From Psychroflexus gondwanensis ACAM 44 (GTDB lineage: Bacteria; Bacteroidota; Bacteroidia; Flavobacteriales; Flavobacteriaceae), in assembly GCF_000355905.1 (NCBI RefSeq), contig NZ_APLF01000005.1, positions 62,001 to 126,000 on the forward strand: a stretch of 64,000 bases of DNA. Direction: 5' to 3'. The position numbers and the translations under genes are program-made. This document shows, piece after piece, positions 1 through 64,000 of the stretch. The notes below the pieces were generated by a model. The model had not been told where the DNA came from. It searched no databases and saw only the letters and a list, made by a program, of their open reading frames with translations. The first letter of the stretch is position 1, and each line of letters starts with the position of its first letter.

Positions 1-1161
<1,161 letters not shown>

Positions 1162-1265
1162 TTAGAGTATTGCATCTGATAAGATGTAATAGACGTTTTT
1201 TTAAAGGGAATCAAAAGACTTTAGTAGTAAAGTAGATTTTGATGTTTCTAGTTGTCAATTTAATA

Positions 1266-1342
1266 GGGGGATTAGCTCAGCTGGCTAGAGCGCCTGCCTT
1301 GCACGCAGGAGGTCATCGGTTCGACTCCGATATTCTCCACCA
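1266..1342 (+). tRNA. tRNA-Ala (anticodon TGC)
   Basis: A cloverleaf can be folded by eye. The acceptor arm is GGGGGAT against ATTCTCC with two G-U pairs. The D arm holds agctcagctggctagagc. The anticodon stem CCTGC/GCAGG encloses the loop CTTGCAC, giving anticodon TGC. The T arm contains ggttcgactcc. CCA is encoded. It lies in the 16S-23S spacer, the usual place for tRNA-Ile plus tRNA-Ala. Only the Ala gene is visible here. Confidence 0.96.
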
Positions 1343-1362
1343 CAGTGGAAAGAAAATGATTT

Positions 1363-1404
1363 AGGTCATCGGTTCCCCCGAAGCATCGGGGCGATACTCT
1401 CCAC
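1363..1404 (+). repeat. tRNA-Ala 3'-end fragment interrupted by a GC hairpin
   Basis: aggtcatcggttc (1363-1375) and cgatactctccac (1392-1404) match the variable-loop/T-arm/acceptor part of the upstream tRNA-Ala with one substitution in the second piece. Between them sits ccccgaagcatcgggg, a perfect 6-bp stem with a 4-nt loop, replacing the T-loop centre. It cannot form a tRNA. It looks like a partial duplication that took up a short palindrome. Confidence 0.7.
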
Positions 1405-1481
1405 TAAAGTTTCCTCGAAAGCGGAAATCTCTAAAGTACTAGTAATAGTTCTGAAGAGATGTCCACTTAAACTTGGATACG

Positions 1482-1560
1482 AAACGTTCATTGACATATT
1501 GAAGATATATAAGAATACGAGAGTATGAGAATTTTTACTTCTTTTAATTAAGGAGTAGGA
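1482..1560 (+). repeat. 79-bp direct repeat in rRNA spacer, copy 1
   Basis: Begins aaacgttcattgacatattg and ends aaggagtagga. It matches 1708-1786 with a single difference seen (tatgag here, taagag there). It contains a short inverted segment (acttctttt...aaggag) and may form or flank processing helices. Confidence 0.85.
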
Positions 1561-1707
1561 AAAGTCGTATTGGTAAATTGCAAAAACAGGAATTAGCTAT
1601 GAAGACAACAGACATTACCTTATAATATAAAACAAGTAATATCTAATTGGTTTTAGATATTATAACGATTTCTAAGGACTTACTTTAAGGGTAAGTGTTT
1701 TAGAGGT

Positions 1708-1786
1708 AAACGTTCATTGACATATTGAAGATATATAAGAATACGAGAGTAAGAGAATTTTTACTTCTTTTAATTAAGGAGTAGGA
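1708..1786 (+). repeat. 79-bp direct repeat in rRNA spacer, copy 2
   Basis: Second copy of the spacer repeat, 226 bp after the first and ending about 40 bp before the 23S 5' end. Its position just ahead of 23S suggests that this is the original leader element and that the first copy arose by duplication (inference). Confidence 0.85.
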
Positions 1787-1823
1787 GTACTTTAGAGTAA
1801 AATAAATAAATAATTATCGAATA

Positions 1824-4671
<2,848 letters not shown>

Positions 4672-4814
4672 TGAGACGATTATTACTTTATTATTACCCT
4701 TGACTTTACGTCTTGTTATATATCTTTAACTATGTCACGATATTAGAATTCCCGCAACAGCTGGAACTTTACTTATAAAGATAATTGAGAACTACTCAAT
4801 TACCTTTAATAGCT

Positions 4815-4923
<109 letters not shown>

Positions 4924-4929
4924 TATACT

Positions 4930-4968
4930 AAACCCTTCTTTACTTAACGTAATGAAGGGTTTTTTTTT
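4930..4968 (+). terminator. Rho-independent terminator of the rRNA operon
   Basis: Stem aaacccttc (4930-4938) pairs with gaagggttt (4954-4962), followed by a run of T. It closes the rRNA operon and stands between it and the convergent minus-strand methyltransferase gene. Confidence 0.9.
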
Positions 4969-4994
4969 GTTTGTATATGTTTGAAACATAAAAA

Positions 4995-6203
4995 TTAAGA
5001 CATGAGTCTTGTCGCTTCTATGACTCTATTCCCTTCAATTGTCTTTGCAAAAATTAAATAGTCGCTTTTACCTCCTATAGTACACTTAAGTTTCTTTTGT
5101 AGCTCATCTGTGTTTAGCTGGAAGTTTTTACTAATGAGATTAACTTGGTTACCTTTAATAACCTTCCTTATTTTTTTGTAGTTAATCGACTCGATTGTCT
5201 TTACCTTATAAATCTTGCCAGGAATGCTTAAAATCCTTTTGTCTGAAGTATATAGATTTGTGTGCTGTTCTAATTTCTTCAAGTTATATCTAATTCCAAT
5301 CATATCATTTATTCCCGATTTCATAATGCCTGAATCAAACTCGTATAGGTATTTACAACACACAGATAATTCTATTCCATCTAATTCTATTTTATTTTTA
5401 TCTATTGAAATATATGAATACTTTTTTTTCGTTTGATAGTTAAAAATTTTTATAATCTTCGAATTTTGTTTTCTCCAATCTATAATCCAAAGCAACTCTT
5501 TAACCTCATTTTTTACAGAAATAATATGTACTTCTTTTACTCCTATTAACTCCTTATATCCCATGTCTAAATCATACATAGGAGATGTTTTGAGCATTAA
5601 TTTTTCTGATTTCTCTTCTATTACTTTTAAATGGTCAATTATATTAGGAAGTGAGTCCTTTAATTGAAATACTTTTGTGTTTTCATTTCTTCTGGATGGA
5701 TCTATATAGATCCAATTATAGACTTGACTGTTTTTTTGTAACAAGTCTATTGAGTCTTCATTCGTTATTTCAAAATTATCGACCTTAAAAACTTTAATAT
5801 TATGTTTAACTATTTTGCATAATTCAGGATTTAGTTCTGTATATATTAAAGTGTTGACTTTTTTTGAAAAGTAATATGAATCTATACCAAAACCGCCAGT
5901 CATGTCTAAAAGATTTTGACCTGAGACCAGTTTGGATTTATGTAAAGCTGTAATTTCTGAAGATGTTTGCTCTAGATTAAGCATTGGGGGATAAACAACT
6001 TTCTCATTTTTATACCAATGAGGAAGTTTCTTTTTTGCTTTTTTCTTACCAATTATTTGATTTACAATATCTTTAATATCGATATGCTGAAAAGGACTTC
6101 CTTTAAGAATCAAATCAGGAATCGATTTATTGATATTTTTTTCTATAAACCTACTGACTTCTGGTTTAGTAAGTTCTTCAAATCTTTTCTCTTCTAATTT
6201 CAT
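4995..6203 (-). CDS. class I SAM-dependent methyltransferase with THUMP-like C-terminus (PG_1098-type)
   Basis: A 402-residue protein. An N-terminal helical part (about 1-75) precedes a Rossmann methyltransferase fold. That fold shows the SAM-binding motif I LLDMTGGFGIDSYYFS near residues 97-112, an acidic strand end (YTELNPELC) and the motif IV-like IYIDPSRR near 165-172, comparable to the (D/N)PP(Y/F) motif of nucleic-acid methylases. The C-terminal 100 residues would be the THUMP-like RNA-binding domain described for this Bacteroidota family. Substrate unknown; RNA is the likeliest. It is the last gene of the tsaD operon and overlaps the SpoU gene by 26 bp, so the two are probably translationally coupled. 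It meets the rRNA operon tail to tail. Confidence 0.8.
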   Translation of the reverse strand: MKLEEKRFEELTKPEVSRFIEKNINKSIPDLILKGSPFQHIDIKDIVNQIIGKKKAKKKLPHWYKNEKVVYPPMLNLEQTSSEITALHKSKLVSGQNLLDMTGGFGIDSYYFSKKVNTLIYTELNPELCKIVKHNIKVFKVDNFEITNEDSIDLLQKNSQVYNWIYIDPSRRNENTKVFQLKDSLPNIIDHLKVIEEKSEKLMLKTSPMYDLDMGYKELIGVKEVHIISVKNEVKELLWIIDWRKQNSKIIKIFNYQTKKKYSYISIDKNKIELDGIELSVCCKYLYEFDSGIMKSGINDMIGIRYNLKKLEQHTNLYTSDKRILSIPGKIYKVKTIESINYKKIRKVIKGNQVNLISKNFQLNTDELQKKLKCTIGGKSDYLIFAKTIEGNRVIEATRLMS

Positions 6204-6693
6204 AAAGAGCTATTCCTAAGGTTTGGGCAACATTTAAGCTTGAGTTTGTGCCAAGCATTTTAATATGATAGTTTTTATCTAATCTATTAAGAGTTTCGCT
6301 ATCAAGACCTGATTTTTCATTTCCTAGTACAAGGAGAACAATACTGCTTACATTTCCTTTATAAGACGTCATATTTTCACTGTTTTCTGTAATTTCAATT
6401 CCAATGGTTGTCCCTTCAAATGTATCTAGTAGACTTATTTTATCTTCATAAAAACAAATATTTAAATTGTTCTCTGTAGATCTTGAGGTTCTTTTAAAAC
6501 GGTTACTTCTTAAATAGTCTCTGTTGGACTCATGAACCCAAATATTTTTAACTCCAAATGCCTCAGCATTCCTGAAAATACTCCCAAGATTAGCTGGACT
6601 GTCTAATCTCTCTAGTAGTAAATTGATTTCACTACAAACTCTTTCCTTGGTATTGAAATTCGTTTCGCTATGTGTTAACTGTTTATCGGGCAT
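6178..6693 (-). CDS. SpoU/TrmH-family RNA 2'-O-methyltransferase
   Basis: A 171-residue single-domain SPOUT methyltransferase. The three family motifs are visible: LDSPANLGSIFRNAEAFG near 30-47 (motif 1), LLVLGNEKSGLD near 123-134 (motif 2) and LNVAQTLGIALYEI near 154-167 (motif 3). Members methylate the ribose 2'-OH of a tRNA or rRNA nucleotide using SAM through a trefoil knot. The target here cannot be read from sequence. It starts 3 bp after the DUF4159 gene ends and overlaps the next methyltransferase. Confidence 0.9.
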   Translation of the reverse strand: MPDKQLTHSETNFNTKERVCSEINLLLERLDSPANLGSIFRNAEAFGVKNIWVHESNRDYLRSNRFKRTSRSTENNLNICFYEDKISLLDTFEGTTIGIEITENSENMTSYKGNVSSIVLLVLGNEKSGLDSETLNRLDKNYHIKMLGTNSSLNVAQTLGIALYEIRREKI

Positions 6694-6696
6694 ATT

Positions 6697-7341
6697 TCAA
6701 TATAGGAAAGCATATTTAATAATATTAGCGCCCATCTTTAATGCCTTAAGGCGTACTTGTTCAGGATCGTTATGAACAGATGAATCTTCCCAACCATTTC
6801 CTAAATCACTTTCATAAGTGAATAAAACCATCAACCTTCCTTTATCATCTTCAATTCCAAAAGCCTGTGGGGGCTTTCCATCGTGTTCATGAATTTTAGG
6901 TAATCCATTTTCAAAAATAAATTTAGTTGAAAATATAGGATGATCTGAAGATAATTCTTTAAATGCTTTATTCGGGAATACTTTTTTTATTGCTTTTCTG
7001 AAATAAGGGGATAACCCATAATTATCATCGGCATGGAGAAAACCTCCACTCAATAGATAAAGTCTTAAGTTTTGAGCGGCTTCATCCGAAAAGAAAATAT
7101 TTCCATGTCCTGTTAAATGTACAAAAGGATAGTTAAATAATTCTGGATCCTCTGGTTTTACCTCTTCTATGTTTTCGTTAATATTAGTATCTGTATTTGA
7201 ATTTACGAACTTAACAAGATTTGGCAATGATGTAGGGTTGCTATACCAATCGCCGCCACCATCATATTTTAATAAAGCTATATCCTGAGCATAGATAGTT
7301 ATAGAAAAAAATATAAAAAGGAAATAAATTATCGACTTCAT
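6697..7341 (-). CDS. secreted DUF4159 domain protein
   Basis: 214 residues with a cleavable signal peptide at about 1-18 (hydrophobic IIYFLFIFFSITIYAQ ending in A-Q). The rest fits DUF4159: an ALLKYDGGGDWYSNP start, PFVHLTGHGNIFFSDEAAQ and LRLYLLSGGFLHADDNYG in the middle, and NGWEDSSVHNDPEQVR near the C-terminus. The fold resembles glutamine-amidotransferase-like domains with no catalytic triad known to me. Function unknown, presumably periplasmic. Its start overlaps the rsmE stop by 4 bp, so it is co-transcribed with RNA-modification genes although it is an exported protein. Confidence 0.85.
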   Translation of the reverse strand: MKSIIYFLFIFFSITIYAQDIALLKYDGGGDWYSNPTSLPNLVKFVNSNTDTNINENIEEVKPEDPELFNYPFVHLTGHGNIFFSDEAAQNLRLYLLSGGFLHADDNYGLSPYFRKAIKKVFPNKAFKELSSDHPIFSTKFIFENGLPKIHEHDGKPPQAFGIEDDKGRLMVLFTYESDLGNGWEDSSVHNDPEQVRLKALKMGANIIKYAFLY

Positions 7342-8039
7342 ATTGATCTAATTAGATTCACAGTATGACAGGCTACTATACCCGCCGTTTCCGTTCTTAG
7401 TCTTGCTTCAGACAAAGAAATGGGAATAAACTGATATTTTAATGCCTTTTTTATTTCATCTATAGAAAAATCTCCTTCTGGGCCTATCAAAATCAAGTTA
7501 TCTCTATTTGCTGCTTCAAATAATTTTTCTTTTTTTTCATCTTCACAATGTGCAATCATTTTCTTCGACTTCACATCCATTTCCATGAAATCGCTAAAAG
7601 AAACCATGGGGTTCAATATTGGCAACGTATATTTTAAAGATTGTTTCATAGCTGCTTGTAGGACCTTTTCATAGCGCTCTGCTTTAATTCTTCGTCTTTC
7701 GCTATGATCACATAACAAGGGCGTTATTTCATCAATTCCAATCTCAGTAGCCTTTTCTAAAAACCATTCAAACCTGTCATTGGCTTTAGTCGGTGCAATA
7801 GCAATATGAAGTCGGAAATTAGGTTTTTTTTCCTCGATAATGGTTTTTACCTCTACTTTACATTCTTTAGGGTGATTGCTTATCAATATCCCTTCAGCGC
7901 AGATTCCTAAACCATTAGTAACATATATTTCTTCACCAATTGCTTTTCTTAAAACTTTAGAAATATGTCGGCTTTCCATTGCATTTATAGAAATACTGGT
8001 AGCTGAGGAGTCAAAATTTGGTTCGTAAAAGAGTTGCAT
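7338..8039 (-). CDS. rsmE: 16S rRNA m3U1498 methyltransferase RsmE
   Basis: 233 residues, normal for the family. RsmE methylates N3 of U1498 in 16S rRNA within the assembled 30S subunit. It has an N-terminal PUA-like domain (about 1-70, with SRHISKVLRKAIGEEIYVTN) and a SPOUT domain. The latter carries KANDRFEWFLEKATEIGIDE, CDHSERRR, the knot motif LIGPEGDFSIDEI near 177-189 and the C-terminal LSEARLRTETAGIVA. The upstream gene stops immediately before this ATG and the DUF4159 gene begins inside its 3' end. Confidence 0.95.
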   Translation of the reverse strand: MQLFYEPNFDSSATSISINAMESRHISKVLRKAIGEEIYVTNGLGICAEGILISNHPKECKVEVKTIIEEKKPNFRLHIAIAPTKANDRFEWFLEKATEIGIDEITPLLCDHSERRRIKAERYEKVLQAAMKQSLKYTLPILNPMVSFSDFMEMDVKSKKMIAHCEDEKKEKLFEAANRDNLILIGPEGDFSIDEIKKALKYQFIPISLSEARLRTETAGIVACHTVNLIRSI

Positions 8040-8657
8040 TTACAAAGGTGTTTCCAAGACTAGAATTTCTTCGATGAGTATGGGAGAATAACTTTTTGAT
8101 ATAAGGTAATACCAATTTTCAGATATTAGATCGACTTTAAAAGTTTCGTTAGCTACACGCATACTTGACAAGGCTGCATCTTGGAAGCCCTGGGGAACGC
8201 TCCTTTTTTTGAACCATCCAGAATCTCCTCCTCTATTTTTACTCATGTCCATAGAATACATTTGCGCTAAAGTCGGGAAGCTATATGTTTTGGCCATTTG
8301 AAGTATTTTATTTCTTTGTTTCTCTATATCTTCATACTCCAGTTCACTACCATCAAAGAAAATGTAATTGAGCCTATAGTGCTCTACATTTACCTTTTCA
8401 AGAACTGTGAGTTTCTTTTTATTAGCTTTATTAAGCTTAATAGATTGCCCAACTTTTAAATTGAATAACTTACTTGCTAACCTAGAGTTATGCTTTTCTT
8501 TATTAAATATAGATAAACTTCCTTCTGATTTATAGTCTGCGATTTCTTCCTCTGATAATCCAAAGTCATCAAAAATAGTACGGTTGTATTGGAATAAATT
8601 GTTTTGAGCATTCAACTGAAATGTTGCAACAATTAAAAACAGGACTAGTATTTTCAT
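8040..8657 (-). CDS. secreted parvulin-like (PpiC-type) peptidyl-prolyl isomerase homologue
   Basis: 205 residues with a signal peptide at about 1-17 (ILVLFLIVATFQLNAQ). The C-terminal half looks like a parvulin/rotamase domain. LAQMYSMDMSKNRGGDSGWF near 146-165 matches the parvulin core (S-D-x-S-...-GGDLGWF), then VPQGFQDAALSSM follows. It is shorter and more divergent than a standard parvulin domain, so catalytic activity is unsure. Probable periplasmic chaperone/isomerase. It lies 12 bp after tsaD in the same operon. Confidence 0.7.
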   Translation of the reverse strand: MKILVLFLIVATFQLNAQNNLFQYNRTIFDDFGLSEEEIADYKSEGSLSIFNKEKHNSRLASKLFNLKVGQSIKLNKANKKKLTVLEKVNVEHYRLNYIFFDGSELEYEDIEKQRNKILQMAKTYSFPTLAQMYSMDMSKNRGGDSGWFKKRSVPQGFQDAALSSMRVANETFKVDLISENWYYLISKSYSPILIEEILVLETPL

Positions 8658-8669
8658 AAAACTTAATCT

Positions 8670-9695
8670 TTAAATGGTATATCTTGCTTTGGATGCCGAC
8701 GATAAGTCAGCGAATTCATTATTTTGATACTTTAAGTATCCTACAATCCCTATCATCGCTGCATTATCTGTGCAAAACTCAAATTTTGGGATAAAAACAG
8801 TCCAGTTGTCCGTTGTTTGTTTTTTGACTAGAGCTTCACGTATTCCCGAATTAGCAGAAACTCCTCCTCCAATAGCAACCTGTCGTATTCCAGTCTCTTT
8901 AACAGCTTTCTCGAGTTTTGATATTAAAATATCTACTACTCTATATTGAAAAGAGGCACAAAGATCTTCAATATTATTTTCTATAAAAACAGGATCTTCT
9001 TTAACTTGTTTTTGTAAAAAATAAAGCACAGAGGTCTTTAAACCACTAAAACTAAAGTCTAAGCCTTTTACTTTTGGTTTAGCAAATTTGAATGTTTTTG
9101 GATCTCCTTGTTTTGAAAGTTTATCTATTTCTGGTCCAGCAGGGTAGGGAAGATTGAACATTTTTCCACATTTATCAAAAGCCTCACCAATCGCATCATC
9201 TAAAGTCTCACCAAGGACTTCCATGTCGAAATAGCTTTTCACATTTACAATTTGTGTATGTCCACCACTAATAGTAACTCCTAAAAACGGAAATTCAGGA
9301 GGTGTTGGATGGGTGTCTGCAATAAAATGAACAAGCAAATGCGCTTGCATATGGTTCACCTCTATTAAAGGAATATCCAATCCAAGACTTAAAGATTTTG
9401 CAAAAGAACTTCCTACCAATAGTGATCCCATTAAACCTGGGCCTCTTGTAAAAGCAATTGCAGACAGCATATCTTTAGTTATTCCTGCAACTTTCAAAGC
9501 CTGGTCCACTACTGGAACTATATGTTGTTGGTGTGCACGAGAGGCTAGCTCTGGGACAACACCTCCATATTTTTTATGAACATCTTGTGTAGCCACAATA
9601 TTGCTAAGGACTTTATCGTTACAAAAAACAGCTGCTGATGTATCGTCGCAAGAAGATTCTATGCCCAAAACATATGTTTTTTTGGATTCTGGCAT
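8670..9695 (-). CDS. tsaD: tRNA N6-threonylcarbamoyladenosine (t6A37) transferase subunit TsaD
   Basis: 341 residues, the usual size. TsaD transfers the threonylcarbamoyl group from TC-AMP to A37 of ANN-decoding tRNAs, together with TsaB/TsaE. It has the ASKHA fold with the N-terminal phosphate-binding loop LGIESSCDDTSAA (10-22), the metal-binding HMQAH (115-119), PLLG-type SGGHTQIV and the C-terminal DNAAMIG. First gene of the six-gene minus-strand operon. It is divergent from tamB, and TAnnTTTG-like boxes for both lie in the 93-bp gap. Confidence 0.97.
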   Translation of the reverse strand: MPESKKTYVLGIESSCDDTSAAVFCNDKVLSNIVATQDVHKKYGGVVPELASRAHQQHIVPVVDQALKVAGITKDMLSAIAFTRGPGLMGSLLVGSSFAKSLSLGLDIPLIEVNHMQAHLLVHFIADTHPTPPEFPFLGVTISGGHTQIVNVKSYFDMEVLGETLDDAIGEAFDKCGKMFNLPYPAGPEIDKLSKQGDPKTFKFAKPKVKGLDFSFSGLKTSVLYFLQKQVKEDPVFIENNIEDLCASFQYRVVDILISKLEKAVKETGIRQVAIGGGVSANSGIREALVKKQTTDNWTVFIPKFEFCTDNAAMIGIVGYLKYQNNEFADLSSASKARYTI

Positions 9696-9725
9696 GATTT
9701 AGTTCCTATTATCAAATTAGTCTAG

Positions 9726-9733
9726 CAAATCTA
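9726..9733 (-). promoter_or_regulatory. putative -7 box for the tsaD operon
   Basis: Reads TAGATTTG on the minus strand, matching the Bacteroidota -7 consensus TAnnTTTG, 31 bp before the tsaD ATG. No clear -33 TTTG is seen at the proper distance, so this is tentative. Confidence 0.35.
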
Positions 9734-9735
9734 AA

Positions 9736-9743
9736 TAAATTTG
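9736..9743 (+). promoter_or_regulatory. putative -7 box for tamB
   Basis: Reads TAAATTTG, matching TAnnTTTG. Its final TTG is the first possible start codon of the tamB frame (9741). If the box is real, that upstream start lies in the promoter and cannot be used, which favours the ATG at 9789. No -33 match was found. Confidence 0.4.
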
Positions 9744-9788
9744 TGGCTTTCTAAAGAGCATTTAGGATTAGTATTTGATATATATTTG

Positions 9789-12700
9789 ATGAAAAATATA
9801 GAGTTAAGAGTGTTTAAAAAGATTTGGAATTTTACAAAAAAATTATTTACAGCAATTATTCTTTTGCTATTGCTTTTAGTTTTAATCTTTTTAATCCCTC
9901 AAATACAGTCTTATTACGCTAAAAAATTAACCACCTCTTTCAACGAGTCTTACAATACCAACCTTTCCATTAAGTCTTTAAAGATTAATTACAAGGGTAA
10001 CATCGTATTAAACGACCTATTGTTGAGGGACGACTACGACGATACTATCATATATGCTAAGACTTTATCCACATCATTGATTAATATTGCTGGATTCTCC
10101 GATAATGATATTCATTTTTCAAACACTGAATTTGATCATCTTATATTCAAATTAAAACAATATAAAAATGAAGATGAGGATGAATTTTCTAAATTTCTAG
10201 AAAAATTAATTGATTCTACATCTTCTTCAGATCAACCTTTTCAGTTTAAAATTAATAGAGTTCTCGCCTATGATGGAGAATTTATCGTCGAAAATGAAAA
10301 TATAAGTAGCAGTCCTACTTTTTCTATTCAAAATCTAGATTTTAATCTCTCCAATTTCAAACTTTATGGACCTAAACTCAATCTTAACTTGAGGCGTATG
10401 TCTGGTATTTTAAAACAAGGAATTATTGTTGAAGATTTCAGTACTGTTTTTGAATATACTCCCAGTCAAATGGTCTTTCAAAATTTATATTTAGAGACTC
10501 CTTATTCGCAAATAAAAGGTCAACTTCAATTTAATTATGAGAGAGAGGATTTAAAATATTTTTTTGATGAAGTAAATTTAAAGGCCACTTTTAATAATTC
10601 TACTCTATCGAGTACAGACCTTAGGCGGTTTTATGATGGTTTCGGCTATGGACATCAAATCTCTTTTAATGGAAATGCCAATGGACAACTCAATAATCTT
10701 AATCTAGAATCTTTAAGATTAAAGGGCCTAGCACAGACAAATTTCTTTGGCAGTCTTAAGTTGATAAATTCTTTTGGTGATGCTCCTTTTGCATTAGAGG
10801 CTTCTTCCGTTGATTTGACGACCACTTATGGAGATTTGATAGAATTATTACCTAAAGATTTAAAACCAAACCTACCAGACTTTTTTAAAAAACTAGGTAA
10901 AACCAAGTTATTAGGTAAAATAGATTTATCAAAAGATAAACTAAGCACTATCCTAAAAGTAAATACAGAGATTGGGGAGGCCTCCATAAATTTAAACTTC
11001 GATGATTATCAAAATCCAAATGCAGTAAAATATGCTGGTTTTGTTGATGTATCAGGTTTTGATTTAGCCTCTTTTTTTGATACAAACTCTTTGGGCATAA
11101 CCTCTTTCAATCTGAATGTAAAAGGATCTGGATTTACAAAAGAGTCCCTTAATACACTTGCTTTAGGAAAGATTAATTCTATAGTTGTCAATAATTATAA
11201 TTACAAAAATATAGAACTGAATGGAAATTTAAAGGCACCCTATTTCAATGGAAGCCTAGAAAGTTTAGATCCCAATTTTCAATTCGCGTTTGAAGGTTTG
11301 TTAGATGCTTCTGGTGAAGAAAATATATTTGATTTTAGGGCAGATATTAACTATGCGGATCTTTATGCTTTAAACATTGTGAAAAGGGATACTGTTGCTG
11401 ATTTTAAAGGCAACCTCAATGTAAATCTAAAAGGTAATTCCATAGATGAGCTTAAAGGTCAACTCAAATTTAATTCTTTTGAATATAAAAATCAATTAGA
11501 TAGTTTTCAATTCGAAGAACTTACCGTTGTGTCCTCATTTCAACAAAATCAACAAACAATAACCATAGATAGTCCAGACGTTATTAGCGGGAAATTAGTC
11601 GGTGATTTTAAATTAACAAAGTTGCCCGAGCTCTTTTCTGAAGCTATTGAGAATCTCTATTTCAGAAGCGAAGAAGATCCATCCAAAAATTATCAATATA
11701 TCGATTTTGATATTGACATCTACAATAAAATTGTGGAAGTCTTTTTCCCCGACATTGAAGTCTCTGCAAACACCTTTATAAGAGGCTCAATTGATGCTAG
11801 TGAAAACGACTTTTCTCTAAATTTCAGGTCACCTTTAATAGGGGTTTATGACAATACCTTTGAGAACATAAACATCCAAATCGACACTAATAATCCTTTA
11901 TATAATTCTTATGTTGAGATCGAAAACATATTGACTTCTTATTATGATATCAATGATTTCAATATGATCAATGTGAATTTGAAAGACACCTTGTTTGTAA
12001 GAACAGAATTTAAAGGAGGTCAATTTCAAAAGGATAATTACAATCTTAGTATCTATCAAACTTTGGATAGCGAAAATAAATCAACCTTTGGTTTTAAGCG
12101 GTCTAGCATAGTTTTTAACGATAATCTTTGGTTTATCAACAAGAAATCTAATACAAAAAATAAAGTTGAAATAGAAAGGGGGTTTAAAAACTTCAATATT
12201 GATTCTATTTCATTTTCGAGTGGAAAACAGGCGATGCTTTTGAACGGGATTTTAAAAGATTCTACCTTCAAGGACTTGAACCTTAAATTTGAAGATGTTG
12301 AATTGGCGGATATTATTCCAAAACAAGACAGTATAACTTTTGAGGGAACTGTAGATGGAAGTCTAGACATCTATCAAAAAGATAATATTTACAGTCCAAA
12401 CCTAAATCTTGTGATTGATAAATTCAAATTTAACTCCATTCCTTATGGACAATTCTTGCTGAAGGCTAATGGGAATAAAGACTTAAGTTCTTTTGATATC
12501 GTTTCTGAACTCCAATTGCAAAATGAGTCCTTGTTCAAAGCTGAAGGTTCAATTTTTACGGAAGAAAACAATCAATATTTTGATGTAGACTTAAATTTCA
12601 ACAAACTTGATTTGCAATCGTTTAATGTTTTTGGAGAAGATGTCATCTCAAACATTAGGGGTCTTGCATCAGGAGAAATAGATGTTAGTGGTAAAATTCA

Positions 12701-14255
12701 AAATCCTTTTTTCAATGGAGAGTTAAGATTACATAAAGCGGGGATGAAAGTTCCATATTTAAATGTAGACTTTAATTTTGATGCTAATTCAAAAATCAGA
12801 TTTGATAATAAAGCGTTTATCTTCGACAACATTGGGCTTACAGATGTAAAATACAAAACGAAGGGTGTTTTAAGTGGTAAAATCACCAATCGTGAATTTA
12901 AAAATTGGAATCTCGATCTAAATATTTCCTCTGATAATTTGGTTGTTCTTGACACCGATTTCAAAGAAGGTAATTTATATTATGGAACTGCATTTATAGA
13001 TGGTAACGCTTCTATTAAAGGTCCCTTGGACGAAATAGAAATAAACGTACAGGCAAAAACACAAAAAAATACGGTGTTTAAAATACCCCTGGATGATTCA
13101 GAATCCTTGGGAGACAATTCCTTCATTTACTTTTTGAGCTTAGAAGACAAACTCTCCAAAGAAGCTGGCCGAGAAATACAATTGAAAGAGGTTAAGGGTT
13201 TAAGTCTTACTTTTGATTTGGATATAACCAGAGATGCTGAAGTTGAAATCGTAGTCGACCCGACCAATGGAAGTAGTTTAAAAGGAAGAGGAGCAGGAAC
13301 TTTGCTTATTGAGATTAACACTAACGGGAAGTTCAAAATGTATGGTGATTTTGTAGCTTATGAGGGAGAATATAATTTTAAATACTCAGGGTTGGTTCAA
13401 AAACGCTTTGAAGTTGTTCCGGGTTCTAACTTAACTTGGAATGGAGATCCTGTTCGCGCTAATATAGATGTTCAAGCAAAATATGTGACGGAAGCCAATC
13501 CGGCAATTTTACTTGAAAACCCAACAGTGAATCGTGAAATCCCTGTGGAAGTTATTATTAATCTCGGAGGTCAAATTGTTCAACCAAATATTGAGTTTAG
13601 CTTAAATTATCCCAATTTATCTTCTGTTGTTAAAAGCGAGTTGGAATATAGAGTACAAGGCAGAGAAAATACTGAATTACAAGCTTTGTCTTTAATTACT
13701 CAAGGTACATTTTACAGTCAGGCAGGACTTGGGCAAAATGCTATTACAGGGAACCTTATTGAGCGAGCTTCAGGGATTGTGGATGATATCATCTCAGAAG
13801 ATGATAACAAATTTAAATTAGGGCTCAATTACCAACAAAACGACAGAAGTCTTACCCAAAATAATTTGGCAGATAGAGTAGGACTTTCCTTGAGGACAAA
13901 AATATCGGATAGAGTTTTAATTAGCGGTAGATTTGGTGTTCCTGTGGGAGGAGTCTCAGAATCTGTAGTTTTTGGAGATGCTGAAATTAACTTTTTGTTG
14001 AATGAAACTGGTAGTTTACGTGCCAACGTTTTTAATAGAGAAAGTGATATTCAGTTTATAGGGGAGGAGCTAGGATATACTCAAGGTATTGAGCTTAGTT
14101 ATACTGTAGATTTCGATACTTTTAAGGAATTGATCAATAAGATTTTGAACGAAGACTACGAGAAGAGGAAAAAAAGTAAAACAATTATTGAGGATAGTGA
14201 AGCTATCGAATTACCTTCCTATATTAAATTCCCTTCCAATAGACCCTCTAATTGA
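9789..14255 (+). CDS. tamB: translocation and assembly module protein TamB (AsmA-like/DUF490)
   Basis: 1488 residues from the ATG at 9789. The frame opens at a TTG 48 bp earlier, but that codon lies in a probable -7 box. An inner-membrane anchor lies at about residues 15-36 (LFTAIILLLLLLVLIFLIPQ). A very long repetitive beta-rich region follows and would form the lipid-conducting groove. The conserved C-terminal DUF490 domain spans about the last 400 residues (KGRGAGTLLIEINTNGKFKM, YNFKYSGLVQKRFEV, SGRFGVPVGG). TamB-like proteins bridge the periplasm and are linked to outer-membrane protein assembly or anterograde phospholipid transport. Its stop overlaps the convergent symporter gene by 8 bp. 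Confidence 0.92.
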   Translation: MKNIELRVFKKIWNFTKKLFTAIILLLLLLVLIFLIPQIQSYYAKKLTTSFNESYNTNLSIKSLKINYKGNIVLNDLLLRDDYDDTIIYAKTLSTSLINIAGFSDNDIHFSNTEFDHLIFKLKQYKNEDEDEFSKFLEKLIDSTSSSDQPFQFKINRVLAYDGEFIVENENISSSPTFSIQNLDFNLSNFKLYGPKLNLNLRRMSGILKQGIIVEDFSTVFEYTPSQMVFQNLYLETPYSQIKGQLQFNYEREDLKYFFDEVNLKATFNNSTLSSTDLRRFYDGFGYGHQISFNGNANGQLNNLNLESLRLKGLAQTNFFGSLKLINSFGDAPFALEASSVDLTTTYGDLIELLPKDLKPNLPDFFKKLGKTKLLGKIDLSKDKLSTILKVNTEIGEASINLNFDDYQNPNAVKYAGFVDVSGFDLASFFDTNSLGITSFNLNVKGSGFTKESLNTLALGKINSIVVNNYNYKNIELNGNLKAPYFNGSLESLDPNFQFAFEGLLDASGEENIFDFRADINYADLYALNIVKRDTVADFKGNLNVNLKGNSIDELKGQLKFNSFEYKNQLDSFQFEELTVVSSFQQNQQTITIDSPDVISGKLVGDFKLTKLPELFSEAIENLYFRSEEDPSKNYQYIDFDIDIYNKIVEVFFPDIEVSANTFIRGSIDASENDFSLNFRSPLIGVYDNTFENINIQIDTNNPLYNSYVEIENILTSYYDINDFNMINVNLKDTLFVRTEFKGGQFQKDNYNLSIYQTLDSENKSTFGFKRSSIVFNDNLWFINKKSNTKNKVEIERGFKNFNIDSISFSSGKQAMLLNGILKDSTFKDLNLKFEDVELADIIPKQDSITFEGTVDGSLDIYQKDNIYSPNLNLVIDKFKFNSIPYGQFLLKANGNKDLSSFDIVSELQLQNESLFKAEGSIFTEENNQYFDVDLNFNKLDLQSFNVFGEDVISNIRGLASGEIDVSGKIQNPFFNGELRLHKAGMKVPYLNVDFNFDANSKIRFDNKAFIFDNIGLTDVKYKTKGVLSGKITNREFKNWNLDLNISSDNLVVLDTDFKEGNLYYGTAFIDGNASIKGPLDEIEINVQAKTQKNTVFKIPLDDSESLGDNSFIYFLSLEDKLSKEAGREIQLKEVKGLSLTFDLDITRDAEVEIVVDPTNGSSLKGRGAGTLLIEINTNGKFKMYGDFVAYEGEYNFKYSGLVQKRFEVVPGSNLTWNGDPVRANIDVQAKYVTEANPAILLENPTVNREIPVEVIINLGGQIVQPNIEFSLNYPNLSSVVKSELEYRVQGRENTELQALSLITQGTFYSQAGLGQNAITGNLIERASGIVDDIISEDDNKFKLGLNYQQNDRSLTQNNLADRVGLSLRTKISDRVLISGRFGVPVGGVSESVVFGDAEINFLLNETGSLRANVFNRESDIQFIGEELGYTQGIELSYTVDFDTFKELINKILNEDYEKRKKSKTIIEDSEAIELPSYIKFPSNRPSN

Positions 14256-15972
14256 TTATTCGTTTCCAGTTTGCAATCAATATTCCTATAGACAATAGGC
14301 ATATACTTGAGGCGATTCCAAATAATAAAAAATCTTTGTAGATAAGGTACCCTGTTGCGAATAGAGCAGCATAAACTCCACAAACTCCACAGGCAAATCC
14401 AATAAATTTATATTTAAAGTTTTTATATTTATTGGAGCCATCATAAATCCTTTCTTCAAAAGCTTTTATGGTACCCTCGTCAGTTGGTTTTGTAAGTAAA
14501 CTTACTGAGACCCAAACAATGGTAGTCACTACAACTCCAAATATAAGCTCAACGTAAGATTCTATGTCCCATAGAGCGAAAGATTTGCCAATAAAGAAAA
14601 CAACGGCAATTATAAATGAGGACAGCATTGCTGCAATTTCACTGTACGGGTTTATTCTGTTCCAAAACCATCTTAAGATAAAAAGTAAACCTGTTCCAGC
14701 TCCAATTTGGAGTAGTAGGTCAAAAGCTTCTTTTGCTTCTTCCAAAACAAGTGCTAATAGTGCGGAGCAAATCATCATGACCAAGGTGGAGAGTCGTCCA
14801 ACTAGGACTTTATTAAATTCTGAAGCTTCAGGTTTTAAGAATCTTACGTAAAAGTCGTTTACAACATAGCTACTTCCCCAGTTTAGATGAGTTGAAATTG
14901 TACTCATGAATGCAGCAATCAAAGAGGTGACCACAAGTCCTAAGAGACCCGATGGCAAATACGATAACATTGCAGCATAAGCCAAATCATCTTTGATGTA
15001 ATTTTCATCGAGATTCGGAAATGCAGCGGCCAAACTTGAAAGATCTGGAAAAATGACAAGAGACGCTAGGCCAATTATAATCCACGGCCAAGGTCTTACA
15101 GCGTAGTGAACTACAGTAAAAAGCAAGGTCGCCAAAGTGGCATGTCTTGTATTTTTAGCTGCCAGCATTCTCTGCACGATATAACCACCACCACCAGGTT
15201 CTGCGCCTGGATACCAAACACTCCACCATTGAACAGCGAGAGGAACAATAAGAATTGGGATGTAAACTTCTGGATTAGAAAAATCTGGAAACAAAGAGGT
15301 TTTGCTTTGAACTTCAGGAATAGAAAGTAATTGGTCAATTCCGCCAATTTCTGGCATTTGTACAATGTATATGGTAGCCCAAACACTTCCAGTAATAGCT
15401 ATTGCAAATTGAACAAAGTCTGTAAGGATAACCCCTTTGAGGCCACCGAGCATGGAGTAGAGAACAGTTATGGAACAAGATACGACCAATGATTCAACAG
15501 CAGAAAAATCGAACATGACGTGTCCAATTTTAATAGCCGCTAAACAGACGGTGGCCATGATCACAATATTGAAGAAGACGCCTAAATAGATGGCTCGGAA
15601 GCCTCTTAAGAATGCAGCGCTTTTTCCACTATATCTAAGTTCGTAGAACTCTAGGTCGGTAGTTATTTCACTTTTTCGCCAAAGTTTTGAATAAAAAAAC
15701 ACCGTTAACATACCTGTTAATAGGAAACTCCACCATACCCAATTGCCATAAACACCGTCGTTTCTCACAATACCAGCGACAAGGCCAGGAGTGTCTGCAG
15801 CAAAGGTTGTAGCCACCATTGAGATTCCCAACAACCACCACGACATGTTCCTACCAGAAAGGAAAAAGTTTTTAGCACTCTTTCCACTTTTTTTGGAAAC
15901 ATAGATACCAATCCCTAAGCTTATAACAAAAAAAGCAATAATAATACTCCAGTCTACAAAGCTTAGTAACAT
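14248..15972 (-). CDS. sodium:solute symporter family (SSS) transporter
   Basis: 574 residues with about 13-14 hydrophobic helices. SSS family features include VDWSIIIAFFVISLGIGIYV at the N-terminus, FFLSGRNMSWWLLGISMVAT in the TM1-TM2 region with residues typical of the sodium site, SMLGGLKGVILTDFVQ and the mid-protein LIAAFMSTISTHLNWGSSY. Substrate not evident; sugars, amino or organic acids and sialic acid are all known in the family. It lies 4 bp after ridA and is probably co-transcribed as lptD-ridA-symporter. Confidence 0.88.
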   Translation of the reverse strand: MLLSFVDWSIIIAFFVISLGIGIYVSKKSGKSAKNFFLSGRNMSWWLLGISMVATTFAADTPGLVAGIVRNDGVYGNWVWWSFLLTGMLTVFFYSKLWRKSEITTDLEFYELRYSGKSAAFLRGFRAIYLGVFFNIVIMATVCLAAIKIGHVMFDFSAVESLVVSCSITVLYSMLGGLKGVILTDFVQFAIAITGSVWATIYIVQMPEIGGIDQLLSIPEVQSKTSLFPDFSNPEVYIPILIVPLAVQWWSVWYPGAEPGGGGYIVQRMLAAKNTRHATLATLLFTVVHYAVRPWPWIIIGLASLVIFPDLSSLAAAFPNLDENYIKDDLAYAAMLSYLPSGLLGLVVTSLIAAFMSTISTHLNWGSSYVVNDFYVRFLKPEASEFNKVLVGRLSTLVMMICSALLALVLEEAKEAFDLLLQIGAGTGLLFILRWFWNRINPYSEIAAMLSSFIIAVVFFIGKSFALWDIESYVELIFGVVVTTIVWVSVSLLTKPTDEGTIKAFEERIYDGSNKYKNFKYKFIGFACGVCGVYAALFATGYLIYKDFLLFGIASSICLLSIGILIANWKRIIN

Positions 15973-15976
15973 AATG

Positions 15977-16360
15977 CTATTTATTATACGCGATAAAACT
16001 GATCTCTACATTAGCATTTTTAGGTAATTTGGCGACTTGTACGGTTTCTCTTGCGGGAGCCGTATCTTCATCAAAATAGCTGCCGTAAGTAGCATTAATT
16101 TTTGAAAAATCATCCATATTGGATATAAAAATGGAAGCTTTTATAACATGATTGAAATCCATTTTTGCAGCTTCTAATATGGCTTCTAGACTTTTCATAA
16201 CCCGGTGTGTTTCTATTTCAATAGAGTCAAATTGGGTTTCTCCTGTCTCTGGATCAATTGCAATCTGTCCGGATGTATATAAGAATCCGTTGATGAGCAC
16301 AGCTTGATTATAAGGTCCAATTGGAGAGGCTGCGTGCTTTGTTTTAATAATTTCTTTCAT
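15977..16360 (-). CDS. ridA: RidA-family enamine/imine deaminase
   Basis: 127 residues, the normal size of a trimeric RidA (YjgF/YER057c/UK114). Members hydrolyse reactive 2-aminoacrylate and related imines released by PLP enzymes. Seen: AASPIGPYNQAV near 11-22, LYTSGQIAIDPETG near 27-40 and the signature PARETVQVAKLPKNANVEI near 102-120 with the active-site arginine. Cytosolic. It sits 5 bp downstream of lptD and 4 bp upstream of the symporter. Confidence 0.95.
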   Translation of the reverse strand: MKEIIKTKHAASPIGPYNQAVLINGFLYTSGQIAIDPETGETQFDSIEIETHRVMKSLEAILEAAKMDFNHVIKASIFISNMDDFSKINATYGSYFDEDTAPARETVQVAKLPKNANVEISFIAYNK

Positions 16361-16365
16361 AATGA

Positions 16366-19050
16366 TTATTGTAAAGTTCTATCTCGTTCTCTGTTTCTAT
16401 CGTATTTCACATCTTGTAAAATATTGGATTTAATACCTATAAAGAAAAACCAGGATCTACGCACCCCAAATGGAGTCCAGTTAAAACTCATTTGCCAACT
16501 CTTTAAATCTTTAGCAAATCTTAACTGTGTAAAAGAGAATCCCTTATTTCTCAAATCATAACCAGAGGACACACCAACATTCCAAGTAGGGGATAATTCT
16601 ACATCTCCAGAAAACATAATCGAGTGGGAGCTTATTTCATTCTCCCTAGCAGTGTTAGAGTAGGTCATGGTGTATGATAAATTCAGATTCCAAGGAATAG
16701 CATAGTTGTAAAATTCATTTTCATCACTCACTGGTTCTTTGTCTGGATTTGGACGATTCAGCATCTCACTAGTTCCAAAAAGATCATCGGGTCTCCCTCC
16801 GTTAAGATAGCTTTCAGAGTCAAAATCCTCTTCTTCCTCTTCTTCTCCTTCTTTTTTCTGAAAATCTTTGTTCGATAAAGAATAACTAAAACTGGCATTA
16901 CCTCTAGTCAATCTGAATAAACTTCCTCCGTTATTAATATTGAGTTTATCTATCCTTCTATTGTTGCTATTCAAAGCATACATGTCTAGAGTACCTAAAA
17001 AGTTGATGGCCAGTTTATCTTGGACAATTGGTAAGGTTCCTCTTAAAGAAAGTGGGCTTAAATTGAGAGAGTCTGTAGCAAAATTATAGTTGGTGCTTAT
17101 TCCGAAATTACTAAGGAGCATCACTTTTTTAAACCGTTCGTCACCGGAGAGAGTAGAGTCTTTTTTACGAACTTTAGCTTCCAAATCATTGGTAATATTG
17201 AAAGACATACTACTAGAAAATTGATTTCCTGGAGCTCCGTTCAGGGTACCTTCAAACCTAGAATATTCAACTACTTCATCTTCTAGGCCAGCAATTCCTG
17301 TTCTTACATACTCATCATAATATTGGTCGAAAGCTGGGTTTATATTATAGGAAACGGAAGGTCTAATAACATGCCTTATAGCTTTAATTTTGTTATCATC
17401 TCCAAAAGGAAACATTCCATAAACTGTTGTTCCTACTGAGGTTGAAAAGTCATAAGTTCTATAGGAATCAAATCCAGTGATTGTATCCCTTTCTACTTGG
17501 CGCAGCTGCTCGTCAAAGCGTTGTTCAAAAGTTTTGAGGGTCCATACCTCATTGTAATTGGCACTTGTACTAACACTAAAATGATCAAATATTTTGAAGT
17601 TAGTAGAAATAGGGATAGTATGCCTTGCCCCAACATCCGCTCCCTCAAACATCTCAGGTTGAAAGAAAAGGGAGTCTGTAGTGGTTATTCTATTTTCTGC
17701 TCTTACGTTATACTGAAGGTTTATATTTTGGATAGCCCCCTTTTTGGTTCCATTATTAGGTTCAAAAGGAAAAATCCTACCAACACTAAATTGGAGAGTG
17801 GGTAAAGTCAGGTTGATGACTTCGGTATTGGTATTTTGGTTATGGGTTGCTGAAATGTTCAAATTCATACCCAGCTCTCCTTCAAATGATTTTGAATACG
17901 ATACTGAAGAATTCAATGTGTTGTTCAAAAAATTACCAGTATTATTTTGATTTACAGATTGTTGATAGTAATCACTCGAGCCTAGATTTACAGAAGCCGA
18001 AAATCTTGAAGATGGATTTGATTTTTGATCTTGGCTGTGGCTCCACCTTAAATTATAAACAGTGGTTTCGCTAAAATCTGGAAAACCGCGTTCTTCCAGA
18101 AGCAATTTTTCATATCTAAGGGCAATATTTCCATTGAATCGATAACGGACATTATAATTGCTTTCTAGCCGTAAACCGTAACTTCCATTGGTGTAATAAT
18201 CTCCTTGCACAGCTAAATCTGCATTATCACTTATCGCAAAATAATAACCTCCATTTTGAAGAAAGAATCCTCGATTTCTGTTCTCTCCATACGAGGGTAT
18301 AATAAATCCAGACGACTGTTTATCTGTTAAAGGGAAATACCCAAAAGGAAGCCCTAGAGGAGTTGGAACATCGGCGATATACATGTTTACAAATCCAGTA
18401 ACAATTTTGCTATCAGGGACGAATTTTATTTTTCTGGCGAAGAAGTAATAATCCGCATCGTCAACATCTTCTGCAGTTGTAAATTTAGCATTGGCCAGGT
18501 AATAAATGGAATCATTCTGTCGTTTTGAAATTTCACCCTTTACTTTAAAGCCTCCTTGTTCTGTCCTAGAATTGAAGACCAAGGCCTTTTGCGTTTTGAA
18601 ATTAAAGATTAAACTGTCGGGTTCTATAAGGTTGTCTCCTTGTTTAAAGGTGGGCATTTGAGTGTATGCCCCAGTGGAATCGACAATACCAGCAGCAAAA
18701 ACTTCTTGACTTTTATTATCAAGTATAATTCTACCAGCAGTTATAACCATATCACCATAAATGACTTCGGCTTTATTATATAAATACATCTTATTTTCCT
18801 TCCTAGATAATCTTTTGTAATCTTTTGCAAAAGCATCTACTACATCGGTAAGGGTTTCTCTTTTCTTGTTGACTGTAGTTTGTGGAAGTGTGTCTCCTAT
18901 AGTAAATCTTATGGTTTGGGTTAAAGAGTCTACTCGATTTTTAATGAGATAGCCCAAATCTGAGTCCTTAGAATCTTTTTCTTGTCCATACAGGCCAAAG
19001 TTGATAAAAAGTCCTATCAAAAAAAGTATGTGAAGTAAGTTTGTACGCAA
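16366..19050 (-). CDS. lptD: outer-membrane LPS-assembly protein LptD (OstA family)
   Basis: About 894 residues from a TTG at 19050. The frame opens at TTG 19098, but that codon overlaps a TAATTTTG -7-like box. Starting at 19050 gives a clean signal peptide (RTNLLHILFLIGLFINFGLYGQ, in two parts: charged start, hydrophobic core). Domains: an OstA/LptA-like jellyroll (about 80-260: YLYNKAEVIYGDMVITAGRI) and an LptD beta-barrel (PLGLPFGYFPLTDKQSSGFI onward) ending in the aromatic-rich SWFFFIGIKSNI. LptD inserts lipopolysaccharide into the outer leaflet with LptE. First gene of the lptD-ridA-symporter set. Confidence 0.88.
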   Translation of the reverse strand: MRTNLLHILFLIGLFINFGLYGQEKDSKDSDLGYLIKNRVDSLTQTIRFTIGDTLPQTTVNKKRETLTDVVDAFAKDYKRLSRKENKMYLYNKAEVIYGDMVITAGRIILDNKSQEVFAAGIVDSTGAYTQMPTFKQGDNLIEPDSLIFNFKTQKALVFNSRTEQGGFKVKGEISKRQNDSIYYLANAKFTTAEDVDDADYYFFARKIKFVPDSKIVTGFVNMYIADVPTPLGLPFGYFPLTDKQSSGFIIPSYGENRNRGFFLQNGGYYFAISDNADLAVQGDYYTNGSYGLRLESNYNVRYRFNGNIALRYEKLLLEERGFPDFSETTVYNLRWSHSQDQKSNPSSRFSASVNLGSSDYYQQSVNQNNTGNFLNNTLNSSVSYSKSFEGELGMNLNISATHNQNTNTEVINLTLPTLQFSVGRIFPFEPNNGTKKGAIQNINLQYNVRAENRITTTDSLFFQPEMFEGADVGARHTIPISTNFKIFDHFSVSTSANYNEVWTLKTFEQRFDEQLRQVERDTITGFDSYRTYDFSTSVGTTVYGMFPFGDDNKIKAIRHVIRPSVSYNINPAFDQYYDEYVRTGIAGLEDEVVEYSRFEGTLNGAPGNQFSSSMSFNITNDLEAKVRKKDSTLSGDERFKKVMLLSNFGISTNYNFATDSLNLSPLSLRGTLPIVQDKLAINFLGTLDMYALNSNNRRIDKLNINNGGSLFRLTRGNASFSYSLSNKDFQKKEGEEEEEEDFDSESYLNGGRPDDLFGTSEMLNRPNPDKEPVSDENEFYNYAIPWNLNLSYTMTYSNTARENEISSHSIMFSGDVELSPTWNVGVSSGYDLRNKGFSFTQLRFAKDLKSWQMSFNWTPFGVRRSWFFFIGIKSNILQDVKYDRNRERDRTLQ

Positions 19051-19095
19051 TGCTTTTGTACTATTTTTGTAAAAGTGGCCTATGTTTTGAAGCCT

Positions 19096-19103
19096 CAAAA
19101 TTA
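19096..19103 (-). promoter_or_regulatory. putative -7 box for lptD
   Basis: Reads TAATTTTG on the minus strand, a match to TAnnTTTG. It overlaps the most upstream possible start codon of lptD (TTG at 19098) and therefore supports the downstream TTG at 19050. No good -33 element is visible. Confidence 0.35.
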
Positions 19104-19161
19104 CATTTTATTTTTATGCTACCTATAAAACTTTTAAATATCATCATCTATAATCAAATCT

Positions 19162-20277
19162 ATGTTTAGAACTAACTATAGTCTCCAACTAATATTGCTT
19201 TGCTTTCTTCTAGTGGCGATACCTATCGACTCTATTTCCCAGTCCAAAAATAAGAAGTTTGTTGTTATACTTGACGCAGGACATGGGGGTAAAGATTCAG
19301 GAAATACCGGAAATAATTATTTGGAAAAGGATATAGCCTTAAGTATTGCACTAAAGATCGGTAAACAATTAGAAAAATATGATGACTTACAAGTCATTTA
19401 TACTAGGAAAAAAGATGTTTTTATTCCACTGGATAAAAGGGCAGAAATCGCTAATAAAGCTTCTGCAGACCTATTTGTTTCGATCCATTGTAACGGCGTA
19501 AATAATAGTTCTCCTTCTGGAACTGAAACTTTTGTTTTGGGTCTTCATAGAAACCAAGATAACCTTGAGGTTGCAATGAAAGAAAACTCAGTTATCAAAT
19601 TTGAAGATAACTATGAAGTTAAATACGATGGCTTTGATCCAGATTCCCCCGAATCTTATATCGGTTTTACTATCATGCAAGAGGAGTTTTTAGATCAAAG
19701 TGCCTTACTGGCAGATTTTGTTCAAAAACAATTTCAAAGTACATTGAAAATGAAAAATAGGGGGGTAAAACAGGCTGGTTTTCTTGTCTTAAGAGAGACT
19801 TATATGCCAAGTGTACTAATTGAAACTGGATTTTTGACTAATGATGCCGAAGGAGCTTTCTTAAATTCAAATAATGGTCAAGATCAATTGGCCGATGCCA
19901 TAGTCGATGGGATTAATGATTACAAAAACATTATCAATATTACGGCATTAGAATCAGAACTGAATGAATATAAAGTAAGCTCTAGCGATGTTATTGAAGA
20001 TTTCGAAGCTATTACTTTTAAAATTCAATTAGCAGCAAGCTCAAGAAAAATAGATCCTAAACCAGAAAATTTTAAGAGACTAAATCCTATAAGTAGAAAT
20101 CAGGAAAATGATCTTTTCAAGTATTATTTTGGTCAGACTAACAACTATATGAGTGCTCAAACTCTTAAAGATAAAGCTAAAGCTGAAGGGTATACTTCGG
20201 CATTTGTTGTTGCTTTTGATTCTACTGGAAACAAAATATCTATAAAAGAAGCTTTGAATACTAGAGTTAACAACTAG
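19162..20277 (+). CDS. N-acetylmuramoyl-L-alanine amidase (Amidase_3) with C-terminal extension
   Basis: 371 residues. Signal peptide at about 1-27 (LILLCFLLVAIPIDSISQ). The zinc amidase domain (about 32-255) shows VILDAGHGGKDSGNTG with the first zinc His, then YLEKDIALSIA with the zinc Glu, ADLFVSIHCNG with the second His and PSVLIETGFLTN with the catalytic Glu. These enzymes cleave the amide between MurNAc and the stem peptide and separate daughter cells. The C-terminal 100 residues (from about 285, ITFKIQLAASSRK) look like a small SPOR-like domain. It is divergent from lptD. Confidence 0.92.
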   Translation: MFRTNYSLQLILLCFLLVAIPIDSISQSKNKKFVVILDAGHGGKDSGNTGNNYLEKDIALSIALKIGKQLEKYDDLQVIYTRKKDVFIPLDKRAEIANKASADLFVSIHCNGVNNSSPSGTETFVLGLHRNQDNLEVAMKENSVIKFEDNYEVKYDGFDPDSPESYIGFTIMQEEFLDQSALLADFVQKQFQSTLKMKNRGVKQAGFLVLRETYMPSVLIETGFLTNDAEGAFLNSNNGQDQLADAIVDGINDYKNIINITALESELNEYKVSSSDVIEDFEAITFKIQLAASSRKIDPKPENFKRLNPISRNQENDLFKYYFGQTNNYMSAQTLKDKAKAEGYTSAFVVAFDSTGNKISIKEALNTRVNN

Positions 20278-20320
20278 TTTTTGATCAAAGTTTACTACAT
20301 TTGAACTAAATTTAAAGCAC

Positions 20321-21217
20321 TTGAAAAAAGAACTAAAAGTTGGCATTTTAGCCATAGTTGCCGTCGGACTTCTCATTTTTGGTTATAATTTCCTAAAAGG
20401 GAATAATGTATTTAGCTCATCTAGAGTTTTTTACGCTGTTTACGATAATGTTGAGGGGCTTAGTGCTTCCGCACCTGTTTCTATTAACGGATTTCAAGTG
20501 GGAACCGTTACCGACATTAGCTTTATGAAAAGTGGACAATTGTTGGTAGAAATGAATATCAATAATGATTTTAATTTTTCAAAATCCAGCATAGCCCAAA
20601 TATACGGAGGGGGACTGATAGGTGGGAAGTCTATGCAGATAGAACTTGATAATACATCCACAGAAGCAGCAAAATCTGGTGACACGCTTCAATCTTCTGT
20701 AGAAGAGGGGTTAATTGAGCTGGTGAATGAAAAGCTTACACCTCTAAAAGACAAAATCTCCAATGCTGTAGTTGAAATCGATACCTTATTGACTTCTATT
20801 AATTATGTTTTTGATGTTAACACTAGAAATAATTTAAGAAATTCATTCAAGAATTTGAATGAGACATTCACTACCTTGAATCTTTCTACTAAAAAAATTG
20901 AAGGCGTCTTAAATTCAAACACCGATAATATTAATTCAACCATTGAAAACTTTAGAACAACATCAGATAATCTGTCAAAAATGTCTGATACCCTCTCTAA
21001 AATCGAATTTAATAGAATTGTTCAAAATGCCGATGAAACTCTGTTAAACCTGAAAGAAATTTCAAACAAATTGAAAAATGGCGATGGAAGTTTGGGTAAA
21101 TTGATGAATGATGATCAGATGTATATCAATTTAGAAAATGCAACCAAAGAACTAGAAGAATTATTAAGTGATATCAAATTGAACCCTAAACGTTATGTTC
21201 ATTTTTCTATCTGGTAA
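20321..21217 (+). CDS. MlaD/MCE-domain protein
   Basis: 298 residues read from a TTG start. One N-terminal membrane helix (VGILAIVAVGLLIFGYNFLKG, residues 6-26) precedes an MCE domain at about 38-115 (YAVYDNVEGLSASAPVSING, FQVGTVTDISF, YGGGLIGGKSMQIEL). The remainder is helical with coiled-coil character. MCE proteins bind lipid as periplasmic hexamers attached to an ABC transporter for phospholipid or other hydrophobic traffic. No Mla ATPase/permease lies beside it here. A TACATTTG -7-like box (20296-20303) sits 17 bp before the start. Confidence 0.9.
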   Translation: MKKELKVGILAIVAVGLLIFGYNFLKGNNVFSSSRVFYAVYDNVEGLSASAPVSINGFQVGTVTDISFMKSGQLLVEMNINNDFNFSKSSIAQIYGGGLIGGKSMQIELDNTSTEAAKSGDTLQSSVEEGLIELVNEKLTPLKDKISNAVVEIDTLLTSINYVFDVNTRNNLRNSFKNLNETFTTLNLSTKKIEGVLNSNTDNINSTIENFRTTSDNLSKMSDTLSKIEFNRIVQNADETLLNLKEISNKLKNGDGSLGKLMNDDQMYINLENATKELEELLSDIKLNPKRYVHFSIW

Positions 21218-21254
21218 GAATAACGTTAAATATAAAAATCTCGAAGATTAAATT

Positions 21255-22595
21255 ATGATAGAATATATCCCACAATTTATATTTGTTATTGTTTTAGTAG
21301 GAGCGACTTTGTTTTTTGTCAAAAATGTCTCTTCATTAAAGCAAAATATTAACCTAGGTAAAGACGTCGACAGAAAGGATCACAAAGGTTTACGATTCAA
21401 GAAGATGATGAAAATTGCTCTTGGTCAATCAAAAATGGTAGTAAGACCTGTAGCTGGAATACTCCATATTATAGTTTATGTTGGATTTATTATCATCAAT
21501 ATTGAGGTGTTAGAAATTATCATTGATGGAGTTGCAGGGACTCATAGAATTTTTTCGTTTTTGGGACCTGTATATGATGTGCTCATTGGAAGCTTCGAAA
21601 TCTTAGCTTTTCTTGTTTTGGTAAGTGTGATTTTATTTTGGACACGAAGAAACGTCATGAATATAAAACGCTTCCTATCTAAAGAATTGAAAGGCTGGCC
21701 TAAAAATGACGCCAATTATATTTTGTATTTTGAAGTGGTTTTGATGGTTTTATTTTTGACTATGAATGCTACTGATTATCAATTGCAGATGCTTGGTGCT
21801 CCACATTATGCTAGTGAAGCAGGAATTTCTGGAGCATTTCCTATTAGTCAGTTTTTATTACCACTATTTGATGGCATGAGTGTTGGAACACTTGTCGTCA
21901 TTGAAAGATCAGCTTGGTGGCTTCATATTGTTGGAATTTTAATTTTCCTTAACTACTTATATTACTCTAAACATCTTCATATATTACTCGCTTTTCCAAA
22001 CGTATATTTTTCTAATCTAGAAAATTTAGGAAAATTCAAAAATTTGGAGGCGGTTACCAATGAAGTCAAATTGATGATGGATCCTAATGCAGATCCATTT
22101 GCTGAGCCAGAAGGTGGAGAAAATGAAGAGGATATCCCAGAAAAATTTGGCGCCAGTGATGTTCAAGATTTAAACTGGTTTCAACTTCTTAGTGCTTATA
22201 CCTGCACAGAATGTGGTCGATGTACTGCAGAATGTCCTGCGAGTCAAACGGGTAAAAAGCTCTCTCCAAGAAAAATTATGATGGATACAAGAGACCGTCT
22301 AGAAGAAGTTGGGAAACAATTGGATAAAGGCGAAGAAATTAATGACGATAAACAATTGCTAGACGGCTATATTTCTAGGGAAGAACTTTGGGCATGTACG
22401 ACTTGTAATGCTTGCGTAGATGCTTGTCCTATAGGAATAGATCCTTTGTCTATCATTATGGATATGAGACAATATTTAGTGATGGAACAAAGTGCTGCCC
22501 CTGTTGAGCTGAATAATGCAATGACAAATATTGAAAATAATTCTGCTCCATGGCCATACAATCAGCAAGATAGGCTGGATTGGGCGAAAGACTAA
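21255..22595 (+). CDS. membrane-anchored 4Fe-4S oxidoreductase subunit (HdrD/GlcF-like N-terminal part)
   Basis: 446 residues. The N-terminal half has about five membrane helices, starting with IPQFIFVIVLVGATLFFV and including a NarI-like arrangement with histidines. The C-terminal part has two CxxCxxCxxxCP clusters, CTECGRCTAECP near 317-328 and CTTCNACVDACP near 378-389, each able to hold a 4Fe-4S cluster. Probably passes electrons to or from the quinone pool. Its partner is the CCG-domain protein at 23036, separated from it by a HAD-like gene. The complex's donor is not shown by the sequence. Confidence 0.85.
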   Translation: MIEYIPQFIFVIVLVGATLFFVKNVSSLKQNINLGKDVDRKDHKGLRFKKMMKIALGQSKMVVRPVAGILHIIVYVGFIIINIEVLEIIIDGVAGTHRIFSFLGPVYDVLIGSFEILAFLVLVSVILFWTRRNVMNIKRFLSKELKGWPKNDANYILYFEVVLMVLFLTMNATDYQLQMLGAPHYASEAGISGAFPISQFLLPLFDGMSVGTLVVIERSAWWLHIVGILIFLNYLYYSKHLHILLAFPNVYFSNLENLGKFKNLEAVTNEVKLMMDPNADPFAEPEGGENEEDIPEKFGASDVQDLNWFQLLSAYTCTECGRCTAECPASQTGKKLSPRKIMMDTRDRLEEVGKQLDKGEEINDDKQLLDGYISREELWACTTCNACVDACPIGIDPLSIIMDMRQYLVMEQSAAPVELNNAMTNIENNSAPWPYNQQDRLDWAKD

Positions 22596-22604
22596 ACTTA
22601 GTTT

Positions 22605-23024
22605 ATGACGGACGAATTCAAACATAAAGATTCCAAAGGACAATCCATTAGTCCAAGTTTACCAGATAACGTAAAAAACTATCTGATTGATATTGATGGT
22701 ACTATTACAGATGATGTTCCTAACGAAGAACCAGAGCGAATGTCAACCTGTAAGCCTTTTCCAGATGCATTGGAAACCATCAACAAATGGTATGACGATG
22801 GGCATCAAATTTGCTTTTTTACCTCAAGAACCGAAGATCATAAAGAAGTGACAGCAGATTGGTTAACTAAACACGGGTTTAAATATCATAGTCTATTAAT
22901 GGGTAAACCAAGAGGTGGAAATTACCATTGGATAGACAATCATATTGTTAAAGCTACACGTTATAAGGGTCATTTTACTGACCTTGTAAATAAAAATGAA
23001 ATCATACAAGTTTTTAAAGATTAA
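22605..23024 (+). CDS. small HAD-superfamily phosphatase-like protein
   Basis: 139 residues. YLIDIDGTITDD near 26-37 is HAD motif I (DxDGT). FFTSRTEDH near 70-78 fits motif II (S/T with basic residue). GGNYHWIDNH near 104-113 lies where motif III/IV should be. No large cap is possible at this size. Some databases name such proteins phosphoheptose isomerase, but no SIS-domain motif is visible. Substrate unknown. It is co-directional and 9-11 bp from each of the two Fe-S genes, so it probably shares their transcript. Confidence 0.75.
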   Translation: MTDEFKHKDSKGQSISPSLPDNVKNYLIDIDGTITDDVPNEEPERMSTCKPFPDALETINKWYDDGHQICFFTSRTEDHKEVTADWLTKHGFKYHSLLMGKPRGGNYHWIDNHIVKATRYKGHFTDLVNKNEIIQVFKD

Positions 23025-23035
23025 AAGATAATTAT

Positions 23036-23827
23036 ATGAGTGAATCCTTAAATGTGCCAACAATGGCCTCTTATCTAGCAGAAGGAAAACAACCTGAAGT
23101 TTTATTTTGGGTAGGCTGTGCTGGAAGTTTTGATGATAGAGCTAAGAAAATCACTAAAGCATTTGTAAAAATCCTGAATAATACTAAGGTCGATTTTGCT
23201 GTTCTTGGGACGGAAGAAGGGTGTACAGGAGATCCTGCAAAAAGAGCTGGAAATGAATTTTTATTTCAGATGCAAGCTATGACAAATATTGAGGTTCTAA
23301 ATGGTTACGATGTACAAAAAATTGTAACGGCATGTCCTCATTGTTTCAATACTTTGAAAAATGAATATCCTGGATTAGGCGGTAACTATGAGGTTATACA
23401 TCACACTCAATTCTTAAAACAATTATTGAATGAAGGTCGTTTAAAGGTTGAAGGAGGAAAGTTTAAAGGGAAACGCATAACTTATCACGATCCTTGTTAT
23501 TTGGGTAGAGCCAATGGCGAGTATGAAGCTCCTCGCGATCTGTTAAGAAAGCTTGAGGTAGAATTAATAGAGATGAAATCTTGCAAATCTAAAGGTCTCT
23601 GTTGCGGCGCTGGCGGTGCGCAGATGTTTAAAGATGCTGAAAAAGGAGATAAGGAAGTCAACATCCATAGAACAGAACAAGCGGTTGAGACAAAACCCGA
23701 GGTCATTGCTGCTGGATGTCCTTTTTGTAATACCATGATGACAGATGGAGTAAAAAATAAAGAAAAGCAAGACGAAATTGAAGTTTTGGATGTTGTAGAA
23801 ATGATTGCAAATGCAGATGATTTATAA
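23036..23827 (+). CDS. CCG-domain Fe-S oxidoreductase subunit (HdrB/GlcF-like)
   Basis: 263 residues, soluble. It has two cysteine-rich CCG-type domains: CPHCFNTLKNEYP near 100-112 with the preceding EEGCTGDPAKRAG, and SKGLCCGAGGAQMFK near 183-197 with AGCPFCNTMMTDGVK near 225-239. HYHDPCYLGR-like THYDPC spacing supports a noncubane 4Fe-4S site as in HdrB. With the membrane subunit at 21255 it should form a quinone-linked oxidoreductase. It is followed at 6 bp by the conserved protein at 23834. Confidence 0.88.
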   Translation: MSESLNVPTMASYLAEGKQPEVLFWVGCAGSFDDRAKKITKAFVKILNNTKVDFAVLGTEEGCTGDPAKRAGNEFLFQMQAMTNIEVLNGYDVQKIVTACPHCFNTLKNEYPGLGGNYEVIHHTQFLKQLLNEGRLKVEGGKFKGKRITYHDPCYLGRANGEYEAPRDLLRKLEVELIEMKSCKSKGLCCGAGGAQMFKDAEKGDKEVNIHRTEQAVETKPEVIAAGCPFCNTMMTDGVKNKEKQDEIEVLDVVEMIANADDL

Positions 23828-23833
23828 AATAGT

Positions 23834-24316
23834 ATGGTAGTAGATTTTAAAGAGTTACCAAGTTCTTCAAGAGTTTGGGTGTTTCAAGCGAATAGAGGGT
23901 TTAGTGAAGATGAATTAAACGAAATAAAGCCAAAAATTGATGACTTTCTAGAACAATGGACTGTTCACGGCCAATCTCTTCAAGCTGGTTATGAGATAAG
24001 GTATAATCGATTTATTGTTTTGGGTTTAGATGAGTCTCAAGCTAATGCTAGCGGTTGTTCCATAGATGCATCTGTTCATTTTATTCAAAGCCTCGAAAAA
24101 GAATATAACGTTGATTTACTCGATAAGATGAACGTAAGTTTTAAAAACGGTGAGTTTGTGGCTTACAAACAACTTATCGACTTTAAAAAAATGGTAAAAC
24201 AAAAAGCAGTATCACCAACTACTATTGTTTTCAACAATCTAGTGAATACAAAATCAGAGTATGAAGAATTTTGGGAAGTGCCTATGACTGAAAGCTGGCA
24301 TAGCCGTTTATTATAG
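23834..24316 (+). CDS. conserved Bacteroidota protein of unknown function
   Basis: 160 residues, no signal peptide or membrane segment. I recognise it as a small conserved protein that commonly accompanies these Fe-S genes and is sometimes called an ABC transporter ATPase. No Walker A (GxxGxGK[ST]), signature or Walker B motif is present, so that name is not supported. Visible features are SSSRVWVFQANRGFSEDE near the start, ASGCSIDASVHFIQSLE near 71-87 and the C-terminal ESWHSRLL. Function unknown. Confidence 0.75.
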   Translation: MVVDFKELPSSSRVWVFQANRGFSEDELNEIKPKIDDFLEQWTVHGQSLQAGYEIRYNRFIVLGLDESQANASGCSIDASVHFIQSLEKEYNVDLLDKMNVSFKNGEFVAYKQLIDFKKMVKQKAVSPTTIVFNNLVNTKSEYEEFWEVPMTESWHSRLL

Positions 24317-24323
24317 ATAATAT

Positions 24324-27236
24324 ATGAGTTCACAAATCAATTTTAAAGTCGTCATTATGATGGCTTTTTTTTCATCTTATAGTCTTTTCTCTCAAAGCAG
24401 CTTATTTGCAGAAGATCTTATTGCTCAAAGGCAATGGGTAGATTCCATTTATTCTAATTTATCTCTTGAGGAGAAAATTGGTCAGCTATTTATGATAGAT
24501 GTTTTCACAAGTAGGTCTGATTCAGAACTTGAAAGTCTTGAAAGTTTAATAAAATCCAATCATGTTGGAGGGGTTATATTTTCTAAAGGAAATCCTTATC
24601 GACAAGCCCAACTCACCAATAAAATACAAACTGAAAATAAGATTCCCTTACTTGTAGGTATGGATGCGGAATGGGGACTAGCAATGAGACTAGACTCTAC
24701 CTATGCTTTCCCTTGGAATATGACTCTTGGAGCTATACAAGATACCTCTATAGTGAGAAAAGTAGGACAGCAAATAGGAAAGCATAGCAAAAGACTTGGT
24801 GTTCATATCAATTTTGCTCCGGTGGCAGATATCAATACAAATCCTAAAAATCCAATTATTGGTAACCGCTCGTTCGGTGAAACCAAAGATATTGTTATTT
24901 CTCATTCGGTGGCTTTGATGAAAGGGATGCATGAGGCTGGAATATTGTCTAGTGCAAAACATTTCCCTGGGCATGGTGATACAGAACAGGACTCTCACAA
25001 AACACTACCTAGTATTGGTTTCTCAGAAAAGCGAATTAGAGATATTGAATTAAAGCCCTTTCAAGCATTGATAGATGAAGGGGTGAGTAGTGTAATGGTA
25101 GCTCATCTCAATATACCAAGTCTTGAAAGCCAAAAGAATCTTCCTTCATCGTTATCATCAAAAATTGTCTCAGACTTATTGAAAGAAGAGCTCGGCTTCA
25201 ATGGACTTATAATTACAGATGCTCTAAACATGAAAGGGGTAAGTAATAGTTCTACTCCTGGGGAAGTAGATATGCAAGCCTTTAAGGCAGGAAGTGATAT
25301 TTTATTGATTTCTGAAGATATTCCTAAGGCTATTAATATTATAAAAGAAGCAGTTTTAAAAGGAGATATAACAAACAAAAGACTTGCCGCTTCGGTTAAG
25401 AAGATATTATATGCTAAATATAAAGTAGGTTTAAATTCATTTAAGCCGATAGAAACCGATCAGTTAACAGAAGAATTAAATTCAGAAGAAAATGACGCAG
25501 TATATCAAGAGGCCATTCAAAACGCAACTACGGTCATAAAAAACGATCTTGGCATACTTCCTATTAACGATATAGACCATCAAACCTATGCTTATATAGC
25601 TCTTGGAGATGCTTCTGGAGATGAGTTTTTTAAAACGATGAATCAATACGCTAGAGTTGATAAAATTGATGTTACCAAAACCAACATAGATTTGAATCAA
25701 TTTTCAGACTACGACCAAATAATTATTGGGTTTCATAAATCTGATGCCAATCCTTGGGCAGATTACAAATTTTCTCCTTTTGAAATTGAGTTGATAAAAT
25801 CTATTTCTCAAGACTATAAAACAATTTTAGTCAACTTTACCAGACCTTATAGCTTGTTGCAATTGAAGAATTATATCAATATTGATGCAATTGTACAAGC
25901 CTATCAAAACAGTACAATCGCTCAGCAGGTAGTAGGTCAGCAATTATTTGGAGCCATTGATTTTAAGGGGAAGCTCCCCGTAAGCATCACTTCTGCATTC
26001 CCAGTAGGAACGGGTTATAAATTGAAGTCTAATGGCAGACTCGGCTATGATTATCCAGAAAACCAAGGCTTTAATGCCGAGTTGGTCTCGAAAATAGATT
26101 CTATTGCGGCCTATACTTTACAGGAAAAAATGACACCTGGAATGCAAATTTTAATTGCACGTAAAGGAAAGGTGATTTACAATAAGAATTTTGGATATCA
26201 TACCTACGACAAAAAAATTAAAGTTGAAGATGATGATGTTTATGATTTAGCTTCTCTTACTAAGATTTTGACCACTTTGCCTATTCTTATGACTTTTGAA
26301 GAAAGCAACAAGATCGATTTAAAATCCAAGTTACATGAACTTTTACCAGAACTTGCTGCCTCTAATAAAGCCAACATAACTGTTTTGGAAATGCTATCTC
26401 ACTATGCAAAGCTCAAAGCTTGGATTCCTTTTTATAAAGAAACCTTAGAGGATAAGTCTAAATACTACGCTACAGAATTTTCAAAAAAATTCAGTGTTAA
26501 AGTAGCAGAAAACATGTATTTGAGAACCGATTATCAAGATTTGATTTACGCAAGAATTGTTGAAAGTGATTTAAGAGATTCATTAGAATACAAGTATTCT
26601 GATCTTCCTTATTATTTTTTAAAGAAATATATTGAAGAACAGTCTGATTCCTCATTAGATGAAATAGCTGAAAATTATTTCTATAAGCCAATGCGGTTAT
26701 CTCATTTGAAATTCTATCCGCTGAACCATTTTGAAAAAAATAAAATTGTTCCTACTGAATTTGATACGGAGTGGAGAAATGAATTAATTCACGGTAGAGT
26801 TCATGATCAAGGTGCTGCTATGCTTGGAGGAGTAGGAGGGCATGCTGGCTTATTTGGCAATGCCACTGATGTTGCAAAATTTATGCAACTTTATCTCAAT
26901 GGAGGGAGTTATGGCGGTAAGCGGTTTTTTAATGCTGAAACCATGAACAAATTCAACACCTGTTATTACTGTGAGAAGGATGTGAGAAGAGGCGTAGGTT
27001 TTGATAAACCACAATTGGACGAGATTGGCCCAACTTGTGGATGCTTATCGATGTCAAGTTTCGGCCATTCTGGTTTTACAGGTACTTATGCCTGGGCAGA
27101 TCCTGAGGAAGAAATTATTTATGTTTTTTTGTCCAACAGGATTCATCCTGTGTCGTCCAACACTAAACTTATAGATGAAGACATTCGAACCAAAATACAG
27201 GGCTTTATTTACGAAAGCTTATTCAAAGGAAATTAA
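24324..27236 (+). CDS. two-domain exported protein: GH3 beta-N-acetylhexosaminidase plus beta-lactamase-fold serine hydrolase
   Basis: 970 residues with an N-terminal signal peptide. Residues about 35-380 are a glycoside hydrolase family 3 domain of the NagZ type: KHFPGHGDTEQDSHKTLP near 212-229 is the diagnostic His/Asp loop, and GLIITDALNMKGVS near 293-306 holds the nucleophile Asp. Residues about 380-570 match the GH3 C-terminal domain. Residues about 580-970 are a class C beta-lactamase-like domain with SLTK (SxxK), YSD in the YxN position and GHSGFTGT in the KTG position. The likely role is peptidoglycan turnover in the periplasm: GlcNAc removal combined with a peptidase/esterase-type activity. 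Confidence 0.88.
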   Translation: MSSQINFKVVIMMAFFSSYSLFSQSSLFAEDLIAQRQWVDSIYSNLSLEEKIGQLFMIDVFTSRSDSELESLESLIKSNHVGGVIFSKGNPYRQAQLTNKIQTENKIPLLVGMDAEWGLAMRLDSTYAFPWNMTLGAIQDTSIVRKVGQQIGKHSKRLGVHINFAPVADINTNPKNPIIGNRSFGETKDIVISHSVALMKGMHEAGILSSAKHFPGHGDTEQDSHKTLPSIGFSEKRIRDIELKPFQALIDEGVSSVMVAHLNIPSLESQKNLPSSLSSKIVSDLLKEELGFNGLIITDALNMKGVSNSSTPGEVDMQAFKAGSDILLISEDIPKAINIIKEAVLKGDITNKRLAASVKKILYAKYKVGLNSFKPIETDQLTEELNSEENDAVYQEAIQNATTVIKNDLGILPINDIDHQTYAYIALGDASGDEFFKTMNQYARVDKIDVTKTNIDLNQFSDYDQIIIGFHKSDANPWADYKFSPFEIELIKSISQDYKTILVNFTRPYSLLQLKNYINIDAIVQAYQNSTIAQQVVGQQLFGAIDFKGKLPVSITSAFPVGTGYKLKSNGRLGYDYPENQGFNAELVSKIDSIAAYTLQEKMTPGMQILIARKGKVIYNKNFGYHTYDKKIKVEDDDVYDLASLTKILTTLPILMTFEESNKIDLKSKLHELLPELAASNKANITVLEMLSHYAKLKAWIPFYKETLEDKSKYYATEFSKKFSVKVAENMYLRTDYQDLIYARIVESDLRDSLEYKYSDLPYYFLKKYIEEQSDSSLDEIAENYFYKPMRLSHLKFYPLNHFEKNKIVPTEFDTEWRNELIHGRVHDQGAAMLGGVGGHAGLFGNATDVAKFMQLYLNGGSYGGKRFFNAETMNKFNTCYYCEKDVRRGVGFDKPQLDEIGPTCGCLSMSSFGHSGFTGTYAWADPEEEIIYVFLSNRIHPVSSNTKLIDEDIRTKIQGFIYESLFKGN

Positions 27237-27275
27237 ATTGAGATTAGTTTAAGAGTAAATTCAAATCGTAACTTC

Positions 27276-27283
27276 TACTTTTG
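27276..27283 (+). promoter_or_regulatory. putative -7 box for bshA
   Basis: TACTTTTG matches TAnnTTTG and lies 18 bp before the bshA ATG. The -33 position lacks TTTG, so it is tentative. Confidence 0.3.
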
Positions 27284-27301
27284 AAGTCATAAAATATATA
27301 G

Positions 27302-28420
27302 ATGAAAATAGCTATAGTATGTTATCCTACCTTCGGGGGGAGTGGAGTAGTTGCTACCGAATTAGGAATTTCATTATCCAAAAGAGGCCATGAAATTCAT
27401 TTCGTAACTTATAAACAGCCAGTAAGACTAGAATACTTAAGTAATAATATTCTCTACCATGAAGTTTTGGTTCCAGAATACCCTTTGTTTCATTACCAGC
27501 CTTACGAATTGGCCTTATCCAGTAAATTAGTTACAGTAGTAAAAAATCATAAAATAGATGTTCTGCACGTTCACTATGCTATTCCTCATGCTTATGCTGG
27601 ATTTATGGCACAGCAAATGCTCGCTGAAGAAGGCATAAGCCTTCCTATGATGACGACCTTACACGGTACAGATATAACTTTGGTGGGAAGTCATTCTTTT
27701 TATAAACCTGCAGTTAACTTCAGTATCAATAGAAGTGATGTGGTTACCTCAGTGTCAGAGAGCTTAAAAAAAGATACACTCGATATTTTTGATATTAAAA
27801 AAGATATCAAAGTAGTTCCAAACTTTATAGATATATCAAATCTCAACGATAGTTTTGAGGACTGTCAAAGAGAGTTATTTGCCCATGAAGATGAGAAAGT
27901 AATTACCCACGTAAGTAATCTACGGCAGGTGAAACGCATCGATCACGTCATTCAAATATTTCATAAAATACAATCTAAAGTTAAGTCAAAGCTTATTATT
28001 ATAGGTGATGGTCCTGAGCGAGAAATGGCTTCAAATTTAGCTAGAGAGTTAGGCGTTAGAGATAGAGTAATGTTTCTTGGAAGAAGCAATGAGGTTGAAA
28101 AAATATTATGCTATTCAGATTTATTTTTATTGCCTTCAGAAAAAGAAAGTTTTGGACTTGCCGCACTAGAAGCTATGGCTCATAGAGTTCCTGTTATCTC
28201 TACTAATGCAGGGGGGCTTTCCGAGGTAAACATTGATGGAGTTTCTGGCTACTTGAGCGATGTTGGCGATGTTGAAGGTATGGCCTTAAACGGTATTAAA
28301 ATACTTTCCAATGAAAACACTCTAGAACAATTTAAAAAAGGAGCTAGATCAAGTGCTGAAAAGTTTGATGTAAAAGCGATTGTTAGCCAGTATGAAGATC
28401 TATACAAGCAAATGATTTAA
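27302..28420 (+). CDS. bshA: N-acetyl-alpha-D-glucosaminyl L-malate synthase BshA
   Basis: 372 residues, a GT4 family glycosyltransferase that joins GlcNAc from UDP-GlcNAc to L-malate, the first step of bacillithiol synthesis. Seen: the N-terminal IVCYPTFGGSGVVATELG near 4-21 with the glycine-rich loop, HVHYAIPHAYAGFMA near 96-110, TLHGTDITLVG near 121-131, SNLRQVKRID near 200-209 and the C-terminal EKESFGLAALEAMAHRVPVI near 280-299 with the EX7E motif. BshB and BshC are not in the window. Its stop overlaps the convergent MscS gene by 4 bp. Confidence 0.95.
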   Translation: MKIAIVCYPTFGGSGVVATELGISLSKRGHEIHFVTYKQPVRLEYLSNNILYHEVLVPEYPLFHYQPYELALSSKLVTVVKNHKIDVLHVHYAIPHAYAGFMAQQMLAEEGISLPMMTTLHGTDITLVGSHSFYKPAVNFSINRSDVVTSVSESLKKDTLDIFDIKKDIKVVPNFIDISNLNDSFEDCQRELFAHEDEKVITHVSNLRQVKRIDHVIQIFHKIQSKVKSKLIIIGDGPEREMASNLARELGVRDRVMFLGRSNEVEKILCYSDLFLLPSEKESFGLAALEAMAHRVPVISTNAGGLSEVNIDGVSGYLSDVGDVEGMALNGIKILSNENTLEQFKKGARSSAEKFDVKAIVSQYEDLYKQMI

Positions 28421-29328
28421 TCTCTTGCATCACGAATATCTAGTGTCTCAGATCTGAATTTATTTTTTCCAAAATCCAAAGTTCGTATTGGGAATGGTAT
28501 GTTGATATTTTGCTCATTATAAGCTTCTTTAATCGCTAAAATAGCAGCATGCTGAGCCTTATAAACGTCTGCTTGATTGGTGACATCTGTCCAAAATCTT
28601 ATGATATAATTGATAGAGCTGCTACCAAATTCAGTGTAGAAAAATTGAATGCTTTCTCCAGGAAGTTGCTCAAACTTGGCTTTAATAGCATTTTCTGTAA
28701 TTTCCTGAACTTTTGGTAAATCACTTTCATAGCCTACTCCACAGCTTAAAATAACTCTACCCCGTGGTGTACGACTGAAATTTTTAAAAGGGGTATCTAC
28801 AATTTTTGAGTTGGGTATGACGACCAAATTATAATCTACAGTTTGAATAATGACACTTCTAAGATTGATATCTACGACAAATCCGCTGTAATCATTGGTT
28901 TCTACCCAGTCACCAATTTGTAATTTGGGTATAAAACTAATAATGACTCCTGCGAAAGTATTATGCAAGGTGCCTTGAAGTGCAAAACCTACAGCTAAAC
29001 CAACAACCCCAGCAGCTCCCAATATTGAAGTAAGAACTGTATTGAGGTTAAGTATTCCTAGAGATAAAAATAAACCTAATAAGATAATAGCAACCTTAAA
29101 AACCTTAACTGAAACAGTCCTTATCGAATCTTGTGCACTGCTTTTTCTGAATATTCTATCAACTAGTTTACTGGAATATTTAGCAAAAATGACAAAAAGA
29201 ATAAAAACAACTACAGCCAATATAAAATTGGGTAGATTTATTACTAATGAATCTACCCAATCATAAACTTTAGTTGTCAATTCAGACCACGCTTTTTCCG
29301 TATTTTCTACAACTTCTGAATTTTGCAT
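28417..29328 (-). CDS. small-conductance mechanosensitive ion channel (MscS family)
   Basis: 303 residues from the ATG at 29328. A longer frame begins at 29391 but would run into the upstream Dps gene, and the 12-bp spacing to dps supports the shorter start. Three membrane helices: LPNFILAVVVFILFVIFA, VAIILLGLFLSLGIL and the pore helix region SILGAAGVVGLAVGFALQGT. The last carries the Gly/Ala-packed TM3 typical of MscS, then the beta domain (IGDWVETNDYSGFVVDINLR). These channels open on membrane tension and release solutes on hypo-osmotic shock. Probably read together with the Dps genes. Confidence 0.93.
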   Translation of the reverse strand: MQNSEVVENTEKAWSELTTKVYDWVDSLVINLPNFILAVVVFILFVIFAKYSSKLVDRIFRKSSAQDSIRTVSVKVFKVAIILLGLFLSLGILNLNTVLTSILGAAGVVGLAVGFALQGTLHNTFAGVIISFIPKLQIGDWVETNDYSGFVVDINLRSVIIQTVDYNLVVIPNSKIVDTPFKNFSRTPRGRVILSCGVGYESDLPKVQEITENAIKAKFEQLPGESIQFFYTEFGSSSINYIIRFWTDVTNQADVYKAQHAAILAIKEAYNEQNINIPFPIRTLDFGKNKFRSETLDIRDARD

Positions 29329-29339
29329 GTATATATTTC

Positions 29340-29828
29340 TTAAGCGTGCTGCTTTTCTTCTGTCTTCATAATCCAAGCATCTAACATCCAACTTGTTTTT
29401 TCAAGCTCTCTTATGTAAGCTCCCACCAAATCAATAGTTCCTTCATCATCATTTTTATCTGCAGAATCAACTACATTTCTCATTTGATTGATAATCGTAC
29501 CATGATCTTCAAGTAAAGCACTTACCATTTCATGATCTTGAATATTTGAAGAAGCTTCTTTCAAATTCGACAAGTCCAGATAATCTGTAAAATTACTTTT
29601 AGGTTGAAATCTTAATGTTAATATACGTTCTGCGATTTCATCTATTTTCACTTTGGCTTCATTGTACATATCTTCAAATTGAACATGAAGATCAAAGAAA
29701 TTTTGGCCAGTTACATTCCAGTGAAAATTTCTCAGTTTTTGGTAGTACATGTGATAGTCTGCCAACAACACATTAAGTTCTTTTACTGTGTCTTTGGTTT
29801 TATTTTTATCTAAATTTAAGTAACTCAT
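29340..29828 (-). CDS. dps: Dps-family ferritin-like DNA/iron protection protein, paralogue 2
   Basis: 162 residues, standard Dps size. The intersubunit ferroxidase ligands are present: KLRNFHWNVTG (His near 40) and DLHVQFEDMYNEAKVKIDEIAERI (His, Asp and Glu near 52-70). Dps dodecamers oxidise Fe(II) with H2O2 and store the mineral, some also bind DNA. There is no long lysine-rich tail, only KTEEKQHA at the C-terminus. It is a clear tandem duplicate of the next gene upstream (29862-30350), with 33 bp between them. Confidence 0.95.
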   Translation of the reverse strand: MSYLNLDKNKTKDTVKELNVLLADYHMYYQKLRNFHWNVTGQNFFDLHVQFEDMYNEAKVKIDEIAERILTLRFQPKSNFTDYLDLSNLKEASSNIQDHEMVSALLEDHGTIINQMRNVVDSADKNDDEGTIDLVGAYIRELEKTSWMLDAWIMKTEEKQHA

Positions 29829-29861
29829 AAATTAAATTTTAATTTTTAAATTAATATTTAC

Positions 29862-30350
29862 TTACGCATTTCTTTTTTCACCTAGTTTCATATTCCAAGC
29901 ATCTAGCATCCAACTTGTTTTCTCTAATTCTCTAATGTAAGCACCAATTAGATCTATAGTACCTTCATCTCCATTAGCATCTGCTACTTCTGTAGTTTTT
30001 CTCATTTGCTTAATGATAGTTCCGTGATCATCAAGAAGATTGGTTACCATTTCCTTATCTGTGACATCGGAAGATGACTCTTTGATGTTTGATAACTTAA
30101 GATAAGTAGTCAAATTACTTTCTGGTTGAAATCTTAACGTTAGTATACGTTCAGCAATTTCATCTATCTTCAACTTAGCATCATCGTACATTTCTTCAAA
30201 CTGTTGGTGTAAATCGAAGAAATTTTGACCCACAATATTCCAATGATAGTTTCTTAATTTTTGATAGTATAATTGATAATCAGATAAAAGAATGTTTAAT
30301 TCTCTTACAGTGTCTTTAGTTTTTGATTTATCTAAATTTAAGTAATTCAT
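29862..30350 (-). CDS. dps: Dps-family ferritin-like DNA/iron protection protein, paralogue 1
   Basis: 162 residues. Same architecture and start (NYLNLDKSKTKDTVRELNIL) as its neighbour, with ferroxidase motifs KLRNYHWNIVG and DLHQQFEEMYDDAKLKIDE. The paralogues share most residues, including the C-terminal RELEKTSWMLDAW. Differences concentrate in surface positions, so both look functional and could form mixed dodecamers (inference). It starts 3 bp after the small gene at 30354. Confidence 0.95.
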   Translation of the reverse strand: MNYLNLDKSKTKDTVRELNILLSDYQLYYQKLRNYHWNIVGQNFFDLHQQFEEMYDDAKLKIDEIAERILTLRFQPESNLTTYLKLSNIKESSSDVTDKEMVTNLLDDHGTIIKQMRKTTEVADANGDEGTIDLIGAYIRELEKTSWMLDAWNMKLGEKRNA

Positions 30351-30353
30351 AGT

Positions 30354-30653
30354 TTATTTGATTTTTAATTTATTCAACATTTTTTTCGAGACCTGTCCAC
30401 TTGTAACGCCGTATCCATCTACTAACATGCCTTTATGACCGTCAGCAGTTGTTATAGCGTAAAGTATAGAATTATCTCCGGGGTTTGACATACCTTCGAA
30501 TCTGAAATATTCATCAACTTCAAATTCTTCAATCGGATACGTTTTTTTCTTGTTTTTATTTTCAAGATGTTCATCTAGAAGATTTAAATCTTCAGTATAA
30601 CCATTATCTCTTAAAACATTCATGGTTTGTGAAAGTGTATCTTTATGCTCCAT
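30354..30653 (-). CDS. small conserved protein, function unknown
   Basis: 99 residues with no signal peptide or membrane helix. The N-terminal third is helical (DTLSQTMNVLRDNGYTEDLN, then lysine-rich). The second half is beta-rich with FEVDEYFRFEGMSNPGDNSI and ends in GQVSKKMLNKLKIK. Similar short Flavobacteria proteins carry misleading names such as phosphoribosylpyrophosphate synthetase, but no PRPP-binding motif is visible. It is read with the two Dps genes (3 bp spacing), suggesting a role in the same oxidative or stationary-phase response. Confidence 0.7.
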   Translation of the reverse strand: MEHKDTLSQTMNVLRDNGYTEDLNLLDEHLENKNKKKTYPIEEFEVDEYFRFEGMSNPGDNSILYAITTADGHKGMLVDGYGVTSGQVSKKMLNKLKIK

Positions 30654-30733
30654 TTTATTACGCTTTTTGTTAAAAGTAAAGCTAATCCAACATCATGACA
30701 AAAATATACAATCGTTTAATCAATATTTAACTA

Positions 30734-30880
30734 TTAACTTTTCTTATTGTTGTCTTTGGTATAATAAAATAAACCTAATGGAAAACTAAGTAATAAAAAT
30801 ATGAATTGCCTTGTGATAATTCCATAAAGAGTTATTAAAGCAGCTATAATATATATCCAAGTTGTTTTTGTTACTTTCAT
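30734..30880 (-). CDS. 48-residue small membrane protein
   Basis: An open frame of 48 codons on the minus strand from ATG 30880 to TAA 30734. It begins MKVTKTTWIYIIAALITLYG, has a short turn (IITRQ), then a second hydrophobic stretch FIFLLLSFPLGLFYY and a charged tail TKDNNKKS. Two membrane helices of this regularity with a charged tail are unlikely by chance in a gap that is otherwise empty. Function unknown. It lies between the clpC terminator and the 99-residue gene on the same strand. Confidence 0.6.
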   Translation of the reverse strand: MKVTKTTWIYIIAALITLYGIITRQFIFLLLSFPLGLFYYTKDNNKKS

Positions 30881-30914
30881 AGTGTCAACAATAATACTAT
30901 CTAATAGGTATTAA

Positions 30915-30947
30915 TAAAAAGAGCTTCCTTTTAAAGAAGCTCTTTTG
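30915..30947 (-). terminator. Rho-independent terminator of clpC
   Basis: Inverted repeat AAAAGAGCTTC (30917-30927) with GAAGCTCTTTT (30936-30946), 8-nt loop. On the minus strand it is followed by TTTTTATTAA, 12 bp past the clpC stop codon. Confidence 0.85.
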
Positions 30948-30957
30948 TACTATAAGT

Positions 30958-33507
30958 CTAGGATTCCTTATCTGCTGTTTTTTGGACTTCGATAACTAAC
31001 TCATTTTTTTCTTTATCTAGATCCATATACAGGGTGTCACCTTCAGTTATTGAAGAATTGATAATCTTCTCTGCTAAGGCATCTTCTATATATTTTTGGA
31101 TGGCTCTATTCAAAGGTCTTGCACCATACTGTCTATCAAATCCTTTATCAGCTATATAATCTTTAGCCTCTTCGCTCAATGAAAATTGATATCCAACATC
31201 ATTAATTCGCTCAAAGAGTCTTCCCAATTCAATATTGATAATTTTTTTGATATCCTCTTTTTCTAAAGCATTAAAGATAACCACATCATCAACACGGTTT
31301 AAGAATTCTGGGGCAAAAGCTTTTTTCAAGGCTCCTTCAATTACCTTTTTAGTATTATCATCTTCTTGTTGTTGTTGTGATTTTGTTCCAAATCCAACTC
31401 CAGTTCCAAAGTCTTTAAGCTTTCTAGCCCCAACATTGGAAGTCATGATAATAATAGTATTTCTAAAATCTACTTTGCGACCTAAACTGTCTGTTAGATG
31501 ACCGTCATCCAACACTTGTAGCAACATGTTAAAGACATCAGGATGTGCTTTTTCAACTTCATCCAATAGAATAACTGCATAAGGTTTCCTTCTTACCTTT
31601 TCTGTAAGTTGTCCGCCTTCCTCATAGCCCACGTACCCTGGAGGTGCTCCTATAAGTCTTGAGACTGCAAATTTTTCCATGTATTCACTCATGTCAAGTC
31701 TAATGAGTGCATCGTCATTATCAAACAACTCTCTAGCAAGGACTTTAGCAAGTTGCGTTTTACCTACTCCTGTTTGGCCTAGAAATATAAAGGAACCAAT
31801 AGGTCTATTGGGATCTTTCAATCCTGCGCGGTTACGCTGTATTGCTTTTACTATTTTTGTTACAGCTTCACTCTGTCCAATGACTTTATTTTTAATTGTC
31901 TCTGGTAATTGAGCTAGCTTATTACCTTCAGTTCTAGCAATACGATTTACCGGAATACCAGTCATCATGGAAACCACATCGGCGATGTGATCTTCTGTCA
32001 CTGTTTCCTTATTTTCTTTAGAATCTTTTTCCCAGTCTTCTTGAGCTTGCTCCAATTCATTTTCGATGCGTTTTTCGTCGTCTCTTAGTTTTGCAGCCTC
32101 TTCATATTTCTGTTTTTTGACTACAGAATTTTTTTCTTCTCGAATTTCTTCTAGTTCTTTTTCAAGCTCTAAAATTCGTTTTGGAACATTGATATTTGTG
32201 ATATGGACGCGACTCCCTGCTTCATCCAAAGCATCTATGGCTTTATCTGGCAAGAATCTGTCTGTCATATATCTATTGGTCAAGGTCACACAAGATTTTA
32301 TAGCCTCGTCTGTATAAATAACATTGTGGTGATCTTCGTATTTATCCTTGATATTATTAAGAATTTCGATAGTTTCATCGATAGAAGTAGGCTCTACGAT
32401 TATCTTTTGAAATCTTCTTTCTAAAGCACCATCTTTTTCAATATGTTGTCTGTATTCATCTAGAGTTGTAGCACCTATACATTGTATTTCTCCTCTGGCT
32501 AAAGCAGGTTTAAACATATTACTTGCATCAAGGCTTCCCGTAGCTCCACCAGCACCAACTATAGTATGAATTTCATCTATAAAAAGAATGATATCCTCGT
32601 TCTTTTCTAACTCATTCATTACAGCTTTCATTCTTTCTTCGAATTGGCCTCTATATTTAGTACCCGCTACTAAACTTGCAAGATCTAACGTCACTACTCT
32701 TTTGTCGTAGAGAATTCTAGAAACTTTTCTTTGTATAATTCTAAGGGCTAGACCTTCTGCAATGGCGCTTTTACCAACACCAGGTTCACCTATAAGGAGT
32801 GGATTGTTTTTCTTTCTTCTACTTAATATTTGAGAAACTCTCTCTATTTCCTTTTCACGACCTACAACAGGGTCTAATTTTCCCTCTTGGGCCATTTCTG
32901 TTAAGTCACGACCAAAATTATCTAAAACTGGTGTTTTAGATTTTTTAGCAGATTTACCTTTGTTATTACCATTTCCACCCAAAGACTCTCTTCCTGAGTC
33001 TCCAGCAGCAGAAGCATCATCTTGAAATGCATCTGAAGGGGTGTCTAAATAATCGCCATCTTGAGTAATCATCGCTTTAAATTCTTCTTTAACGTTATCA
33101 TAATCCACCTTTAATTTATTCAAAAGCTTAGTCGTTGGGTCATTTTCATTTCTGAGAATACACAATAACAAATGCGCAGTATTTATAGAAGAACTTTGAA
33201 AAAGTTTGGCCTCAAGAAATGTAGTTTTAAGGGCTCTTTCTGCTTGTCTAGTTAAATGTAAATTCTTTTTTTCCTGAGATATATCTGTGTTGGTATGATC
33301 TGAAGGATTTAAAATTTCAACTTTTCTTCTCAGCAGTTCCAAATCAACATTCATAGCATCCAATATATTTATAGCTTTTCCGCTACCGTCACGAAGTAAA
33401 CCAAGCATCAAATGTTCGGTTCCTATAAAATCGTGTCCCAAGCGTAATGCTTCTTCCTTACTGTAGGCTATTACTTCTTTCACTTTTGGTGAGAAATTAT
33501 CATCCAT
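30958..33507 (-). CDS. clpC: ATP-dependent Clp protease ATP-binding subunit ClpC
   Basis: 849 residues from the ATG at 33507. The frame stays open 55 codons upstream, but MDDNFSPKVKEVIAYSKEEA is the normal ClpC N-terminus. Order: N-domain (Clp repeats, about 1-150), D1 AAA+ with Walker A GEPGVGKSAIAEG near 226, a UVR-type middle coil (KYEEAAKLRDDEKRIENEL near 460) and D2 AAA+ with GQTGVGKTQLAK near 575. A hexameric unfoldase that feeds ClpP. It is the housekeeping stress chaperone-protease in this group. Divergent from gyrA. Confidence 0.96.
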   Translation of the reverse strand: MDDNFSPKVKEVIAYSKEEALRLGHDFIGTEHLMLGLLRDGSGKAINILDAMNVDLELLRRKVEILNPSDHTNTDISQEKKNLHLTRQAERALKTTFLEAKLFQSSSINTAHLLLCILRNENDPTTKLLNKLKVDYDNVKEEFKAMITQDGDYLDTPSDAFQDDASAAGDSGRESLGGNGNNKGKSAKKSKTPVLDNFGRDLTEMAQEGKLDPVVGREKEIERVSQILSRRKKNNPLLIGEPGVGKSAIAEGLALRIIQRKVSRILYDKRVVTLDLASLVAGTKYRGQFEERMKAVMNELEKNEDIILFIDEIHTIVGAGGATGSLDASNMFKPALARGEIQCIGATTLDEYRQHIEKDGALERRFQKIIVEPTSIDETIEILNNIKDKYEDHHNVIYTDEAIKSCVTLTNRYMTDRFLPDKAIDALDEAGSRVHITNINVPKRILELEKELEEIREEKNSVVKKQKYEEAAKLRDDEKRIENELEQAQEDWEKDSKENKETVTEDHIADVVSMMTGIPVNRIARTEGNKLAQLPETIKNKVIGQSEAVTKIVKAIQRNRAGLKDPNRPIGSFIFLGQTGVGKTQLAKVLARELFDNDDALIRLDMSEYMEKFAVSRLIGAPPGYVGYEEGGQLTEKVRRKPYAVILLDEVEKAHPDVFNMLLQVLDDGHLTDSLGRKVDFRNTIIIMTSNVGARKLKDFGTGVGFGTKSQQQQEDDNTKKVIEGALKKAFAPEFLNRVDDVVIFNALEKEDIKKIINIELGRLFERINDVGYQFSLSEEAKDYIADKGFDRQYGARPLNRAIQKYIEDALAEKIINSSITEGDTLYMDLDKEKNELVIEVQKTADKES

Positions 33508-33534
33508 AGTCTTTGTGTTTATTAGACATTGACT

Positions 33535-33542
33535 CAAAAATA
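33535..33542 (-). promoter_or_regulatory. putative -7 box for clpC
   Basis: TATTTTTG on the minus strand, a match to TAnnTTTG, 27 bp before the clpC ATG at 33507. It lies inside the upstream extension of the clpC frame and so supports the shorter start. No -33 match. Confidence 0.3.
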
Positions 33543-33653
33543 ATACCTTATTCTCGATATATGCCATCTCAATAGTGAAAATCTTATTAAATATCCTTTT
33601 AAAAAAAAGATGTAATTCAACTTTTATAGTCTTTAAGGATATAATAGGTTTTG

Positions 33654-33661
33654 TATATTTG
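33654..33661 (+). promoter_or_regulatory. putative -7 box for gyrA
   Basis: TATATTTG matches TAnnTTTG, 65 bp upstream of the gyrA ATG. The region about 20 bp further upstream reads tctttaagg, only a weak -33 match. Confidence 0.35.
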
Positions 33662-33726
33662 CTCATTACCAAGCAAAACTAAGTTTTGTAAAAATAGAGT
33701 ATTATTATTAATTAAAACAGTTTTAA

Positions 33727-36249
33727 ATGGCAAACGGTGAGCAGCTAATACCCATAAATATTGAGGATGAAATGAAAACAGCTTACATCGATTATTCGAT
33801 GTCTGTTATTGTTTCTAGAGCACTTCCAGATGTGAGAGATGGCTTGAAACCCGTACATAGAAGAGTTTTATTTGGCATGCAAGAGCTAGGTATATTTTCT
33901 AATAAATCTCACAAAAAATCTGCGAGAATCGTTGGTGAAGTTTTAGGTAAGTATCACCCACACGGTGATACCTCAGTTTACGATGCCATGGTGAGGATGG
34001 CGCAAGAATGGAGCATGCGTTATCAACTTGTAGATGGTCAAGGTAACTTTGGTTCTGTAGATGGCGATAGTCCTGCTGCTATGCGTTATACGGAAGCTAG
34101 AATGAAGAAGATCAGCGAAGAGATGTTGGCTGATATCGAAAAGGAAACCGTTGATTTTGTGCTCAATTTCGATGATACCATAGAAGAACCAACAGTTCTT
34201 CCAACCAGAGTACCTAATCTCTTAGTAAACGGAGCCAGTGGTATTGCTGTTGGTATGGCCACTAACATGGCACCTCACAATTTATCTGAAGTAATTAACG
34301 GTGTTAATGCTTACATAGACAATAGAGATATTGAGATAGAAGAGCTCATGACTCATATTAAAGCCCCTGATTTTCCTACTGGTGGAATTATATATGGCTA
34401 TGAAGGTGTTAGAGATGCCTTTATGACAGGTAGAGGAAGAGTTGTCATGCGAGCTAAGTCTTCTGTAGAAGAAGTTAATGGAAAAGAATCTTTAATAATA
34501 ACTGAAATTCCTTATCAAGTCAATAAAGCAGACATGATTAAAAAAACTGCTGATTTGGTTAACGATAAAAAAATAGAAGGAATATCTTTAATTAGAGACG
34601 AGTCGGACAGAAATGGAATGCGTATCGTTTATATCTTGAAAAAAGACGCACTTCCAAATGTTGTTTTAAATACACTTTTTAAACACACAGCATTACAATC
34701 TACTTTCAGTGTCAATAATATTGCACTAGTTAAGGGAAGGCCACAGATGCTTAATTTAAAAGATATCATTTATAATTTTGTTGAGCATAGACATGAAGTG
34801 GTCATCAGAAGAACAAAATATTTACTCAGAAAAGCAGAAGAAAGAGCTCATATTTTAGAAGGTCTAATTATAGCTTCAGATCATATTGATGAAGTTATTG
34901 CTTTGATTCGTGGTTCTCAAAATGCTGAAGAAGCTAGAGAAAAGTTAATTGAGCGTTTCCAACTCAGTGAAATACAATCTAAAGCTATCGTTGAAATGCG
35001 CTTAAGACAACTTACCGGCCTTGAGCAAGATAAGTTAAGATCTGAGTATGACGAATTGATGATAACAATTGAAGATTTAAAAGATATTTTATCCAGTGAG
35101 GATCGTAGAATGGAAATCATCCAAACTGAACTTCTTGAAATAAAAGAAAAGTATGGTGATGATCGCCGATCAGAAATCAACATGGTTGGTGGAGATTTTA
35201 GTATGGAAGACATGATTCCTAACGAAAGTGTTGTTCTTACCATATCACATGCTGGGTACATTAAAAGAACACCTTTAAAGGAATACAAAATACAGAATAG
35301 AGGCGGAGTAGGTCAAAAAGCATCTACAACACGTGATGAAGATTTTCTAGAATATATATTTTCTGGAACAAACCACCAATATATTCTTTTCTTCACTCAA
35401 AAAGGAAAATGTTTCTGGATGCGAGTTTTTGAAATTCCTGAGGGAAGTAAAACCAGTAAAGGTAGAGCTATTCAAAATCTTATGAATCTCGATCCAGATG
35501 ATAGAATTAATGCCTTCATTTTGGTTGAAAATCTTTCAGATGAAGATTATATCAACAACCATTATGTATTAATGGTCACTAAGAAAGGTCAAGTTAAGAA
35601 AACCATCTTGGAGCAATATTCAAGACCTAGAGTTAATGGAATAAATGCTATATCCATTAAAGATGGAGATGAATTATTATCTGCGGTACTAACAGACGGT
35701 GAAAATCAGGTTATGTTAGGCTTAAGAAGTGGTAAAGCTCTTCGCTTTGAAGAAAAACACATTAGACCAATGGGAAGAGGAGCCGCTGGAGTTAAAGGCA
35801 TAACCCTAGCTTCAGACAAAGATGAAGTTATTGGTATGATTTGTGTAAAAAATCCTCAAGATGAAACGGTTTTAGTTGTTTCTGAAAAAGGATATGGTAA
35901 GCGAACCTTTATTGACGATGTAGATGGAGAGCCGGTTTACAGAATTACTAACAGAGGAGGTAAGGGTGTGAAAACTATTTCTATCTCTGAAAAAACAGGA
36001 AAGTTAGTAGCTATGAAGACTGTACATGACGAGGATGATTTAATGATCATTAAGAAATCTGGAGTTGCCATACGTATGTCGGTTTCAGATATAAGAACAA
36101 TGGGAAGATCCACCCAAGGCGTTAGACTCATTTCCTTAAAAGGAAATGATGAAATAGCTGCAGTAGCAAAAATCGTCAATGAAGATGAAGATGAAACCGA
36201 GATCGATGATGATTTGGATGTTACAAATGAAGAAACTACTGAAGAATAA
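33727..36249 (+). CDS. gyrA: DNA gyrase subunit A
   Basis: 840 residues. GyrA breaks and rejoins DNA through its tyrosine while gyrase introduces negative supercoils with GyrB and ATP. Seen: [20 protein letters not shown] near 30-49, the quinolone region [14 protein letters not shown] (77-90, Thr82 and Asp86) and the catalytic Tyr121 in [11 protein letters not shown] long coiled coil near 370-480 and the C-terminal beta-pinwheel follow, the latter with a GyrA-box-like [10 protein letters not shown]. The acidic tail ([18 protein letters not shown]) is common in the group. It is followed 39 bp later by the TPR gene. Confidence 0.98.
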
Positions 36250-36288
36250 TATTAAAATTTAACACTTAACACTAAATAGATAAATACA

Positions 36289-37557
36289 ATGAAAAAGTCA
36301 ATTTTAGCAGTAGCCTTAATAGGTGCAACAAGCTTGAGCTTTTCACAAAGAGGTGAAATACGAGATGCTGAAAGCGCAGTAGAAGACAAAAATTTCAAAG
36401 AAGCCCTTACTCAGTTAGACATAGCGAAACCTCTATTGGCTGATGAGAAAGATAAGTGGGTGGTGCGCTACCATTTAGCAAAAGCTAAAACTCATGGTAA
36501 TTTGGCCTCAACAAAATCTGGGGATGAAATGATATCTGACATGGATACTGCTTTAAAGTCAGTAGAGTCAGTATTGGCCATGGAAAATGATAATGAAGAA
36601 GCTTTAGCTTATCAAAATAAATTGAGACAAACAATGGTTCAAACCGCTATTGATGGTCAAGGCAATGGTAATTATGATATGGCTGAAAAGCTGCTCTACA
36701 AAACTTATGAATTAGATAGAAACGATACGGTAATGTTATATTATGCAGCATCAGCTGCTGTAAATGGTAAAATTTACGACAAAGCTCTAAGTCATTATCA
36801 AAAACTGTTGGATATTGGGTTTGACGGTTCAACCGAGCAGTTTATAGCTATAAATAAAGAAACAGGAGAAGAAGAGATTTTTGAATCCAAAAACATGAGA
36901 GACATTTCTGTAAAGACTGGGGAGTATTCAGACCCTAGTCAAAAGAAAACACCTTCTTTAACTGGTGAAATTGCTAAAAACATCACTCTTATTTATATAC
37001 AAGAAGATCAGCCGGATAAGGCTCTTGAAGCTATTAAAAAAGCTAAAGAGGAAAACCCTGATGATGTTAGTTTACTACAAGCAGAAGCTGATCTTTATTA
37101 CAGAATTGGAAAAATTGATAAGTATGACGAAATGATGAAACAGGTTGTGAAAATGGATCCTGAAAACCCATCACTTTATTATAATCTTGGTGTAGCATCA
37201 GAACAGTTAGGAGATGAAAAATCTTCTAAAGAGTACTACAAAAAGGCTATAGAATTAGATTCTGAAATGGTAAATGCCTATATTAACTTAGCTGCTCTTA
37301 CATTAAACAAGGAGAGAGACATTGTTGAAGAAATGAATAGTTTAGGAAATTCTAGAGCAGATAATAAAAAGTACCAAGAGCTTAATGAACAAAAAAAACA
37401 ATTTTATAAAGATGCTTTGCCATATTTAGAAAAAGCATCAGAATTGGATCCAAAGAATATGAGTGCTCTTCAAACTAAGTTGAATATTTATTACCAGCTT
37501 GAAATGAATGAAAAGGCAAAAGCATTGCAGGAAAAAATCAATTCTTTACAAGAATAA
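36289..37557 (+). CDS. exported tetratricopeptide-repeat protein
   Basis: 422 residues with a signal peptide at about 1-19 (SILAVALIGATSLSFSQ). Helical pairs with TPR consensus positions run through the protein, for example NYDMAEKLLYKTYELDRND near 125-143, DKALSHYQKLLDIG near 160-173, DKALEAIKKAKEENPDD near 243-259 and PSLYYNLGVASEQLGDEKSS near 293-312. Likely a periplasmic protein-protein interaction scaffold. Same orientation as gyrA and perhaps on its transcript. It ends in the bidirectional terminator. Confidence 0.88.
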   Translation: MKKSILAVALIGATSLSFSQRGEIRDAESAVEDKNFKEALTQLDIAKPLLADEKDKWVVRYHLAKAKTHGNLASTKSGDEMISDMDTALKSVESVLAMENDNEEALAYQNKLRQTMVQTAIDGQGNGNYDMAEKLLYKTYELDRNDTVMLYYAASAAVNGKIYDKALSHYQKLLDIGFDGSTEQFIAINKETGEEEIFESKNMRDISVKTGEYSDPSQKKTPSLTGEIAKNITLIYIQEDQPDKALEAIKKAKEENPDDVSLLQAEADLYYRIGKIDKYDEMMKQVVKMDPENPSLYYNLGVASEQLGDEKSSKEYYKKAIELDSEMVNAYINLAALTLNKERDIVEEMNSLGNSRADNKKYQELNEQKKQFYKDALPYLEKASELDPKNMSALQTKLNIYYQLEMNEKAKALQEKINSLQE

Positions 37558-37579
37558 TAATTTCTTAATTTTTTTATAC

Positions 37580-37613
37580 AAATAAGCCGAGTGTTATAAC
37601 ACTCGGCTTATTT
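37580..37613. terminator. bidirectional terminator, perfect 34-bp palindrome
   Basis: The segment aaataagccgagtgtt...aacactcggcttattt is a perfect palindrome between two convergent genes (the TPR gene and hpf). Flanking T-rich DNA on the left and ATTTAGTG on the right fit termination in both directions. Confidence 0.9.
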
Positions 37614-37636
37614 ATTTAGTGATTTATCTAATAGAA

Positions 37637-37939
37637 TTAGTGTGAAGACATTTTTTCTTTCTTTTTCTGAAGTTGTCTTTTTACATCTTCAATCGTATTG
37701 GTAATGGCAACTTCAAATCCTTTCTCATTAGAGGATGCAAATAAATTTTGTCCTGGTGCACTTAATTTGATTTCGCAAATCATACCCGTTTCAGGGCTTG
37801 ATGTGTTTTCTGTTTTGAAAAAAACTTCAGCTCTCACAATCCAGTCATACCTATCCTGAAGTTTTTCCAGTTTTTTAGTCACTAAGCCTTCTAGCCGTTC
37901 ACTTGCCGTAACATGTACGTAATTAAAATTGATGTTCAT
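37637..37939 (-). CDS. hpf: ribosome hibernation promoting factor / RaiA-type protein (short form)
   Basis: 100 residues. Matches the short HPF/YfiA fold: YVHVTASERLEGLVTKKLEK near 7-26, YDWIVRAEVFFK near 31-42, ICEIKLSAPGQNLFASS near 55-71 and the basic C-terminus IEDVKRQLQKKKEKMSS. It binds the 30S decoding region and stabilises idle ribosomes in stationary phase. It lacks the C-terminal dimerisation domain of long HPF. Confidence 0.93.
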   Translation of the reverse strand: MNINFNYVHVTASERLEGLVTKKLEKLQDRYDWIVRAEVFFKTENTSSPETGMICEIKLSAPGQNLFASSNEKGFEVAITNTIEDVKRQLQKKKEKMSSH

Positions 37940-38250
37940 AATTTTTAATTTTAATAATCTATTATACAGTTTTATTACAAAGAGTGTAAGCTTTGTAAAT
38001 GGAGTTATTTATTTAAATAATCTCCTTCTATAAATTTAATAAATTATATACTCAATGCTTATTTTTTTCAAAACTTTAATCCTAAAATTCAATATTTAAC
38101 TTTAAGTTCTGTATCTCAGGTATCATCTGTTTAAAAGTTTGAACTCAATAGATAGTATTTCGAATCTAAATCTTATCTTTTGTTTACCTACAACTTTATG
38201 GTTATCATAGTATTTTAGCATTATTAAATATCTGAAATTATCAAATTAAG
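37940..38250. other. 311-bp intergenic region between hpf and the dehydrogenase gene
   Basis: AT-rich divergent promoter region. I see no convincing -33/-7 pair, no open frame with coding character and no strong hairpin. It presumably holds the start signals of both neighbours. Confidence 0.6.
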
Positions 38251-41181
38251 ATGCAAGCCTCCTATTTAAAAGACTTATCGAAATCAATTGAAGGAGAACT
38301 TTATCTAGATGACCTTCATCAAATCATTTATGCAACTGATGCATCCGTGTATAGGGAACTACCACTTGCGGTCTGTTGTCCTAAAAACGAAAATGATTTA
38401 AAAAAAATCATCGAGTTCTCTTTTCTTAATAATATATCATTAACTCCGAGAGCCGCAGGAACTTCTTTAGCTGGACAATGCGTTACAGATGGAATGGTTG
38501 TGGATTTAAGTAAGTATTTTACTTCTCAAATTAATTTTGATAAGATCACTAAAAGTATAAGGCTACAACCAGGGATTATAAGAGATAGTTTGAATAAATT
38601 CCTATCTAGTCATGACTTATTCTTCGGCCCAAATACTTCAACTAGTAACCGTTGTAATGTTGGCGGTATGTTTGGTAATAACTCTTCTGGGACGACTTCA
38701 ATAAGATACGGCGTGACCAGAGATAAAATTATATCTACTAAGGGGTTTTTATCCGATGGTAGTTATATCGAAGTTAAAACTCTTAATAAAAATGAATTTC
38801 AGAACAAGTTAAAATTAGATTCTTTAGAGGGTTCAATTTATAGGTATTTCAATGAGTTGTTTCAAAGGCCAGATATTGAAAGTCTTATTGAAAATGGATT
38901 TCCAAAATCTTCCATACACCGAAGGAATACAGGTTACGCCATAGACGAGTTATACAATTTATCCTTTTTTAAACAAGAGTCTATTGATGAGTTTAACCTT
39001 AATAAACTTTTATGTGGAAGTGAGGGTACGTTGTTTATAGCTACAGAATTGGAGCTTAAATTGGATGATACAGCACCTAAGCATTCAGCGATGATTGCTG
39101 CTCATTTTAGAAGTATTTCAGAGTGCTTGGAGTCGGTAGAGCTTACACTATCTCATCATTTGTTTACTTGTGAGATGATGGACAAAACGATCTTGGACTG
39201 TACCAAGGAAAGTATGAAATACAAGGATCATCGTTTTTTTATTGAACAAGATCCCGAGGCGATTTTAATGTTAGAGTTAAAATCGAATTCTCTTGATGAC
39301 TTGAAACTTCAAGTTCAAAATTTACTCGATGATATAAAATTGAAAACTAAAGCTTATGCTTCACCAGTCTTAAAAAATGGTGAAATAGATTTAGCTACAG
39401 AGTTAAGAAAAGCGGGTCTTGGTCTTCTAGGTAATCTTATAGGAGATGGTAAGGCTATAGCTTGTATTGAAGATACGTCAGTGGCTATTCCAGACTTACC
39501 ACATTACATAGCAGATTTTACAAAAATAATGAAATCATACAATCAGAAAGCTGTGTATTATGCCCATGCTGGTGCTGGTGAGCTTCATTTAAGGCCTATT
39601 TTAAATCTAAAAACATCCAAAGGAGTAAAAGAGTTTAAACATATTTCTGAAGATGTCGCCAACCTTGTGAAGTCATATAAAGGAGCCTTAAGTGGTGAAC
39701 ATGGAGATGGTAGAGTTAGGGCGCCTTTTACAAGACAAGTTGTTGGAGAGGAATGTTATGCCGTTTTCAATGAGATAAAACATCTATTTGATCCTCAAAA
39801 TCTGTTTAATCCAGGGAAAATAGTCAACCCAAAACCTATTGATTCAGATTTACGGTATGAGGTGGATAGAGTAGAGCCTGAGATTTCTACAAAAATGAAT
39901 TTCTCTAAAAGTATGGGAATCCTTAGAGCAGCAGAACAGTGCAATGGGAGTGGAGATTGCAGAAAATCCCATGAGTTTGAAGGAGGAATGTGTCCAAGTT
40001 ACCAAGCCACTCGCAATGAGAAAGATACAACCAGAGCAAGAGCTAATATGCTTCGTGAGGTTTTGACAAATAATCATGAAAGTAAAAACCCTTTTGACGA
40101 TGAAAATCTTAAGGAAATTTTTGATTTATGTATTAGTTGCAAAGCTTGTAAAAATGAATGTCCAAGCAATGTGGATGTTGGAGCTTTCAAAACTGAATTT
40201 CAGTATCAATATCAAAAAGCCAACGGTATAAAACTTCGTACCCTAGCCTTTGCAAAAAATAATACAATTAATACCCTAGCCTCTAAAGTAGCACCGCTTT
40301 ATAATTGGTTAAACTCTAATAAATTAATAGGTCCTGTAATTAAAGAAATTGCTGGAGTTGCAAAAGAAAGAAGCCTACCTACTTTATATTCTACATCGTT
40401 AAGGCGAAAAATAAAAAGTGGAAAAATCTCACTTTCTCCTAAAGGGACACCAAAACAATCCATTTATCTATTTATCGATGAATTTACAAATTATCTAGAT
40501 GTCACTATTGGTGAGGATGCCGTCCAGCTTTTAGTGAAATTGGGCTATGAAGTTAAAATTATAAATCATTCAGAAAGCGGAAGAAGTTATTTTTCAAAAG
40601 GCCTATTGGATGAAGCTCAAAATTTTGTGGATGTTAATGTTGAAATTTTTAAAGATATAATTTCTGAAGACATCCCGTTGTTAGGAATTGAACCCTCAAC
40701 AATCTTAAGTTTTAGAGACGAGTATTTAAAGTTGGCTTCAGATCAATCTTCAGCAAATAAGCTGTCCAAGAACGTCTTTCTTATTGAAGAATTTTTGAAT
40801 GCTGAAATTCAAAAAGGGAATTTGACTTCTAAGCAATTTTCTAGTGAAAAACAAGATATAAAAATTCATAACCATTGTTATCAAAAAGCTTTATCTAGCC
40901 AAATTCATACGTTCAATCTACTCAACTTGCCTGAAAATTTTAAAGTTACCTTAATACCTTCAGGGTGTTGTGGAATGGCAGGAAGTTTTGGTTACGAAAA
41001 GGAGCATTATCAAGTGAGCCAATCTATAGGAGAACTTGTTTTGTTTCCAGCAGTTAGAAAATCAAAAGAGGCTATCATTTGTGCAAATGGAACTAGTTGT
41101 AGACATCAAATAAAAGATGGAACCCAAAAAGAGGCTTTACATCCAGTGACTATTTTAAATAAATTTGTCTTAGAAGTTTAA
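38251..41181 (+). CDS. FAD-binding and 4Fe-4S dehydrogenase (D-lactate/D-2-hydroxyacid type)
   Basis: 976 residues, a GlcD-GlcF style fusion. An FAD PCMH domain lies at about 25-260, with LTPRAAGTSLAGQCVTDGMV near 65-84 and FGPNTSTSNRCNVGGMFGNN near 130-149. An FAD-oxidase C-terminal domain follows to about 535 (SGEHGDGRVRAPF near 478-490). Next comes a ferredoxin domain with CNGSGDCRKS near 567 and CISCKACKNECPSNVD near 625-640, then a CCG-type domain (NHCYQKAL and SGCCGMAGSFG near 905-915). It oxidises D-lactate or a related 2-hydroxyacid and passes electrons to the quinone pool. Its last 21 codons are part of the 460-bp direct repeat. Confidence 0.9.
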   Translation: MQASYLKDLSKSIEGELYLDDLHQIIYATDASVYRELPLAVCCPKNENDLKKIIEFSFLNNISLTPRAAGTSLAGQCVTDGMVVDLSKYFTSQINFDKITKSIRLQPGIIRDSLNKFLSSHDLFFGPNTSTSNRCNVGGMFGNNSSGTTSIRYGVTRDKIISTKGFLSDGSYIEVKTLNKNEFQNKLKLDSLEGSIYRYFNELFQRPDIESLIENGFPKSSIHRRNTGYAIDELYNLSFFKQESIDEFNLNKLLCGSEGTLFIATELELKLDDTAPKHSAMIAAHFRSISECLESVELTLSHHLFTCEMMDKTILDCTKESMKYKDHRFFIEQDPEAILMLELKSNSLDDLKLQVQNLLDDIKLKTKAYASPVLKNGEIDLATELRKAGLGLLGNLIGDGKAIACIEDTSVAIPDLPHYIADFTKIMKSYNQKAVYYAHAGAGELHLRPILNLKTSKGVKEFKHISEDVANLVKSYKGALSGEHGDGRVRAPFTRQVVGEECYAVFNEIKHLFDPQNLFNPGKIVNPKPIDSDLRYEVDRVEPEISTKMNFSKSMGILRAAEQCNGSGDCRKSHEFEGGMCPSYQATRNEKDTTRARANMLREVLTNNHESKNPFDDENLKEIFDLCISCKACKNECPSNVDVGAFKTEFQYQYQKANGIKLRTLAFAKNNTINTLASKVAPLYNWLNSNKLIGPVIKEIAGVAKERSLPTLYSTSLRRKIKSGKISLSPKGTPKQSIYLFIDEFTNYLDVTIGEDAVQLLVKLGYEVKIINHSESGRSYFSKGLLDEAQNFVDVNVEIFKDIISEDIPLLGIEPSTILSFRDEYLKLASDQSSANKLSKNVFLIEEFLNAEIQKGNLTSKQFSSEKQDIKIHNHCYQKALSSQIHTFNLLNLPENFKVTLIPSGCCGMAGSFGYEKEHYQVSQSIGELVLFPAVRKSKEAIICANGTSCRHQIKDGTQKEALHPVTILNKFVLEV

Positions 41182-41575
41182 ATTTATCGAAGAGTCTATC
41201 AGATTTTGATTGGACTGTACAGACACATCTGGAATTTCAAAATTCAACTGTTCTGGGATGTCTTCAAAAATAATGTCTGTGCTGACATCACTTTTAATTA
41301 AACCAATATCTTTTGCGTAGTAATTGGTTATCGTGGAAGCATTCTGCTCTTGGAGAATCGTAAAATCTGAAAAGACAATAAAAACACTTGCCGATAAATT
41401 AAGGCTAATTTTTGAGCTGTACACGTCCGAATAGGTTTGACCGTTTACAGTCATATTTTCCATAAAACCAGCATGAGCCAGAGTGATTTCATACTCAAGG
41501 CTTACTGGAAAACCATTGATGTCTTCTTCAACTTCGCCTAAAGAAGTGTAAAGTACGTCTCCTTGAGTTAAGGCT
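41116..41575. repeat. 460-bp direct repeat, left copy
   Basis: Aligned by eye with 48383-48842 at a constant offset of 7267. I see only two mismatches (41129 a/t and 41147 t/c), both in the dehydrogenase part. The repeat holds the dehydrogenase 3' end and, on the minus strand, the 3' half of the lipoprotein gene. Here the dehydrogenase is intact and the lipoprotein is cut. Confidence 0.95.
41170..41575 (-). pseudogene. 3' fragment of the lipoprotein gene (copy of 48437-48842)
   Basis: The minus-strand frame encodes the last 134 or so residues of the lipoprotein at 48437-49243 (for example GFMENMTVNGQTYSDVYSS), apparently with identical residues. It has no signal peptide and is fused at its 5' edge to the decayed PLP-enzyme sequence. 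Not expected to make a functional product. Confidence 0.92.
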
Positions 41576-42004
41576 TTATCTACATCTCAAACTATAATAT
41601 CATCTTTACCTTATAAGGAATCAGCAATTGATATAATATCTTAATAACCAAAATTTAAGAGATATGCCGCTTTTTTACTAACAAATTTAGTAAGTTCATT
41701 TTGAAATTATTCATACAGACCGGTATGTCTGGACATCATAAGTGCTCACATAAGATATGCAGAACCATATTGCACCGCCGCATCGTAATCGGCTTTTATT
41801 ACTTCTAGGGGATTTGCTAGGCTAAGGTAGTTGTTAATATTCCAAGTAATAACATCCTTTTCTTGAAACTTCATTTTGTTAGAAATCTGTCCTTCTAATT
41901 TAGGGAAAACGAAATAACCTTCTGTCTGCACAACCCATTTTCCTAGTGGCCCTTTGTCTCTATAAATCTTTTCAAATAAATCCTTTATGCTTTGAGTTTG
42001 CCAT
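41576..42004 (-). pseudogene. decayed N-terminal fragment of a PLP-dependent alpha-oxoamine-synthase/aminotransferase-like enzyme
   Basis: Minus-strand reading gives, after a frameshift near the ATG at 42004, SIKDLFEKIYRDKGPLGKW, then VQTEGYFVFPKLEGQISN, VITWNINNYLSLANP and AVQYGSAYLM. A stop codon follows, then ALMMSRHTGLYE, another stop and KKAAYLLNFGY. These are recognisable N-terminal blocks of Bacteroidota fold-type I PLP enzymes (2-amino-3-ketobutyrate ligase/serine-palmitoyltransferase relatives). At least four stop codons and the loss of the C-terminal two thirds, including the PLP lysine, show it is dead. It is joined directly to the lipoprotein fragment. Confidence 0.85.
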
Positions 42005-42317
42005 TAATCACTGTTTCTTAGCTTCAAATATAAAAAAAGAAACAATTATTTTGTTAATTTTAGTCTAGCTAGTTGCAGCAGAATTACTTAATTATATTTT
42101 GAATGCATAATTTAATTAAAGTAACTATCCACCAAGTTTTGAACATAAAAAAGGACTGAAAGCAATCTTGACTATAAGGCAAACAAAAATGAAATAGGAG
42201 AATGTTAAAAAAATGTTAATTACAAAAGTAATGTTATTGATTATATAGATATTTAATTAACATTAATTAACATTAATTAACATTAATTAACATTAATTAA
42301 CATTAAACACACTTATC
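42005..42317. other. 313-bp leader region before the small peptide gene
   Basis: Very AT-rich. It holds the start side of the dead PLP gene, no clear TAnnTTTG box, and at its 3' end the decamer tandem repeat (42251-42306). The promoter of the peptide operon must lie here, but I cannot point to it. Confidence 0.55.
42251..42306 (+). repeat. decamer tandem repeat (CATTAATTAA)n upstream of the peptide gene
   Basis: Four exact copies of cattaattaa at 42261-42300, preceded by the near copy atttaattaa and followed by a partial cattaa. The array ends 11 bp before the ATG at 42318, so it is in the promoter or 5' leader. A 10-bp unit is about one helical turn. Copy number could change by slippage and alter expression (inference). 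Confidence 0.93.
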
Positions 42318-42532
42318 ATGAAAAATTTAAACATTGCAAAAAAATTGAAAATAGCAGCTGCAAGTGTTGCTATTTTATGTCCGGGTTAATCTTTGCCCAA
42401 ATCAAACACGAAGGAACTGCAACAAACTATGCTTTTACTGGCAATAGCTCAGATTATTGTAATGCTTCTAATGGTCAACAAAATCTTAGAGTTATAAACT
42501 GTAAGCCAGGTGAAACAAGTTGCTATTACTAA
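42318..42532 (+). CDS. small secreted three-cysteine peptide, frameshifted as read
   Basis: Frame one from ATG 42318 gives MKNLNIAKKLKIAAASVAIL then CPG and a stop at 42387. The frame that starts at an internal ATG at 42377 continues without stop to 42532: MSGLIFAQ, IKHEGTATNYAFTGNSS, DYCNASNGQQNLRVINCKPG, ETSCYY. One missing base in the ttttatg run near 42377 restores a 71-residue precursor. It would have a lysine-rich start, a hydrophobic core and a signal-peptidase site after IFA, leaving a 44-residue mature peptide with three cysteines. It leads the gene set 42613-47776. No family was recognised with confidence. The single-base defect may be a sequencing error, a recent mutation or recoding. 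Confidence 0.65.
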
Positions 42533-42557
42533 CCAATTTTGTTATTATCTAAACTTC

Positions 42558-42592
42558 AAATCAGCATAAATAAATTTTAATTATGCTGATTT
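42558..42592 (+). terminator. hairpin between peptide gene and downstream operon (terminator or attenuator)
   Basis: Perfect 12-bp inverted repeat aaatcagcataa / ttatgctgattt with an 11-nt loop, then attatata. It lies 25 bp after the peptide stop and 20 bp before the lipoprotein start. The right arm covers the alternative ATG at 42583, which argues for the start at 42613. It may cap an abundant peptide mRNA while letting some transcription through. Confidence 0.6.
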
Positions 42593-42612
42593 ATTATATA
42601 TTAATTAAATTT

Positions 42613-43644
42613 ATGAAATCACTTTATCTTATAGTACTATTTATAGTAATTACTAATTGCAAATCAAAAAAATCATTTAATGAAGATGCAATAGTATTCA
42701 GCACTTTTGCTTCAAACGAGAAACTAGAATTGAGTGTCTTTAAGGAAATTCCGGATATTTCGGTTGACGGTCTTTTAAATTACAAGGATTCTCTTTTAAT
42801 AATTAGGAATGCGGCAAATACATCTGATTATCATTTTACAGCATTTGATTTAAGCAAAAAAACTTCTGTTTTTGATATTTTGGAATCTGGTAGAAGGGAT
42901 AACGAGGCAGTGGCATTCTTATCTTATGGAATTTATGGCAACAAATTATGGGTGTTTGATATTGTGAAAAATAAATTTATAACCTCTCAAATAACCGAAG
43001 ACGAATCGGGCGATGACCTACCCACGAATTCAATTTCAACATTCTATTATGGCATACAACCTCTAAACAATACAACTTTTTTGGGGACAGGTGATTACGA
43101 TTCAGATTATAGAGCCGCTATTGTTGATACGAGAACCAACACTGTAACTAGGCAAATAGATTCCTATTCCAAGGATATGTCCAGAGGCTATAAAACGGCT
43201 TATGAAAGTTTTTTGTATTTAAATCCCAATAGAGATAAGGCTATTTTGGCAGCAAGGTTTACTGACCGTGTACAAATTATAAACCTTAAAAAAGAACGTT
43301 CTACTGTCCTTAAAGGGCCTTATGGCTTTGAACCTGATTTGGGTTTTATGACCACTAATGAAGGTAAAGAAATTAGTTACAGTAATGACCAAAGTAAATA
43401 TGCATTTGTAAAAGGAAAAACGACCACTAATTATATTTATCTTTTATATTCCGGTAATTTACAAAACGGACCTAACGGGCATTACGGTAAGACCATACAT
43501 ATTTATAGTTGGGACGGAAAACCTATAAAAAAACTAATGTTACCAGATTATATCTTAGACTTTGCAATTTCTAATGACGATTCTGCTATATATACTTACA
43601 ATCCGAATAAAAAAACCTTAGAATTCTCAACATTGAGTATATGA
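42613..43644 (+). CDS. BF3164-like beta-propeller lipoprotein
   Basis: 343 residues from ATG 42613. An in-frame ATG 30 bp earlier would put extra residues before the signal peptide. Lipoprotein signal with lipobox VITNC and Cys16. The rest is beta-rich with regularly spaced strands, as in six-bladed propellers of the BF3164/TolB-like group: NYKDSLLIIRNAAN, NKLWVFDIVKNKF, YYGIQPLNNTTFLGTGDYDS and ILDFAISNDDSAIYTYN. Such proteins sit beside small exported peptides and TonB systems in Bacteroidota. No catalytic residues are apparent. Its stop overlaps the next ATG (ATGA). Confidence 0.72.
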   Translation: MKSLYLIVLFIVITNCKSKKSFNEDAIVFSTFASNEKLELSVFKEIPDISVDGLLNYKDSLLIIRNAANTSDYHFTAFDLSKKTSVFDILESGRRDNEAVAFLSYGIYGNKLWVFDIVKNKFITSQITEDESGDDLPTNSISTFYYGIQPLNNTTFLGTGDYDSDYRAAIVDTRTNTVTRQIDSYSKDMSRGYKTAYESFLYLNPNRDKAILAARFTDRVQIINLKKERSTVLKGPYGFEPDLGFMTTNEGKEISYSNDQSKYAFVKGKTTTNYIYLLYSGNLQNGPNGHYGKTIHIYSWDGKPIKKLMLPDYILDFAISNDDSAIYTYNPNKKTLEFSTLSI

Positions 43645-44177
43645 AAAATCTTGTATTCTACATATTCATTTGCTTAATTGTCTCTTGTGCCAACGATAAC
43701 AAAAGTTCTGAAGAAGATTATATAAGAATACCAGATACATTAGTAGTTTATAATACCATGAATTCCACAGATTCTATGGCGTCCAAATCTGATATTATAT
43801 CTAAATTAGAGTCCTTTACTATATTTACTTCTATTAACGTATCTTGTGCCACTTGCTTGTTCGAATTTGATAAATGGAGAGCGATTGGAAAGGGTTTTAA
43901 AGACAATACTGTATCAATTGTGCCCATTTGCCATTCTAAAGATAATTTTGAAATGCTAAAATATCTTTTTGAAAGTGGCGATATTAAGCCTCTAGATTTT
44001 CCGCTTTATTTAGATGATAAAAATAAATTTACCGAGCTAAATAAACATTTATTGGATGAGAACCATGGTTTAACAGTACTGGTTGATACTGATAATAAAA
44101 TACTCTTGAAGGGCAGCCCTATTGATGACCAAACCCTAATGAAAAAATATACAAAACTTATAAATACCCAAAAATAA
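43641..44177 (+). CDS. thioredoxin-like lipoprotein with CATC motif
   Basis: 178 residues. Signal peptide with lipobox LIVSC (Cys16). A CxxC site, CATC at 69-72, follows a predicted strand (FTIFTSINVS), as in TlpA/thioredoxin folds. The C-terminal part has the expected strands (FPLYLDDKNKF, GLTVLVDTDNKILLKGSP), where VLVDTDNKI stands where a cis-Pro strand is found in relatives. Probably a periplasm-facing thiol-disulfide oxidoreductase or a peptide-thiol-binding relative. The cysteine peptide upstream is an obvious candidate substrate (inference). It overlaps the propeller gene by 4 bp and precedes the GLPGLI gene by 1 bp. Confidence 0.7.
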   Translation: MKNLVFYIFICLIVSCANDNKSSEEDYIRIPDTLVVYNTMNSTDSMASKSDIISKLESFTIFTSINVSCATCLFEFDKWRAIGKGFKDNTVSIVPICHSKDNFEMLKYLFESGDIKPLDFPLYLDDKNKFTELNKHLLDENHGLTVLVDTDNKILLKGSPIDDQTLMKKYTKLINTQK

Positions 44178-44178
44178 T

Positions 44179-45060
44179 ATGGTAAGAAATATTAACAATT
44201 TACTATTATATGTATTTCTTTTAGCATTATTCTTTAGTACAACTCAACTATATTCTCAAGAGACTGTTGAAGTACACGTGAGATATAATTTTATACACCA
44301 AAAGGAAAAAAATTCTGTAGATGCCGAAGTCCCTTTTGAAGAAACCGTAATCTTATCGGTTGCCCAGAAAAGTAGCCGTTATGTTGCTGAAAGACGTTAC
44401 AACTCAATTAATAAAGCGAAGGAGAGCAAGAGCCAGTCTTCAAATGCTAGTAATGCAGGTAGCACAATAGTAGTATCTGGTGGGCCGCTTTTATTGGTAA
44501 ATGAGACAGGTACTTTAATGAGAGAGGAAATTATGAAAAATTTTGATGACGATGAATTAGTTTTGACTGGAGGTATAGGGTTTAAGAGTTATAGAGTTAC
44601 AACAGACATCCCAAAAATCGAATGGGAAATAAAGACCGACACTAAAACTATTGGAGACATATCGTGCCAAAAAGCCATTGGTAAGTATGCTGGCAGAACT
44701 TACAACGCATGGTTTGCACCAAGTTTACCATTTAACGATGGGCCTTGGAAACTTTCTGGTCTTCCAGGCTTAATACTTGAAGCTGTGGACGACAAGGAGG
44801 AAGTAAAATTTATCTTTAAGGAACTGTCCAAAAATACAGATAAGCAAAAAGAAAAAGTAATCTCCTTTAACCAAGATAGCTCCGATATTCCTACCAAACT
44901 TAAGTCGTATAATAGACTAAAAACTGCTTTTGAATCGGATCCTGTTGGAGTTGCCAAAGCCCAGTTTCCAAATGTAAGAATAGGCATATCCAATCCTAAA
45001 AAAAATGCTTCTAACTTAAAGATAAAGAATTACAACCCATTAGAATTAGAACTTAAATAA
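44179..45060 (+). CDS. GLPGLI family protein
   Basis: 293 residues with a signal peptide (LLLYVFLLALFFSTTQLYSQ near 8-27). The name-giving motif SGLPGLILEA is at 193-202, preceded by the conserved CQKAIGKYAGRTYNAWFAPS near 163-182 and PFNDGPWKL. Members are periplasmic or surface proteins of unknown activity found only in Bacteroidota, often in front of TonB-type receptors. Here the receptor follows after 1 bp. A serine/asparagine-rich segment near 84-96 lies between the N-terminal strand region and the core. Confidence 0.92.
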   Translation: MVRNINNLLLYVFLLALFFSTTQLYSQETVEVHVRYNFIHQKEKNSVDAEVPFEETVILSVAQKSSRYVAERRYNSINKAKESKSQSSNASNAGSTIVVSGGPLLLVNETGTLMREEIMKNFDDDELVLTGGIGFKSYRVTTDIPKIEWEIKTDTKTIGDISCQKAIGKYAGRTYNAWFAPSLPFNDGPWKLSGLPGLILEAVDDKEEVKFIFKELSKNTDKQKEKVISFNQDSSDIPTKLKSYNRLKTAFESDPVGVAKAQFPNVRIGISNPKKNASNLKIKNYNPLELELK

Positions 45061-45061
45061 T

Positions 45062-47776
45062 TTGTTTACTACCTACCATAGATTGATTGCTATTAAATTA
45101 ATCCGTTTTTTATGGCTTTTGGTAATCCCTCTAATTCCATTATCAGGAACTGCCCAAAACGACATCATTTCTGGTAAAGTAGTGGGTGAGAATAACACAG
45201 TACTAGCATCTGCCAATGTTACCTTAGTTAATGACAACGGCGTAATTTTGGCATTTTCAATTTCAGACGATGATGGTAAATTTCAAATTGATATCGCTTC
45301 AATTAATAAAACTTCAAACTTATACCTTGAGGTTTTATACTTAGGGTATAAGAAAGAGCGTCAACAATTCTCTGAGACTAGCTCTGTATATAATTTTAAA
45401 CTTATACCAGATGCGACTTTACTTGACGAAGTTGTAATTCGCGATAAGCCTCTTGTTGAGCGCCAAGGCGACACCTTAGAATACAATGTCAGTAAATTTT
45501 CTAAGCCAGAGGATCGCAGTATTGGAGATGTTCTTAAACGTATGCCTGGCATCCATGTAACAAGTGATGGCACCATTTACTATAACAACGAAGAAATACT
45601 AAATCTTTATATACATGGAGATGACTTAATGGCTGGTAAATACGGTTTGGCGTCTAGAGTGATAAGAAAAGAAGACATTATAAGCGTTGATATAATGCGG
45701 AACCATCAGCCTATAAAAGTGCTACAAGATAAAGTACCATCAAACAAAATAGCTGTAAACTTAGTGCTTAAAGATGAAGACAGCTTTAAATTATCTGCTC
45801 AGGCGCTTTTAGGAGCTGGCTTACCAAAACAGTACGATTTGGAGATAACACCGATATTGCTGAATAAAACCGTAAAATTTTTGAATCATATTGCGGCTAA
45901 TAATAGCGGCATAGATTATAGAAGGGATTTTAAACAATTAGGGACTCAAAACTTTATATCGAATAAGCAGAGTGATGAAGTCGCGTTTTCTCTATCCCAA
46001 GGTACGGTTGGTAGTCCTGACCTGCCAACAGAAGATTATTATATAAATAATTCAGCAAGTATAAACCTTAACAACCTATACACTTTTAAAAACGATTTAA
46101 AGGTAAGGCTGAACATACAAGGCTTAATAGACAAAAACACCTTATCGTACTCCAATCAATTAATTAATTACACAGCAAATGATACCATTATTTTTGATGA
46201 AAGGCAAAATTTAACGAACAGGCCAAAGATTCTGTTATCATCAATTAATGTAATGAAGAATCAAAAAAACTTTTTCTTTAATAATAATCTCAAAATAAAT
46301 GTTTCAAGAAACGACGATAGCAGCCGCTTAAGTTTTAATGATGATTCATTTTCCCAAAACCTATCGCAAAATGAGTTTACCATATCGAATGATTTTAATT
46401 ATATACCCAAATTGAGCACAAAAGGTATCGCAGAAATTAGATTGATAACTGAATACAATACCAAAGACAACAAATTAAATTTAAGAGATGGCTATCAATT
46501 CCCTATAACCCAAGATGAAGATTATGAGAACGTTGAGCAGCTCTTAGAAATACCCACATTTTACATGGATGGGTTTTTATCGTATAAATTACCAACGTCA
46601 ACTATAAAGCAAGATTATAGATTAGGATATACAAGAGAAAACCGAGAGTTTAATTCCACTTTACTTTTTAATACCACAAATGAGTCTTTTATATACGATG
46701 GCGATTCTGGGAACGCTTTAAATTGGAAAAAAAGCAAATACTATTTTATATCGGATTTTAGTGTTGAAACCAAAAAAATAAGAGCTTCCCTTAACTTGCC
46801 AATATTCTACCAATCTATAAATTATTCTCAAAAAGAATACAATCTTGATAAAAAGGATATTGGCTTTTTTTTCAATCCAAATATCAATTTTCAATATGCC
46901 TTTAATGTAGAAAAAAGGTTGAATTTTAGTTATGGCCATAACACTAATTTCGGAAATTTATCACAAGTTTTTAGAGGTGTTGTTTTACAAAATTATAGAA
47001 GTTTATTATCTAACAATGCAAATTTGCAAAGATCAGACACGGATACATTTAGTTTAAAATACACTTTAGAAAATTCTGCTGAGCTTATGTTCATAAATGG
47101 TGGAATTACATATAGAACTCTGAAAATCAACAATATACTATCGTCTACTATCGAGGATAATATCATTCGGAGCGAGTTACTTCCATTTGGGAATACCCAA
47201 AATAATTTAACGCTCAACTTAGGTTTTAGTAAATATCTTTTCGCTTTTAAAACTAAATTTTCATTAAACACGCAATTATCGCAATCCACATTCGAAAACA
47301 TCATAAATGACAACTTAGTCCCTTTTAAATCGAACGGTATTTTGTTGTCTTCTAATTTTTCGAAGTCTTTCCTTGATATTTTTACTTTGGACTACACTCC
47401 AAGAGCAAATTGGAATTTTAGTCGGCTTGAGGCAGATGACCAAAATTTATCCGTAGAATCTATATCGTACAAGACTTTTAGGTTTGAACAAAATTTAAAT
47501 TTAACTGTAACTCCTGCAAAAGAATGGAATCTGAAACTTAATTCAAACTACATCTCAATTAAACAGAATGACTTCAACAGCAATACATATTTTCTTTTAA
47601 ACTTAAACTTTCAACATAATCTCAAAAACGACAAATTTGAGTTAGGTATAGATGTAACAAATCTCTTTGACGTTGATGAATATAGGCTATATTCTATTAC
47701 CGACAATCAACAAATTAACACCAACTTTCAATTAAGAGGAAGAATGATTATAGCGAGACTGAATTGGTACTTGTAA
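45062..47776 (+). CDS. TonB-dependent-receptor-like outer-membrane beta-barrel with carboxypeptidase-regulatory-like domain
   Basis: 904 residues read from a TTG; no ATG lies near, and a second TTG is 21 bp later. Signal peptide (LWLLVIPLIPLSGTAQ). A CarboxypepD-reg-like beta-sandwich follows at about 35-115 (ISGKVVGENNTVLASANVTL). Then a plug domain near 125-230 (DRSIGDVLKRMPGIHV, SVDIMRNHQPIKVL) and a barrel of about 650 residues that ends in FQLRGRMIIARLNWYL with terminal aromatic residues. The plug is short, and a classical TonB box is not obvious. Probable importer or exporter of a peptide-like ligand. Last gene of the peptide operon. Confidence 0.85.
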   Translation: MFTTYHRLIAIKLIRFLWLLVIPLIPLSGTAQNDIISGKVVGENNTVLASANVTLVNDNGVILAFSISDDDGKFQIDIASINKTSNLYLEVLYLGYKKERQQFSETSSVYNFKLIPDATLLDEVVIRDKPLVERQGDTLEYNVSKFSKPEDRSIGDVLKRMPGIHVTSDGTIYYNNEEILNLYIHGDDLMAGKYGLASRVIRKEDIISVDIMRNHQPIKVLQDKVPSNKIAVNLVLKDEDSFKLSAQALLGAGLPKQYDLEITPILLNKTVKFLNHIAANNSGIDYRRDFKQLGTQNFISNKQSDEVAFSLSQGTVGSPDLPTEDYYINNSASINLNNLYTFKNDLKVRLNIQGLIDKNTLSYSNQLINYTANDTIIFDERQNLTNRPKILLSSINVMKNQKNFFFNNNLKINVSRNDDSSRLSFNDDSFSQNLSQNEFTISNDFNYIPKLSTKGIAEIRLITEYNTKDNKLNLRDGYQFPITQDEDYENVEQLLEIPTFYMDGFLSYKLPTSTIKQDYRLGYTRENREFNSTLLFNTTNESFIYDGDSGNALNWKKSKYYFISDFSVETKKIRASLNLPIFYQSINYSQKEYNLDKKDIGFFFNPNINFQYAFNVEKRLNFSYGHNTNFGNLSQVFRGVVLQNYRSLLSNNANLQRSDTDTFSLKYTLENSAELMFINGGITYRTLKINNILSSTIEDNIIRSELLPFGNTQNNLTLNLGFSKYLFAFKTKFSLNTQLSQSTFENIINDNLVPFKSNGILLSSNFSKSFLDIFTLDYTPRANWNFSRLEADDQNLSVESISYKTFRFEQNLNLTVTPAKEWNLKLNSNYISIKQNDFNSNTYFLLNLNFQHNLKNDKFELGIDVTNLFDVDEYRLYSITDNQQINTNFQLRGRMIIARLNWYL

Positions 47777-47789
47777 CTTATTTAATCTA

Positions 47790-47822
47790 ATTAATAACTA
47801 AGTTATTAATTAAAAAATTTAT
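47790..47822 (+). terminator. AT-rich terminator-like hairpin after the receptor gene
   Basis: Palindrome attaataact/agttattaat (47790-47810) followed by taaaaaattt. It is 14 bp after the receptor stop. The stem is A-T rich, so its strength is doubtful. Confidence 0.45.
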
Positions 47823-47944
47823 TAGAATATAACTTCCAATAGGCGTATGTTATTCTAACTTCTAAATATTTAGTAGAGGTGAGTAGTAAATATCTATCTT
47901 TAATGCATGTATATATATTAAATTATTAGCATATTTAAGAGTCA

Positions 47945-48384
47945 AAATCTTCTAGAGTTCTGTTATTGGTACAAAGCGGATCTTGATTGTAAAAAGTATC
48001 TGGCTGGATTGGAGAATAAAACAGATTATAAATGATTAAAATGCAACCATTCTGCTAGTCAGATTAAGTCTGATTTTGCACGATAGTGAAAGTCGTCTGT
48101 GGACATGAGGAATTTACTACTAAAAATACGTTTTTTCAAAAGTTGAAATTTGGCCTTAGAAAAGCTTTTTTGCATGTTTTGAAATGTCGATATCTATCCA
48201 GAGTTTATCTGCAAGTTATATAGGTGTTTGCTAAGGTTTGACTGAAAAGACCGCTAGATTGTTTATAGTGAAAGTGAGAGAAGCCATGTTATCAAGCTGA
48301 AATAATCCAATGGATGGTAATGTGCAAGTGGATGAGTTTGTGCCTAGCGGAAAAGAAGAAGGTAAAAACAGGAGGGAGCTATGA
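47945..48384 (+). pseudogene. decayed IS1595-type (ISXO2-like) transposase fragment
   Basis: Blocks recovered in shifting plus-strand frames: EFCYWYKADLDCKKYLAGL, then CNHSASQIKSDFAR, LKFGLRKAFFACFEMSIS, SLSASYIGV, TEKTARLFIVKVREAM and VQVDEFVPSGKEEGK. These follow the order of the IS1595 transposase zinc-finger N-terminus, helix-turn-helix and the first catalytic Asp region (DEFV). Several stops and frameshifts are present, and the rest of the DDE domain is absent. It breaks off exactly where the right 460-bp repeat begins. I found no inverted terminal repeats. Confidence 0.8.
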
Positions 48385-48842
48385 TGGAACCCAAATAGAG
48401 GCTTTACATCCAGCGACTATTTTAAATAAATTTGTCTTAGAAGTTTAAATTTATCGAAGAGTCTATCAGATTTTGATTGGACTGTACAGACACATCTGGA
48501 ATTTCAAAATTCAACTGTTCTGGGATGTCTTCAAAAATAATGTCTGTGCTGACATCACTTTTAATTAAACCAATATCTTTTGCGTAGTAATTGGTTATCG
48601 TGGAAGCATTCTGCTCTTGGAGAATCGTAAAATCTGAAAAGACAATAAAAACACTTGCCGATAAATTAAGGCTAATTTTTGAGCTGTACACGTCCGAATA
48701 GGTTTGACCGTTTACAGTCATATTTTCCATAAAACCAGCATGAGCCAGAGTGATTTCATACTCAAGGCTTACTGGAAAACCATTGATGTCTTCTTCAACT
48801 TCGCCTAAAGAAGTGTAAAGTACGTCTCCTTGAGTTAAGGCT
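48383..48842. repeat. 460-bp direct repeat, right copy
   Basis: Partner of 41116-41575. On the plus strand it carries a remnant of the last 21 codons of the dehydrogenase (DGTQIEALHPATILNKF and the stop at 48448) joined to transposase debris. On the minus strand it is the 3' part of the intact lipoprotein gene. Recombination between the copies would remove 7267 bp and restore the presumed ancestral convergent pair. Confidence 0.95.
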
Positions 48843-49243
48843 GCGTCGTAAAGAGTAACGTCTAGTAAAGGGATTGTAAAGCCTGGGAATTCATCACTGA
48901 GAAACACTGAATATTCTCCATCAAAAATAATAGTTTGCTCACCATTCTGTTTATAAACTTCTCCTGAACTAAGAATAGTGGTAAAAACCCCAGAAAAGTT
49001 AGTGACCGTTTGGGTAAAACTAAAGCGTTGTGGATTTTGAGTATTAACTTCAGAAATACTTAAGGTTTCGTTACCTGTGATAGTGCTCGAATTTTCTCTA
49101 GAGGTGTTCTCATAAGTCCAAGAATTATCTAAAGCCAGGGGAAAATAATTTGAGTCTGATAAGAGGATATCCTCATCCTCACTAGCACAAGAGTAACAAA
49201 ACAAAAGGAAAATGATTCCTAGGTAAACGCTTACTTTTTTCAT
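48437..49243 (-). CDS. lipoprotein of unknown function (intact copy)
   Basis: 268 residues with lipobox FCYSC (Cys19) and an acidic start of the mature part (ASEDEDILLSDSN). All-beta pattern with YFPLALDNSWTYENTSREN near 33-51. This start, a phrase on a uniform field followed by NSWTYE, is typical of Bacteroidota surface lipoproteins of unknown function. No catalytic motif seen. Its 3' half is duplicated at 41170. In the ancestral order it would have converged on the dehydrogenase with a 12-bp overlap. Confidence 0.82.
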   Translation of the reverse strand: MKKVSVYLGIIFLLFCYSCASEDEDILLSDSNYFPLALDNSWTYENTSRENSSTITGNETLSISEVNTQNPQRFSFTQTVTNFSGVFTTILSSGEVYKQNGEQTIIFDGEYSVFLSDEFPGFTIPLLDVTLYDAALTQGDVLYTSLGEVEEDINGFPVSLEYEITLAHAGFMENMTVNGQTYSDVYSSKISLNLSASVFIVFSDFTILQEQNASTITNYYAKDIGLIKSDVSTDIIFEDIPEQLNFEIPDVSVQSNQNLIDSSINLNF

Positions 49244-49413
49244 TATATAAATATCTAATGCAATTTAGATATTTTATATAGGTTTTGACTTATTTGTTGT
49301 CAAAAACAATAGAAGCGCTTATGAAACTTTAGGGCAGTTGAATTTTCCTACCCAATCTCCAGAATTCAGATATAGGAAATAGTGATTTTAATGGTAATCT
49401 ACTTAGATTGTTT

Positions 49414-49443
49414 TTTGATTATTGGCGAAAACGGTTACATTTG
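49414..49443 (+). promoter_or_regulatory. promoter of aroC
   Basis: TTTG at 49414-49417, an 18-bp gap and TACATTTG at 49436-49443 match the Bacteroidota -33/-7 consensus (TTTG, about 19 bp, TAnnTTTG). The expected transcript start is about 7 bp further, leaving a short leader before ATG 49457. It lies inside the upstream extension of the aroC frame, which rules out the earlier start. Confidence 0.55.
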
Positions 49444-49456
49444 TTTAAAACGATAC

Positions 49457-50515
49457 ATGGCATCAAATAGCTTTGGAAATTTTCTTAAACTTACAACCTT
49501 TGGTGAATCTCACGGAGTTTCCATTGGTGGAATTCTAGATGGAGTTCCTCCAGGAATTCAATTGGATTTAGAGAAAATTCAGAAAGATTTAGATAGAAGA
49601 AAACCTGGTCAATCTGCAATAGTCACTCAACGTAAAGAGTCTGATATCGTTCACTTTAAGTCAGGAATTTTTGAAGGGGTAACTACGGGATTACCAATTG
49701 GTTTTGAAATTCTTAATACCGATAATAAATCAAAAGATTACGGTCATATAAAAGATGTATATAGACCAAATCACGCCGATTATACCTATGATCAAAAATA
49801 CGGTCAAAGAGATTATAGAGGTGGAGGAAGATCTAGCGCGAGGGAAACTGCTTCTTGGGTTGTTGCTGGTGCTATAGCCAAACAAATCCTGAATGATGTT
49901 CATTTCACAGCTTATACTCACGCTGTAGGACATTTGGAATTACAAAGTGAAGATAGTGTTGATTTTGATGTTATCGAAAAAAATCCTGTGAGATGTCCTA
50001 ATGCAAAGAGGGCTGCTGAAATGGAAGATTATATTAAAAAAATCAGGAAAGAGGGTGATACTATTGGGGGTATTGTGAAATGTGTAATCTCCAATGTCCC
50101 TAAAAACCTAGGCGATCCTATCTTTGAAAAACTTCACGCCAATTTAGGTAAAGCTATGATGACCATTAATGCTGTGAAAGGATTTGATTATGGTTCTGGT
50201 TTTGAAGGCGTTTCGATGAAAGGGAGTGAACATAATGATTTGTTCAATGTAGATGGAACAACGAAAACCAACCATAGTGGTGGCATACAGGGTGGTATTT
50301 CCAACGGGATGAATATTAATTTTAGAGTAGCTTTTAAACCTGTGGCTACGCTTATGCAGAAACAAAAAACGATAGATAAAAACGCGCAAGAAGTAGAAAT
50401 GCAAGGCAAAGGTCGTCACGACCCTTGTGTGGTTCCTAGAGCTATACCCGTCGTTGAAGCTATGTCGGCTTTAGTTTTGGCAGACGCCTTTTTACAAAAT
50501 AAATCTCTTAATTAA
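49457..50515 (+). CDS. aroC: chorismate synthase
   Basis: 352 residues from ATG 49457; the earlier ATG at 49382 lies upstream of the promoter. AroC converts 5-enolpyruvylshikimate 3-phosphate to chorismate using reduced FMN, the last step of the shikimate pathway. Signature blocks: [14 protein letters not shown] near 11-24, [15 protein letters not shown] near 46-60, [13 protein letters not shown] near 126-138, [13 protein letters not shown] near 270-282 and [18 protein letters not shown] near 318-335. The symporter gene starts 5 bp downstream. Confidence 0.97.
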
Positions 50516-50520
50516 TTTCA

Positions 50521-51837
50521 ATGAAAAAATTAGAATTACACTGGCAGATCCTTATTGGTATGGGATTGGGAATTGCTTTCGCATATATTTTATCTTTTTT
50601 TAGCTGGGGAAGCGATTTTATCACCGATTGGATTAAGCCATTTGGTAGTATGTTCATCAATGCACTAAAACTTATTGCAGTTCCCTTGATTTTAGCTTCT
50701 CTTATCAAAGGAGTTTCTGATCTCAAAGATATTTCTAGTCTTTCACAAATGGGCTTAAGAACTATTCTTACGTATTTAGCGACTACAGTTATTGCGGTGA
50801 GCATCGGTCTTGCAATCGTTAATATATTCGAGCCTGGTAAGAGCATAGAAAGTGAAACCAGAGAAGAACTCGTACAAAGTTATGGGGGTGATGCAGAATT
50901 AACCAGGCAAAACGCCCAAAAGCAAAAGGATTCTGGACCTTTACAAGCTTTAGAAGACCTAGTGCCCGATAATATCTTTGGAGCAGCATCCAGTAATGCA
51001 AACATGCTCCAAGTTATTTTCTTTGCTATCTTTTTTGGTATTGGGATAATTTTAATTCCAGAAAAAAAATCTAAGCCCATCAAGGAATTCTTTGACTCCT
51101 TAAATGAGGTTATCTTAAAAATGATAGATCTTATTATGCTAGCAGCACCCTATGGTGTTTTTGCATTATTAGCCGCATTGGTTGTTGAAGCACCGAGCGC
51201 AGATCTCTTTATTGCTTTGGCATATTACGGCTTGTGTGTCGTGGGTGGGCTACTTCTTATGATTGGAGTTTATGCGTTAATTGTAGGCATCTTCACCAAA
51301 AAATCACCGCGTTTCTTCCTCAATGGTATCTCGCCAGCTCAGCTTTTAGCTTTTTCTACAAGTTCTAGTGCTGCAACTTTACCTGTAACAATGGAAAGAG
51401 TGGAGGAGCATCTCGGTGTACATCCTCAGGTTTCCAGTTTCGTATTACCCATAGGTGCAACTATTAACATGGATGGGACTAGTTTATATCAGGCCGTAGC
51501 AGCGGTGTTCATCGCTCAAGCCTTTGGTATGGAATTGAGTTTTGCCGCTCAACTTGGGATCATTGCTACTGCAACTTTAGCCTCAATAGGTTCTGCTGCA
51601 GTACCAGGAGCAGGAATGGTTATGCTTGTTATAGTTCTTGGTCAGGCTGGAATACCTGAAGCTGGTCTTGCTCTCATCTTTGCTGTAGACAGGCCATTAG
51701 ACATGTTGAGGACTTCTGTAAATGTAACTGGCGACGCTGCCGTATCTATGTTAGTTGCAAAATCACAAAACAAATTAGGCGATCCTAAAGTGAAAAACTG
51801 GGATGATAAGTATACAAAAGGAAAAGATTTTGAATAA
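50521..51837 (+). CDS. dicarboxylate/amino acid:cation symporter (DAACS family)
   Basis: 438 residues, about eight membrane helices and two re-entrant hairpins. HP1 motif STSSSAATLPVTME near 279-292 and the TM7 motif NMDGTSLYQ near 317-325 (NMDGT) are diagnostic of the GltP/GltPh fold. It imports glutamate, aspartate or C4-dicarboxylates with sodium or protons. It follows aroC by 5 bp and is probably co-transcribed. Confidence 0.94.
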   Translation: MKKLELHWQILIGMGLGIAFAYILSFFSWGSDFITDWIKPFGSMFINALKLIAVPLILASLIKGVSDLKDISSLSQMGLRTILTYLATTVIAVSIGLAIVNIFEPGKSIESETREELVQSYGGDAELTRQNAQKQKDSGPLQALEDLVPDNIFGAASSNANMLQVIFFAIFFGIGIILIPEKKSKPIKEFFDSLNEVILKMIDLIMLAAPYGVFALLAALVVEAPSADLFIALAYYGLCVVGGLLLMIGVYALIVGIFTKKSPRFFLNGISPAQLLAFSTSSSAATLPVTMERVEEHLGVHPQVSSFVLPIGATINMDGTSLYQAVAAVFIAQAFGMELSFAAQLGIIATATLASIGSAAVPGAGMVMLVIVLGQAGIPEAGLALIFAVDRPLDMLRTSVNVTGDAAVSMLVAKSQNKLGDPKVKNWDDKYTKGKDFE

Positions 51838-51866
51838 GTTTTTATTGTAATTTTACAATAAAAACT

Positions 51867-52835
51867 ATGGTGAAATTTTACATAATATTTTGTTTTCTCA
51901 CTTTCAATGTATTTGCTCAAACCGAGTTTGAAGTTACTACAAAAGTGGAACTATATGAGGATTTAGAAAATCCTATTTCATTAACCAATGGCCAAGTTTG
52001 GGACGATCCAAGCTTAGAAATACCTTTAGGGTTTAATTTTGAGATAAGTACTCATGTTTTCAATACAGTGTATATTCCAGACTATTTTGAAAGTTCAACA
52101 TTAACAATTGATCCTTCTGGTTCAAATTTTTCTCCAATCTTTGCAGCAACAACTTTAGACTATATTGATAGAGGATTTAATTCTGGAATCTCAGAATCTG
52201 ATATATCTTATAAACTAGATCAAGGTGATGAAGGAAAAATTTTAAAAATTCAATGGAGCAATGTTGGATTTTTTGATGACCAAACTTTGGAGGATTTCAT
52301 GAATGTTCAAATTTGGTTTTACGAAAATTCTAACAAAATAGAGTACAGATATGGTCCTGTAAAAATTGATAATACTTCTGAAGTTTACTTCGGTCTAAGT
52401 GGAACCACTGTTGCAATTGCCGCATCCTATGATCTATTTAACGACGCGCCTCTAGATAATACCTACTTCTTAACTGAAGACCCTAGTGATCCGAGTGTTA
52501 TTAAAATTCTTCCAAGCCAATTTCTAGACGAGCCCCTAGTTTTAGATGGAACTATTTTAGAAAATACAGTATACGAGTTCAACAATACCACTTTAAGTTT
52601 ATCTCAGTTTGGAAATTTGGAATTTCAATTATATCCAAATCCGGCAGTAGATATTGTAAACATTAAAACAAATCTAAGTTACTTCAAACTTGAAGTGTTT
52701 AACTTATTAGGTCAAAAATTGATTTCAAGCTCAAATCAAAAACAGATTGATGTTTCAAGCTTTTCAAAAGGAATTTATTTATTCAAGATAAGTTCAAACA
52801 AAGAAGTTGTTACTAAAAAAATAGTGATAGAATAA
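51867..52835 (+). CDS. secreted protein with type IX secretion (T9SS) C-terminal signal
   Basis: 322 residues. N-terminal signal peptide (IIFCFLTFNVFAQ). The central 230 residues are beta-rich and not recognised (LNGQVWDDPSLEIPLGF-like start, PIFAATTLDYIDRG, EGKILKIQWSNVGFFDD). The C-terminal 75 residues are a type A sorting domain: FQLYPNPAVDIVNI near 249-262, LEVFNLLGQKLISS near 271-284 and the end GIYLFKISSNKEVVTKKIVIE split as strand pairs. The signal sends the protein through the T9SS to the surface or medium. Confidence 0.88.
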   Translation: MVKFYIIFCFLTFNVFAQTEFEVTTKVELYEDLENPISLTNGQVWDDPSLEIPLGFNFEISTHVFNTVYIPDYFESSTLTIDPSGSNFSPIFAATTLDYIDRGFNSGISESDISYKLDQGDEGKILKIQWSNVGFFDDQTLEDFMNVQIWFYENSNKIEYRYGPVKIDNTSEVYFGLSGTTVAIAASYDLFNDAPLDNTYFLTEDPSDPSVIKILPSQFLDEPLVLDGTILENTVYEFNNTTLSLSQFGNLEFQLYPNPAVDIVNIKTNLSYFKLEVFNLLGQKLISSSNQKQIDVSSFSKGIYLFKISSNKEVVTKKIVIE

Positions 52836-52844
52836 CTGATAAAT

Positions 52845-52888
52845 ATCAAACTAAAAAGGCAGCTATATAGCTGCCTTTTTAGTTTGAT
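52845..52888. terminator. bidirectional terminator, perfect 44-bp palindrome
   Basis: atcaaactaaaaaggcagct followed by its reverse complement arms, with a central tata. Both sides end in T-rich or A-rich tracts, so it works for the T9SS gene and for the convergent M42 peptidase. The palindrome is perfect over all 44 bases. Confidence 0.9.
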
Positions 52889-52901
52889 GCTTATTTCAGT
52901 A

Positions 52902-53972
52902 CTATTTAAAATAGCTAAAATCTTCCCCACTTTTAATTTCAAGTAAGGAGTTATAAATTAGTTTGATGACGTTCTCAACATCAGACTCATGTACCATCTC
53001 TACGGTGGTATGCATATATCTTAATGGTAAAGAGATGAGCGCAGAAGCTACACCGCCATTGCTATAAGCAAATGCATCGGTATCTGTACCTGTCATTCGG
53101 CTTGCAGCTAAACGCTGAAAGGGAATATTGTGTTTCTCTGCAGTATCGATGAGAAGTTCTCTCAATTTATTTTGTACTGCAGGGGCATAACTTATAACGG
53201 GACCGGCTCCAATTTTAGTAAGTCCTTCTTTTTTCTTCTCTATCATTGGTGTAGTCGTGTCGTGACAAACGTCAGTAACAATAGCTACATTAGGTTTAAT
53301 GGTTTGGGTGATCATTTCAGCTCCTCGCAATCCAATTTCTTCTTGAACAGAGTTGGTGATGTACAGTCCAAATGGCAGCTCTACTTTGTTTTCCTTTAGC
53401 ATTCTAGCCACTTCAGCAATCATAAAGCCCCCCATTCTATTATCTAAACCTCTACACACAAACTTATCTCCATTCAGAATGAAAAATTCGTCTGGGTAGG
53501 TAATAACACAACCAACATGGACTCCAAGCTTTTCAACCTCTTCTTTAGTAGCACATCCAACATCTATACAAATGTTATCAGATTTTGGTGATTGCTCGCT
53601 TGTTTTATCTCTGGTGTGTATGGCTGGCCATCCAAAAACCCCTTTTACAATACCTTTTTTGGTATGGATATTTACCCGCTTAGAAGTTGCTATTTGATGA
53701 TCGCTGCCTCCATTTCTAATGACATAAATTAAACCTTCATCGGTGATATAATTGACGTACCAGGATATTTCATCGGCATGACCTTCTATGACTACCTTAA
53801 AATCAGCTTCAGGATTTATAACTCCAACGGCTGTTCCGTAGGTATCTGTAATGAATTCATCTACGTAAGGTTTTAGATAGTCCATCCAAAGTTTTTGACC
53901 CTCCGATTCATAACCAGTTGGAGCGGCATTATTTAAGTACTTTTCTAAAAATTTTAGTGAATTATCGTTCAT
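52902..53972 (-). CDS. M42-family metallopeptidase (FrvX/glutamyl aminopeptidase type)
   Basis: 356 residues, cytosolic. Di-metal ligands and catalytic residues in order: VIEGHADEISW near 66-76 (His), CRGLDNRMGGFMI near 178-190 (bridging Asp), SVQEEIGLRGA near 214-224 (Glu-Glu pair), IVTDVCHDTT near 237-246 (Asp) and MHTTVEMVHESDV near 326-338 (His). Members form tetrahedral dodecamers that remove N-terminal residues from peptides. Confidence 0.95.
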   Translation of the reverse strand: MNDNSLKFLEKYLNNAAPTGYESEGQKLWMDYLKPYVDEFITDTYGTAVGVINPEADFKVVIEGHADEISWYVNYITDEGLIYVIRNGGSDHQIATSKRVNIHTKKGIVKGVFGWPAIHTRDKTSEQSPKSDNICIDVGCATKEEVEKLGVHVGCVITYPDEFFILNGDKFVCRGLDNRMGGFMIAEVARMLKENKVELPFGLYITNSVQEEIGLRGAEMITQTIKPNVAIVTDVCHDTTTPMIEKKKEGLTKIGAGPVISYAPAVQNKLRELLIDTAEKHNIPFQRLAASRMTGTDTDAFAYSNGGVASALISLPLRYMHTTVEMVHESDVENVIKLIYNSLLEIKSGEDFSYFK

Positions 53973-54060
53973 ATCTTTTTTTTTGTTGTGCTAATTTAGT
54001 AAAGTATTGAGATATAGTTGAAAACGAATCCTTAATTTTGGAACAATTTTAGAGGTTAAT

Positions 54061-54792
54061 ATGATAAATCACTTTATTTTGAAATTGGCTATAGCTTTTT
54101 TTCTGTTTGCAGGTGTTTCAGTTAGTGCTCAGGAGACAAAATATCAAGACACATTAACTAGCTCTAATCAACAATACCTTATCATAGGTCAAGATACCTC
54201 TTGGGTAAGTGAAGTTGAGCTAGAGGAAGTAATTATATATCCTAAACTTAAATTTAAAAGTCGAGACGACTTTAGAGATTACCTCATATTGAAACGCAAA
54301 ACTAAAAAGGTATGGCCTTATGTAAAATTAGCTTCAGAGCGTTTTGAAACTTTAAACAAACGCCTATCGAGTATTGAATCCAAACGTTCAAAAAGACAGT
54401 ATACAAGAGTTATTCAAAGGTATGTAGAAGAAGAGTTTACAGATGAATTGAAAAAACTAACCAAAACTGAAGGTCAGATTCTAGTCAAATTAATTCATCG
54501 CCAAACTGGTATAACCACCTTCGATCTGGTAAAAGACCTCCATTCTGGATGGCGAGCCTTTTGGTACAATACCACTGCTAGCTTGTTTAGTATTTCTTTA
54601 AAAGAAGAATTTAATCCTTCGGAAATTAAGGAAGACTTTTATATTGAAGATATTTTACAAAGAGAATTTCAATCTGAGCATCTTGAAAGACAATCTCCTA
54701 AGTTTGAAATTAATCTTATGGACTTAATGGAAAAATGGCAAAAAGAATCTGGTTTGATCGCTCCTTCCGCCATAAGATCCAATCGGTATTAA
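54061..54792 (+). CDS. exported DUF4294 domain protein
   Basis: 243 residues with signal peptide (LAIAFFLFAGVSVSAQ). DUF4294 core: EVELEEVIIYPKLKFKSRDD near 57-76, then a helical, charged stretch RKTKKVWPYVKLASERFETL near 93-112 and KTEGQILVKLIHRQTGITTF near 137-156. Present throughout Flavobacteriia. Function unknown. A TAATTTTG box (54033-54040) lies 20 bp upstream of the ATG. Confidence 0.88.
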   Translation: MINHFILKLAIAFFLFAGVSVSAQETKYQDTLTSSNQQYLIIGQDTSWVSEVELEEVIIYPKLKFKSRDDFRDYLILKRKTKKVWPYVKLASERFETLNKRLSSIESKRSKRQYTRVIQRYVEEEFTDELKKLTKTEGQILVKLIHRQTGITTFDLVKDLHSGWRAFWYNTTASLFSISLKEEFNPSEIKEDFYIEDILQREFQSEHLERQSPKFEINLMDLMEKWQKESGLIAPSAIRSNRY

Positions 54793-54793
54793 A

Positions 54794-56020
54794 TCAATTC
54801 TGATTTAAACTAAAATCTGAATAAGCATCCATACCATGTTCGTGAATATCTAAACCTTCAACTTCATGTTTAGAAGATACTCTTAAGCCCATAAATTTCT
54901 TGATCGGCCATAGGATAATACTAGCGCTAAAGCAACAAAATCCACCAATAGTTAATATAGACACCAACTGTATAAAAAACTGTTCTATTCCTGCCATATT
55001 TCCAAATAGTCCTACCGCCAAAGTTCCCCAGATACCACAACACAAGTGAACAGGAATAGCTCCTACAGGATCGTCTACTCTTATAATATCCATTAATTTA
55101 ACGGCTAGAATGATGATTAGCCCAGCAATGAGTCCTATGGCAATAGATTCTAGGGGCGACATCAAATTGGCGCCTGCTGTTATTCCTACAAGTCCTCCTA
55201 ATATACCATTCATAAACATCGTTACGTCAAAATTTTTGAAGACCAAAAAACTACTAAGGCAAGCTCCTAAACCTCCAGATGCAGCTGCTAAACTTGTGGT
55301 GACGAGTACGATAGAAGTACTGGCTGGATCTGCAGAAAGTACTGAGCCTCCATTAAATCCAAACCAACCAAACCAGAGTAAAAACACTCCAGTTGCAGCT
55401 AAAGGAATATTATGACCAGGAATGGCAAAAATCTTTTTACCCTTAAACTTTCCTATACGGGGTCCTAGGAAAACCACAGCCATGAGGGCCGCCCAACCCC
55501 CTACAGAATGCACCAATGTAGACCCTGCAAAATCATAAAACCCAAAATCACTTAAAAATCCACCTCCCCAAAGCCAAGATCCACTAATGGGGTATATAAA
55601 GCCTACGTAAATAATTGAAAATACCATAAAGGCACCAATTTTAATACGTTCTGCTACAGCACCAGAGACTATTGTTGCTGCTGTCGCAGCAAACATCCCT
55701 TGAAACAAAAAATCTGTCCAATATGTATAGCCTGCATCTGCATAGTCGGCGGTTAGACCATTGTCTGGTAAATGCAATCCAACTTCACTTAGGCTAAACC
55801 ATCCATTAAAGTCTCCTGGATACATTATGTTGAAGCCCACTATATAATAAAGTACTAGTCCAGAGCAAATGATGAAAAAGTTTTTGAATAAAATATTAAT
55901 GGTGTTTTTTCGGCGAGTTAAGCCAATCTCTAAGAGAGAAAAACCTAAGTGCATTAAAAAAACCAAAGCGATGCAAAGCATCATCCACACATTATTCGCA
56001 GTAAATAGAGCGTTATCCAT
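54794..56020 (-). CDS. amt: ammonium transporter (Amt/Rh family)
   Basis: 408 residues, about 11 membrane helices starting with NNVWMMLCIALVFLMHLGFS. Amt signature: STLVHSVGGWAALMAVVFLG near 163-182 (first pore His), HNIPLAATGVFLLWFGWFGF near 202-221 and VHLCCGIWGTLAVGLFG near 319-335 (second pore His). It conducts ammonium/ammonia as a trimer and is blocked by PII. The PII gene lies 5 bp upstream, the classic glnK-amtB pairing. Confidence 0.96.
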   Translation of the reverse strand: MDNALFTANNVWMMLCIALVFLMHLGFSLLEIGLTRRKNTINILFKNFFIICSGLVLYYIVGFNIMYPGDFNGWFSLSEVGLHLPDNGLTADYADAGYTYWTDFLFQGMFAATAATIVSGAVAERIKIGAFMVFSIIYVGFIYPISGSWLWGGGFLSDFGFYDFAGSTLVHSVGGWAALMAVVFLGPRIGKFKGKKIFAIPGHNIPLAATGVFLLWFGWFGFNGGSVLSADPASTSIVLVTTSLAAASGGLGACLSSFLVFKNFDVTMFMNGILGGLVGITAGANLMSPLESIAIGLIAGLIIILAVKLMDIIRVDDPVGAIPVHLCCGIWGTLAVGLFGNMAGIEQFFIQLVSILTIGGFCCFSASIILWPIKKFMGLRVSSKHEVEGLDIHEHGMDAYSDFSLNQN

Positions 56021-56025
56021 AGTTT

Positions 56026-56364
56026 TTATTTAATAGCTTGAGTTCCACGTTCGCCTGTTCTTATTCTTATGCACTCTTCAATATTGGAAATGAATATTTT
56101 TCCATCTCCAACATCTCCAGTTTTAGCCTTTTCAATTAAGGTTTCTATGGTTTTGTCAACAAAATCATCAGATACAATAACCACTAAGTATCGTCTTTGA
56201 ATATCACTTGTGCTATAAGAAATCCCTCTATATAAGTGACCTTGTTTTTCATTTCCTACACCCGTGACATCCCAATAACTAAAGAAATTTACCTCTATTT
56301 GATGGAGTGCTTCTTTAACTTCATCAAAACGAGACTTTCTAATAATCGCCTCTATTTTTTTCAT
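56026..56364 (-). CDS. glnK: PII-family nitrogen regulatory protein (GlnK/GlnB)
   Basis: 112 residues from ATG 56364; the frame opens 18 codons earlier with an unlikely hydrophobic start. PII features: MKKIEAIIRKSRFDEVKEAL start, the T-loop GVGNEKQGHLYRGISYSTSD near 35-54 with the conserved Tyr near 50, the B-loop AKTGDVGDGKIFIS near 81-94 and the C-loop IRIRTGERGTQAI near 99-111. It senses 2-oxoglutarate and ATP/ADP. Paired with amt downstream, so it probably blocks that channel. Confidence 0.96.
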   Translation of the reverse strand: MKKIEAIIRKSRFDEVKEALHQIEVNFFSYWDVTGVGNEKQGHLYRGISYSTSDIQRRYLVVIVSDDFVDKTIETLIEKAKTGDVGDGKIFISNIEECIRIRTGERGTQAIK

Positions 56365-56409
56365 ATCCCCTAAAATTTTGTTGTAAATATATATAAAACA
56401 TATAATAAA

Positions 56410-56443
56410 ATAAAACACCCCCTATTTAGGAGGGGGCGTTTTA
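56410..56443 (-). terminator. terminator of the thioesterase transcript
   Basis: Inverted repeat ataaaacaccccct / aggggggcgttttat with one mismatched pair and a loop of about 6 nt, about 110 bp after the thioesterase stop and ahead of glnK. Confidence 0.75.
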
Positions 56444-56554
56444 TATAATCTAGTATATATTTTGATATAGTTAAATATAATTACTCAAATACTTATTTTG
56501 TTAATAAATTTAGTGACGAGTATCTTGCTAAAAATTTCTTTCCATAACCCTTAA

Positions 56555-57097
56555 CTACTCGAGCTTGACATTGTAGTCCTTTAAAATTTCACTGTATTCT
56601 GTTTTATTAAAATTAAAATTTTTGAAGGTTTCATCGTGTTGTTTCCTGTTTTCCATTCGTTTAATGTTTTTGATAAAACGCCTGTAATCATCTTCTGCGC
56701 TTAATCTAAGGCCTGGAACTTCAATGGATTTTCCATGATCATCTTTAGCTACCATGGTAAAATAAGAGGAATTACAATGTTTTTTGGCTCCGTTTTGTAT
56801 ATTCTCAGATTCTACTCGAACTCCTACAACCATCGAAGTTCTTCCAACGTAATTTACCGAGGATTTTAGGGTAAGAAGTTCTCCAACCTCTACAGGGTTC
56901 AAAAAGTCTACACGATCTACACTTGCCGTGACACAATAATTTTCGGAGTGCTTGGCTGCGCATGCAAAAGCAACTTGGTCTAGGAGTGATAGGATAAATC
57001 CACCATGAATCTTTCCTCCAAAATTTGAATGGGAGGGTAACATGAGTTGTGATAAGACGACCACTGAATCTGACGGATGTTTGAATTTTTTAGTCAT
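56555..57097 (-). CDS. acyl-CoA thioesterase (hotdog fold)
   Basis: 180 residues, YciA/ACOT type. SQLMLPSHSNFGGKIHGGFI near 16-35 is the hotdog helix with the N/GG catalytic region, then LLDQVAFACAAKHS near 38-51, SVDRVDFLNPVEVGELLTLK near 60-79 and NYVGRTSMVVGVRVESEN near 83-100. It hydrolyses acyl-CoA to free acid and CoA. It lies 9 bp after rmuC. Confidence 0.92.
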   Translation of the reverse strand: MTKKFKHPSDSVVVLSQLMLPSHSNFGGKIHGGFILSLLDQVAFACAAKHSENYCVTASVDRVDFLNPVEVGELLTLKSSVNYVGRTSMVVGVRVESENIQNGAKKHCNSSYFTMVAKDDHGKSIEVPGLRLSAEDDYRRFIKNIKRMENRKQHDETFKNFNFNKTEYSEILKDYNVKLE

Positions 57098-57106
57098 AGC
57101 TTAGTT

Positions 57107-58432
57107 TTATTGAGTGTCTGTCCATTTTGAGTTTAAGACTTTTTTGGAAGTAACGCCCATTTCTTTTAATGAGGCTACATCTTTTATCAAATTTTGTTTT
57201 CCAGTTAATTTTTTCATCGCTTTATCGTAGGTTGATTTTGTAGAATCAATGCGGTTTCCAACCTCATCCAAGCCCTCGATTAAATTGACAAATTTGTCAT
57301 ACAAATCACCAGCGTGTTTAGCGATTTGCACAGCATTTTGCTGTTGTTTTTCATTGCTCCAAACCATGTCTACAGTCCTTAATGTAGAGAGTAAAGTGGT
57401 GGGACTTACCATCAAAATATTATCTTGGAAAGCAGAGTAAAAGAAATTTGAATTTTCACTTTGCGCAAGAAATAAAGCGGGTTCAATGGGAACAAACATC
57501 AAAATAAAATCTGGGGTAGAATTTCCGCCAAGTAGCTCATAGTTTTTGTCTTTTAGGCCTTTGAGGTGAGTTTCCATAGATTTTACATGAGCTTTTAATA
57601 GTACAGCTTTTTCTTGTTCATCATCAGAATTGGTGTACCGCTCATAGGCTTTTAAACTCACTTTGGAGTCTATAATCATTTTCTTTTCATTGGGCAAATA
57701 CACCACAACATCAGGTAATTTGCTGATGCCATTTTCATCCTTAAAGTGCTGTTGTACTTCGTATTCTCGCCCTTTTGTTAACCCAGATTTTTCCAGAACT
57801 TTTTCCAAAATCATTTCCCCCCAGTTGCCTTGTGTTTTACTACTACCTTTCAGAGCTTTGGTCAAATTATTAGCCTCTTCCGAAATTTTTAAATTCTGTT
57901 CATTGAGATATTTTAGTTGTTCCTCAAGTTGAATGTGACCTTTCAGAAAATCAGAATTCGTCTTTTCAATTTTGGTTTCAAAGGATATCAGCTTATCTTT
58001 TAAGGGATCTAAAATATGAGCTATATTTTTTTGATTTTGGATCGTAAACTTTTCAGATTTTTGTTCTAAAATTCGCTGTGCAAGATTTTCAAATTCTTCA
58101 CTAAACTTTTTTTGAAGAGCTTGCATTTCAGATTTTTGCTCCGTCCATTTATTGACCAAGCCTTCCAATTCTGTTTCCTTTCTGGTGAGTCTATTCTGAA
58201 TTTGGAAGCGTTCATTTTCTTCACTTTTCAATTCAGCTCTAAGTTTTTCGTTAGCGGTAATGAAATCGTCTTTTGATTTTTGCTCTCGTCCAACGGATTC
58301 TTCATATAACGACTGAAAGTGGGACGATTTGGTTTGCCAGGTAGCAATCGTAGATCTATCCATCAGTTTTGCCAACAAAAAGCCTAAAGCTAAAGCAAAC
58401 AAGCCAAGAAAAATATAGAGTGCGAATTCCAT
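57107..58432 (-). CDS. rmuC: DNA recombination/nuclease-like protein RmuC
   Basis: 441 residues. One N-terminal membrane helix (FALYIFLGLFALALGFLLAK), a long coiled coil at about 25-190, and the RmuC domain with GNWGEMILEKVLEKSGLTKG near 204-223, VVYLPNEKKMIIDSKVSLKA near 246-265 and DFILMFVPIEPAL near 312-324. RmuC limits inversions and is a predicted restriction-endonuclease-fold protein. Same strand as the thioesterase and probably co-transcribed. Confidence 0.93.
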   Translation of the reverse strand: MEFALYIFLGLFALALGFLLAKLMDRSTIATWQTKSSHFQSLYEESVGREQKSKDDFITANEKLRAELKSEENERFQIQNRLTRKETELEGLVNKWTEQKSEMQALQKKFSEEFENLAQRILEQKSEKFTIQNQKNIAHILDPLKDKLISFETKIEKTNSDFLKGHIQLEEQLKYLNEQNLKISEEANNLTKALKGSSKTQGNWGEMILEKVLEKSGLTKGREYEVQQHFKDENGISKLPDVVVYLPNEKKMIIDSKVSLKAYERYTNSDDEQEKAVLLKAHVKSMETHLKGLKDKNYELLGGNSTPDFILMFVPIEPALFLAQSENSNFFYSAFQDNILMVSPTTLLSTLRTVDMVWSNEKQQQNAVQIAKHAGDLYDKFVNLIEGLDEVGNRIDSTKSTYDKAMKKLTGKQNLIKDVASLKEMGVTSKKVLNSKWTDTQ

Positions 58433-58494
58433 AAGGATGTTTTTTCAAAGATATAAAGAGAATCTCCACCGTAGACCAATTTTTGGTTTTTGGC

Positions 58495-60096
58495 CTACTT
58501 TGATTTTTTGACTTTTGAAAGGTCAAGCAAATTGAAGGGGTTAATGCCCAGCCCACTCACAGATTTTGACCTAAAGCGAATGACTTCATCATAATAGAGA
58601 GGAATCATTGGAGCCTTTTCTACTAAGATAGAATCCATCTGTGAATAAAGTTTATATCTGATTGTATCTTCTGTTATATTCAAAGCTTCTTCGTAGAGTC
58701 TGTCGAAAGTGTCATTCTTAAAATGGGTATAATTGGGACCGTTTGGTGAAAAGTTATCACTGTAGAATAAGGATAAGTAATTGATAGCATCTGGATAATC
58801 GGCAATCCAGCTGGCTCTAAAATTATCCAGTTGTCCTGCAGAGCGTTTTTGACGAATGGTGGAGGGTGGCATCACATCGATATCCACTTGGACCCCAATT
58901 TTTTGAACCTCTTTTTGAATAAATTCCACCAAATCTATATAGGAGGGATTTGTGCTTATTATCAATTTTGGTGAGTTGATTCCTGTTTCTTTCTTGAATT
59001 TTTCTATAAGAGCTTTGGCCTTTTTAGGTTGGTAAGAATAGCCCTCTACAGTGGTTTGCCCTGCCAATCCTTCTGGAATAAAACCTTTATGTGCAGGGAT
59101 TCCAATATTGTTTCTTAGATATTTAATCATTTTATCTCGATCAAACGCATAATTGATTGCTTTTCTAAAGTCTTGAGATTGAATCTCTGTTGAAGGGGAA
59201 TCTAAGTAAAACCCCAAATATTCTGTGTTTAGGTAGGGACTTTTATCCATATCCACACGAGTTTCAAATTTTGAGCTTAACTTTCCGCTGGTGGTGATAA
59301 GTTCGTCTTTATAGGAAGGATCTAAACCACTTAAAAAATCAAGCTTACCTTGGATAAAGGCCAAAAATTCACTTTGTTTATCTGGTAAAAAGGTGATAGA
59401 AATGGCCTCCAAATAGGGCAAAGCATTTCCTTTGGCATCTGTTTTAAAATACAATTCATTTTTTCTCAACACCATCTTTTCTCCAATCTCCCAACGTTTA
59501 AATTTAAAGGGACCTGTTCCAATAGGTGAAGTTTGAAAATCTAAGTTTTGCATTTCTCTTGGAATCACCGAGCAGAATTTTGAAGACAATAAGCCTAAAA
59601 ACGCAGGAAATCGGTGTTCTAACTCAATTTCAATCAAATCATCAGTTTTGGCTTCAATACGTTTTACATTAGACATGACCCAACTTCCAGGTGAAGCAAC
59701 CTTAGGATCTGTAAGCCTTTTGAGACTATACTCTACATCTTTTGCAGAAACATGACGGGTGGAATCTTTTCCGAAGATAGTATGTTTATGAAATAATACG
59801 TCTTGTCTCAGTTGGAAAGTATAGGTTAAGCCATCTTCAGAAATTGTCCAAGAATGGGCAAGATCTCCTTCTATGGAAAGAGTTGAGTCTAGTTTCACCA
59901 ATGTATTATACATCTGGTGTGTAGGCCAAATGTTCCGTTGGTCTTTGGCAAAAGCTGGATCTAGAGATGTAATATTAGCATGTTCGTTATATCTGAAGAC
60001 TAAGTGATCCCGATTGTTTACTTCTGGAGAAGAACAGGAAGCTAGAATCAATAAATTCAGCAGAAAAATAAACGAAGGTGATAAAAGGTGTTTCAA
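58495..60096 (-). CDS. ABC transporter substrate-binding lipoprotein, SBP family 5 (oligopeptide/dipeptide type)
   Basis: 533 residues, lipobox LILASC (Cys21). SBP_bac_5 fold: EHANITSLDPAFAKDQRNIW near 38-57, AHSWTISEDGLTYTFQLRQD near 80-99, DFRKAINYAFDRDKMI near 315-330, GLAGQTTVEGYSYQPKKAKA near 350-369 and WIADYPDAINYLSLFYSDN near 435-453. It delivers peptides to a Dpp/Opp-type ABC permease, but no permease or ATPase gene is beside it, so its partner is elsewhere. Confidence 0.92.
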   Translation of the reverse strand: MKHLLSPSFIFLLNLLILASCSSPEVNNRDHLVFRYNEHANITSLDPAFAKDQRNIWPTHQMYNTLVKLDSTLSIEGDLAHSWTISEDGLTYTFQLRQDVLFHKHTIFGKDSTRHVSAKDVEYSLKRLTDPKVASPGSWVMSNVKRIEAKTDDLIEIELEHRFPAFLGLLSSKFCSVIPREMQNLDFQTSPIGTGPFKFKRWEIGEKMVLRKNELYFKTDAKGNALPYLEAISITFLPDKQSEFLAFIQGKLDFLSGLDPSYKDELITTSGKLSSKFETRVDMDKSPYLNTEYLGFYLDSPSTEIQSQDFRKAINYAFDRDKMIKYLRNNIGIPAHKGFIPEGLAGQTTVEGYSYQPKKAKALIEKFKKETGINSPKLIISTNPSYIDLVEFIQKEVQKIGVQVDIDVMPPSTIRQKRSAGQLDNFRASWIADYPDAINYLSLFYSDNFSPNGPNYTHFKNDTFDRLYEEALNITEDTIRYKLYSQMDSILVEKAPMIPLYYDEVIRFRSKSVSGLGINPFNLLDLSKVKKSK

Positions 60097-60205
60097 TTTT
60101 ATTAAATAAATTATAGTTATTATCTATGCCAACTGTTGCGAAGATAGAAGATTCTAGTTATCACGTTGCACTCATACCGATCAAAACAGGTAAAAAATAT
60201 CTACA

Positions 60206-60587
60206 CCAAAACTTGCTTTTTATATTTTAGGCTGTAAATTGATTTCCTTTGAAGCGTCCAACATGACGATAAATTTTGAAGTTGAAGGCTATGAAAGAGT
60301 TGAGTTTCAAGAACATCCTGACGTTGGGGTCATAAGTATTTGTAGCGTTACCGAAAATGTTGTGAAGTCTTTCGGCTAAAAAACGACGAGCATTCTAAGA
60401 GAGCCTACTCAATACAAAATATGAGGTTTTGTTTGAAGGCAAAAATAAATCAGTTTACATACATGGTTTTACACAGTATTATGTCAAAGTAAAAACCTTT
60501 TGGAATCCGGATTTAGTGAATACAAAGCATAAAATCATAGTAGACGAAATCGATATGGATGGGTTGGGGAAAATTGATTTTATATAA
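60206..60587 (+). pseudogene. mtaB: mtaB pseudogene with radical-SAM domain deleted
   Basis: Plus-strand readings give KLAFYILGCKLISFEASN, NFEVEGYERVEFQEHPDVGV and ISICSVTENVVKSFG then a stop. After a frame change come YEVLFEGKNKSVYIHGFTQY, YVKVKTFWNPDLVNTKHKI and a final stop at 60587. The first part is the N-terminal methylthiotransferase domain of MtaB (t6A37 tRNA methylthiotransferase). The last part is its C-terminal TRAM-type end. The middle, with the radical-SAM CxxxCxxC site, is missing. Dead remnant. A full copy should be sought elsewhere in the genome. Confidence 0.85.
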
Positions 60588-60772
60588 GAGTCGATAGGTA
60601 TTTTTTAATAGGGGGGAGGTTCATTTTTTTGGGATAAGAAGTATTTATAAAGTCTAAATAAAAAGCTAAACTTAGGTTTAGGTCCTTCACCTTCCATTCC
60701 ATTGCTTAATTTTATAGGTTGGTAAAACATTTACTCATTAGCAAAATAATATAAACACTAAAACCTCATATT

Positions 60773-61405
60773 ATGGCACATTTACGATTAGGAGATATAG
60801 CTCCAGATTTTACTGCTGAAACTACCGAAGGAAACATTTCATTTCATGACTGGTTAGGAGGTCAGTGGGGAATCATTTATTCTCACCCGGCGGATTTCAC
60901 ACCTGTATGTACGACCGAACTTGGTCGAACAGCTCAGCTTAAAGATGAGTTTGATAAAAGGCATGTAAAAGTTATTGCTTTGAGCGTAGATCCTTTAAAA
61001 GATCATCATGAGTGGATCAAAGACATCAACGAGACTCAAAACACTACTGTTAATTTTCCAATTATAGCAGATAGCGATAGGAAAATAGCAGAGTTATATG
61101 ACATGATTCATCCAAATGCTTCTGAAAAGGCCACAGTACGTTCCGTATTTATAGTTGGTCCAGACAAAAAAATTAAATTAACATTGACTTACCCAGCCTC
61201 TACAGGTAGAAATTTTGACGAATTGCTAAGAGTCATTGATAGTCTTCAATTAACGGCTAATAAAAAGTTAGCAACCCCAGCAGATTGGAAGCCAGGTGAG
61301 GATGCAATTATTTCTCCGTCGGTAAATGATGAAGAAGCAAAAGAACAGTTTCCAGGATATAAAACCATAAAATCCTATTTGAGAACGACTCCTACTGAAA
61401 AATAG
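60773..61405 (+). CDS. 1-Cys peroxiredoxin (Prx6/AhpC-TSA type)
   Basis: 210 residues. Peroxidatic site HPADFTPVCTTELGR near 38-52 with the Cys in PVCTTE, and VIALSVDPLKDHHEWIKDI near 66-84. Prx6-type C-terminal domain with the dimer arm from about 160 (TPADWKPGEDAIISPSVND). Reduces hydrogen peroxide or alkyl peroxides. The second conserved Cys of 2-Cys enzymes is not seen. It follows a 185-bp gap after the mtaB remnant. Confidence 0.94.
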   Translation: MAHLRLGDIAPDFTAETTEGNISFHDWLGGQWGIIYSHPADFTPVCTTELGRTAQLKDEFDKRHVKVIALSVDPLKDHHEWIKDINETQNTTVNFPIIADSDRKIAELYDMIHPNASEKATVRSVFIVGPDKKIKLTLTYPASTGRNFDELLRVIDSLQLTANKKLATPADWKPGEDAIISPSVNDEEAKEQFPGYKTIKSYLRTTPTEK

Positions 61406-61430
61406 GTTCTTTCTGAAAAAAGTAAAAATG

Positions 61431-61463
61431 ACCTTTGTTGGTATACTCCAGCAAAGGTTTTTA
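61431..61463 (+). terminator. Rho-independent terminator of the peroxiredoxin gene
   Basis: Stem acctttgttgg / ccagcaaaggt (one G-T pair), loop tatact, then ttttt. 25 bp after the peroxiredoxin stop and before the convergent regulator. Confidence 0.88.
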
Positions 61464-61529
61464 ATTTACAATTTAAAATAATTTTTATAAACAATTGTAT
61501 AAGTGAATTTCTTGATTTAAACCTTGTGA

Positions 61530-62897
61530 TTAAACATCAAGCCCAAGCGACTTGATTTTATTGTATAGGGTCGTCCTGTCTATATTCAATTCCTTAGCAG
61601 TTTTGCTTTTGTTATACTTATTTTTCTTTAAGCACTTAAGAATCATTTCTCTTTCATGATGTTCCTTAACTTCTTTTAAATCATTAGAGTGAAGTGAAGG
61701 GTCGACAGAAACTTCTTTTTTTTCAAAAATAGATTGTGGTAAATGCTTATGTAAAATGGGGCCTTCTTGACAAAGTAAAGCCGCTCGCTTTAGCAAGTTC
61801 TTCAACTCTCTTAAATTTCCAGGCCAATCGTATGTTTTTAAGTCCTCTATAAGTTTAGGGTCTATATCTACAGTTTCTTTTTCAAGTTCGTCGCAAGCTT
61901 CAGCAATAAAAAAGTGAATAAATTCTTCAAAATCTTCTAGTCGCTCATTAAGAGAAGGAATGTTTAGGGAGAATTCATTTAACCTATGGTATAAATCATT
62001 TCTAAATTCATTTTCAGAAATCGCAGTGGCTAAATTTTCATTGGTCGCAGCGATAATTCTAACATCAATTTCAATTTCTTTGTTTCCTCCAACGGGTCTT
62101 ATTTTTCGTTCTTGTAAGACTCGTAGTAGCTTTACTTGAGATTCGTAAGATAAATTTCCAATTTCGTCAAGGAATAAAGTTCCTCCATTGGCAAATTCAA
62201 ATTGGCCCTTTTTATCGCGATCTGCACCGGTAAAAGCACCTTTTACGTGACCAAAAAGTTCACTAGAGGCAATATTCTCGGGTAAAGCACCACAGTCTAT
62301 AGCCACAAAAGCTTGGTCTTTTCTTTTACTATGGTTATGAATAAATTTGGCGACGTATTCTTTACCAGTTCCACTTTCTCCAGTTATCATGACCGACATT
62401 TGAGTAGGTGCTACCTGTTTTGCATAAGACCATAGTTCTTGGGCTTGTTCGCTATTCCCTTTAACTACAGAAGTTGAACTAGCTCCTTTAGATGAGCTCT
62501 TTTTTATAGATGAACTTCGGTCTTTAGTTTTACTAGTTGAAGGAGAATTTAGTGCATTTTCTATGACTAATCTAAACTCTTCGGGGATAACAGGTTTGGA
62601 AACAAATTCGAAAGCTCCCAGTTTAATAGACTTCACAGCAGTTCTAATATCAGAATAATTAGTGATTAAAATTACTGGAGTGTTCCAATGTGTTTTAATC
62701 TTTTCGATTAATTCTAAACCATTCATTTTTGGTAACCTATAATCTGTGATCACTAAGTCGAAAGTTTCTGTTTTTAAAACTTCTAAAGCTTCTTCAGAAG
62801 AGCTAGAGGTTTCTATACTATAATCGAATCTCCTTAAATAATTGGAAAGCGTTTTATTGAAAAATGGGTCGTCGTCGACTATTAAGATTTTGCTCAC
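61530..62897 (-). CDS. sigma-54-dependent response regulator (NtrC family)
   Basis: 455 residues. Receiver domain 1-120: acidic pocket VDDDPFF, phosphoacceptor region [10 protein letters not shown] (Asp near 52) and [16 protein letters not shown]. An SK-rich linker follows at 120-150. AAA+ domain at about 150-385: Walker [14 protein letters not shown], the sigma-54 contact loop [15 protein letters not shown] and Walker [11 protein letters not shown]. Fis-type HTH at the C-terminus ([20 protein letters not shown]). It activates sigma-54 promoters when phosphorylated. The likely sensor starts at 63487 on the other strand. Confidence 0.95.
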
Positions 62898-63486
62898 AGT
62901 ATTTTCTTGCTAAAATATCAAATCGAAGTCTATCGAATTGCTTAAATTAAAAAAATAACATTTGATTTTGTTTTTCATTTACTCAGGATTACTCTTTTTG
63001 TTGAACTCTTCCACAGTATGTCGATTTTGTATGCAGTTTCCTTTGGATTACTCGATTCCTGAAAAGTAAAACATTTGCTATGAATGAAACTGGTTAGTTC
63101 ACGTTGCTATTAAAAAATTGAGACTTTGCACAATTTTTGTAAATCGTTTTTTGAGTTGACCTATTCTGCTTTGATTAGTCATATCTGGCGAATATAAATG
63201 AAGGCTATGCTAAATGGCATAAAACGCTAAGCACTATGTTTGCAAAAGATTTGATAGATAAGTATACCTTTGATTTTATAGGTTAAGATTCTAGATTACT
63301 TAATATAAAAAGGATTAAGGTGAGTAGTATGCTAAATGAAAAAGAATAAAAATTCTAAAGGTATTTCAGTCTCCTTTTAGTTGAAGCTTAGGAAGGTTTA
63401 AACAAAGAATAGCGAGCTTTGGACTATATTAAAAGGCATGGATTCCTAAAAAACTTTTGAAATTATAAATCAATACTTGTAACAGT
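62898..63486. other. 589-bp spacer with degenerate coding-like stretches
   Basis: Divergent region between the NtrC-type gene and the kinase-like gene. Short plus-strand stretches look coding but end in stops, for example FAKDLIDKYTFDFIG near 63240-63285 and RALDYIKRHGFLKN near 63414-63458. I cannot identify a parent gene. No RNA structure or clear promoter pair was found. Confidence 0.45.
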
Positions 63487-64000
63487 ATGTTTAAGCTAAA
63501 AGGAAAAATGCTATGGTTGTTTGCCTTATTCGCCAGTGGACTCTTGGCGATAGGTTTTTATTTTTATGATAGTCTCAATGCCTTAGGCGATAAGGTAGAA
63601 AACACTCTTTCACCCAATAAAAGATCGGATAACCTGAAGAAAATCATGGTAGATCTGAACAAGTTGAACAACTTGTATCTCGTAGACTCAGATCGTTTTA
63701 ACTCTATTAAATCTGATAGTCTAATAGCAAATATTGAAAAGAACGTAGATTCAGTTAAAAACAACATTAACCAAGAGCGTATTCTCAAGGACAGAAATTT
63801 GGATACCATTCCCAAACTTTTAAGACAGATTCGAGATGATTACTTTGAGCTAGAGAATAAAAAAGAACAGACTCAAGAAGTGTTTATAAATGAACTTAGA
63901 CTTCTTGTTGATGATGAACTTTCTAAAATTGAAGCAAAACCTTCAGATTCTATTACGATTATAAAACAAATCAACTCCGAGATCTACGAAAAGACAGAGC
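63487..64000 (+). CDS. 5' part of a membrane sensor protein, probably a histidine kinase
   Basis: 171 codons to the window edge, open throughout, from ATG 63487. MFKLKGKMLWLFALFASGLL is a positively charged start followed by one membrane helix (to about residue 27). A long helical, charged extracytoplasmic-type region then has coiled-coil character (KKIMVDLNKLNNLYLVDSD, NIEKNVDSVKNNINQ, DDYFELENKKEQTQEVF). The layout, one helix then a helical sensor region beside an NtrC-type regulator, is that of a sensor kinase. The kinase domain itself is outside the window, so this is inference from context. Confidence 0.6.
   Translation, partial: MFKLKGKMLWLFALFASGLLAIGFYFYDSLNALGDKVENTLSPNKRSDNLKKIMVDLNKLNNLYLVDSDRFNSIKSDSLIANIEKNVDSVKNNINQERILKDRNLDTIPKLLRQIRDDYFELENKKEQTQEVFINELRLLVDDELSKIEAKPSDSITIIKQINSEIYEKTE

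Follow-up and report, generated by a model that had tools for sequence, protein, structure and literature searches.

What is encoded by the compact gene block at 42318-47776 of a 64,000-nucleotide stretch of DNA (the window) from Psychroflexus gondwanensis ACAM 44, and do its genes form a single peptide system? The first-pass annotation had described five packed plus-strand genes. Four of them are intact plus-strand ORFs, which encode a propeller lipoprotein (42613-43644, the ORF opening at 42583), a thioredoxin-like lipoprotein containing CATC (43641-44177), a GLPGLI family protein (44179-45060) and an outer-membrane barrel (45062-47776), and which are joined by one 4-bp overlap and then 1-bp gaps, but the fifth, the peptide gene, consists of two reading frames rather than one.

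The single signal-peptide-bearing peptide ORF annotated from 42318 had been obtained by joining these two frames. The signal-peptide frame (plus strand, 42318-42389) reads MKNLNIAKKLKIAAASVAILCPG and then ends at a stop, and FAQ-IKHEG and three cysteines are encoded in a separate mature-peptide frame (plus strand, 42377-42532). The gene as sequenced looks frame-broken, wrongly sequenced or recoded, and the break, provided that it is neither an error nor circumvented, probably leaves the system in the window without activity. A programmed frameshift was considered and led nowhere, no standard slippery heptamer being seen by eye at the frame junction. A 10-bp tandem repeat, TTAATTAACA, which occurs nowhere else in the genome, lies upstream of the peptide (42253-42306). 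The joined peptide matched no Pfam family at E<=10, NVEALA (PF14055) included, and the NVEALA model gave no match above its cut-off in this genome.

The two lipoproteins, one of them with CATC, are present as had been annotated. The propeller ORF matched PF15869 (TolB_like) with an E value of 8.7e-37 and 127.5 bits against a curated cut-off of 29.2, and its start is likely at 42613 because this position fits the aligned relatives; the peptide frame ends, at 42532, directly upstream of the propeller from either possible start (42583 or 42613). Deducing a function from the propeller fold was unsuccessful, as Foldseek gave generic propellers, mostly G-beta and also YncE. The CATC lipoprotein showed a profile match to StoA (E 3.9e-8), its structural model (pLDDT 83.9) had ResA as the best Foldseek matches, and C69 and C72 were invariant across 20 sequences. 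It is thus predicted to adopt a ResA/DsbE-like thioredoxin fold with a CxxC motif and to have a putative redox role. It shares with ResA, StoA and DsbE the predicted thioredoxin fold, the CxxC motif and an N-terminal lipoprotein signal, but it is only ~18% identical to ResA, falls below the Pfam Redoxin cut-off and, unlike these proteins, belongs to a group linked to a propeller in 7/7 family cases.

We investigated the recurrence of this gene order. Across 397 family genomes, all seven ResA-like thioredoxin lipoproteins of this kind that were found were encoded directly behind the propeller gene, which itself stood behind a peptide gene; the seven units include the window with its broken peptide, and the search profile had been built with five of them (G044 and G1139 were outside the profile). 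Of 79 named Bacteroidales loci, 76 were evaluable, and in 55 of these the filter detected a peptide gene ahead of the propeller gene, compared with 61/443 control ORFs, which were selected permissively and may hold real peptides beside other genes; at least three of the filter's positives (L123, L135 and L182) are doubtful, and it missed two visible peptides (L132 and L151). The majority of the 55 peptides (50) contained an NVEALA-like motif. The one Bacteroidales-locus peptide that was scanned matched the Pfam NVEALA model (E 2.2e-9), and six scanned peptides outside Bacteroidales-type loci (L042, L043, L044, L049, L095 and L244) did not. By the filter, 28/61 propellers in a further locus set were peptide-less, including all 12 of L055-L061, and no peptide was seen for the propellers of G131, G177 and L047 in the family sample. 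The CxxC gene was directly behind the propeller in 18/77 named loci and within 3.5 kb of it in 45/77.

The window resembles the NVEALA and PF15869/BF3164-type loci of Bacteroides and Parabacteroides in that a small secreted Cys peptide is encoded directly upstream of a PF15869-type lipoprotein, an association seen in this analysis and lying outside the Pfam definition of NVEALA, and in that a CxxC lipoprotein is encoded nearby, as in many of those loci. It differs in that its peptide has three cysteines, a frame break and neither the NVEALA motif nor a long leader, that no signal peptidase is linked to it, and that GLPGLI and barrel genes come after the unit. The CxxC protein of L089 additionally carries a DUF1573 tail that is missing from the window protein. 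Genes 1-3 of the block represent a diverged version of the peptide-propeller-CxxC unit that recurs in Bacteroidota. The unit is distant from its relatives: propellers in 299 family genomes were at best 25% identical to the window propeller, and scanning genome contigs with the latter (its own genome possibly left out) confirmed no other set of five genes closely related to this one; the full combination was seen only in the window.

The GLPGLI protein had been correctly named (TIGR01200, E 8.5e-47, 159.8 bits against a cut-off of 50). The barrel ORF, which has a TTG start, matched CarbopepD_reg_2 (PF13715), PF13620 and PF14905 (OMP_b-brl_3); the barrel with plug that had been annotated is a barrel, but its plug was not found, no Pfam Plug model matching at E<=10 and only carboxypeptidase-regulatory-like domains and OMP_b-brl_3 being detected. 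In four GLPGLI-bearing stretches of this genome, a GLPGLI gene precedes 5/5 long barrel ORFs, a count biased by the choice of these stretches for their GLPGLI matches; four of the five barrel ORFs have a stop codon, and the fifth runs off the end of its stretch. The window pair thus has the same families in the same order as at five other places, but its barrel is 24-30% identical to the paralogues, partly over short stretches, and the pair stands after a peptide unit. GLPGLI or barrel genes were found beside 0/6 other peptide-propeller-CxxC units. Since the two genes are paired elsewhere in the genome and missing beside the six other units, a place for them in the peptide system is not supported; the GLPGLI-barrel pair constitutes a module of its own, present in several copies in this genome. 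The proposed joint five-part system accordingly holds for peptide, propeller and CxxC protein, which occur together in 7/7 CxxC units of the family sample and recur in this order in other genomes, but not for GLPGLI and barrel. The sole other propeller-GLPGLI neighbourhood seen, L047, has no barrel and is peptide-less by the filter, an observation that speaks against all five genes forming one system. We also dropped a reading as an anti-phage defence system: no PADLOC model matched at E<=0.01 when four of the five proteins (propeller, CxxC, GLPGLI and barrel) were scanned.

The gene block is part of a 7,267-bp insertion with a 460-bp direct duplication at its flanks. The left copy (41116-41575) comprises the end of a FAD-oxidase gene and the 3' part of a minus-strand lipoprotein gene, the right copy lies at 48383-48842, and the segment between them (41576-48382) is absent from G683; the nearest relative has an empty site at the insertion position. 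The recurring peptide-propeller-CxxC order together with this discrete insertion indicates that the block is more than chance. The insertion edges carry degraded sequence, and the ORF at 41746-41931 gave no Pfam match at E<=1. This decay, the frame break in the peptide, the independent occurrence of GLPGLI-barrel pairs in the genome and the finding of no comparable peptide in 26 other genomes of the genus would fit a dead or hitchhiking fragment, with the peptide a pseudogene and the GLPGLI-barrel pair an unrelated envelope module in the same insertion. We regard this as possible but somewhat doubtful, since the other four genes are open and are spaced, by a 4-bp overlap and 1-bp gaps, like a living operon, and the frame break could be a sequencing error. 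At 48304-48381, the sequence by eye resembles an ISXO2-type transposase remnant, with no Pfam match at E<=1.

We examined the peptides themselves in a list of 132 NVEALA-type peptides (leader/core pairs and propeller linkage), reduced to 131 for cysteine counts by removal of the false positive L184. Among 145 peptide pairs with leaders at least 70% identical, the cores were <40% identical in 127. The cysteines of the window peptide are not kept position by position, contrary to the conservation that had been expected. In the NVEALA-type peptides, the number of cysteines in the core is even in 123/131; this parity and the predicted thioredoxin fold of the CxxC protein support the earlier suggestion of a disulfide-handling partner. 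Most peptides (104/132) have their own propeller behind, and the remaining 28 have none within 1 kb downstream, some of them lying near contig ends. Pairs with similar propellers tended to have similar cores (96 pairs; rank r 0.56, reached by 0/500 permutations; a propeller with several assigned peptides was counted once, giving 96 of 104), compared with r -0.07 for the leader. This association mainly sets a single large class of propellers apart from all others. Inside the large class, r was 0.45 for the core and 0.28 for the leader, which may be due to common descent, and among the other 45 the association was absent (r 0.06, 103/1000 permutations); coevolution of core and propeller below class level is thus not supported. 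The conserved leaders, the diverged even-Cys cores and the tracking of propeller type by core type suggest that the NVEALA-type peptide is processed, disulfide-bonded and secreted, with a cognate propeller as receptor or immunity protein.

Class II bacteriocins and conotoxin-like cassettes likewise combine a conserved leader with a diverged Cys-rich core, but the NVEALA-type leader has the form of a long signal peptide with an A-x-A-like motif at its end, and signal peptidase I is linked in many loci. If the core peptide inhibited close relatives and the propeller protected the producer, an arms race could have diversified the cores; the leader/core contrast, the prediction of core type by propeller type and the presence of as many as eight peptides in one locus (17 kb, Bacteroides muris) are consistent with this. 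We consider it unlikely, however, as a single CxGxG..C pattern is common to 57/131 cores, which are in this respect conserved and not racing, and immunity proteins are generally smaller than a propeller. The mature peptide could instead act as a pheromone for which the propeller, alone or together with the barrel, would be the sensor. In keeping with this, a propeller frequently follows the peptide, the cores are diverged, and many loci have a linked thioredoxin protein and signal peptidase. This appears less likely still, because no regulator was seen as a constant neighbour when the loci were read by eye. Regulator-like neighbours occur in few loci (a LytTR-kinase-like pair in L043 and a small HTH-like ORF in L042).

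Our preferred reading, to which we give a probability of about one half, is that genes 1-3 of the block are a divergent peptide-plus-partner unit, a processed Cys peptide with a propeller partner, carried on an insertion with a GLPGLI-barrel pair. In an intact unit, the precursor peptide would pass through Sec, and its leader would be cut by a signal peptidase, which many loci encode nearby, with the thioredoxin-like lipoprotein oxidising or proof-reading the Cys-rich core. The propeller lipoprotein encoded next to the peptide would be the specific partner of the mature form, which would act between cells; the propeller would most likely serve as its receptor or as an immunity protein. In the window, the peptide unit shares the 7.3-kb insertion with a GLPGLI-barrel pair of the genome-repeated kind, and the barrel may provide an outer-membrane route for the peptide or its target.

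The peptide and propeller kinds are already catalogued by Pfam, and the arrangement of a peptide beside a partner lipoprotein is widespread in Bacteroidota and functionally undescribed. NVEALA was named in no paper found by an open-access literature search, and matches to the Pfam accessions or DUF names were Plasmodium work or enzyme profile methods only. If the leader/core reading is true, it yields, for Bacteroidota of the gut and elsewhere, a concrete list of secreted peptides with their candidate partners, and roles of the peptides in competition or signalling become directly testable.

More tentatively, and with some doubt, NVEALA-type peptides and their relatives may form a Bacteroidota-wide group of leader-processed disulfide peptides with cognate propellers, a dedicated signal peptidase I and thioredoxin lipoprotein, and RND-TolC export in several lineages, of which the window would be a mobile variant with GLPGLI-barrel replacing the pump. 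No signal peptidase or RND pump is linked to the window unit within 36000-54000. Elsewhere, an RND pump, TolC-like or fusion protein adjoins several other units, and signal peptidase I was found within 7 kb in 29/59 named loci having at least 6 kb downstream. In 21 hand-picked loci, a script linked long leaders to a signal peptidase (6/9 long vs 1/11 short, one-sided p 0.012), having misplaced the motif in at least three peptides (L089, L090 and L094) and left out L089. With motifs placed by eye, the linked signal peptidase was found for 8/12 long and 0/9 short leaders, a lead only, the loci being of unequal length.

The gene block is an insertion. It is flanked by a 460-bp direct duplication (window 41116-41575 and 48383-48842; 7,267 bp from start to start), which comprises the end of a FAD-oxidase gene and the 3' part of a lipoprotein gene on the opposite strand. 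In G683, the nearest relative in the sample (96% for the oxidase protein), window positions 40500-41575 and 48383-49313 map onto one unbroken stretch with a single 460-bp copy, representing the empty site. The stretch at 48180-48382 is degraded and by eye resembles a fragment of an ISXO2-type transposase; a 26-residue piece of it had no Pfam match. Between the lipoprotein gene and an aroC-like gene, G683 has two short ORFs that look metallophosphoesterase-like by eye (L214:5090-5902), and the window has no ORFs as long as these in that interval.

The first-pass annotation had described five packed genes here, and ORF coordinates and family matches bore out four, all on the plus strand: a propeller lipoprotein (42583-43644, probable start 42613; PF15869), a CATC lipoprotein (43641-44177; thioredoxin-like by profile match), a GLPGLI protein (44179-45060; TIGR01200) and an outer-membrane barrel (45062-47776; CarbopepD_reg_2 and OMP_b-brl_3). 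The predicted structure of the CxxC lipoprotein (pLDDT 83.9) matched ResA and DsbE, and that of the propeller (pLDDT 77.0) matched generic propellers. The peptide, previously read as a single ORF from 42318, proved to be two merged frames: the signal-peptide frame begins at 42318 and meets a stop codon at 42387-42389, and the mature peptide with its three cysteines lies in a different frame (42377-42532). This split may be a true break, an assembly error or recoding, and the window unit is probably inactive as sequenced. Immediately 5' of the peptide is a 10-bp repeat, TTAATTAACA, in about five copies (42253-42306), which is unique to this spot in the genome and is possibly a promoter element or a copy-number switch.

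The propeller is sparsely distributed. With the own genome, which has one copy, counted in throughout, PF15869 matched in 3 of 27 genomes of the genus (one below the cut-off), 9/395 of the order and 14/395 of the class. No comparable peptide was found elsewhere in the genus, the best match outside the window's own sequence having an E value of 0.139. A 13-propeller profile was positive in 9 of 397 genomes of the family, presumably Flavobacteriaceae, and an 11-sequence CxxC lipoprotein profile found seven copies in six of the 397. All seven CxxC genes start from 11 bp before to 21 bp after the propeller end, and all seven propellers come 3' of a small secreted Cys peptide, the window's being the broken one; five of the copies had been used to build the profile, those of the genomes G044 and G1139 being independent of it. 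The order is peptide-CxxC-propeller at locus L049 and peptide-propeller-DUF1573 at L046, L054 and L241.

Among the named Bacteroidales loci (79 in total), a peptide lies upstream of the propeller in 55 of 76, versus 61 of 443 control ORFs, a count that includes at least three doubtful positives (L123, L135 and L182) and two misses (L132 and L151) and is set against a permissive control. The NVEALA-like motif is present in 50 of these 55 peptides. The CxxC protein lies within 3.5 kb in 45/77 and directly 3' of the propeller in 18/77. Other loci hold 61 propellers, and under a looser filter (within 1.5 kb) 33 of these have a peptide-like ORF on their 5' side, the positive at L098 being doubtful. 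By the same filter, none of the 12 in L055-L061, which are among the 61, has a peptide upstream, and the propellers of G131, G177 and L047 in the family sample have no visible one; such peptide-less propellers count against the generality of the pairing. L055-L061 come from one genus of the same order, in which propellers are numerous and several stand in tandem.

Fuller loci contain further genes, as checked by family search on examples. Signal peptidase I is present in L042, L043, L049, L050/L246, L089-L092 and L244, and within 7 kb in 29 of the 59 named Bacteroidales loci with at least 6 kb downstream; an RND pump is present in L042, L043, L049, L050/L246, L096, L098, L101, L103, L241, L244 and L245. 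Neither is present in window 36000-54000. TolC-like or fusion proteins occur in some fuller loci, and all of these families are absent from the stretches fetched for L044, L046, L094, L095, L097, L099, L100, L102, L104 and L243, among others. Proteins of ~600-670 residues that look related recur near units (L049:2869-4680, L091:1355-3271 and L244:10965-12971); Pfam gave nothing for the L049 protein at E ≤ 0.1, nor did NCBIfam for the L091 protein.

We compared leaders and cores in 132 NVEALA-type sequences (one a false positive), a Bacteroidales-type set whose scope does not include the window peptide. Leader identity was at least 70% in 145 pairs, 127 of which had core identity below 40%. The core has an even number of cysteines in 123/131 (67/74 excluding the CxGxG type), the binomial p being unreliable at face value because the sequences are related. 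A propeller lies within 1 kb downstream of 104 of the 132 peptides. Across 96 pairs, core similarity correlated with propeller similarity (rank r 0.56, 0/500 permutations), and leader similarity showed no association (r -0.07, 477/500). Within the large propeller class (51 pairs), r was 0.45 for the core and 0.28 for the leader (each 0/1000), and 0.43 for the core given the leader; among the other 45 pairs, the core showed no association (r 0.06, 103/1000) and the leader gave r 0.13 (18/1000). Thus, peptide type goes with propeller type, and the support stops short of fine coevolution. One 17-kb locus of Bacteroides muris (L141) contains eight NVEALA-type peptides.

The intact unit most likely produces a disulfide-bonded peptide that is secreted and whose specific partner is the propeller lipoprotein. 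Judging from the protein families, the peptide would be matured by the thioredoxin-type protein and processed by signal peptidase; the propeller may be a receptor or an immunity protein, with neither preferred. BF3164 is tabulated as a putative lipoprotein (PMC1887533). In the searchable open-access literature, which left most subscription journals and preprints outside, NVEALA was not named, a few papers matched GLPGLI, the matches listed for Pfam accessions and DUF names were Plasmodium work and enzyme profile methods, and no such peptide-propeller system was seen among the matches listed, which is no proof of its absence in print.

The five-gene combination was seen in the window only, among the loci and genomes examined. 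L047 has one GLPGLI gene close 3' of its propellers, with neither peptide nor barrel, and L051 and L052 have a barrel several kb away from a propeller. On four other contigs of the own genome, in stretches picked for their GLPGLI matches, each of the five long barrel ORFs lies 3' of a GLPGLI gene and is 24-30% identical to the window barrel; four of these ORFs are complete, and the fifth is truncated by the end of the stretch. The single insertion and the tight operon suggest that the genes of this block are co-expressed, and the GLPGLI protein and barrel may be functionally coupled to the peptide unit. Two own-genome stretches, L217 (contig C8) and L218 (contig C3), each carry seven GLPGLI-type genes, with barrels and barrel fragments interspersed.
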